Program-made: the position numbers and the translations under genes
Notes under the pieces: generated by a model
Seen by the model: the letters and a program-made list of their open reading frames with translations, nothing else
What the model was told of the DNA's origin: nothing
The model's database searches: none
Shown: positions 1 to 34,952 of the stretch, piece after piece
Layout of the letters: every line of letters begins with the position of its first letter
Numbering within the stretch: position 1 is the stretch's first letter
NCBI RefSeq assembly: GCF_900243075.1
Contig: NZ_OEZH01000118.1
Location: forward strand, 1 to 34,952
Reading direction: 5' to 3'
Length of the DNA: 34,952 nt
Source of the DNA: Clostridioides difficile
Lineage (GTDB): Bacteria; Bacillota; Clostridia; Peptostreptococcales; Peptostreptococcaceae

Positions 1-311
1 AGCAATTCAAGTAGTATTGGATAGGTTCTATCCTATCTCTACATATAAGTTTCCCTATATGCTGACTAATTTAGCTACTAACTCATGACTAAAGTCACAA
101 GTGTGCGTAGTTATTTTTTAATCAATTTAAGAAATTCAATTTGCCTCGACACAAGCATACTTAGCCCTCCCTACCTATGTTTATATGTTTATATTAACTA
201 CTATTTTAACATATTTCCTAACCATGTAAAATTACTAAGATACTTCCGTATTATAAAAGAATTTATGATACACCTTACTAAATTGATATAATAGATAATA
301 TAATTTCGAAA
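1..311. other. Left-edge intergenic sequence, no gene recognised
   Basis: No convincing coding region is visible. A 68-codon open frame at 85-291 (+) lacks a ribosome binding site and recognisable protein features. A short inverted repeat (ggatag-gtt-ctatcc) lies near position 19 but has no T tract. Whatever gene lies further left is outside the window. Confidence 0.4.
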
Positions 312-365
312 TAAAAAGTAAGGATATTTAGAAGTAGTCAACTGATTCTAAATATCCTTATTTTT
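312..365 (-). terminator. Intrinsic terminator of the aldolase/fructose PTS operon
   Basis: Perfect 15-bp stem, 319-333 paired with 346-360, with a 12-nt loop, lying just beyond the PTS stop codon. On the minus strand the stem is followed by CTTTTTAT. On the plus strand it is followed by TTTTTACT, so it may work in both directions. Confidence 0.85.
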
Positions 366-380
366 ACTCTTGTTTATAAT

Positions 381-2276
381 TTAAGCACCAAGTACTTCAA
401 CTTCACTATTTTCACTCTTTATAGTAGGCTTTGTTACCCCTATAATTAATGCTGTTATTACTGTACCAACTAATATACAAGCTATATATGCAACTGGTGC
501 ACTACATGCAAATGGTATTACAAATATTCCTCCATGTGGTGCCATTAAAGTTATATCTAGACTCATACATATTGCCCCACCTATACAAGAACCAATTATG
601 TTTGCTGGAATCATTCTTAATGGATCTGCAGCTGCAAATGGTATTGCTCCTTCTGTTATGAAAGATGCCCCCATTATAGCAGTTGGTAGGGATGACTTTC
701 TTTCTTCTTTAGTAAACTTGTTTTTGAATATTAACATAGCTAACGATATCGCTAATGGAGGTACCATTCCACCTACCATTAATGCTGCTGATGGTTCAAA
801 TATATTACTAGAGAACATCGCCAATCCAAATGCTGAAGCTGTTTTATTAATAGGTCCTCCCATATCTGATGCCATCATTCCTGCTAATATTGCACCTAAT
901 AATACTTTATTAGTTCCAGACATACTTTGTAACCAAGACTGTAAAGCTTCATTTAACCATGATGCTGGTGTGTTAACTACAAAGAACATTATAGCCCCAC
1001 TCGTAAATGCAATCAACAGTGGACATATCAATACAGCATTTACTCCCTTTAATACACCTGGTAAGTTTTCTGTTATCTTCATTACTCCTAAAGCTATATA
1101 TCCTGTTGCAAATCCTGCTACCATACCACCTATAAACCCTGAACCTCCAATAACTGCCATAAATCCAGCTATCATAGCAGGAGCAAAACCTTGTCTTCCT
1201 GCTATTGATTTAGCTATAAAACCAGCAAGTATCGGTATGAATAACTTAAATGCTGAATCGCCTCCAAGTTGTCCAAAGAATCCAGCTATAGGGTTGTATG
1301 TTTCATGAGTTGGGTCTGATGCAAATATACCAAACATAAATGCTATAGCTATACCAATCCCACCTATTACTACAAATGGAATCATTTCAGATACACCACT
1401 CATTAAGTGTTTATAAACACCTTTTTTCTCTGACCCTTGAAGTATTTCTTTTGAATCTTCTAAAGTTTTTCCACCTGGTTTAATTTCTTTAGCCATTCCA
1501 TTTTCAGCGTTTATAATTAAATTTTTAGCTAATGAAACATTCTTAGCATCTACTACTTTCTTTTGTAATACTTTTTTTCCTATAAATCTACTCATTTGAA
1601 CTTCTTTATCACAAGCTATTATTACATATTCAGCTCTTTTTATATCTTCTTTAGTCAATTTATTTTCTACACCTATAGCTCCATGAGTTTCTATTTTAAC
1701 TTCATATCCAAGTTCTTGCCCTGCTTCCTCTAATGCTTTTTTTGCCATAAAAGTATGAGCTATCCCTGTTGGGCATCCTGTTATTCCAACTATAAGACCT
1801 TTATTTTGATTATCACTTGAATCTCCTGATTCTACGGCTTTATTATTAAATATATTTAATATTTCATATGGAGTTTCTGCACTTAGTAGGTGCTTAAGAA
1901 GATTTTCGTCCATTAGATATGTAGCTAGTTTAGATATAATCTTAAGATGCTCATCTAAACCTGATTCTGGAACTGCTATCATAAAAAATGACCTAAGTTT
2001 TTGACCATCATTATCCGTAATTTCCTTATCAGTTCTTAAATACATCATTACAGGTTGCTTTACTGAACTTGACTTGGCATGAGGGATAGCAATTAAATTC
2101 CCCATGTTAGTTGATGATTCTTTTTCACGTTTATTAATATCAACTATAAACTTTTCTTTATCATTTATATAATTTCCTTGATACAGATGATTTGCCATAT
2201 AATCAATCACATCTTTTTTAGTTTGTAATTGTTTATCTAGTATAATACAATCACTTCGTAATATTTGACCTATCAT
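381..2276 (-). CDS. fruA: Fructose-type PTS transporter, fused EIIABC
   Basis: Phosphotransferase permease that imports and phosphorylates fructose or a related ketohexose. The 631-residue protein holds EIIA (active His66 in IAIPHAK), EIIB (GITGCPTGIAHTF, phosphocysteine near residue 164) and a C-terminal multi-span EIIC, the usual order and length for the fructose family. I chose the start at 2276 because GGAGGGGAGAATTT precedes that ATG. An upstream in-frame ATG at 2336 would add 20 residues, overlap the aldolase gene and lose the RBS. The gene lies 35 nt after the aldolase gene in one operon and ends at the terminator at 312-365. No 1-phosphofructokinase gene is present, so the sugar could be fructose, tagatose or another ketose. 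The family call is secure; the exact substrate is not. Confidence 0.9.
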   Translation of the reverse strand: MIGQILRSDCIILDKQLQTKKDVIDYMANHLYQGNYINDKEKFIVDINKREKESSTNMGNLIAIPHAKSSSVKQPVMMYLRTDKEITDNDGQKLRSFFMIAVPESGLDEHLKIISKLATYLMDENLLKHLLSAETPYEILNIFNNKAVESGDSSDNQNKGLIVGITGCPTGIAHTFMAKKALEEAGQELGYEVKIETHGAIGVENKLTKEDIKRAEYVIIACDKEVQMSRFIGKKVLQKKVVDAKNVSLAKNLIINAENGMAKEIKPGGKTLEDSKEILQGSEKKGVYKHLMSGVSEMIPFVVIGGIGIAIAFMFGIFASDPTHETYNPIAGFFGQLGGDSAFKLFIPILAGFIAKSIAGRQGFAPAMIAGFMAVIGGSGFIGGMVAGFATGYIALGVMKITENLPGVLKGVNAVLICPLLIAFTSGAIMFFVVNTPASWLNEALQSWLQSMSGTNKVLLGAILAGMMASDMGGPINKTASAFGLAMFSSNIFEPSAALMVGGMVPPLAISLAMLIFKNKFTKEERKSSLPTAIMGASFITEGAIPFAAADPLRMIPANIIGSCIGGAICMSLDITLMAPHGGIFVIPFACSAPVAYIACILVGTVITALIIGVTKPTIKSENSEVEVLGA

Positions 2277-2311
2277 AAATTCTCCCCTCCTTTTTATTTG
2301 TTTCCTCATAA

Positions 2312-3190
2312 CTAATTCTTGTTTTTGTAAAAGCATTTTAATTTATCTATATCATTGAATAAATTCATTTTAAACTCTATAACTTCTCTTGCAGCATCTA
2401 TACATGGTGGATATATAGTATCTGGCTCATATAAACTTGGATTTTGTTCCAATAGTTCTCTACACTTCTTATAATATGCTGACTTAACATCACTTGAAAT
2501 ATTTATTTTACAAACTCCTAGTTTAACTGCTTGTGCTATTTCTTCATCTGGATTTGATGACCCCCCATGAAGAACTAAAGGTATATCTACTACTTCTCTT
2601 ATTTCTTTTAATAAATCTAATTTAAGTTCTGGTTTAAACCCTTTTGGATATATACCATGTGCTGTACCAATTGCAATAGCTAGTGTATCTACTCCTGTTT
2701 TTTCAACAAAATCCCTAGCTAATTTTGAATCTGTATATATTATTTCATCAGAACCACCTTCTCCTGATGTCCCTGTTGTTCCTATTGTTCCAAGTTCTCC
2801 CTCTACAGATATATTTAAGCCTTTTGCTATCTCTACTACTTCCCTAGATATAGCTACATTTTCTTCATATGGTAAATGTGACCCATCAATCATTACTGAT
2901 GTAAATCCACATCTTATTGCTCTTAATATTTGTTCTTTATTTTCCCCATGATCTAAGTGTATTACCATAGGTACCTTGCTCTTATTTGCTTCTTCTATAC
3001 AACTAGCTACAAAGCTATCTCCTAGGAAACTTAGCTCATTTGGGTGTATTGCAAGTATTACTGGTGCATTTTTTTCGTTAGCACTCTGTACTACTGCTTT
3101 AAGTATTTGCCCACTTCCTATATTAAATGCTGGTACAGCAAATTGATTTTCTTGTGCTACTTTTAACATTTCCTTCATATTTATTAACAT
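2312..3190 (-). CDS. Class II fructose/tagatose-bisphosphate aldolase family protein
   Basis: Zn-dependent aldolase of the FbaA/GatY/KbaY family, 292 residues, typical length. Visible motifs are the N-terminal MKEML..A....FAVPAFN, the metal-binding region IHLDHG (Asp80, His81), GTAHGIYPKG (second Zn His) and LHGGSS (third Zn His and phosphate loop). It cleaves a ketose bisphosphate or phosphate to dihydroxyacetone phosphate plus an aldehyde. It is the first gene of the operon; GGGAGGT sits 6 nt before the ATG. Pairing with a fructose-type PTS and no sugar-phosphate kinase suggests a dedicated catabolic aldolase rather than the housekeeping glycolytic enzyme. Tagatose- versus fructose-bisphosphate specificity cannot be read from sequence alone. 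Confidence 0.9.
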   Translation of the reverse strand: MLINMKEMLKVAQENQFAVPAFNIGSGQILKAVVQSANEKNAPVILAIHPNELSFLGDSFVASCIEEANKSKVPMVIHLDHGENKEQILRAIRCGFTSVMIDGSHLPYEENVAISREVVEIAKGLNISVEGELGTIGTTGTSGEGGSDEIIYTDSKLARDFVEKTGVDTLAIAIGTAHGIYPKGFKPELKLDLLKEIREVVDIPLVLHGGSSNPDEEIAQAVKLGVCKINISSDVKSAYYKKCRELLEQNPSLYEPDTIYPPCIDAAREVIEFKMNLFNDIDKLKCFYKNKN

Positions 3191-3291
3191 ATTGTACCTC
3201 CCGATATTTTAAATTTTAGGTTGAGTTTGCTTCTTATTAATTTTTTTGTTGTTTATATTTAAATAATATCAGGTTAATAAAGGTCAGAAAA

Positions 3292-3308
3292 TAACAATCG
3301 TTTTCCTT
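3292..3308 (-). promoter_or_regulatory. Candidate CcpA (cre) site in the aldolase/PTS leader
   Basis: The minus strand reads aaggaaaacgattgtta, a near match to clostridial cre consensus sequences (GAAAA-N-G followed by a T-rich half). It would lie roughly 10-27 nt downstream of the predicted transcription start, where CcpA binding typically blocks elongation. The match is imperfect. Confidence 0.45.
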
Positions 3309-3310
3309 AT

Positions 3311-3350
3311 TGAAAAGGAACTTTTATTATACACTTTGAGTTCCTTTTCA
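3311..3350 (-). promoter_or_regulatory. Promoter -10 inside a perfect 12-bp inverted repeat (operator candidate)
   Basis: tgaaaaggaact (3311-3322) and agttccttttca (3339-3350) are perfect inverted copies separated by 16 nt. The spacer holds a consensus minus-strand -10, TATAAT, at 3326-3331; the -35 is weak (ttagtg). No T tract follows either arm, so this is better read as a protein-binding operator at the promoter than as a terminator. The predicted start near 3319 leaves a leader of about 130 nt. Confidence 0.55.
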
Positions 3351-3525
3351 CTAAATAATTTTTAGAAGTCTGTATCATCGTTAATTATACCTCTCATGTA
3401 CATCTTCTCTTTTTAAGCATTTTAATTTAATATACTTTAGCTTTCCTAGATTTTTATAGTAAGCAATTAAGGTACTTTAACTATAAATTTAAAGATACTC
3501 ATGCCATAGTTAGTGCTATATTTGA
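3351..3525. other. Intergenic sequence, nothing recognised
   Basis: This AT-rich stretch lies between the aldolase promoter and the terminator of the next operon. I see no open frame with an RBS and no strong hairpin. Confidence 0.4.
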
Positions 3526-3571
3526 ATCAAAAAAATTAAAAAGATATTAGCTATTTAGCCAATATCTTTTT
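3526..3571 (-). terminator. Intrinsic terminator of the ABC importer operon
   Basis: Stem aaaaagatatt (3538-3548) pairs with aatatcttttt (3561-3571); an inner gct/agc pairing lengthens it. On the minus strand it is followed by a T-rich tract (taattttttt). It lies about 170 nt after the permease stop codon. Confidence 0.8.
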
Positions 3572-3618
3572 GTAGATTTCAATGGTAGAGATGATTTATA
3601 GGAATCATACTCACTATT
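3571..3618 (-). repeat. Terminator-linked repeat, copy A
   Basis: On the minus strand this starts GTGAGTATGATTCC and ends ACCATTGAAATCTAC, immediately before the terminator stem. It resembles copies at 9567-9616, 28684-28710 and, in part, 31414-31446. Function unknown. Confidence 0.45.
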
Positions 3619-3742
3619 ATCTAATTTTGTACTTCCATAAACTTGACATAAAACACCAAAAATAACACCCATCGAGTTTATATCTAAGGAATAAAATGAC
3701 TTGGTTTTCTAAACACCAATTTATAAATTAGCCTTTGTTATT

Positions 3743-5437
3743 TTATGTAAATCTTTTTCTATCTAATTTAAAAATTATTCCTAATGCTACATAGCATATA
3801 CCAATTACTAATACACCATAAGCCATAGATACTCCTATCTTAAATTCTTGCATATTAGTTACAATAGAAATTGAAATAGGTCTATTATAAACACCATAAA
3901 GTAAGGCTGACATTGTATATTCTCCAATTGTACGAATGAATACTAATATAGCTCCTGAAATTATTCCTGGCATCATATTTGGTACTATTACATTATAAAA
4001 GGTTTTTACCCTTCCAGCACCTAAGCTCCTTGATGATTCTTCTAGTCCTAAATTTATTGACTTCATAGCAACCTCATTGGAGGAAAATAATAATGGCAAG
4101 GCATAAATTGTATATGCTATAGGTAAAATATAAAAACCACCTATTAAGGATTCATTAAAAGCAAATATACTTTTTTGATTAAATGTATTAATTAGGTTAA
4201 CCGCAATGGCACTTGCAGGCATACTCCAAGGCAACATTATAATAAATTTTGCTAGTCGATTATATGTAGTATCCTTTTTAATTACTAAATACGATACTGG
4301 TACAGTGATTATCAATCCTGCTGCCACTGCCATTAAAGACATTTTCAAACTGTTTAATATAGGCTGTAATACACGTGATTTTTGGAAAATCATCTGATAG
4401 TTTTCCAGTGTAAAGTCTCTAGGAAATATAGTTGTCATAATTGAATGTGTGCTTACAAAGGACAAGTATACAATAGTAATTATAGGAAGCATAATCATAA
4501 TAATTTGTATTTCAATAATAATCTTACATACAAATGTAAATAAGTCTTTTTTTCTATTATTAACTTTATAACTTTGAGATTTTAAGGATGGTACTACTCC
4601 ATATTTTTTGCCATAATACTGTAATAAAATCATAAATAAAATACCCATTAGTAATAAAGTAATTACTTGAACTGAGGCTATATCCATGTGGTTATTAGCC
4701 TTAGACCTAACAATCTGAGTACTTAAAACTTTAAAACCACCACCTATAAGATTTGGAGCTGAGAAAGAACTAATCCCTGATGCAAAAGTTATAATAGTAG
4801 AAGTTATAACCGCAGGTGTAATAACAGGCCATATTACATCAAAAAATACTCTGAGCTTTGATGCTCCCATTCCTTTTGCAGCTTCAACTGTTGAGTAATC
4901 CACATATTTTAAGGCAACATATACATTTAAATAAAAATACACATACTGAGTATAGGCAACCACAAATAAAATACCCTTTAATCCACTAAAATCATAAGGT
5001 TTTTTGATAAAGGGTAGTAAAATTTCTATAGATTTTGTAACTATCCCACTTTCTCCATAAATCTGAATACATGCAATTACCATAATTACTCCAGGAATCA
5101 TCATTGGACTTAGTAAAAGAATATGTATGATTTTTTTGTGTTTATCACAAACAAATGTCATATATAAGGCAAGTGATATTCCCATAATTCCACATACGAG
5201 TACAGAACACAATCCCAAAATTATAGTATTACTTACTACCCTTAAATTATTAGTATTTGAAAAATATTCTTTGAAAACTTCAAAAGAATATCCACCTTTA
5301 CCTTGGAATGCTTGTACAAAGGTGTTGCCTATTGGTACGATAATATATCCAATCAAAATCAAAAATAATATACTATATAAAATAATAGAAATAACACTTT
5401 TAGGTGTGAATTTACTATGGTTTATTTTTTTAATCAT
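3743..5437 (-). CDS. ABC importer permease, fused double BPD/MetI-type protein
   Basis: Inner-membrane channel of an Fe3+/thiamine/phosphonate-class ABC importer, 564 residues with about 12 hydrophobic spans. Two homologous permease halves each carry an EAA loop: EAAKGMGASKLRVFF....P in the first and EESSRSLGAGRVKTFY....P in the second. This FbpB/ThiP-like architecture supplies both transmembrane halves in one chain. I chose the ATG at 5437 because AAGGTGA lies just upstream and the codon follows the ATPase stop by one base. An in-frame ATG at 5458 would overlap the ATPase gene by 20 nt. It is the last gene of its operon. The transported substrate is not determinable here. Confidence 0.85.
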   Translation of the reverse strand: MIKKINHSKFTPKSVISIILYSILFLILIGYIIVPIGNTFVQAFQGKGGYSFEVFKEYFSNTNNLRVVSNTIILGLCSVLVCGIMGISLALYMTFVCDKHKKIIHILLLSPMMIPGVIMVIACIQIYGESGIVTKSIEILLPFIKKPYDFSGLKGILFVVAYTQYVYFYLNVYVALKYVDYSTVEAAKGMGASKLRVFFDVIWPVITPAVITSTIITFASGISSFSAPNLIGGGFKVLSTQIVRSKANNHMDIASVQVITLLLMGILFMILLQYYGKKYGVVPSLKSQSYKVNNRKKDLFTFVCKIIIEIQIIMIMLPIITIVYLSFVSTHSIMTTIFPRDFTLENYQMIFQKSRVLQPILNSLKMSLMAVAAGLIITVPVSYLVIKKDTTYNRLAKFIIMLPWSMPASAIAVNLINTFNQKSIFAFNESLIGGFYILPIAYTIYALPLLFSSNEVAMKSINLGLEESSRSLGAGRVKTFYNVIVPNMMPGIISGAILVFIRTIGEYTMSALLYGVYNRPISISIVTNMQEFKIGVSMAYGVLVIGICYVALGIIFKLDRKRFT

Positions 5438-5438
5438 A

Positions 5439-6431
5439 TTATTCACCTTGTAGCACACCTAAATATGCCCTATCCCCTACGTTTAATTTATTGCTATTAT
5501 TCAGTCTATTAAGTTCAGTTACTTGATACTTTTTTCCATCATTTGATACTATATATTCTAAAATTGCTCCTAAGAAATTCTTAGATTCTACTTTTACTTT
5601 TACAAAACCTCTTTGGTTAGTATTTTGCAATAATACCATTTCTTCAGGTCTTTTATAAATATAAGGCTTTGTCTCTTTTTCAATATTAAAATTAACATAA
5701 TCTTCTTTTTCAATACAGTTTGAAGTACCTACAAAGTTTGCTACAAAATCATTCAATGGTTTTTTGTAAACTTCCATTGGCACACCAATTTGAAGAACTT
5801 TACCCTTATCCATTACAGCTATTCTATCAGAAATAGCTAAGGCTTCTTGTTGATCATGAGTAATAAATAAAGTAGTAATACCTATCTTTTGCTGTATATC
5901 TCTTATTTCTTCTCTCATCTTGATTCTTAAAGCTATATCTAGATTAGACATTGGCTCATCTAATAAAAGCATAGTAGGCTCAGTCGCTAACGCTCTTGCT
6001 ACTGCCACCCTTTGTTGCTGTCCACCAGATAATTCATCAATCTTTTTCTTCCTAAAATCTTTCATTCCTGCCAGCTCTAAATAATTATCACATTTTTCCT
6101 TTATAATTTTTTTAGACAGCTTTTTTATTTTCAATCCATAAGATACATTTTCTTCAACAGTCATATTTGGAAACAGTGCATAGTTTTGAAAAACAGTTCC
6201 CATATTTCTATTTTCTGGCTCTAGGTTGGTAATATTTTTATCACCAACATAAATACTTCCAGAAGAAGGTTTTATAAATCCACCAATTATTCTTAAAATA
6301 GTCGTTTTTCCACATCCAGAAGGACCTAATAAAGTAAAAAACTCTCCTTCTTTAATGGATATATTAACATCATGTAATACTTTTTCTTTTCCATAATAAT
6401 GATTAATTTCTTTTAATTCTATATTCTTCAT
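5439..6431 (-). CDS. ABC importer ATP-binding protein (FbpC/PotA class)
   Basis: Cytoplasmic ATPase that powers the neighbouring permease. The 330 residues show Walker A GPSGCGKT (36-43), a Q-loop in QNYALFPNMTVEENV, signature LSGGQQQRVAVARAL, Walker B LLLDEPMSNLD and the switch His in ITHDQQEA. A C-terminal extension of about 90 residues is consistent with the TOBE-type regulatory domain of this class. GTGGAG precedes the ATG. The stop codon lies one base before the permease start, so the two are probably translationally coupled. The class transports iron, polyamines, thiamine or phosphonates; which applies here is open. Confidence 0.9.
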   Translation of the reverse strand: MKNIELKEINHYYGKEKVLHDVNISIKEGEFFTLLGPSGCGKTTILRIIGGFIKPSSGSIYVGDKNITNLEPENRNMGTVFQNYALFPNMTVEENVSYGLKIKKLSKKIIKEKCDNYLELAGMKDFRKKKIDELSGGQQQRVAVARALATEPTMLLLDEPMSNLDIALRIKMREEIRDIQQKIGITTLFITHDQQEALAISDRIAVMDKGKVLQIGVPMEVYKKPLNDFVANFVGTSNCIEKEDYVNFNIEKETKPYIYKRPEEMVLLQNTNQRGFVKVKVESKNFLGAILEYIVSNDGKKYQVTELNRLNNSNKLNVGDRAYLGVLQGE

Positions 6432-6449
6432 ATCGTCTCCACAAATTAT

Positions 6450-7307
6450 CTAATATTTATAAATCTCCAAATATACACATGATGAATCATCATAGATTTT
6501 AAATCTAGGAAACTCTATTGCCATTTCATCATCCTTTTCTAGTTCCCTAACTTTTCTATATATATAATCTATACCTTTAATCTCTGCTATTTTCATCATT
6601 TCATCTTTATCAAAAATCTTATATCTATCATATCCACATGAAAAACCATCACTAGCCATCATAATTTTCATTTTATATTCTATATCAATAAATCCACTTA
6701 CACAATTATCAACAGCCTCTTTAGAAAATTCCAAAGCCCAATATCCACCTACAGTATTTTTCTTAAGTCTATTTTCTATTATAATCGGCATTACCTCGGC
6801 TTTTCTCTCCTTTAAAGTAAGATTTGTAGAATCTTTGACCTCTTGCATAAAATCAAATACTTTTTTATCAAGCCCACATAGAGTCTCATCTTTTAAAATT
6901 TTCACAGATTCATTATAGCTAACTAATAAAGTACAATCTCCTAAAAGTAAATACTCTATCTTATCTTTATAAAACTTTAATATAGAGCATGAGCAAGAAG
7001 GAATATCTATTGTTTCTACTTCTTTATCACCTATTAATTTGTAATACTCTTTTGTTATTTCCTCAATGCCTTCTTTAATAATTACTTTTAAGCTCTCTTC
7101 TCTTCCTACATTATCATGAAGATAACTATTCCACCAATTTACATACCATTTGGCATCACTTTCTGTAGAGACTAAGTTCTTATTATTTAAACCTGTAGCT
7201 CCATCAAGTACCCATGCCCCATAGGGTGATAAACCTATGATATCTTCGTTAAAATCTCCACTACCTTTATTACATAATAATTTGTAATCACTAATTTTTA
7301 GTCCCAT
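6450..7307 (-). CDS. PP2C-like protein phosphatase family protein
   Basis: Predicted soluble 285-residue protein of the PP2C/PPM metal-dependent phosphatase fold. Visible motifs are NEDIIG (residues 20-25, first metal Asp), WVLDGATG (about 32-39), LLGDCTLLVSY and ASDGFSCGYD. These match the order of PP2C metal sites, though the usual DGxGG is DGATG. The start at 7307 is set by AAGGAGATAAAA; a longer in-frame start would add 33 residues without an RBS. It sits between the genes for the importer's binding protein and ATPase, 18 nt before the ATPase gene. A phosphatase inside such an operon is unusual. It could act on a phosphoprotein or on a small phosphorylated compound brought in by the transporter; nothing here distinguishes these. 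Confidence 0.75.
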   Translation of the reverse strand: MGLKISDYKLLCNKGSGDFNEDIIGLSPYGAWVLDGATGLNNKNLVSTESDAKWYVNWWNSYLHDNVGREESLKVIIKEGIEEITKEYYKLIGDKEVETIDIPSCSCSILKFYKDKIEYLLLGDCTLLVSYNESVKILKDETLCGLDKKVFDFMQEVKDSTNLTLKERKAEVMPIIIENRLKKNTVGGYWALEFSKEAVDNCVSGFIDIEYKMKIMMASDGFSCGYDRYKIFDKDEMMKIAEIKGIDYIYRKVRELEKDDEMAIEFPRFKIYDDSSCVYLEIYKY

Positions 7308-7527
7308 TTTTATCTCCTTGCTCACATAAATTGTACTTTTACTATAATTAAAAGTTTTGCATAATAAAAAATTCTCTTCATTTGAACGACTACGTCTACG
7401 AATCACTTCATATCGCCAACTACTTCTTCAGTTGCTCAAAAGCTATTTTATTTAATATTAGTGTATTAGTATCATTTGGTTGTATGAGTTATACAAAATT
7501 ATGAGATACTATAGTTCCCTCATACGT

Positions 7528-7556
7528 AAAATAGCGAGGAAAATCCTCACTATTTT
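7528..7556 (-). terminator. Hairpin between binding-protein and phosphatase genes
   Basis: Stem aaaatag-c-gagga (7528-7540) pairs with tcctc-a-ctatttt (7544-7556), with a 3-nt loop and short T runs on both strands. It may partly terminate transcription, so that the abundant binding protein is made in excess over the membrane and ATPase subunits. No clear promoter was found for the genes downstream. Confidence 0.6.
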
Positions 7557-7585
7557 TGTATATAATATTAAATTATTTAATTAGG

Positions 7586-8629
7586 CTATTTTATAGTTTT
7601 ATTGTTATCTATTATATCTGTTTCCCACTTTTCAATCCAGTTAGATTGATTTTTTCCAATTACAGACCAATCTACATCCATAGCTTTATATTCTTTTGAC
7701 ATCCACTTTGGTGAATCTTTAAGTGCAGAATCTAATGTTGGAATACGGTTAAAATCATTTGCAACCATAGCTTGAACTTTAGCACTTCCAACAAAATCTA
7801 CGAATTTAGCTGCTGCATTTGGATGTGGTGCATTTTTTAGAGCTGCTACACAGTCTGTGATTACTACAGAACCACTCTCTGCATCTACAACTTCTAATGG
7901 CATATTATTTTTTTCTTTATTATCTATTATATCACTTAATACTGCAATAGATATTGCTGCTTCACCTTTACCTATTGCTGAATACATAACACTTCCGCTA
8001 TTGTAGTAGTTCTTTATATTTTTATTTAAATCCTCAAGGTACTTCCAAGCTTCATCTTCACTCTTAGTAGTTGAGTAGTAATTGATTAAATTACTAACAG
8101 TAGAACGCATAGATGATGATAATGAGTCTCTAGTAACTATTAAGTCTTTATATTCTTCTTTTGTTAAATCGCTCCAATCTTTTGGTGCTTTATCAGCTGA
8201 TAATAGTTTTGTGTTATAAAACATCATTACTGGTGTTTTTATAGTTCCATACCAATATCCGTCTGAATCTTTGTAAGACTTGTCTAATTCATTGTCCCAG
8301 CTTGGTTCAGTCTTTTCATATAATCCTTCTTCTTTTAATTGCATGTATGTAGATGTATCTCCACCAAACATTATATCTGCTTGTGGATTATCTTTTTCAC
8401 TTCTAACACGATCTGCTAGTTCACCTTTTAAGTTTATGAATTCAACATTAACGCCTGTTTCCTTTGTAAATTCTTCAGAAATTGCTCCTAGCATATCCTC
8501 TCCATGTGTAGTATATACTACTAATGTATCCTCTAATTCATCATTTTTTGATGTGCTATCATTGCTACAAGCTACAAGTGATAATGACATTACTACAGAT
8601 AATAAAATAGCTGCTATTTTTCTTTTCAT
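7586..8629 (-). CDS. ABC importer solute-binding lipoprotein (Fe3+/phosphonate class)
   Basis: Extracytoplasmic receptor of the importer, 347 residues. It has a lipoprotein signal peptide: basic MKRK, hydrophobic core, and lipobox LVAC with the lipidated Cys at residue 21. The mature part starts LVVYTTHGEDMLGAISEEFTKETGV, typical of periplasmic binding proteins of the iron/2-aminoethylphosphonate group, and later has DIMFGGDTSTYMQL and the GYWYGT strand. GGGGGAGGAAT precedes the ATG. It is the first gene of the unit and has its own strong promoter. Ligand identity is not resolved; iron chelate, aminoethylphosphonate and spermidine-type ligands are all possible. Confidence 0.85.
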   Translation of the reverse strand: MKRKIAAILLSVVMSLSLVACSNDSTSKNDELEDTLVVYTTHGEDMLGAISEEFTKETGVNVEFINLKGELADRVRSEKDNPQADIMFGGDTSTYMQLKEEGLYEKTEPSWDNELDKSYKDSDGYWYGTIKTPVMMFYNTKLLSADKAPKDWSDLTKEEYKDLIVTRDSLSSSMRSTVSNLINYYSTTKSEDEAWKYLEDLNKNIKNYYNSGSVMYSAIGKGEAAISIAVLSDIIDNKEKNNMPLEVVDAESGSVVITDCVAALKNAPHPNAAAKFVDFVGSAKVQAMVANDFNRIPTLDSALKDSPKWMSKEYKAMDVDWSVIGKNQSNWIEKWETDIIDNNKTIK

Positions 8630-8652
8630 ATTGATTCCTCCCCCATATTCTC

Positions 8653-8688
8653 CATGTTCATTTTAAATGTTATTATTCTTGTAGTCAA
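8653..8688 (-). promoter_or_regulatory. Vegetative promoter of the binding-protein gene
   Basis: Minus-strand TTGACT (8683-8688), a 17-nt spacer, then TAAAAT (8660-8665). The predicted start near 8653 gives a short leader that carries the GGGGGAGG ribosome binding site. Confidence 0.65.
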
Positions 8689-8916
8689 TGATTCAACAAT
8701 AATCTATATAATTGTATTTTTCTATAATCACTGATTTTATTATTGTTTTTTTCTATGGTTATACTTATTTTTATATATATAATTTTTATATTCACATTAA
8801 TCCATTTTAAATCTTGGTATTTTATTTCTTTAAAACATATTTTTAATATTAGTATTATTATCATTATTTAAATGTATTTTGGATAACGTATCAGACAATA
8901 CAATGCTATCTATAAA
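8689..8916. other. AT-rich intergenic sequence
   Basis: Upstream flank of the binding-protein promoter. It has many A/T runs, but I see no gene and no strong hairpin. Confidence 0.4.
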
Positions 8917-9408
8917 TTAACTAAATGAATTCCAATTGTACCCATCTTTTAACAGATAACTAGATAAAAATAAATCCTGCTTTATACTTACATTCTTTGA
9001 TGTATAAGATTTTGACAAACCAGCTTTACCATTGCTAATAATCCCTTTGTATATTAATTCATCTTGTTAATTTAATATGTTATATTTATTTCTCCATAAT
9101 TCCAAACCTTTACATACATTATAAGCTACATTTTTAATCTATATAATATCGCTTATCTCATTACTTTTATTTTCTCTAAATAAATGTATAGCTCCTTCTA
9201 TATAATCTAAATGTATATGTATAGATACAATAAGATATAAAGATTTTTTATTATTATTAATTTCTACTAATTTAGATTTAGTATGCTTATAATAAGTATC
9301 TTTCATTCCACAATCTATAGATATATTAGTTACTTCTTCACCATTAATAGTTACTAAAAAACTATCCCCACAATCATCTTAAAACATTGTAATTTTAGCC
9401 TAGTTCAT
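8917..9408 (-). pseudogene. Decayed metallo-beta-lactamase-fold hydrolase
   Basis: One continuous minus-strand frame reads AKITMF*DDCGDSFLVTING, then ISIDCGMKD, and later IHIHLDYIEGAIHLFRENK. This is the usual start and metal-site region (HxHxDH...G) of MBL-fold hydrolases, here with Tyr in place of the second-last His. The frame is broken by TAG two codons after the ATG at 9408, TAA at codon 10, another TAG after NEISDII and a TAA further on. The remaining in-frame part ends at 8917. It is clearly non-functional, and much of the normal C-terminus is missing. Confidence 0.75.
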
Positions 9409-9524
9409 ATATTAATTCTCTCTAAAAGCTAAATAAATTTGTATAATATTCTATATATTAAATCATACTATATAAATCATATGTATCCCAATTTTTAACT
9501 TTACATCTTTAAATTTATATTCAT
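9409..9524. other. Short AT-rich spacer
   Basis: Lies between the MBL pseudogene and the terminator of the beta-glucoside operon. Nothing recognised. Confidence 0.35.
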
Positions 9525-9566
9525 TTTTAATAAAAAAAGATATTGATTATTTAATCAATATCTTTT
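9525..9566 (-). terminator. Intrinsic terminator of the beta-glucoside operon
   Basis: Perfect 14-bp stem aaaagatattgatt (9535-9548) with aatcaatatctttt (9553-9566) and a 4-nt loop. On the minus strand a run of seven T follows. It is about 110 nt after the glucosidase stop codon. Confidence 0.85.
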
Positions 9567-9616
9567 AGTGGATTTAAATAGCAGAGACTATCCTCAAGAA
9601 TAATACCCACGATTTT
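9567..9616 (-). repeat. Terminator-linked repeat, copy B
   Basis: On the minus strand this begins CGTGGGTATTATTCTTGAGG and ends with AAATCCACT, directly before the terminator stem, as in copy A at 3571-3618. Similarity is patchy but the order of blocks is kept. Function unknown. Confidence 0.45.
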
Positions 9617-9673
9617 AATTTAATTTTTAATGGTTTATTTAACATAATCTTATAAATATTAAAATTTATCTAC

Positions 9674-12972
<3,299 letters not shown>

Positions 12973-13002
12973 ACAATCTATCCTCCATTATCATAATTTT
13001 AT

Positions 13003-13065
13003 GTATAAAAATAGACCTAAATCAATACAATTAGATATTAAAAACTAATTATACTAACTTAGGTC
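13003..13065 (-). terminator. Antitermination-controlled terminator upstream of bglF
   Basis: Stem gacctaa (13014-13020) with ttaggtc (13059-13065), followed on the minus strand by tatttttat. Its 5' arm overlaps the 3' part of the RAT element at 13061-13089, so the two structures are mutually exclusive. This is the standard LicT/BglG switch. Confidence 0.8.
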
Positions 13066-13089
13066 ATGCCTGCCGAACAGTAACAATCC
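13061..13089 (-). promoter_or_regulatory. Ribonucleic antiterminator (RAT), second copy
   Basis: The minus strand reads ggattgttactgttcggcag followed by gcatgacct. It closely matches the LicT/SacY RAT consensus and lies directly before the terminator ahead of bglF. Binding of the encoded antiterminator here would allow read-through into bglF and bglA. Confidence 0.85.
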
Positions 13090-13097
13090 TACACTAT

Positions 13098-13931
13098 TTA
13101 CTTTATATTTGATAATCTATTTAAATGCAATGTTAAGTATAACAATTCATTTTCGCTAATTTTCCATTTATATGTCTTTTCAAGGAAGTTTTTTACTTTT
13201 TTTGCACAATTGTAATCACTTTTATATTTCATTTTTATTATATCTAATAATGATGTGTCTACATTTGTATTTTCACCACTTAATTGCCTTTTTATAAAAC
13301 ACCTTAAATGACTTATAAACCTTGTGTAGTCAAAGGAATATTCATTTATTTCAATTCCATAGTGATACTTTATGATATCTAATACGTTATCAATTATCTT
13401 AGTTAACAATAAAGTTTCTTGCATATCTTTCGTTTCTAAATTAGCATTTGCAAAGTGTATCGTAATAAATGCTATTTCAGAATCAGGAATATCTTTATCT
13501 AATTTTTGTCTTAAATATTCTACGGCTTTCTTACTAAAGTTATATTCATTAGGATATATTTGTCTTATTTCCCATTGAAGCGGGCTTTGAAATACTAATC
13601 CTTCATCCATTCTTTTTAACATATAACTTATATGTTCCGATAATGTGATTAATATGCTATCATTAAGATTATCGCCCAATTCTTCTCTTCCCATTTGAAT
13701 AATTTCACTTACAAGTTCAACATCTTTTAAAGGTATCCTATCTAGCATTGAATGTAATTCACTTAATGATTCCTCATTATTGAATATAAATTTCTTTTCA
13801 ATTCTATCTATTTCAACTAAATCTTTAGTAAATTTATTAAATCCAATTCCTTTTCCCATTAATATTACTTCTTGTCCTAAATTATCTCTGGCAAATACAA
13901 CATTATTATTAAATACTTTCTTTATAACCAT
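13098..13931 (-). CDS. bglG: Transcription antiterminator, BglG/LicT family
   Basis: RNA-binding regulator, 277 residues, full length for the family. An N-terminal CAT RNA-binding domain (about residues 1-55, starting MVIKKVFNNNVVFARD) is followed by two PTS regulation domains. PRD1 includes ...LSEHISYML and ITIHFANAN; PRD2 includes FISHLRCFIKRQL and LTLHLNRL. The His residues in these motifs are the usual phosphorylation sites. GGAGGTAGTTT precedes the ATG. It is the first gene of the operon and should bind the two RAT elements at 14005-14041 and 13061-13089, autoregulating itself and the PTS and glucosidase genes. Confidence 0.93.
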   Translation of the reverse strand: MVIKKVFNNNVVFARDNLGQEVILMGKGIGFNKFTKDLVEIDRIEKKFIFNNEESLSELHSMLDRIPLKDVELVSEIIQMGREELGDNLNDSILITLSEHISYMLKRMDEGLVFQSPLQWEIRQIYPNEYNFSKKAVEYLRQKLDKDIPDSEIAFITIHFANANLETKDMQETLLLTKIIDNVLDIIKYHYGIEINEYSFDYTRFISHLRCFIKRQLSGENTNVDTSLLDIIKMKYKSDYNCAKKVKNFLEKTYKWKISENELLYLTLHLNRLSNIK

Positions 13932-13950
13932 AAACTACCTCCACTGTAAA

Positions 13951-14009
13951 CAAAAAGAGACCTAAAAAAGACTAATAATACCTTAAGCATTTACTAGAAT
14001 TTTTAGGTC
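13951..14009 (-). terminator. Antitermination-controlled terminator upstream of bglG
   Basis: Stem gacctaaaaa (13959-13968) with tttttaggtc (14000-14009), followed on the minus strand by ctctttttgttt. It overlaps the 3' end of the RAT at 14005-14041, making an on/off switch. Confidence 0.85.
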
Positions 14010-14041
14010 ACGCCTGATTACATCTATCTCAGTAACGATCC
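14005..14041 (-). promoter_or_regulatory. Ribonucleic antiterminator (RAT), first copy
   Basis: The minus strand starts ggatcgttactgagatag and ends aggcgtgacct, with the conserved GGAT.GTTACTG and GGC..GACC blocks. It lies about 25 nt after the predicted transcription start and before the first terminator. Confidence 0.85.
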
Positions 14042-14065
14042 GTTTATTTATCTGTATGATAACTT

Positions 14066-14101
14066 TATTTTCATTATAAATTAATAACTGTACTTAGTCA
14101 A
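14066..14101 (-). promoter_or_regulatory. Promoter of the beta-glucoside operon
   Basis: Minus-strand TTGACT (14096-14101), 17-nt spacer, TATAAT (14073-14078). The predicted start near 14066 places the RAT at the 5' end of the transcript, as expected for this regulation. Confidence 0.75.
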
Positions 14102-14335
14102 TATATAATTTCATGTATATCTCTACTAGATTATTGTCATAAGTATTCACTCATTCTACTTTTTTTATATGATTTATATAATCTAAACATGCTAAAATAA
14201 GTTTTGAAGTTATTTCATAACAAAATTAAGGTCATATATTTTTTATTATATATACTCGATTATTTATCCATATATAAGGAAATCCTTTATTTTGTAACTA
14301 CAATAACTGCCTAAGTTTTGATTTTCTTTTATCTT
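14102..14335. other. Intergenic sequence upstream of the bgl promoter
   Basis: AT-rich, with no open frame carrying an RBS and no strong hairpin seen. Confidence 0.4.
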
Positions 14336-14470
14336 TTACTTCTCCTTATTAAAAAATAATTCTTTTACTGTTGTATCTAAGGCTCTAAACAGTTTAATTA
14401 TCAAATCATTGTTTGGATTATTAACCTTACCTAACTTACTATATAGCTTTTTAACTGTATATCTTTAATA
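14336..14470 (-). pseudogene. Remnant of an XRE-family regulator (C-terminal part)
   Basis: The minus-strand frame ending at the TAA at 14336 reads NNPNNDLIIKLFRALDTTVK then ELFFNKEK. This is the typical second half of small XRE/Cro-type regulators (compare [22 protein letters not shown] in the intact gene at 29910-30122). Upstream, the helix-turn-helix part is lost or degenerate. It is not simply part of the duplicated block beside it. Confidence 0.6.
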
Positions 14471-14485
14471 GACCTTTTGGTATGC

Positions 14486-14647
14486 TAATCCATTTTATAA
14501 CACTAATTCTTGAATCAAGCATATATTACCCTTACAAAGCATATCTTATACCCTCTGTAGAGTTATGACAGTTGATGAACCTGAAGAAATTACCCTTACA
14601 AGACATATCTGATACAACCTCACTTATAAGTCTATATGTTTCAGAAG
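14486..14647 (-). pseudogene. Duplicated fragment of the 77-residue hypothetical gene
   Basis: About 162 nt that closely match 29416-29577, the 3' half and downstream flank of the gene at 29462-29695, with only scattered substitutions. The 5' half is missing. The block joins directly to an XRE fragment that lies about 420 nt further away in the other copy. Confidence 0.75.
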
Positions 14648-14649
14648 AC

Positions 14650-14763
14650 TATATTTCCCATTTTCTAAATGTACAATAGTCTCACGTCTTACCCCAACTA
14701 ATTTAGCAAGTTCATTTTTCGTCATAAGGAGTTTTTTCTGTATTCTTTAATTTTTGTTTTCAT
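14650..14763 (-). pseudogene. Duplicated N-terminal fragment of an XRE regulator, frameshifted
   Basis: Closely matches 29996-30110, the start of the XRE gene at 29910-30122, including the coding sequence for [19 protein letters not shown]-like residues. About one base is missing relative to the intact copy (a run reading gttttttctg versus gtttttctctg), which shifts the frame. The membrane-protein gene that precedes XRE in the intact copy is absent. Confidence 0.7.
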
Positions 14764-14973
14764 CTTTAGTCATGTTCTTTACTTAATTTTATGAAAATAC
14801 AACACAATTTGATTAGATCTTTTAATCTGTTAAATTTAAAAAGACTGCCCATATTATAATAATAAAGACAGACTTTGATTTACTCGTTTTAATATAGCTA
14901 TTTTAAATTAATGTATTAACCTTAATCATATTTAATTTCATATCAAACTATATAAAAAAGATTATATTATTAT
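14764..14973. other. Spacer downstream of agrB
   Basis: AT-rich. I looked for a terminator of the agr operon and found no convincing stem with a T tract. Confidence 0.35.
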
Positions 14974-15564
14974 TTAAACTATTTGCAGCTTCTTTTCTTT
15001 TATAATACCTAAGATTAACATTATATAAATACAAACTATAGCTGAAGCTGGATACAATATATATTGATTATAAATATTGTGTAAGAACAAAAATAATATA
15101 GTTCCAAAGCTAAAACTTACTAAAATTCTTACTATTTTTTTATAACTAGCCACGTCTATACTAGATAAAGTCTTCTCTCTATGCTCCATAGGTGCAATCT
15201 TAAATATACCTATACATGACATAAACATTAATAAAATTATAGTCCACTCTAAATTATTATAATATACATATTTTAAAATAATAATATTAATTATGTAGAC
15301 TAAAAGAAATACCAATAAGCATTTAAAATGATTTTCAGCATGATACCCCCCAGTAAACTGCCTTATTGTACAGTAAACTAGTAAGAATAATACAGTTTCT
15401 ATAAATTTACTTAATATTATACTGACAAGTAAAATTACTAATATATTTATAATCAAAGCTATTAATGTTTCAAAACCATATAGATATAACTCATACTGAT
15501 TAAGTTTAATTGATTTATTATCAAGTAAAAATAAGGTGGCTTTTCGTGCTAATGACTTAATCAT
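14974..15564 (-). CDS. agrB: AgrB-family pheromone-processing protease
   Basis: Integral-membrane cysteine endopeptidase that cuts the C-terminal tail off AgrD and helps form the cyclic signal. It has 196 residues with about 5-6 hydrophobic spans. The signature RQFTGGYHAENHFKC is present, with His75 and Cys82 spaced as the catalytic His/Cys pair of AgrB proteins. GGAGAGAG precedes the ATG. It is the last gene of an A-C-D-B ordered operon, 29 nt after agrD. This resembles the four-gene agr2-type loci described in C. difficile, but the strain-level match is not verified. Confidence 0.93.
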   Translation of the reverse strand: MIKSLARKATLFLLDNKSIKLNQYELYLYGFETLIALIINILVILLVSIILSKFIETVLFLLVYCTIRQFTGGYHAENHFKCLLVFLLVYIINIIILKYVYYNNLEWTIILLMFMSCIGIFKIAPMEHREKTLSSIDVASYKKIVRILVSFSFGTILFLFLHNIYNQYILYPASAIVCIYIMLILGIIKEKKLQIV

Positions 15565-15593
15565 AACTACTTTACTCTCTCCATAGTGTTGGA

Positions 15594-15740
15594 TTATCTT
15601 TTAATTTTGAATTCTTTTATACTTTCAGGTTCTTTGCCTTGATAAGATATCCATGGTGAAGCTGTATTTGCAGATATAAATAATGTACAAACAGCTAAAT
15701 TACCTAATACACCTATTATAATTTTCTTCATATTTTTCAT
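15594..15740 (-). CDS. agrD: AgrD-type autoinducer peptide precursor
   Basis: 48-residue precursor of a cyclic quorum-sensing peptide. GAGGAGGAATAGTTT precedes the ATG. It has the AgrD layout: a basic, hydrophobic N-terminal helix (MKNMKKIIIGVLGNLAV...), a core around NTASPWISYQG, and a charged tail KEPESIKEFKIKR. The core contains no Cys; the only Cys is residue 18, in the helix. Alignment of YQGKEPES with the tail of other AgrD proteins puts Ser28 where the ring-forming Cys normally sits, predicting a Ser28-Pro-Trp-Ile-Ser32 lactone. It lies directly upstream of agrB. That it is an agrD is nearly certain from position and layout; the exact ring is an inference. Confidence 0.88.
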   Translation of the reverse strand: MKNMKKIIIGVLGNLAVCTLFISANTASPWISYQGKEPESIKEFKIKR

Positions 15741-15858
15741 AAACTATTCCTCCTCAAGTACTTTATTCACATAAATCTCAGTTATTTTTTATTATTATAA
15801 ATATAACATAATCATTGAATCTTATGATATAAAATCCACAACTGGACAATTTAACTAC

Positions 15859-17175
15859 CTAACTGGACAATTTTCCAATAGGTATGTATATTAAAATCTC
15901 AAATTTATCATTTGGAGTATTTATTTTTATATAACCATTATATTTTTCAACTGAATACCTTACACTACTTAGGCCTATACCATGAAAAAATTTATCTTTC
16001 TTATCTGTAGTGATTTTAAGATTATTAATTTTAACTTCATTAAATCTAGAATTTTCGCATTTTATTACATAAAATTTATTAACTAAAGTTGCTCTCAATT
16101 TAATATACTTAATCATACCTTCATTAGCCTTACTACATGCTTCTATTGCATTGTCAATTATGTTAGCAAATATAATACATATATCATCTGGTTTAATAAA
16201 CAATTCTTCATTCAACTTTATATCTATTGATAAGTTTATATTCTCAACACTACACTTATTGTGTTTTTCTCTTAATATTGCATCTAGAACTATATTCCCT
16301 GTATTATATATATATTGATTTTCTAGTACCCTTTCTTCTAAATTCTTCACATATTCTTCATAAATTTCACAATCATTTGGCAAACTTTTTAACGTATTTA
16401 TATGGTTATTTATATCATGATGTAAATGTCTTATCTTTTTCTGATAACTTACCAAACTAGAATAATACTTATATTGAATATTTATATTATTTTTCATTAT
16501 TGAATTTTCAACTTCTAATCTATTAAGTCTTATTACTTTCGAAATAACAACTATAATAGATATATTTGACATCATTAAAATAATAGAAATTAAGAATATA
16601 ACTACTGATTCCTGAAAATTAAATTTTTGATCTTTAAAAACTAAGAAAAAAATTACTATGAAGCTTCCTACATTAGCAACTATAGGAATTATAATATTTA
16701 TTGTATCTTTTTTATTTATAGATAAACTAAAATTCTTAAACTTTATAAAATATACAATGATAAATAACAATGCTTTAGTTAGTAAAATCAATTCTAAACG
16801 TTGATATGTATTATGTAATAAAACATTAAAGTCACTATTTTGATTTATGAGTATAATGATTCCTGATGATATAGTATCTAGACCCATAAAAACCATATAA
16901 AAGATTAAACTTGCAAACACACTTTTTATTAAACTCACTTGATAATTATACTTATAGAAAAATATTGCAAGAAATATGTTAATTAGTAATTTTAAATTTT
17001 CATTAGTTTGAATAACATTTAAAATAAAAATTATAATAATTGAAGCAATCAAATTAAGTAATGTAATTGTTTCACTTTTTTTTGACATATCTAATTTATC
17101 TAGTAGATATTTTAATATAATCCAATCTATACTCGTAGAAATTAAATTAATTATCTTCCAAACTATGCTTAACAT
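15859..17175 (-). CDS. agrC: AgrC-like sensor histidine kinase
   Basis: Membrane sensor for the AgrD-derived peptide. The 438 residues carry 6-7 hydrophobic spans in the first 220, then a coiled linker and the phosphoacceptor region HLHHDINNHINTLK (about residue 250). The GHKL ATPase domain follows, with DDICIIFANIIDNAIEAC (N box) and HGIGLSSVRYSVEKYNG (G box). This is the AgrC/ComD (HPK10) type. GGAGATATAAT precedes the ATG. The start overlaps the agrA stop by 7 nt, so translation is probably coupled. The next gene, agrD, is 118 nt downstream. Confidence 0.9.
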   Translation of the reverse strand: MLSIVWKIINLISTSIDWIILKYLLDKLDMSKKSETITLLNLIASIIIIFILNVIQTNENLKLLINIFLAIFFYKYNYQVSLIKSVFASLIFYMVFMGLDTISSGIIILINQNSDFNVLLHNTYQRLELILLTKALLFIIVYFIKFKNFSLSINKKDTINIIIPIVANVGSFIVIFFLVFKDQKFNFQESVVIFLISIILMMSNISIIVVISKVIRLNRLEVENSIMKNNINIQYKYYSSLVSYQKKIRHLHHDINNHINTLKSLPNDCEIYEEYVKNLEERVLENQYIYNTGNIVLDAILREKHNKCSVENINLSIDIKLNEELFIKPDDICIIFANIIDNAIEACSKANEGMIKYIKLRATLVNKFYVIKCENSRFNEVKINNLKITTDKKDKFFHGIGLSSVRYSVEKYNGYIKINTPNDKFEILIYIPIGKLSS

Positions 17176-17876
17176 ATTATATCTCCTAATATATCAGCTA
17201 ATCTGTCTCTTAAATTCTTTACTCTATATTTACTCACTGGTATCTCATTATTATTTATATATATTGTATTTCTAGTTAAAGATTGAATTTTTTCTAAATT
17301 TATAATATAACTTTTATGACATCTGAAAAAATTCAATCCTTTAAGTTCATTTTCAAGATTTGATATTGTATTTTTTGTGAGATATTCACGCTCTTCTGTA
17401 TATACATATAAATCCTTTCTTATTACTTCAATATATAATATTTCATTAATAGAAATATTATAATTTACATTTTTATAATTAAGTCTAATAAATCTTTTAT
17501 ATTTTGCTATATCCTTTATACAAGATTGTATTGCTTCCTTTAAATTCTTATATGATATTGGCTTTAATAAATATCGATATGCCCTAACCTTATATCCATC
17601 TTGTATATAATCTATCAAAGATGTTGTAAAAATTACCTCTGCCTTTATCTCTTTACTTCTTATTATCCTTGCTATATCCATGCCACTTAGCTTATTAAGA
17701 TCTATATCTAAAAAGAATATGTCAATATTATCTATATTCGCACCTAAAAGATCTTCTCCACAACTAAATGATATTACCTCAACATCTTTACCAGCTTCTT
17801 CGAATATCCTTACTATATTTTCAGCTAAAATTTTTCTTTGTTCTCTTATATCTTCTACAATACAGACTTTATACAT
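17169..17876 (-). CDS. agrA: AgrA-like LytTR response regulator
   Basis: Cytoplasmic response regulator, 235 residues. The receiver domain (1-120) has acidic Glu8/Asp9 in CIVED and phospho-acceptor Asp57 in FFLDIDLNKLSG. The LytTR DNA-binding domain (about 135-235) contains ILYIEVIRKDLYVYT and FFRCHKSYIINLEKI. I chose the ATG at 17876 because GGGGGATAGTC precedes it; a longer frame back to 17924 would start upstream of the extended -10 promoter. It is the first gene of the operon. It likely binds the direct repeats around 17957-17987 and autoregulates agr, and could also act on the adjacent peptide cluster. Confidence 0.9.
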   Translation of the reverse strand: MYKVCIVEDIREQRKILAENIVRIFEEAGKDVEVISFSCGEDLLGANIDNIDIFFLDIDLNKLSGMDIARIIRSKEIKAEVIFTTSLIDYIQDGYKVRAYRYLLKPISYKNLKEAIQSCIKDIAKYKRFIRLNYKNVNYNISINEILYIEVIRKDLYVYTEEREYLTKNTISNLENELKGLNFFRCHKSYIINLEKIQSLTRNTIYINNNEIPVSKYRVKNLRDRLADILGDIIC

Positions 17877-17903
17877 GACTATCCCCCTTTTACATCTTAT
17901 TCT

Positions 17904-17919
17904 TACTAGTATTATATCA
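17904..17919 (-). promoter_or_regulatory. Extended -10 promoter of agrA
   Basis: The minus strand reads TGATATAAT (-10 hexamer 17911-17916 with the upstream TG motif), giving a predicted start near 17904, 28 nt before the agrA ATG. A second TATAAT is at 17927-17932. The -35 is poor, as expected for an activator-dependent or extended -10 promoter. Confidence 0.5.
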
Positions 17920-17932
17920 GACATTCATTATA

Positions 17933-17990
17933 CTTAACTAAAAAAAATACCCAAATATTAAGTACTTTGTTTAATATAATTAAGAAATAC
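17933..17990 (-). promoter_or_regulatory. Candidate AgrA/LytTR binding direct repeats
   Basis: On the plus strand attaagtac (17957-17965) and attaagaaa (17979-17987) are spaced 22 nt start to start; a third related box, cttaacta, is at 17933-17940. LytTR regulators such as staphylococcal AgrA bind paired direct repeats containing TTAAG about two helical turns apart. The position just upstream of the agrA promoter fits autoregulation. Confidence 0.45.
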
Positions 17991-18087
17991 AATCAATGCA
18001 ATTTAGATGTCTTCCATAATAAATAGTAATATATATGTTATTAAGGTATTTGCTAAGAGATACATCATTATATAAACTCTATATCTA

Positions 18088-18753
18088 TTAATTTATAACC
18101 TGCCCATCTTTGATAGTTATTACTTTATCTGCCATCTTAGCTATTTCATTATTATGTGTTATCATAACTAAGGTTTGCTCAAATTCTTTAACACATACTT
18201 TTAAAATATCAATTACCTCATCTGTGGTTTTAGAATCTAAGTTACCAGTTGGCTCATCTGCAAATATTATAGAAGGTCTATTTGCAAGTGCTCTTGCTAT
18301 TGCTACTCTTTGTTGCTGCCCTCCTGATAATTCATTTGGAAATTTGCTAATGTGATTTTCTAGTCCAAGTTTATTTATTAAAATATCTATATATTTTGTA
18401 TCCACTTTTTTGTTACTAATAGAAACTGGAAGTATTATGTTATCATACACACTTATAACTGGTATCAGATTAAAGCTTTGAAATATAAATCCAAACTCTT
18501 CTCTTCTTATTTTTGATAGCTTGTCATCATTTAATGTGTACATATCTAAATCATCAATAAATATATTACCCTCAGTAGGCTTATCTAGCCCTGCCATTGA
18601 ATGAAGTAATGTAGATTTTCCAGATCCACTCTGTCCAACTATAGCCGTAAATTTATGAGGTTGAATCTCTAAACTTATATTATTAATCGCTATAACCTCA
18701 TTATTACCTTTACCATATATCTTTTTTAAATTAGATACCTTTAATAACTTCAT
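18088..18753 (-). CDS. ABC transporter ATP-binding protein (LolD/MacB type)
   Basis: Cytoplasmic ATPase of 221 residues. Walker A is GQSGSGKS (40-47), with Q-loop FIFQSFNLIPVISVYDNI, signature LSGGQQQRVAIARAL, Walker B IIFADEPTGNLD and the His switch in MITHNN. The TGNLDS and FNLIP motifs are typical of ATPases that pair with FtsX-type permeases. No membrane segment is present, and the only FtsX-type permease nearby is at 21718-24372, so this is its likely partner although two genes lie between them. AAAGGAG precedes the ATG. Expected roles are peptide immunity, efflux or sensing. Confidence 0.88.
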   Translation of the reverse strand: MKLLKVSNLKKIYGKGNNEVIAINNISLEIQPHKFTAIVGQSGSGKSTLLHSMAGLDKPTEGNIFIDDLDMYTLNDDKLSKIRREEFGFIFQSFNLIPVISVYDNIILPVSISNKKVDTKYIDILINKLGLENHISKFPNELSGGQQQRVAIARALANRPSIIFADEPTGNLDSKTTDEVIDILKVCVKEFEQTLVMITHNNEIAKMADKVITIKDGQVIN

Positions 18754-18942
18754 ATGTATACTCCTTTCCTTAAATTCAACCTATATTGTTTAGTTAAAAT
18801 ATAAAATTTTTATACTTATTTAATAGTTGTTATTTTATTATGGGGATGATATTAATTATATATTATTAATCCACCTTTTTAAGTTTTGTACCTATCTTCT
18901 CTTTAATTATTTATTCACATTAAATTTTCATCAGTACTTATT

Positions 18943-19953
18943 TTAGTTTAAGTATTTCCTTATTATTATCTTTAGTAAATTTAAATCCGATAAATTATAG
19001 ATATAAATATCTTTATAATTTATATCTATACTAAATTCATTGTTTATATACTCTAAAAATTCATACGCATTATATAATCCTATATTAGTTAAATTATTTA
19101 TAATACCATATTTTTTTATATCAGGTAATTTCACATTACTTGAAAACTTATTATTAATAATATTTAATACTCTTTCTTCAATATTATGAACATCTTCATA
19201 TTTAATATTTTTATGATTTTGAAATTTAATTTTATTATCTTTGATATTGGATATTTTTTTAATATTTAAGCTCTTTTCACTTTGACTATTTTTTTTAAGA
19301 ATTCTCTCTAATTCTTTAAACTCTATATAGTTGTATTTTTTTATTAAGTTAGCTATAATACCTGTTGCCACCGCACATGACTTACTATTTCTCCCAAAAT
19401 GAGTAATCTTCTTATTAAAACTTAGAAAAATATCTTTACTATTTGTGTACATTTTTACTTTTTCACCTGCTCTATAAATATAATCATTTTTATAAAAAAT
19501 ATATTCATGACCACAAACTCCAATAACAGAATCAAATACAGTCGGAATACTATCACAATCTGATTTTTTATTATGTTTTGAACATATTAAGAATTTATTT
19601 TTATTTTGTAGTTCCTTACAAACATCCCTAAGTTCTTTCTCATAGCTATAATCAAATGTTGATGCTGACAAATTAATCAAATCAATATCAGAATTAATTA
19701 ATTTTTTTAAAACTATTACTATATTTAAAGAATATGTTTTTCCTAGTTCATCAAATATTTTAATAGGATATAGTTCAACATCTTTACATATATCTATAAT
19801 AGTTTTTGAAACAAGAGTTCCATGTCCATTTGAATCTCTAACATCTAAATCGTTATTTAATTGAAATCTTTCATCTATATGGTAAAAATTTTTAAGCTCT
19901 TCATCATCTATATCTATCCCTGTATCAACTACTGCTATCTTTACTTTTCTCAA
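18943..19953 (-). CDS. Subtilisin-like (S8) protease fused to a degenerate acyl-carrier-like domain
   Basis: 336-residue protein with no signal peptide, hence probably cytoplasmic. The S8 catalytic triad is visible: Asp10 in VVDTGID, His44 in DSNGHGT and Ser192 in SKSCAVATG, with a likely oxyanion Asn128. The last ~80 residues (about 258-336) look like an acyl carrier protein: NLTNIGL, YEFLEYINNEFSIDI, DIYIYNLSDLNLLKIIIRKYL. The position of the phosphopantetheine Ser (GLDSL in ACPs) reads GLYNA, so it cannot carry the cofactor in the usual way. The gene starts with TTG overlapping the exporter's TGA; GGAGGGG is 7 nt upstream. The protease is a good candidate for leader removal from the precursor at 24501-24689. 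The ACP-like part may be a docking module. Acyl-carrier-related proteins are known from memory in other clostridial Cys-rich peptide systems; this was not checked. Confidence 0.8.
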   Translation of the reverse strand: MRKVKIAVVDTGIDIDDEELKNFYHIDERFQLNNDLDVRDSNGHGTLVSKTIIDICKDVELYPIKIFDELGKTYSLNIVIVLKKLINSDIDLINLSASTFDYSYEKELRDVCKELQNKNKFLICSKHNKKSDCDSIPTVFDSVIGVCGHEYIFYKNDYIYRAGEKVKMYTNSKDIFLSFNKKITHFGRNSKSCAVATGIIANLIKKYNYIEFKELERILKKNSQSEKSLNIKKISNIKDNKIKFQNHKNIKYEDVHNIEERVLNIINNKFSSNVKLPDIKKYGIINNLTNIGLYNAYEFLEYINNEFSIDINYKDIYIYNLSDLNLLKIIIRKYLN

Positions 19954-21698
19954 TGTACATCCCCTCCACTACACTGTAGACTATAATCTCCTCCTAAAAT
20001 AATAAGTTCTTCATCAGATCCAGATTCGGCTACTTGCCCATCTTTTATAACATAAATATTGTCTGCATCTTTTATAGTTGAAAGCCTATGAGCTATTATA
20101 ATTACTATTTTGTCCTTTATAACTTCTTTCATATTTTTCATAATTTCTTTTTGGGATATATTATCAAGAGAGGATGTGGATTCGTCAAATACTAATATAT
20201 CACTGTTCCCAGCCAATGCTCTAGCCATTGCTATACGTTGTTTTTGACCTCCTGACATTTTAACTCCCTTTTCTCCTACTATAGAATAAAGTCCATCCTC
20301 AAGACTCTCAATAAAATCCTTCATTCCAACTATATTGCATATACTTAGTATTTCTTCATCTTCTATATTTTTTCCTAGTGATATGTTGTCCCTTATAGTA
20401 TTATCAAAAATCAGTACATCCTGTGTTACTACATTTATATTCTTTCTAAGAAATGCTAAATTTACATTTTTTATGTTTATACCATTTATAGTAATTTCTC
20501 CTTCTGATACATCCCATAACCTATATATTAAATTAGATATTGTCGACTTTCCACATCCACTCCCTCCAACAATTGCAGTTGTTTTACCCTTAGAAAAACT
20601 TAAATTAACTCCATTTAATACTTGATTATCCTTATCACTATATTTAAAATATACATTTTTAAATTCAATATTCTCTATAGGCTTATGCTCTAAATTTGAA
20701 CCAAATATATTTGATTTTAGTGGCGAAAATATTTCTATAGGTTCATCTATTATAGAATATATACGATCTATAGATACCTTTACCTGCTCAATCTTATTAG
20801 CAGATCTTATTATGTTTATACAAGGATTTACTAGCATACCTGTATATTGCTGAAATGCAATAAGTTCTCCTATCGATAATTTTCCACTTATTATCTTATA
20901 TCCACCATATCCATATATAGTTGCACTTATCATTCCACTTAAAATTTTAGATATAGATATGTTGCTGACCATAATTAAATTAATAATCATATTCTTCTCA
21001 ATTATAGATTTCATTTGTTTTATATATCTCTTTAAAAATATTTTTTTTGATTTTGATATAACAACATTCATTATATTAGAAATATATTCTTGAGAAATAT
21101 TAGCTAGATTTCCATCTAAATTTCTTATTTCTCTTGTCATTTTTGAAATAAGTTTTCTTATCTTACTTTGCGATAATATTAGTAATATTTGAAGAATAAC
21201 AACTATAAAAAGCATATCCTTGCTCATCATAAATAAAAAATATACAGAACAAATAGCTGTTATAAAATTCATAATTATAGAAAATAATAATTCTGCATTA
21301 AATCCTTCCACTATATACAAATCTTGTTCTACTATTGAAAAGATATTTCCTGACTTTATGTTTGAGAAATATTTTCCTGAGAGTTTAGATAGGTGATGAA
21401 AAAGTTTAATTTTAAATGAACTTGTAACTTTATTTTTCATAACATTATAAAGGTATTCTAAAATAATATCTATAATAGCTGAAGAAAATACAATAATTAA
21501 GTATATAATAATTAAATTTAAAAGGAACTTGTAATCTTTAGCCATTATACCCTCATCTACTATTTTTCTTGTAATTTTAGGTAAATATAAACTCATACAA
21601 GAAGATACTATGACAAGAAAAAAAGATATAGATAATTTTAGTTTGTTCTTACTAATTATAAATTTTAAAAAACGTTTTAAGTTTTTATCTTTTTTCAT
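19950..21698 (-). CDS. ABC exporter, fused membrane and ATPase domains
   Basis: Peptide-export-type half-transporter, 582 residues. The N-terminal ~310 residues carry six hydrophobic spans. The ATPase domain shows Walker A VGGSGCGKST (about residue 380), signature MSGGQKQRIAMARAL, Walker B ILVFDESTSSLD and the switch His in IIAHRLSTI. There is no N-terminal C39 peptidase domain, so leader removal must come from elsewhere, most simply the S8 protease that overlaps its 3' end by 4 nt. I chose the ATG at 21698, with AGGAGG 6 nt upstream; a TTG one codon earlier is too close to the RBS. It probably exports the mature modified peptide. Confidence 0.9.
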   Translation of the reverse strand: MKKDKNLKRFLKFIISKNKLKLSISFFLVIVSSCMSLYLPKITRKIVDEGIMAKDYKFLLNLIIIYLIIVFSSAIIDIILEYLYNVMKNKVTSSFKIKLFHHLSKLSGKYFSNIKSGNIFSIVEQDLYIVEGFNAELLFSIIMNFITAICSVYFLFMMSKDMLFIVVILQILLILSQSKIRKLISKMTREIRNLDGNLANISQEYISNIMNVVISKSKKIFLKRYIKQMKSIIEKNMIINLIMVSNISISKILSGMISATIYGYGGYKIISGKLSIGELIAFQQYTGMLVNPCINIIRSANKIEQVKVSIDRIYSIIDEPIEIFSPLKSNIFGSNLEHKPIENIEFKNVYFKYSDKDNQVLNGVNLSFSKGKTTAIVGGSGCGKSTISNLIYRLWDVSEGEITINGINIKNVNLAFLRKNINVVTQDVLIFDNTIRDNISLGKNIEDEEILSICNIVGMKDFIESLEDGLYSIVGEKGVKMSGGQKQRIAMARALAGNSDILVFDESTSSLDNISQKEIMKNMKEVIKDKIVIIIAHRLSTIKDADNIYVIKDGQVAESGSDEELIILGGDYSLQCSGGDVH

Positions 21699-21717
21699 CA
21701 ATTACCTCCTAAAAGTT

Positions 21718-24372
21718 TTATATATCGTCTATCTGATCAACTATGTTTTTGCTAAGTCTTCTAAATGTTAACGCTACTGCTAACAAACATATTAAGATAG
21801 TAACTATGATAAATATTAATGTAGGATACATAGGTAGAATATACCAAGAACCACTATATTCTATATGCTTATGCTCTGACATTCTTTTTAACATACTTGA
21901 TAACTTTACTCCATAATTAAATATAAAAATTAGCCCTAATATAGAAGAAAATATTCCATAAATTAATCCCTCTCTAATTAATATACCTTTTAAGTCTTTT
22001 AATGAAAGACCTATTGATCTCATAATTCCAAATTCTTTTCTTCTAACTTCAATACTTGTAATAACACTAAAAAATATATTTATTGATGCTGTAAATGCAA
22101 ATAACATACTATTAAAAAGTTCTCTTACTGTATTTATCCATCTATATTGAGTTATCTCTTTCTCTATACTACTTCTATCATCATATTTAATTGATTTATT
22201 ATCTTTTACTCTATTTTCTATGCTTTCTTTTACAGTTTCTAATTTATCTGGATTTACTTTAATTTTAACTTCATCATAAGTATTTTCTCCCGTTATCTTC
22301 TTAAAGTCAGAAGAATCCATAACTGTATCAGGATAATTCGATAAACCTTCGTTCACTCCCTCCCATTTATCACTTAGGAACCCTACTACTTTAACTTTAA
22401 CAGTTTTATACACAAGCTTACCATTCTCTTGCATTGAAATTTTCACATCAATTATATCTCCTAGCTTGTATTTTTTATTGGCATCTACTAAGTTTCTACT
22501 TCCACTAGACCAATCTTCTATCTTATTAAAAATAACAACCTCTGGAATGTCTCTATTTGGTGCAAACATTTGCCCTTTTTCTATTAATCCTTTATAATCA
22601 TTTAAAAGATTTTTTGATGCATCTTCATTAATGCTAAGTAAGTCTATTCCATAATCTATTTCTTTATCTTTTCCATTTAAAAACATCGTTGTTTTCATAG
22701 CCTTTGATAAATCTTTTGTATTTAATCTAGAGAATGCTACTCTTCTCTTTACTGAATAAATACTCTCTATACCATCTATATTGTTTAGCTCATTTATCTC
22801 TTTCTCTGTGATTCCTCTTCCTAAAATAGAATCTGATCCAATATAATTTAAGTCTATATCATAATCGCCTAATTTTAAAAGTAATGGATTGTTGTCAACT
22901 AAACTACTTTGATTATCTATAAATATACTTACTATGTATAACCCTGACATGGCAACTAGTATTCCTGTTGTGATTATATACACTAAATTTCTCTTTGAAT
23001 TTTTCATCGCTAACTTCATTTTTATGTATTTTGAATTATACATTTTCATATTTCTATTATTATGTTTTATATTGTCAGAATATTTATATACAATACTAGT
23101 TACTTTGTTTTTCATTTTTTTATAAATTTTTAATTTAGACAATACTTTATTCTCTATCCTTAAATCAAACTTTAATTTACCTGATATCATATCTATAGGA
23201 TATGACATAATAATTGATAGAACTGGTACTATTGTAGATACTATAAACATATAAGTTATCGTTTTAATTGTATTTGTTATAGATTTTGTAGTTATTAAAA
23301 TAGGTGCTTTCCTAGGATCAATCAACATACTTGAATCAAAATTCATGTACCTTATCATAAAAACAGACAATATACATCCTAATAAAAAACCTATTGTTAA
23401 TCCAGTTATTAGTGTAATTAGATTTTTTATAAAAAGTAGAATAAATGACTGTTTTTTGCTCATTCCTACAATCCTTAAAAGACCTATTTCTCTTATAATT
23501 TCTCTAGACATAATGCTAAATACATTAAAAATTATAACTAGTGACGCTATTATTATCCCTTTATCAAATTTATCAAGAGTGGTTAAACTCGAGGAATTAT
23601 CTGATAAGGCCATTTGTCTATCTTCATTTATAGTTAATTGGCTTTTTGTAGATGTGAGCTCACCCTGAAGTTTATTAGTTTTTGATGTGTAACCTTTAAA
23701 TCCATTTTTTAAATTTATATATCCATTATATGTAATTGCCACACTAGGATAATCAAAATCGCTATGTACATATACACTAAATCCATCATCTTTATAACGC
23801 TTCATCATTTGACTAAAATCATATACACCAACTATTTTAAAGTTTTGCGTCTCATCTAAAAGAACTTCTTCTTCTTTGTTGTTTTGATATTCTTTTATAT
23901 ATCTAAAATCAACATATATTTCTTTGAATTTATTATCATCTGGCATATTTATCTTACCTTGTGATTTTAATAATTCAAAAAAACTAAGGTCAATAATTAC
24001 TTCATTTTTACCTCTAGGATAATGTCCATATATTAGAGTGTTTTTAAGCTCTTTGAATGAGTCACTATTATAACTCTCTAATTTATAAAAATTTTGTTCT
24101 GTTTTTATATCTCCGTAGTATTTTGATACTATTGTATTTTTAATATCTTCACTGTTTTTAATTATATCTAAATCTCTTTTACTTACATTTTTAAACTTTG
24201 CTTGATAATCCGCCATTTGCTTTACAGTTTCTTTTACAACATAATTAGATTGACTGTTTTTCGAAACTTTATTAGCAAATATAATCATTGTACATACAGC
24301 AATTGCAAAAACTATAATAAAAAATTTATTTCTATTTTTTATAAAATATCCTTTTAACAGCTTAGTCATCAT
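21718..24372 (-). CDS. Large FtsX/MacB-type ABC permease
   Basis: Membrane protein of 884 residues in two FtsX-like halves. One hydrophobic span near the N-terminus is followed by an extracellular region of about 230 residues. Three clustered spans follow (REIIREIGLLRIVGMSKKQ is a typical FtsX cytoplasmic loop). A second N-terminal-type span lies near residue 470, then another large extracellular region, and three final spans around EVRRKEFGIMRSIGLSLKD. GAGGT precedes the ATG at 24372; an upstream in-frame ATG at 24420 would fall inside a perfect palindrome and lacks an RBS. Such permeases act with LolD-type ATPases in antimicrobial-peptide resistance or sensing. Here it is probably self-immunity or transport for the cluster's own product. 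Confidence 0.85.
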   Translation of the reverse strand: MMTKLLKGYFIKNRNKFFIIVFAIAVCTMIIFANKVSKNSQSNYVVKETVKQMADYQAKFKNVSKRDLDIIKNSEDIKNTIVSKYYGDIKTEQNFYKLESYNSDSFKELKNTLIYGHYPRGKNEVIIDLSFFELLKSQGKINMPDDNKFKEIYVDFRYIKEYQNNKEEEVLLDETQNFKIVGVYDFSQMMKRYKDDGFSVYVHSDFDYPSVAITYNGYINLKNGFKGYTSKTNKLQGELTSTKSQLTINEDRQMALSDNSSSLTTLDKFDKGIIIASLVIIFNVFSIMSREIIREIGLLRIVGMSKKQSFILLFIKNLITLITGLTIGFLLGCILSVFMIRYMNFDSSMLIDPRKAPILITTKSITNTIKTITYMFIVSTIVPVLSIIMSYPIDMISGKLKFDLRIENKVLSKLKIYKKMKNKVTSIVYKYSDNIKHNNRNMKMYNSKYIKMKLAMKNSKRNLVYIITTGILVAMSGLYIVSIFIDNQSSLVDNNPLLLKLGDYDIDLNYIGSDSILGRGITEKEINELNNIDGIESIYSVKRRVAFSRLNTKDLSKAMKTTMFLNGKDKEIDYGIDLLSINEDASKNLLNDYKGLIEKGQMFAPNRDIPEVVIFNKIEDWSSGSRNLVDANKKYKLGDIIDVKISMQENGKLVYKTVKVKVVGFLSDKWEGVNEGLSNYPDTVMDSSDFKKITGENTYDEVKIKVNPDKLETVKESIENRVKDNKSIKYDDRSSIEKEITQYRWINTVRELFNSMLFAFTASINIFFSVITSIEVRRKEFGIMRSIGLSLKDLKGILIREGLIYGIFSSILGLIFIFNYGVKLSSMLKRMSEHKHIEYSGSWYILPMYPTLIFIIVTILICLLAVALTFRRLSKNIVDQIDDI

Positions 24373-24411
24373 ATTTATCACTACCTCATTATAAATTTTA
24401 TATTTCAAAAT

Positions 24412-24449
24412 AATATACATTATGATATTTAAATATCATAATGTATATT
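24412..24449 (-). promoter_or_regulatory. Perfect 38-nt palindrome between precursor and permease genes
   Basis: The two halves, aatatacattatgatattt and its reverse complement, meet with no loop (19 bp each). It lies 51 nt after the precursor stop codon and before the permease RBS. The following minus-strand sequence (attattttg) is only weakly T-rich. It may be an mRNA 3'-end or partial terminator that keeps precursor mRNA abundant, or a protein-binding site. Confidence 0.6.
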
Positions 24450-24500
24450 GCTTCAAAATATAAATCAAGAAATTTAAGTAATTATTTATTGTTCTATGTT

Positions 24501-24689
24501 TTAATACTTAACAGAAGCTTCAGGACTTAGGAATGGCCAAGTTCCACAGTCTTTATCACAGTCTTCTTCATGCAGTAGACCATGCTCTTCCCAATATACT
24601 TTACATGGATCTGCATTTATCTCCATATCTTTAACCTCTATTTTATTTATTATTTTATTTACTTTAAGTTCATCATTTAATTTTTTCAT
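24501..24689 (-). CDS. Candidate ribosomal peptide precursor with three Cys
   Basis: 62-residue gene product directly after three radical SAM genes and before transporter genes, the usual place for a RiPP precursor. The N-terminal half is charged and Lys-rich (leader-like). The C-terminal half carries Cys29, Cys44 and Cys48 with acidic neighbours (EEDCDKDCGTW), followed by PFLSPEASVKY. Cys near Asp, Glu or Thr suits thioether-forming SPASM enzymes of the sactipeptide/ranthipeptide type. GGGG lies 9 nt before the ATG. I do not recognise a named family with certainty; the clostridial Cys-rich peptide groups are the closest idea. The cleavage site is unknown, though DMEINADP before Cys29 is a plausible boundary region. 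Confidence 0.75.
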   Translation of the reverse strand: MKKLNDELKVNKIINKIEVKDMEINADPCKVYWEEHGLLHEEDCDKDCGTWPFLSPEASVKY

Positions 24690-24815
24690 CTCATTTTTCC
24701 CCTTTTTAATTAATATTTTTTATTTGCTTTATATCTTTTTTTAATCTGCTCATAAATTTCTTAATAAATATCTTGTAATATAATTTATAATTAAAAAGTT
24801 ATAACTTTTAATTAT
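24690..24815 (-). other. Leader region of the precursor gene
   Basis: 126-nt spacer between the third radical SAM gene and the precursor. It holds an AT-only near-palindrome, attaaaaagttataactttt plus aat, at 24790-24812, right after the radical SAM stop codon. That could act as a weak terminator, and no clear separate promoter is visible. Confidence 0.4.
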
Positions 24816-26039
24816 CTAAATGTTAATTATTTCTTTAATTTTATTACAATTATGAGTAAATAAATCATCATCATTAACTAAAGTATCCATAATTGATAAA
24901 CAATTATTACAGAAAAATTTATTTTTGCAGTCTTTACATTTAAAATAATTTAAAGTACTTAGTTTCTCTATCTTTTTATATACTTTTAATTCTTTATTAA
25001 AGATGTTTGAAACAAAAGAACTATCTATTTTAATTGCATCTATCATCTTATATTTACTATCTCTTAATAATGAACAGGGATAAACATCTCCTTTATAATC
25101 AATATAAATTTGAGTTATTCCAGGCTTACATGTATGACATCTTAGATAAGGTTTATAATCAATGTTTGGTATAAACATAATATCTTTTTCATTACTTAAG
25201 TAAACTTTATTATACTCTCCTCTTCCCATCCTAATAAAGTATCTACTTACAGCTTTAAGTTCTTTATCTTCACAAAACTTATTAAACTTATCGACAGTAT
25301 TATAATTATGTTCTCCAAGTACCATGGAGAGACTAATATTTCTAAATTTTTTCTTTTTTAATAAATCTATACTATGATTAATTTTGTCAAAAGTTCCTTT
25401 CCCTCTTACACTATCACAACTTTCTTTATCGTATCCATCTATACTTATATCTATTGCATAAAGGTTACTAGTAAGCTTATCTACTATGCTTTCATCTATC
25501 AATGTTGCATTTGTCATAAGCTGTACCTTAGTTTCATAATTATCTTTTATATACTTAAGAATATCTAAAAAATCCCTTCTCATTAGAGGCTCTCCACCTG
25601 TTAGAATTAATTTTTTCGGCTTTAATTTCATAATATTGCGAATTATTCTGATAACTGTATCATAGTCAATTTCTTCGTTTTTATCTATATGGGAATCCAT
25701 ACTACAAAAATTGCATTTTAAATTACATTGTTCTGTCAAAGCAAATGTTACTTTTTCTAATCTATTTAAAACTGCTTTTTCTATATAACAAGTTGATAAC
25801 AAATCCATATTATCAAGATTTTTTAGTATTTTTTTATAATATATTTTATCATCTTCATCTTCATAAAATTTAATTGTGTCTCCAACTAATATCTTATTCT
25901 CATAAGAATAATTTATCGTATCCATACATATTTTAGGTATTTTAATCCAATCACCTGTCATCTTATTTCCTATATAGGCAATATGCTTTTCTTCTGAAAT
26001 TTGAGCTATATCTTTAATAAAATATTTATTATAATGCAC
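24816..26039 (-). CDS. Radical SAM/SPASM peptide-modifying enzyme 3
   Basis: 407-residue [4Fe-4S] enzyme. An N-terminal ~95-residue region (KIPKICMDTINY...ILKNLDNMDLL) may be a precursor-recognition domain. The radical SAM core carries CNLKCNFC, LTGGEPLMR and the SAM-binding strands. The C-terminal SPASM-type region is Cys-rich (CHTC, YPCSLL, CKDCKNKFFCNNC, HNC), for auxiliary clusters. It is paralogous to the enzyme at 27083-28360 (SVRGKGTFDKI versus KVRGNGVFNKV; ISLSMVLGEHN versus ISLSMVFGVNN). Translation starts at GTG, overlapping the previous gene by 11 nt, with a G8 tract as its ribosome binding site. Likely substrate is the three-Cys peptide immediately downstream. Confidence 0.88.
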   Translation of the reverse strand: MHYNKYFIKDIAQISEEKHIAYIGNKMTGDWIKIPKICMDTINYSYENKILVGDTIKFYEDEDDKIYYKKILKNLDNMDLLSTCYIEKAVLNRLEKVTFALTEQCNLKCNFCSMDSHIDKNEEIDYDTVIRIIRNIMKLKPKKLILTGGEPLMRRDFLDILKYIKDNYETKVQLMTNATLIDESIVDKLTSNLYAIDISIDGYDKESCDSVRGKGTFDKINHSIDLLKKKKFRNISLSMVLGEHNYNTVDKFNKFCEDKELKAVSRYFIRMGRGEYNKVYLSNEKDIMFIPNIDYKPYLRCHTCKPGITQIYIDYKGDVYPCSLLRDSKYKMIDAIKIDSSFVSNIFNKELKVYKKIEKLSTLNYFKCKDCKNKFFCNNCLSIMDTLVNDDDLFTHNCNKIKEIINI

Positions 26040-27072
26040 CTAATTCCCCCCCCTTAAGTAACTTATTATATGTTCTTAAATTTACACTCATAAGATTACA
26101 GTTAATTATTGATGGTTCATAATATTTCCCATTTGCCATATAATTAATTAATTTACATTTATTACCCATACAGTACTCTTTAGCACTACAAGTTTTACAA
26201 GGTTCACTTTCTTCAAACCTCTCATAAAATAGCTCTAATGAATATTCTTTATCTATACAGTCATCATTATATACAGTTCCTATTCGGAATTTTTCATTTC
26301 CAATTACAAAGGTACAAGGGTATATCCCCCCATCTTCAGATATAGTAAAAGAAACTATTCCTCCAAAACAATCAGATTGTTTCTCACATAGCCTCTCTTG
26401 ATTTATCATTGATACTCTCAGGTCTTTATACTTATTATCACAAATCATTCTATCTATTTCTGATTCTAAAACATCAATATCTTCTTTAGTCCATGTAGTA
26501 TCATAAAAATCTGCAACTGGTACAAAATTCTTTATCCCTAAACTTGATAATTCTAAAATTCCTTTATATAATTCTGAAACAGTTAAAGATCTATATGTTA
26601 ATCTACATCTAATATTTATTTCATTCTGTATTAGTTTAGCTACATTCTTGTACACGATATCATAGGAACCTTTTCCACTTTCAAACCTCCTATATTTATC
26701 ATGTGTACATTTAGTTCCATCAACACTTACTGAAAGTGCTATGTTATTTTCTTTTATGTAATTGATAATTTCTTGACTTATTACTGTCCCATTTGTTGTC
26801 ATCATATAACTAATTTTATATTTATATTTTAACTCATTATCTAATCTCTCTTTTATATGCCTTATTAAATCAAATTTTAGTAAGGGTTCTCCTCCATGAA
26901 ATACAACTTTATGTGATTCATTTATGTTTTTTCTAGCACGAATAGATTTGATTATAAAATCTATAGTTTTATCGCATACTTCAACTGACATATCTTGATA
27001 TTTTTTATTTTCTTCGTAGCAGTAATCACATCTTAAGTTACATTTAGATGTAACAATTATAGTAAAATTCAT
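26029..27072 (-). CDS. Radical SAM/SPASM peptide-modifying enzyme 2 (anSME-like)
   Basis: 347 residues. The radical SAM motif Cys11/Cys15/Cys18 (CNLRCDYC) is very near the N-terminus, so it lacks the recognition-like domain of its two neighbours. Further motifs are FHGGEPLLKFD, MMTTNGTVI and SVDGTKCTHDKYR. The SPASM region has CFGG, IYPCTFVIG and CKTCSAKEYCMGNKC. The HGGEPLL signature and size recall anaerobic sulfatase-maturating enzymes and related thioether synthases, a different branch from enzymes 1 and 3. The gene follows enzyme 1 by 10 nt; its last codons (KGGELGAL) lie in the G8 tract. It may need enzyme 1 or 3 to recruit the precursor. Confidence 0.88.
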   Translation of the reverse strand: MNFTIIVTSKCNLRCDYCYEENKKYQDMSVEVCDKTIDFIIKSIRARKNINESHKVVFHGGEPLLKFDLIRHIKERLDNELKYKYKISYMMTTNGTVISQEIINYIKENNIALSVSVDGTKCTHDKYRRFESGKGSYDIVYKNVAKLIQNEINIRCRLTYRSLTVSELYKGILELSSLGIKNFVPVADFYDTTWTKEDIDVLESEIDRMICDNKYKDLRVSMINQERLCEKQSDCFGGIVSFTISEDGGIYPCTFVIGNEKFRIGTVYNDDCIDKEYSLELFYERFEESEPCKTCSAKEYCMGNKCKLINYMANGKYYEPSIINCNLMSVNLRTYNKLLKGGELGAL

Positions 27073-27082
27073 TATACTTTAT

Positions 27083-28360
27083 TTACCCCCATACAATAGC
27101 TTCTAAATTTTCCTTTGTAAGATCGCACCAAAAGTCAATTTCATTATTTTTTTTTGCATTTATAAAATCAGCTGGGCAATTCCAACAAAATAAATTTATA
27201 TCACAAATTTCACATTTTGTTCCTTTATAATCCAAAACATTCAAAAATTCTCTTTTTAATACTCCCATTCTATTTTTAACATATTCAATTTTAATATTTT
27301 CTTTAGCTAGATTTATTATCTTATACTCATCTAAATTTAAAGATGGACAAGGGTAACAATCTCCATTTGCATCTATGTATAAACTATTTTCAAATGCATC
27401 ACATGCACAGGTATTAATTCTTGTGCTATTCGTTTTAGTTTTATCATTATATATATTTGCAATTAACATAGGAAATTTCACATCTCCATTATTAAATAAC
27501 TCTTTATTTTGATAACCTCTTCCCTTTGGAATAAATGCTCTAACGATTGGAGTTGTGCCTAGTTTTTGATTCAACTCTATAAATTCATCTTTCATATTAG
27601 TATTGTTCACTCCAAAAACCATAGAAAGAGAAATATCATTAACACCATTCTTTTTCAATAAATATACACTCTTTATAACCTTATTAAAAACACCATTACC
27701 TCTTACTTTAGAACAACTATCTTCATCAATTCCATCAACACTTATATCAACACAATTAAATAATTCTTTAATCATTACAACATTATTTTCATTTATTAAC
27801 GTCCCATTTGTAGAAAGTGAAAATTTAGTATTTTTAAGTAATGTCTTTGCATATCTAATTATCTCTTCAAAATCATGTCTTAAAAGCGGCTCTCCGCCAG
27901 AAAAAACAATCCTTTTAGGATTAGTTTCTTTTAAATTTAATATTATATTTTTAATTTCATCAGTTCCCAATGTATCTTCTCCATCTGGTTCACAATTACT
28001 TGAGCAATGTTTACATTTTAAATTGCATCTATTTGTTAGTAAAAGATGAACTGATCTAAAGTTAAGATTGTTTATTTTACTAAGTTCAATATTGTAATTC
28101 TCATTCTTAATAAAACCTACTTTTTTTAACATCACCATTAACTCTCTAATATAGATTTTGTCATCTTTATTTTCAAAACAATTTATAAAACTAGATTCAT
28201 CTAATTTTAACTTTTCTGCGCTTACTATATAATTTAAAACTTCATCACTTACAAATATCTTTCTTTTTGATATTTTATCGTATATAAAATGCATATTATT
28301 TTTATGCTTTATAATCTTGTTTTTGTAATCAAGTTCTATAGTATTATCAGTATTCAACAT
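27083..28360 (-). CDS. Radical SAM/SPASM peptide-modifying enzyme 1
   Basis: 425 residues, first gene of the cluster. An N-terminal ~105-residue region (FVSDEVLNYIVSAEKLKLDE...MLKKVGFIKNE) looks like a winged-helix, RRE/PqqD-type peptide-recognition domain, though this is judged by eye. The radical SAM core has CNLKCKHC, FSGGEPLLRHDF and LSTNGTLI. The SPASM region has CACDAF, GDCYPCPSL and CEICDINLFCWNC. AGGGGTAGTTTGTT precedes the ATG. It is a paralogue of enzyme 3, so the cluster seems to have grown by duplication. It is separated by 1.1 kb from the next gene upstream; no consensus promoter was found. Confidence 0.88.
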   Translation of the reverse strand: MLNTDNTIELDYKNKIIKHKNNMHFIYDKISKRKIFVSDEVLNYIVSAEKLKLDESSFINCFENKDDKIYIRELMVMLKKVGFIKNENYNIELSKINNLNFRSVHLLLTNRCNLKCKHCSSNCEPDGEDTLGTDEIKNIILNLKETNPKRIVFSGGEPLLRHDFEEIIRYAKTLLKNTKFSLSTNGTLINENNVVMIKELFNCVDISVDGIDEDSCSKVRGNGVFNKVIKSVYLLKKNGVNDISLSMVFGVNNTNMKDEFIELNQKLGTTPIVRAFIPKGRGYQNKELFNNGDVKFPMLIANIYNDKTKTNSTRINTCACDAFENSLYIDANGDCYPCPSLNLDEYKIINLAKENIKIEYVKNRMGVLKREFLNVLDYKGTKCEICDINLFCWNCPADFINAKKNNEIDFWCDLTKENLEAIVWG

Positions 28361-28580
28361 AACAAACTACCCCTAACAATTATAATTTTTATAATACTTT
28401 TAAAATTAATCTTTTAAGTATTTAAATTCTTTATATTCAACTCTTTATTTATCTTTATCTACAATTTATCATCTCAAATCACATTATTCAATAAAATATC
28501 CTATCTAGAACATATGAAGGTACAAGTGGATATTTTATAGTATAATTACTTTTTCTACTAATACTTTTAATACTACATAA

Positions 28581-28610
28581 TTCAAAACTTTAAATTTCAA
28601 AACTTAAACT
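28581..28610. repeat. Tandem 15-nt direct repeat upstream of the peptide cluster
   Basis: ttcaaaactttaaat (28581-28595) is followed directly by ttcaaaacttaaact (28596-28610). It lies about 220 nt upstream of the first radical SAM gene and could be a regulator site. In such AT-rich DNA chance is possible. Confidence 0.35.
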
Positions 28611-28645
28611 AAATACTTTTATGTGGTTATAATTTTTGATAAATT

Positions 28646-28683
28646 CACGAATACCCATATCTAAGAAGATATGGGTATTCGTG
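28646..28683 (-). terminator. Strong 17-bp hairpin upstream of the peptide cluster
   Basis: Perfect stem cacgaatacccatatct (28646-28662) with its complement (28667-28683) and loop aaga. On the minus strand it is followed by gaatttatc, only a weak T tract. It is adjacent to copy C of the terminator-linked repeat, as in copies A and B, so it is likely the 3' end of a minus-strand RNA. It would insulate the cluster from upstream transcription. Confidence 0.6.
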
Positions 28684-28710
28684 GATTTCAATGGTGAAGA
28701 ATAGTATATA
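28684..28710 (-). repeat. Terminator-linked repeat, copy C
   Basis: On the minus strand it contains TTCACCATTGAAATCCAC directly before the hairpin. This nearly matches TCTACCATTGAAATCTAC of copy A at the same place relative to its terminator. Confidence 0.5.
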
Positions 28711-29319
28711 AGTGTTTATTTGATTGTTTTACTGGTTTTTGTAAATGTAGGTATATAGATATTTAGTCATGATATTAGACTGATTTTTTTACTTATTTTT
28801 CATTGTTTATTTTTGTAATGGTGGTATAATTTTTTTTCAAAATTTTTATCAATTCAACAATACAAATTAAACTCTCAATTAAATTTTTTAATTAATAGTT
28901 AGATATTACTTGCACTTATAGCACTATAGCTTATACATAATTAATTTTATATATACTTTCTGATATATTTGATTTATTTGCACTAACTTAGTATAATTTA
29001 AACCTAAAATAAAACTACAGTAATTCCAATACTTAGAGTATTATTAAAATGAATAATTTGCAGTGATCCCTAAATAGTATTTTTTGCTATAATCAAAAAT
29101 ACAGTTGTAATCTTTGACATAACTAATTTACAATTACTTATATAATTTTTTTGCTCACTACAAAACTAAAATTACTAAATATTATCATATTATTTCTATA
29201 TATTTTAATATCACAGCTAATTTAGTTTAATTAAAACATATAATCGTAACTTAAAAAATAAATTTTTATTTAAAGAATACACATAAATATTTTCAGACTC
29301 CCATCATATAGTTGATTAC
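28711..29319. other. Gene-free AT-rich region
   Basis: No open frame with an RBS is visible on either strand. A plus-strand TTGACA at 29114-29119 with AT-rich -10 candidates about 19-21 nt downstream might drive a short RNA ending at the hairpin at 29328-29370. This is weak. Confidence 0.35.
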
Positions 29320-29372
29320 AAAATCAAAATAAGGATACAAATTAATTTTATATTATCTTGTATCCTTATTAT
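29320..29372 (-). terminator. Terminator downstream of the 77-residue gene
   Basis: Stem aataaggataca (29328-29339) with tgtatccttatt (29359-29370) and a 19-nt loop. T-rich sequence follows on the minus strand (ttattttgattttg). On the plus strand tagtttttt follows a little later, so it could also end a plus-strand RNA. Confidence 0.7.
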
Positions 29373-29461
29373 CTAGTTTTTTAAATGTTTATCATGGATA
29401 TACTTTATGTTACATTAATCCATTTTATAATATTAATTCTTGAACCAAGCATACATGACCC

Positions 29462-29695
29462 TTACAATGCATATCTTATACCCTCTGTAGAGTTATGACA
29501 GTTGATGAACCTGAAGAAATTACCCTTACAAGACATATCTGATACAACCTCACTTATAAGTTTATATGTTTCAGAAGTATATAAATAACCCATACTTACT
29601 TCCAAATTCTTAACTGTTTTCTTAGAAAATTCTAATATGATTTCCTTACATAGCGGTTGTAACAGTGTCTTATTAGATTTCATAAAACTATACAT
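29462..29695 (-). CDS. Small hypothetical protein, 77 residues
   Basis: I do not recognise a family. The predicted product is soluble, with a helical N-terminal half (KSNKTLLQPLCKEIILEFSK), then YTSETYKLISEVVSDM and a C-terminal CKGNFFRFINCHNSTEGIRY. AGAGG lies 4 nt before the ATG at 29695 and 12 nt before an in-frame ATG at 29683, so the start is ambiguous. A terminator follows at 29320-29372. Its 3' half is duplicated at 14486-14647, which argues that it belongs to a mobile or shuffled accessory segment. It lies next to an XRE regulator operon and may be part of the same module. Confidence 0.6.
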   Translation of the reverse strand: MYSFMKSNKTLLQPLCKEIILEFSKKTVKNLEVSMGYLYTSETYKLISEVVSDMSCKGNFFRFINCHNSTEGIRYAL

Positions 29696-29909
29696 CCTCT
29701 TTACATTTAAACTTTAAATTTTTATCTATTATTTATTAATTAACTGTATGTTCACTAATTTTTATCATTTATAATACTCTTCTTCTTATCTTAAAGCAAT
29801 TATAATCTAACCTTAATCACACATTATATTATATAAATATTTTTAATAAACTTAATAATTAAATAACTATATTTCATTATCCATCTTATAAATGTTTATA
29901 AACTTTCCA

Positions 29910-30122
29910 CTATTCTTCTTCAATAAATTCAAACAAATTTTCTACTGTAGTATCGAATACTTTAGCGATATCCATAGCTAACTTCAAAGAAGGATTATAT
30001 TTCCCATTTTCTAAGTGTACAATAGTCTCACGTCTTACCCCAACCAATTTAGCAAGTTCATTTTGCGTCATAAGGAGTTTTTCTCTGTATTCTTTAATTT
30101 TTGTTTTCATCAATATTGCCAC
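29910..30122 (-). CDS. XRE/Cro-type helix-turn-helix regulator
   Basis: Small DNA-binding protein of 70 residues, essentially a single XRE domain: [40 protein letters not shown], then [22 protein letters not shown]. This size and C-terminal motif are typical of stand-alone regulators co-transcribed with small membrane proteins. The GTG at 30122 follows the stop codon of the membrane-protein gene directly; an in-frame ATG at 30110 is an alternative, but no good RBS sits before it. The regulator probably acts on the 20-bp inverted repeat at 31036-31082 that overlaps the operon promoter. Partial copies of this gene occur at 30565-30606 and 14650-14763. Confidence 0.85.
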
Positions 30123-30539
30123 TTAGTTACATATCCCCCTTTTATCAAAGTATATATACAACACTAATTTAGATAAAGACTGTATAAATAAAACTGCAAT
30201 GAGGATTATACCTGTATCTAGGTTTGATATATTTATATTACTTGTATAAGGTGTTGCAAAGAAAATAGATATTATTACTATAGAATATATCATTATTTTT
30301 ATTGCAATCTTATTAACCTTTGATAGTATAAATTCAGATGATTCATCAACTAAATCATTATATTTTTTATTATAAATTGAATAACATCCAAAAACTATTA
30401 ACCAACTCAACCCTGGAAGAGAAGCAGTGCTTGGACCTTTAAAAATATACTTAGTGGCTAATACAGCTATAAAAAAATAAGTTATTACAAGCAACTCCAG
30501 GATAAGCTTTGATCTTACACCAGTTTCTGATTTAGACAT
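30123..30539 (-). CDS. Small multi-span membrane protein, copy 2
   Basis: 138 residues with four predicted hydrophobic spans and a conserved cytoplasmic-looking stretch YNKKYNDLVDESSEFILSKV. It is a clear paralogue of the protein at 30607-31020: same start MSKSE.GV....SELL, same YNKKYNDLVDE, same end LSKLVLYIYFDKRGICN. AAGGAGTGATTTTAT precedes the ATG. Its stop codon abuts the XRE gene. Small membrane proteins of this general kind (DUF2178-like, by memory) pair with XRE regulators in many Firmicutes; the function is unknown, and a sensor or inhibitor of the regulator is one possibility. Confidence 0.8.
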   Translation of the reverse strand: MSKSETGVRSKLILELLVITYFFIAVLATKYIFKGPSTASLPGLSWLIVFGCYSIYNKKYNDLVDESSEFILSKVNKIAIKIMIYSIVIISIFFATPYTSNINISNLDTGIILIAVLFIQSLSKLVLYIYFDKRGICN

Positions 30540-30564
30540 ATAAAATCACTCCTTAAAAATTATA

Positions 30565-30606
30565 TTCTCTATACTCTTTAATTTTCGTTTTTATCAATAT
30601 TATCAC
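30565..30606 (-). pseudogene. Remnant of a deleted XRE gene start
   Basis: The minus strand retains gtgataatattgataaaaac and the next ~20 nt, matching the start of the intact XRE gene (30084-30122). It then jumps directly into the next gene's RBS region. The original start ATG is now ATA. It shows that the ancestral two-gene unit was duplicated in tandem and that the inner XRE copy was deleted. Confidence 0.75.
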
Positions 30607-31020
30607 TTAGTTGCATATTCCCTTTCTATCAAAATGTATATACAAAATTAATTTAGATAAAGATTGTATAAATAAAACTGCTAACAGAATTACACCTATA
30701 TCCAAATTTGATATATCCAAACCTCTTGTATAATTTGCTGAAAAGAAAACAGCTATTACCAGAATAGAATATAACATTATTTTTGATGCAATCTGATCAA
30801 CCTTTAATAACATAAGTTTTGATGCCTCATCAACTAAATCATTATATTTTTTATTATACATGAAGTCACATGCCCAAAAAGCGAATAAAATTATAAAAGT
30901 AATCCAAATATCTTCCCCTTTAAAAATAAACTTTTTTAATAATAAGTCTATAAAAAAATAGGATATCATAAGTAACTCTGAAACAAGATTTGCTTTAACA
31001 CCAAGCTCTGATTTAGACAT
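30607..31020 (-). CDS. Small multi-span membrane protein, copy 1
   Basis: 137 residues with four hydrophobic spans, paralogous to the gene at 30123-30539 (YNKKYNDLVDEASKLMLLKV, NLDIGVILLAVLFIQSLSKL, FDRKGICN). Divergence is concentrated in the first 60 residues. It is the first gene of the operon. AAGGAGTGATTTTAT lies directly after one arm of a 20-bp inverted repeat that overlaps the promoter. Function unknown; probably a partner of the XRE regulator encoded at the end of the operon. Confidence 0.8.
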   Translation of the reverse strand: MSKSELGVKANLVSELLMISYFFIDLLLKKFIFKGEDIWITFIILFAFWACDFMYNKKYNDLVDEASKLMLLKVDQIASKIMLYSILVIAVFFSANYTRGLDISNLDIGVILLAVLFIQSLSKLILYIHFDRKGICN

Positions 31021-31035
31021 ATAAAATCACTCCTT

Positions 31036-31082
31036 AAAAGTTATATATTTATAACACCTCATGTTATAAATATATAACTTTT
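31036..31082 (-). promoter_or_regulatory. 20-bp inverted repeat overlapping the promoter (XRE operator candidate)
   Basis: Arms 31036-31055 and 31063-31082 are perfect inverted copies (aaaagttatatatttataac) with a 7-nt spacer. The minus-strand -10 TATATT (31069-31074) lies inside one arm and the RBS follows the other arm directly. Binding by a dimeric XRE protein would block RNA polymerase. In RNA the same sequence could fold just before the RBS. Confidence 0.65.
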
Positions 31083-31097
31083 TCAAATAAATTGCAA
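31069..31097 (-). promoter_or_regulatory. Promoter of the membrane-protein/XRE operon
   Basis: Minus-strand TTGCAA (31092-31097), 17-nt spacer, TATATT (31069-31074). It overlaps the inverted repeat at 31036-31082. Confidence 0.55.
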
Positions 31098-31344
31098 TAG
31101 AATATTGTAAATATTCAATAATATCTTTATAAATATAGTTTATAAAAAATTTTATAATAAACATTGCAATACAGTACTAAATTAGTTTATTGCATCTATT
31201 ATCTCAATCATATCATTTACTAACTATTATTCTAATGAGCATATAATATTGAAATTTATAATTATACAACCTAAAATTCATCCCAATATACCCTCAAAAA
31301 CCTCATTTTCTATAACCGAAGTATAGTTGGTATATTTTACCTCT
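31098..31344. other. AT-rich intergenic sequence
   Basis: Upstream flank of the operon promoter. No gene recognised. Confidence 0.35.
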
Positions 31345-31376
31345 AAAATAAAAAACACTAGTCAATAAAGACTAGT
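31345..31376 (-). terminator. Terminator on the minus strand upstream of the toxin-like gene
   Basis: Stem actagtc (31357-31363) with gactagt (31370-31376), loop aataaa, followed on the minus strand by gttttttatttt. It could end a minus-strand RNA starting near 31808, antisense to the small gene at 31599-31706. Confidence 0.65.
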
Positions 31377-31413
31377 ATTTTCAAGTATTTTATCATTCTT
31401 TTTTCAAAATTAT

Positions 31414-31446
31414 TGGATACGAATCGTCGGAATAATGCCCAAGATT
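31414..31446 (-). repeat. Partial terminator-linked repeat, copy D
   Basis: On the minus strand CTTGGGCATTATTCCGACGA resembles GTGGGTATTATTCTTGAGG of copy B. Here it is about 40 nt, not immediately, before the terminator stem at 31357-31376. This is the weakest of the four copies. Confidence 0.3.
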
Positions 31447-31506
31447 AATTTATCTATATGCAAATTCTAAATTTAAAATAAAATTTCAGATGAATTTACT
31501 ATCGTA

Positions 31507-31522
31507 TGCTATGATACAACAG
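31507..31522 (+). promoter_or_regulatory. Extended -10 promoter of the toxin-like gene
   Basis: The plus strand reads TGCTATGAT (hexamer 31510-31515) with poor -35. The predicted start near 31522 gives a leader of about 77 nt. Confidence 0.45.
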
Positions 31523-31555
31523 AAAAAACTACAATTTATGAGCGGTGGTTTCATA
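31523..31555 (+). repeat. 5' element of the toxin-like mRNA, inverted copy at 31769-31808
   Basis: gaaaaaactacaattta...ggtggtttc on the plus strand is mirrored by gaaactacaatcta...gtggtttc on the minus strand at 31805-31771. The two transcripts predicted to start at 31522 (+) and 31808 (-) would thus begin with nearly the same sequence, which can also fold on itself (aaactac with gtggttt). Confidence 0.5.
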
Positions 31556-31598
31556 TAGTCCTAGTTCCTACAGCAAGCAGAAAGGAGGTTCATTCTAT

Positions 31599-31706
31599 AT
31601 GGAACTAATGATAAATTTTATTATAGGAGCTATTAGCTCTATTTGTATTGCTATAAGTACTAATTACATATATGATAATTTTTTAATACTTATCTATTGT
31701 CTATAG
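31599..31706 (+). CDS. Small hydrophobic peptide, type I toxin-like
   Basis: The only plus-strand gene that I support. 35 residues: MELMINFIIGAISSICIAIS then TNYIYDNFLILIYCL, one membrane-spanning helix followed by a short tail. AAAGGAGG lies 10 nt upstream. It resembles by layout the small membrane toxins of type I toxin-antitoxin systems described in C. difficile, where an antisense RNA overlaps the toxin mRNA. Unlike typical members it lacks a Lys-rich C-terminus. One extra T in the T6 run at about 31679-31684 would change the tail to FNTYLLSIEKVV, so this copy may be frameshifted or decayed. Confidence 0.6.
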   Translation: MELMINFIIGAISSICIAISTNYIYDNFLILIYCL

Positions 31707-31707
31707 A

Positions 31708-31808
31708 GAAAGTAGTTTAGAATTTGAACTTAAAATAAAATTTAAGTTTACTAAAAAGCAATCTATACTAGAAACCACTACTCTATTACACTAGATTGTA
31801 GTTTCTTT
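31708..31808 (-). ncRNA. Candidate antisense (antitoxin) RNA, 5' part
   Basis: The minus strand carries an extended -10, TGCTATAAA (hexamer 31815-31820), giving a predicted start near 31808. The RNA would run leftward across the 3' end of the small hydrophobic gene. The 3' end is not clear, so the coordinates given cover only the part downstream of the toxin coding region; 31345-31376 is one possible terminator. Confidence 0.4.
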
Positions 31809-31816
31809 TTACTTTT
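31771..31816 (+). terminator. Terminator of the toxin-like mRNA
   Basis: gaaac-cacta (31771-31780) pairs imperfectly with tgtag-tttc (31798-31805). On the plus strand ctttttacttttt follows. It coincides with the inverted 5' element of the antisense RNA. Confidence 0.5.
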
Positions 31817-31863
31817 TATAGCACTATGTTATACTACATTAAATTGAAAAATAAATTTTAAAT

Positions 31864-32493
31864 TTATTTGTTACAATTCATTAGGTCAAAAAAATATTTT
31901 GAATCGTGAGTTTTGTAAAGATTTAACCATGAATTTAATGCTTCTGATTCAAAAACCTCTAAAATTTTCAACACTTGAAATGTAAATTCCAACGGAGCAA
32001 CTCCTGAAGCTGTAACTAAATTTTCATCATTGACTACAGATTCCATTTTATAATATTTTTCTCCACAGTAATTTGGTATTACCATTTTAAGAAACTCTAA
32101 GTCATTACTTGTATGATTTCTAAAATCTAATAGCCCTTTTTTAGCTAGACCTAACGTAGCTCCACAGATAGCTGCAACTATAGAACCTTGTATTAAAGCT
32201 TCTTTAGCTTTTTCTAATATTATCTCATGATCTATAGATAACCAAGTATTTCCCCCTGGCAAAATTAATAAATCTTTACTTTCCATATTAAACTCATCAA
32301 CTGTAATTTCAGGTAAAACTTTTAACCCACCCATTGTTATAATAGGATTTTTATCAATTCCTACTGTAATTACCTTTAGTGGTTTTAATCCTTTTTTAAA
32401 ATATCTTCCTGTATTTAATTCAGCAGTTAAATATGCCACTTCCCAATCTGACATAGTATCAAATACATACATATATACTTTTCTATTTTTCAT
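31864..32493 (-). CDS. DJ-1/PfpI family (class I glutamine amidotransferase-like) protein
   Basis: Cytoplasmic protein of 209 residues with the DJ-1 fold. Visible are YVFDTMSDWEVAYL with Glu18, ILPGGNTW, and the nucleophile-elbow Cys110 in AAICGATLGLAKKG followed by NHTSND. Members include proteases, chaperones, glyoxalases and isocyanide hydratases, so the reaction is open; the DWE/CGAT combination resembles YdeA/ThiJ-like stress proteins. AAGGAGTAAAAAAG precedes the ATG. It follows a WYL regulator gene on the same strand, 78 nt downstream with a hairpin between them. Confidence 0.85.
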   Translation of the reverse strand: MKNRKVYMYVFDTMSDWEVAYLTAELNTGRYFKKGLKPLKVITVGIDKNPIITMGGLKVLPEITVDEFNMESKDLLILPGGNTWLSIDHEIILEKAKEALIQGSIVAAICGATLGLAKKGLLDFRNHTSNDLEFLKMVIPNYCGEKYYKMESVVNDENLVTASGVAPLEFTFQVLKILEVFESEALNSWLNLYKTHDSKYFFDLMNCNK

Positions 32494-32536
32494 CTTTTTT
32501 ACTCCTTATGCAATTAATTTATATATCTAATTGTAA

Positions 32537-32573
32537 AATAACTTAACTGACATATTCAGTCAGTTAAGTTATT
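32537..32573 (-). terminator. 15-bp hairpin starting at the WYL regulator stop codon
   Basis: aataacttaactgac (32537-32551) and its perfect complement (32559-32573) with loop atattca. The minus-strand sequence after the stem continues ttacaatt, giving a short T-rich end (gttatttta). It is probably an intrinsic terminator with partial read-through to the DJ-1 gene. An operator for the regulator is also possible. Confidence 0.6.
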
Positions 32574-33534
32574 AAATTTGATAATAATCAATTAATTCTA
32601 GTAAATCTTCAATTATTTTCTTCTTAAGACTTAGTGGTTCAATTACTTGTATTGTCTTTCTATAAGGTAAAAGTATATTTGGTATGTACTTGCATATTAC
32701 TTCCTCTTCAAGCATAAATATTATTTTATTAGGTGTTCTTTCTTTCAAGTAGTGTCCTAAAAACCAATGTTGGCTTAAACTATCTAAAGAATCTATACTC
32801 CCTTCTATAACTAAATGGATTACATCTTGTTCATCTTTTATTTCAGTCACAATTCCTTTTATAAAAAATTCACTTGCTGAAAATTCTGTCGGTCTGTTAA
32901 ACGTATTTGATGTTTCTATGATTTCACTAATCCTATCTACTCTGAAACTACGAATCTCACTTCTCATATTACAAAAGGCAACTACGTACCAATTATTATT
33001 CCAATGAACAATTCCATATGGATTTATAATTCTATATTTTGATTTTGCTTCACGACCTGTACGATAGTTGATTTCTACAGATAGCTCCTTTAATATACTA
33101 TTTTCCAATTTTTTAAGTACTGATTCTATAGATATTTTCCCAATTGGTTTTATTACTTCAAGAGCGATTAAATGGTTTGTTAAAATGTCTTCTTGTTTTT
33201 GATTTGAATACATTTTTAACTTTAATGTCGCTTTATCTAATGCTTCATCTAAGAAGTATCCTTCTTTTTTAGCAAGTAGAGCTGCATGAAGTAGAGCTTT
33301 TTGCTCTTCTATATCAAAAAAAAGAGGTGCTTTAATAAAATTATTTAAAAGGCTATACCCACCATTATGACCTGTATCTGAAATTATAGGTACTCCACTC
33401 GCAGAAAGTACATCAATATATCGGTACACTGTTCTTATATTTATTTCTAATTTTTCAGCTATCTGTTTTGCTGTAATTTTTTTGTCAGAGCTTAACATCC
33501 ACAATATAGACATCATATTGTCAATTTTAGCCAT
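32572..33534 (-). CDS. YafY-type transcriptional regulator (HTH plus WYL domain)
   Basis: 320 residues. The N-terminal winged helix-turn-helix (residues 1-65) has KKITAKQIAEKLEINIRTVY and RYIDVLSASGVPIISDTG then HNGGYSLL. The WYL domain (about 140-230) contains INPYGIVHWNNNWYVVAFC and EIRSFRVDRISEI. The C-terminal WCX region ends the protein. AGAGGTG precedes the ATG. Such proteins are ligand-sensing repressors or activators of neighbouring genes, here probably the DJ-1 gene just downstream and itself. Confidence 0.9.
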   Translation of the reverse strand: MAKIDNMMSILWMLSSDKKITAKQIAEKLEINIRTVYRYIDVLSASGVPIISDTGHNGGYSLLNNFIKAPLFFDIEEQKALLHAALLAKKEGYFLDEALDKATLKLKMYSNQKQEDILTNHLIALEVIKPIGKISIESVLKKLENSILKELSVEINYRTGREAKSKYRIINPYGIVHWNNNWYVVAFCNMRSEIRSFRVDRISEIIETSNTFNRPTEFSASEFFIKGIVTEIKDEQDVIHLVIEGSIDSLDSLSQHWFLGHYLKERTPNKIIFMLEEEVICKYIPNILLPYRKTIQVIEPLSLKKKIIEDLLELIDYYQI

Positions 33535-33561
33535 GTAGTTTCACCTCTTTCTATGTGTTAT

Positions 33562-33600
33562 ATAAAGTTATTATATAACTTTTTGATTAATTTTTTACAA
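33562..33600 (-). promoter_or_regulatory. Promoter and palindromic operator candidate of the WYL regulator
   Basis: aagttattatataactt (33565-33581) is a perfect inverted repeat (7-bp arms, 3-nt centre). The minus-strand -10 TATAAT (33570-33575) lies in its centre; a possible -35 TTGTAA is at 33595-33600 with a long 19-nt spacer. Confidence 0.5.
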
Positions 33601-33639
33601 AAAAAATATTAGCAAACTGTTAATATTTTCTACTAAGGT

Positions 33640-33748
33640 TTATTTCAAATATTTACAGATAGTCTTTTTCTATAGTTAAGTTATCTATTAAATTCCATAG
33701 TAGTATATCTATTTCAGCTGGTATATTTTCAGCTACACTTCTTGTCAT
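33640..33748 (-). pseudogene. Truncated DUF960-like gene
   Basis: From the ATG at 33748 the minus strand reads MTRSVAENIPAEIDILLWNL then IDNLTIEKDYL*IFEI. This is the characteristic start of DUF960-family proteins found on phages and mobile elements (from memory). A Gln codon appears to have become TAA after KDYL, and the sequence soon loses similarity. A stop just upstream removes the usual N-terminal residues. Confidence 0.65.
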
Positions 33749-33906
33749 ATATCAGTTTTCTTTTTTAAATATTTTACAACTAATATTTAGTTTAAGACAT
33801 ATATATTATTTTTAAAAAAACTTTCGGTTTCAAATTAAAACTTCTTTGTTTTAATTTGTTTAGAACATAGAAAAAGTTTTAGCCTAATTTATTTAAGCTA
33901 AAATTC

Positions 33907-34350
33907 TTATATTTTAAATTTTTCTTTAAAACTAAAATATTTATTATCATCTTCAACAACAATATAATCTACTAATTAAATACCTAGTATTTATTCACAT
34001 TTTTGTAGCTTGTTAGTTATAGCTCCATCTTCTTGCTAAAATTAATGTTACCTGATAGATAATTGTAGAAGTATATTACTTTAGATACATTAATTAATAC
34101 ATCTCTTGGATATATCAGCACTGAGTTTATAGTCCCTATACTTACAACTTCTATACTAACTGGTTGGCTCTTTGTATCTAAACATATTACTACAAACTTT
34201 TCTCTATCACTATCTACTAAAAAGCTCCTTACTAATCTATAAGCATCATAAGAATTACTTTTTTTCTAGTTTCATATAAAGTACTACTTTTTTTGCTAAT
34301 TTTGAAAAAACTATATCTACTCTTTTAAAAGGTGTTTTCTTATTATTCAT
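33907..34350 (-). pseudogene. radC: Decayed RadC-family (JAB/MPN domain) gene
   Basis: The minus strand reads MNNKKTPFKRVDIV from the ATG at 34350. After a frameshift near 34265 it continues SYDAYRLVRSFLVDSDREKF and VVICLDTKSQPVSIEVVSIG TINS, then NYLSGNINFSKK. A second frameshift leads into DGAITNKLQKC and LVDYIVVEDDNKYFSFKEKF with two in-frame stops. The order matches RadC proteins, but the metal-binding HxH...SGD motif is altered (FYNYLSGN instead of FHNHPSGD). Mobile elements often carry such radC genes. Confidence 0.75.
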
Positions 34351-34504
34351 TCACCTTTTTCCTATATCTTTCTAAATTGAAAATAATCATATATACTATA
34401 TCAATGTATATGATTATATAAGTAAATGTTCAGTTTCTTTATTTCTAGATATTCAGTTATATTACATTCACTAGATAACAAGTATAGTGTTGAACTGTAG
34501 ATAT
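34351..34504. other. Spacer between decayed genes
   Basis: No gene recognised. A short inverted repeat (atcatatatactatatcaat then gtatatgattat) is present near 34390-34420; it lacks a T tract on either side. Confidence 0.35.
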
Positions 34505-34747
34505 TTACTTCATCTTTATATTTTCCCTACTAAATTCTTCTAATAATCTTTTTAATCTATTTGATTTAAAATACTCTACTTCTTCCTTACCTTCAACTAT
34601 ACACACATATCCACCATCATCTGTTGATTTTCTGTTATATCCATAGTTTTCACCAAGAACATTGACAATATTATTCACTTTTTCAGCTACCTCCTTTGGA
34701 TATTATGACAATAAGTTTAAATCTTCTTTCTTCCATAAGTTAATCAT
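34505..34747 (-). pseudogene. Small conserved-looking gene with one internal stop
   Basis: AAGGAGGAGTAAAT precedes the ATG at 34747. The 80-codon frame reads MINLWKKEDLNLLS, then TAA, then YPKEVAEKVNNIVNVLGENY, GYNRKSTDDGGYVCIVEGKE and EVEYFKSNRLKRLLEEF, ending at 34505. Apart from one nonsense codon at position 15 the gene is intact. The family is not recognised with certainty; it resembles small proteins next to radC on mobile elements. Confidence 0.65.
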
Positions 34748-34856
34748 ATTTACTCCTCCTTATAATTTATTATACTAAAAAAGAGACATTAGTATTTCTA
34801 CCAACATCTCCATTTATTAATTTTTATATTCTTATATAGCAAGCTATCTATCAAAT
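34748..34856. other. Spacer between the small pseudogene and the IS end
   Basis: AT-rich, no gene seen. If the IS made a target duplication, one copy should lie just left of 34857. Confidence 0.35.
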
Positions 34857-34952
34857 TGAACTGAACCCTACTTAGTAGACAGTTTTTAATAAGATAGTTA
34901 TTTTTAAGCAGCACGCTTATATTCTATAGGTGTGCTGCTATTTAATTTAGAT
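34857..34952 (-). mobile_element. End of an IS3-family (IS150-like) insertion sequence
   Basis: The left boundary is a terminal inverted repeat starting TGAACTGAACCCTACTTAGT at 34857, matching the TGxACTGxACCC...GTxGACA pattern of IS150-group ends. The 3' end of the transposase follows inside. The rest of the element lies beyond the window. Confidence 0.75.
34904..34952 (-). CDS. IS3-family transposase (ORF B), C-terminal fragment cut by the window edge
   Basis: The minus-strand frame ending at the TAA at 34904 reads SKLNSSTPIEYKRAA. This is the typical C-terminus of IS3-family integrase-type transposases (..L..MTPIEYR). The stop lies about 47 nt inside the IS end, as usual. Whether the full transposase is intact cannot be seen. 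Confidence 0.7.
   Translation of the reverse strand, partial: SKLNSSTPIEYKRAA

Follow-up and report, generated by a model that had tools for sequence, protein, structure and literature searches.

A probably mobile, agr-linked island of Clostridioides difficile carrying three radical SAM enzyme genes and one three-cysteine precursor peptide

Gene content of the island

The window analyzed here is the 34,952-nucleotide stretch of Clostridioides difficile contig NZ_OEZH01000118.1. It contains an island of approximately 15 kb in which the genes of a putative peptide modification cassette, the three radical SAM genes intact, lie on the minus strand between 18088 and 28360. A first-pass annotation listed three radical SAM enzymes, a 62-residue precursor, an exporter, a protease, an FtsX-type permease and an ATPase, all of which were found. 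The extent that it gave (18088..28360) is too short, as agr genes at 14974-17924 adjoin the cassette and belong to the same block. Direct repeats of 219 bp that are 89% identical mark the island boundaries at 14435..14653 and 29365..29583, and a close relative (G007) lacks the block at this position. The cassette and the agr set together make up an island that is probably mobile. A partial duplicate (14643..14764) of the segment at 29988-30111, to which it is 95% identical, is also present; the source segment falls within a small open reading frame at 29910-30122. An Rfam scan gave nothing at gathering scores and ARAGORN found no tRNA genes, while promoter-like sites occurred at chance (135 versus 131.8) and terminator-like sites close to chance (3 versus 1.4).

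The three enzymes, RS1 (27083..28360, minus strand, 425 amino acids), RS2 (26029..27072, minus strand, 347 amino acids) and RS3 (24816..26039, minus strand, 407 amino acids), belong to the SPASM type of radical SAM proteins. The RS2 and RS3 genes overlap by 11 bp, and no internal stops occur in the matches of the three genes. RS1 and its paralogue RS3 have approximately 100 residues ahead of the CxxxCxxC motif, a putative N-terminal RRE-like domain, compared with 10 residues in the PapB-like RS2. All ten cluster cysteines are retained in 35 of 35 enzymes. RS1 has an additional cysteine, Cys123, after the CxxxCxxC motif that is present in all nine RS1 sequences and in none of the 26 other enzymes; RS3 has serine at this position. 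A phylogenetic tree places the RS1 and RS3 sequences from cassettes of the window type in two distinct clades, with 9 and 10 members (support 100/99), set apart by clade-specific residues (S38/P, H118/Y and C123/S, RS1 first). This long divergence suggests that the two paralogues have different jobs.

RS2 had been labeled anSME-like. Its closest NCBIfam model is instead PapB, a ranthipeptide maturase (NF047865, 196.7 bits against a cut-off of 340), with 103 bits for the anaerobic sulfatase maturase model, and the PapB model is matched by 15 of 15 aligned RS2 members. Since the PapB score lies below the cut-off, family membership does not fix the chemistry. Lower matches of RS2 include the SCIFF maturase model TIGR03974 (138.5 bits, cut-off 425) and the QhpD model (131 bits, cut-off 453). 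The nearest models of RS1 and RS3 include the sactisynthase StsB (98 and 120 bits, respectively, cut-off 625) and mycofactocin maturases in NCBIfam, all of the listed NCBIfam matches being far under their curated cut-offs, and the solved structure of SkfB in the PDB.

In order to characterize the N-terminal domain, its alignment was compared with PqqD. The match was weak (12% probability, p 0.0024 with all rows; p 0.0077 with RS1 rows and p 0.09 with RS3 rows), against p 0.16-0.52 for four control alignments, and p was 0.67 when an impure PqqD set was used. A joint RS1/RS3 profile covers most of CteB, reaching into its N-terminal domain; with RS1 alone the CteB match begins only at residue 88, and the SkfB match begins at profile position 95. 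The earlier description of two paralogues with a recognition-like domain and a third enzyme without it stands as regards the shared domain, and the RRE profile check that had been proposed gives a weak indication of what that domain is.

A conserved C-x-x-D-C precursor

Downstream of RS3 lies the precursor gene (24501..24689, minus strand, 62 amino acids), with a leader of approximately residues 1-26 and a core that would begin near Asp27. Its cysteines are Cys29, Cys44 and Cys48, as first annotated. The codons of Cys44-x-x-Asp47-Cys48 occupy 24546..24560 and those of Asp27-Pro28-Cys29 occupy 24603..24611, both on the minus strand. Ten aligned precursors of the window type are invariant at I13, K16, E18, D27, C29, C44, D47 and C48, so that the leader holds an invariant I-x-x-K-x-E and all ten have C44-x-x-D47, a Cys-Xn-Asp/Glu core motif. 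The acidic run EEDCDKDC and the CGT that had been put forward as thioether partners are not conserved as such: the glutamates and Thr50 vary, and D27 and D47 are the only invariant acids of the core.

C-x-x-[D/N]-C is present in 35 of 36 precursors, compared with 1.9 on average and at most 7 across 2000 core shuffles; the 36 were selected by eye among HMM hits and short open reading frames containing two or more cysteines. Asparagine occupies the motif position in two of the 36 and the motif is missing from one. Seven copies or near-copies were omitted (the first peptide of L028, two of L053 and four of L054), six of which have the motif and one of which lacks it; their inclusion would give 41 of 43. 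Tandem precursor variants are present in related cassettes. The window precursor matched no NCBIfam family at E<=0.1, none of 11 precursors tested exceeded any NCBIfam cut-off, and the sole Pfam match of the window precursor was Homez, below cut-off (E 0.027).

Protease, transporters and the agr set

The FtsX-type permease gene (21718..24420, minus strand) adjoins the precursor gene; it is listed at 900 amino acids, and the true start is probably some codons in. Of 11 window-type precursors, 8 are followed directly by FtsX. It is the least conserved part of the cassette, at 22-27% identity when the window copy is compared with those of six others. The LolD/MacB-like ABC ATPase (18088..18753, minus strand), presumably its partner, is 64-77% identical in five of those six. 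Between them are an ABC exporter with membrane and ATPase domains (19950..21701, minus strand), for which no peptidase domain was among the Pfam matches, and an S8 subtilisin-like protease (18943..19953, minus strand). The protease starts straight in the catalytic domain, with no signal peptide or propeptide seen by eye, and its triad (D10/H44/S190) is preserved in 17 of 17 aligned sequences. Its best NCBIfam hit is the QhpE model (77 bits, cut-off 165); this match is non-specific, given that four further S8 proteases encoded in this genome have better scores, and assignment as QhpE was dropped. Of 71 family genomes, 62 have S8 proteases that the model recognizes, always below its cut-off. No dedicated immunity family was detected among the scanned cassette proteins besides the transporters.

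Adjacent to the cassette, and also on the minus strand, are genes for an AgrA-like LytTR response regulator (17169..17924), an AgrC-like GHKL sensor histidine kinase (15859..17175), an AgrD-family autoinducer peptide (15594..15740; TIGR04223, 37.2 bits against a cut-off of 19) and AgrB (14974..15564; PF04647, 123.8 bits against a cut-off of 23). Together these four constitute an agr system. AgrB and AgrD pairs related to those of the window accompany 5 of 16 cassettes, the window included, and the same search found none at the other 11. A home-made scan of both strands for LytTR-type direct repeats gave 35 sites, none of which stood out; mononucleotide shuffles predict 13.65 on each strand, approximately 27 in all.

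Related cassettes and their distribution

RS1 relatives (E<=1e-40) were found in 16 of 71 genomes of the same family, including that of the window. We mapped as cassettes those loci with an RS1-type enzyme, RS2, the protease and the exporter, which gave 16: the window, 12 family loci and three plasmids. The protease and exporter are thus present in 16 of 16, both being part of the counting definition. The precursor, located with a small HMM, is also present in 16 of 16; as the 10 seeds of the HMM were drawn from eight of the cassettes, the precursors of the other eight are independent finds. RS2 and an RS1/RS3-type enzyme occur together in all 16 mapped cassettes and in 12 named ones. The constant core is one enzyme bearing the RRE-like domain and one PapB-like enzyme without it. 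At L034, an RS3-type enzyme is accompanied by exporter, ATPase and FtsX, and the available stretch contains neither RS2 nor protease nor precursor. A cassette that keeps the three enzymes with an absent or scrambled precursor, the outcome singled out beforehand as contrary, was looked for and not seen among the 16, since enzymes and precursor are conserved together.

The third enzyme follows a different pattern. RS3 is present in eight of the nine cassettes whose precursor is of the window type; the exception is L026, in whose genome, listed as 100% complete, nothing but its RS1 matches RS3 at E<=1e-40. Moreover, six cassettes with two radical SAM enzymes (L024, L025, L032, L033, L036 and L051) have three-cysteine precursors. 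In light of these cassettes, the suggestion that several enzymes mean several kinds of crosslink is not supported, and one crosslink per enzyme was likewise rejected, as the count of enzymes does not track that of cysteines. The division of labor suggested at the same time agrees with the presence of an N-terminal recognition-like domain in two of the enzymes and its absence from the other.

Cassettes are located on plasmids of Paraclostridium sordellii and C. difficile, and the three cassette plasmids come from gut or fecal isolates. One plasmid cassette has a MurJ gene as its neighbor. An RS2 alignment search of public genome contigs returned at least 585 stretches, and related cassettes are found on Peptostreptococcaceae plasmids and in other Firmicutes, including Lachnospiraceae, Ruminococcus and Paenibacillus, the named hosts being a sample (the best 80 of 511 relatives). 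A single-sequence RS2 search of the same contigs returned nothing. Phages gave no RS1 match; in IMG/VR the RS2 alignment found, among the matches listed, only distant radical SAM enzymes of up to 35% identity, and the precursor alignment found nothing. In the plasmid collection nothing close to the cassette was found at the DNA level, and the window precursor had no tblastn hit.

Discussion

Several known systems share parts of this arrangement. The nearest by RS2 is freyrasin, made by PapA-PapB, with which the cassette shares a Cys-Xn-Asp core motif. It differs in that RS2 scores below the PapB cut-off, is without an N-terminal domain and is paired with an RS1-type enzyme, in having a protease, FtsX and agr genes, and in having one C-x-x-D-C and three cysteines in place of the six CX3D motifs of freyrasin. 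Thuricin CD, likened here from its description, has two radical SAM enzymes with N-terminal recognition domains and short precursors, which RS1 and RS3 with their shared RRE-like domain resemble; the window adds a third, PapB-like enzyme and the C-x-x-D-C core. For TrnD, a complete product has reportedly been obtained despite mutation of the catalytic cluster. The RRE-bearing paralogues TrnC and TrnD are described as acting as one complex (PMC12093266). In the QhpD-QhpE-QhpF system, a radical SAM enzyme that crosslinks Cys to Asp/Glu, a cytosolic subtilisin-like leader protease and an ABC exporter are encoded in one operon (PMC7876137). The window cassette likewise combines radical SAM, subtilisin-like protease and ABC exporter genes, but its substrate is a short peptide and not an enzyme subunit, and its QhpD and QhpE matches are below cut-off. 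In the AC3_0185/CXXX-repeat RiPP system (TIGR04118), as seen at L139, a radical SAM enzyme similarly adjoins an S8 protease and an ABC exporter, but with a CXXX-repeat precursor and one radical SAM enzyme seen. TIGR04118 has no match to the window precursor and none in its genome, and only one L057 precursor matches it, below cut-off (E 0.0097). The RS1/RS3 profile, which covers most of CteB and some of its N-terminal domain, recalls SCIFF, from which the cassette differs by scores below cut-offs, a precursor unlike the six-cysteine SCIFF and the presence of several enzymes. The element treated in a C. difficile survey is a different putative bacteriocin element (PMC6807378), and a rumen survey gives TIGR03973 as its ranthipeptide rule (PMC13289728). 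In a literature search spanning few subscription papers and no preprints, neither CxxDC together with radical SAM nor three radical SAM enzymes for a RiPP was found.

Given these features, our preferred reading, which we hold with somewhat better than even confidence, is that this is a mobile, quorum-sensing-linked cassette that makes a secreted, thioether-crosslinked and probably antibacterial RiPP. Judging from linkage, the agr set would sense cell density and its LytTR regulator would turn on the cassette. RS1 and RS3 would bind the precursor leader, which carries the invariant I-x-x-K-x-E, by way of their N-terminal domains, with RS2 recruited in trans. PapB joins Cys to Asp across 0-6 intervening residues, and not if Asp precedes Cys (PMC9413430), a direction that C44-x-x-D47 fits and D27-P-C29 does not. 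By this reach and by its nearest family, RS2 likely links Cys44 to the beta-carbon of Asp47. RS1 and RS3 may act as a pair, for which TrnC/TrnD is a precedent, one mainly recruiting or positioning and the other modifying the region of Cys29 or Cys48. The cytosolic S8 protease would then remove the leader near Asn25-Ala26/Asp27 and the ABC exporter would secrete the core, while the FtsX permease and ATPase could protect the producer or aid export.

It is possible, if rather doubtful, that the three enzymes each make a distinct modification, for example a Cys-Asp thioether, an alpha-carbon thioether and an epimerization, a view to which the first-pass annotation inclined. Retention of the cluster cysteines in all three and the long RS1/RS3 divergence with its clade-specific residues favor this, but the precursors of two-enzyme cassettes have the same cysteine number and motif, and in L026 a window-type precursor persists in the absence of RS3. 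We consider it unlikely that RS1 and RS3 do most of the crosslinking, through alpha-carbon (sactipeptide) thioethers or carbon-carbon bonds, with RS2 as an accessory. The StsB, mycofactocin maturase and SkfB matches point in that direction, yet those in NCBIfam are far below curated cut-offs, RS2 accompanies an RS1/RS3-type enzyme in all mapped and named cassettes with L034 as the exception, and the invariant Asp beside Cys points to Cys-Asp chemistry.

Biological role raises a further alternative, that the product is a signaling or metal-binding peptide and not a bacteriocin. The adjacent agr genes, the lack of a dedicated immunity family among the scanned proteins besides transporters and the possibility that C-x-x-D-C binds metal agree with it; the patchy island and plasmid distribution, tandem precursor variants and poorly conserved FtsX resemble bacteriocin biology instead, and MurJ beside one plasmid cassette also speaks against such a role, which we therefore judge improbable. 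More speculative, and in our estimation unlikely, is a reading in which C-x-x-D-C cassettes would form a separate RiPP class built on an obligate complex of a leader-binding and a leader-blind radical SAM enzyme. In the branch of the window, the duplicated leader-binding RS1 would have gained its invariant fourth Cys by the SAM cluster (CX3CX2CX3C) for a reaction new among radical SAM peptide maturases, giving a compact fused-ring knot of Cys44-Asp47-Cys48 tied to Cys29.

The cassettes form a sequence-defined RiPP set whose tested precursors reach no NCBIfam cut-off. They offer natural comparisons, namely cassettes with and without RS3, RS1 beside RS3 in one cassette, and tandem precursors, that address the question of why several radical SAM enzymes are retained for one short peptide in RiPP pathways. 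As the cassette plasmids are from gut or fecal isolates, the product may matter in competition within the gut.

Gene content and distribution of the cassette

The eight genes of the cassette all lie on the minus strand and are ordered in the direction of transcription as RS1 (27083-28360), RS2 (26029-27072), RS3 (24816-26039), the 62-aa precursor (24501-24689), an FtsX permease (21718-24420), an ABC exporter (19950-21701), an S8 protease (18943-19953) and an ABC ATPase (18088-18753). The first-pass annotation had listed three radical SAM (rSAM) enzymes, a precursor, an exporter, a protease, an FtsX protein and an ATPase, and this gene set was found as claimed. None of the three rSAM matches contains an internal stop. 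Beyond the ATPase lie a LytTR regulator, a GHKL kinase, an AgrD peptide and AgrB, the last two each scoring above their own curated cut-offs.

Relatives of RS1 were found in 16 of 71 same-family genomes (E<=1e-40) and 4 of 8 same-genus genomes (E<=1e-30), the genome of origin included in both, and relatives of RS2 in 11 of 393 same-order genomes (E<=1e-50), all 11 within the family. Three plasmids also carry cassettes, two from Paraclostridium sordellii and one from Clostridioides difficile. Among the matches listed, at least 12 named loci carry several cassette genes, with hosts assigned to Ruminococcus, Velocimicrobium, Blautia, Lachnotalea, Eubacterium, unnamed Lachnospiraceae, Anaerocolumna and Paenibacillus. 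For counting, a cassette was defined by an RS1-type enzyme, RS2, protease and exporter, giving 16: the window, 12 of 15 fetched family loci and the three plasmids. The omitted loci were L035 (a short contig), L037 (an RS1 fragment) and L034; the examined stretch of L034 contains RS3, exporter, ATPase and FtsX, and RS2, protease and precursor were not found in it.

Precursor peptides

At least one precursor was detected in each of the 16 cassettes (E<=6.3e-5) by a profile whose 10 seeds came from 8 of these same cassettes, and several cassettes hold two or three. The window precursor is the sole one in its genome at E<=1. Ten window-type precursors share invariant I13, K16, E18, D27, C29, C44, D47 and C48. 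The motif C-x-x-[D/N]-C is present in 35 of 36 precursors, 33 times with Asp, compared with an average of 1.9 and at most 7 in shuffled cores; seven copies or near-copies were excluded from the 36, six with the motif and one lacking it. Exactly three cysteines are present in 22 of the 36, and 27 have Gln or Asn within six residues ahead of the first Cys, a possible mark of the leader boundary. In named relatives, precursors were detected as small Cys-containing ORFs; those of three loci (L059, L060, L061), found only by motif search, stand outside the 36.

Three enzymes for one precursor

The paralogues RS1 and RS3 have about 100 residues N-terminal to the CxxxCxxC motif, which RS2 reaches after 10 residues. 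The top NCBIfam model for RS2 is PapB, at 196.7 bits against a cut-off of 340, followed by other peptide maturases, and it matches all 15 aligned RS2 members. For RS1 and RS3 the nearest NCBIfam models are the mycofactocin and StsB maturases, below cut-off, and the nearest PDB entries are CteB and SkfB. Ten SAM-cluster and SPASM-region cysteines are retained in 35/35 RS1/RS3-type enzymes, and a dead paralogue is therefore not apparent among them. A further Cys at RS1 residue 216, behind a DG-x-D-E-x-S stretch, is conserved in 31 of the 35, and is non-Cys in alignments with CteB and SkfB.

The N-terminal domain of RS1 and RS3 appears RRE-like from sequence comparison. The RS1/RS3 profile alignment reaches into the N-terminal domain of CteB, termed an RRE in PMC8326336; with RS1 alone the match begins only at residue 88, and the match to SkfB leaves the N-terminal part uncovered. 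Against 30 PqqD-like proteins the similarity is weak: all rows give 12% probability and p 0.0024, RS1 rows p 0.0077 and RS3 rows p 0.09, compared with p 0.16-0.52 for four unrelated control alignments. A PqqD set containing wrong-frame ORFs gave p 0.67.

In a tree of the 35 RS1/RS3-type enzymes, two of whose RS3 rows come from loci outside the count (L034 and L035), the 9 RS1 and 10 RS3 of window-type cassettes form separate clades with 100/99 support each, and the third enzyme is therefore an old, retained duplication. Eight of the 9 window-type cassettes have RS3; in the genome of the ninth, L026, it was not found at E<=1e-40. Outside these cassettes there is usually one paralogue, and L030 and L056 contain other pairs. 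An extra cysteine four residues past the SAM-cluster motif, Cys123, is found in 9/9 RS1 of window-type cassettes and 0/26 other RS1/RS3-type enzymes, with Ser in 9/10 RS3, which points to specialisation following duplication. Because three-Cys precursors also occur in two-enzyme cassettes, we do not assign one crosslink to each enzyme. The closest precedent for RS1 and RS3 is the thuricin CD pair; as described in PMC12093266, these two RRE-bearing rSAM enzymes work as one complex in which SAM chemistry is strictly required of only one. Another three-rSAM make-up, two RS2-type enzymes and one RS1/RS3-type by best HMM, occurs in L061, L064, L070 and L081 (Lachnospiraceae, Anaerocolumna, Eubacterium and Paenibacillus).

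As to the chemistry, PMC9413430 states that PapB accepts Cys-Xn-Asp for n from 0 to 6 and that the transposed order gave no observed product. The invariant C44-x-x-D47 is compatible with this range and order, and D27-P-C29 is not. Two Asn variants and one motif-less precursor among the 36 stand against a strict Asp rule.

Protease, export and possible immunity

The S8 protease begins right at its catalytic domain, has no signal peptide by eye, and retains Asp, His and Ser in 17/17 aligned sequences and in the 8 rows of alignment A3. Its C-terminal region of about 100 residues (approximately residues 225-336) may resemble an acyl carrier protein, and has no Pfam match. In PMC7876137, QhpD, QhpE and QhpF are described as carrying out steps of these kinds in a different pathway; assignment of the protease as QhpE was rejected, the QhpE match being not specific. 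At L139:9943-15112, a TIGR04118 CXXX-repeat precursor adjoins one 708-aa rSAM enzyme, an ABC exporter and an S8 protease; another kind of RiPP thus also has the protease-exporter pair.

Fifteen of the 16 cassettes have FtsX (split into pieces in L032), and 12 have the ATPase. FtsX shows the lowest conservation of all parts, with 22-27% identity between the window's copy and those of six other cassettes, five of which have the cassette ATPase at 64-77%; an additional ATPase in L029, at 35%, lies outside the cassette. For 8 of 11 window-type precursors, FtsX is the gene immediately downstream. Its low conservation and this position are consistent with an immunity or export partner specific to the peptide. 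In the C. difficile plasmid p_TW11, the cassette has a gene for the lipid II flippase MurJ (L051:8907-10430) beside it on the opposite strand, a possible hint that the target or immunity is related to lipid II; the scan of the other cassette loci found no MurJ.

Regulatory genes and mobility

Response regulators related to that of the window accompany 11 of 16 cassettes, and related AgrB and AgrD accompany five; three of these five supplied seeds for both profiles and a fourth for the AgrB profile. Upstream of RS1, a 1.1-kb stretch without a long ORF holds a perfect inverted repeat with 16-bp arms (28646-28683), which occurs nowhere else in the genome when as many as 3 mismatches are allowed and has no Rfam match. 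Two tandem similar proteins of 138 and 137 aa (30123-31020), membrane-type by eye and with no Pfam match at E<=0.01, adjoin a small ORF (29910-30122) that resembles a helix-turn-helix regulator by eye.

The agrB-to-RS1 block of about 15 kb is flanked by 219-bp direct repeats that are 89% identical (14435-14653 and 29365-29583); a related piece lies on another contig (C121) of the same genome, and the left edge of the block carries a duplicated piece of the neighbouring ORF 29910-30122. The cassette is absent from the same site in 3/3 same-genus regions, of which only G007 has clean contiguous flanks minus the block of about 15 kb, and G007 has its own window-type cassette at another location. 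The block is a real, conserved and mobile multi-rSAM RiPP cassette.
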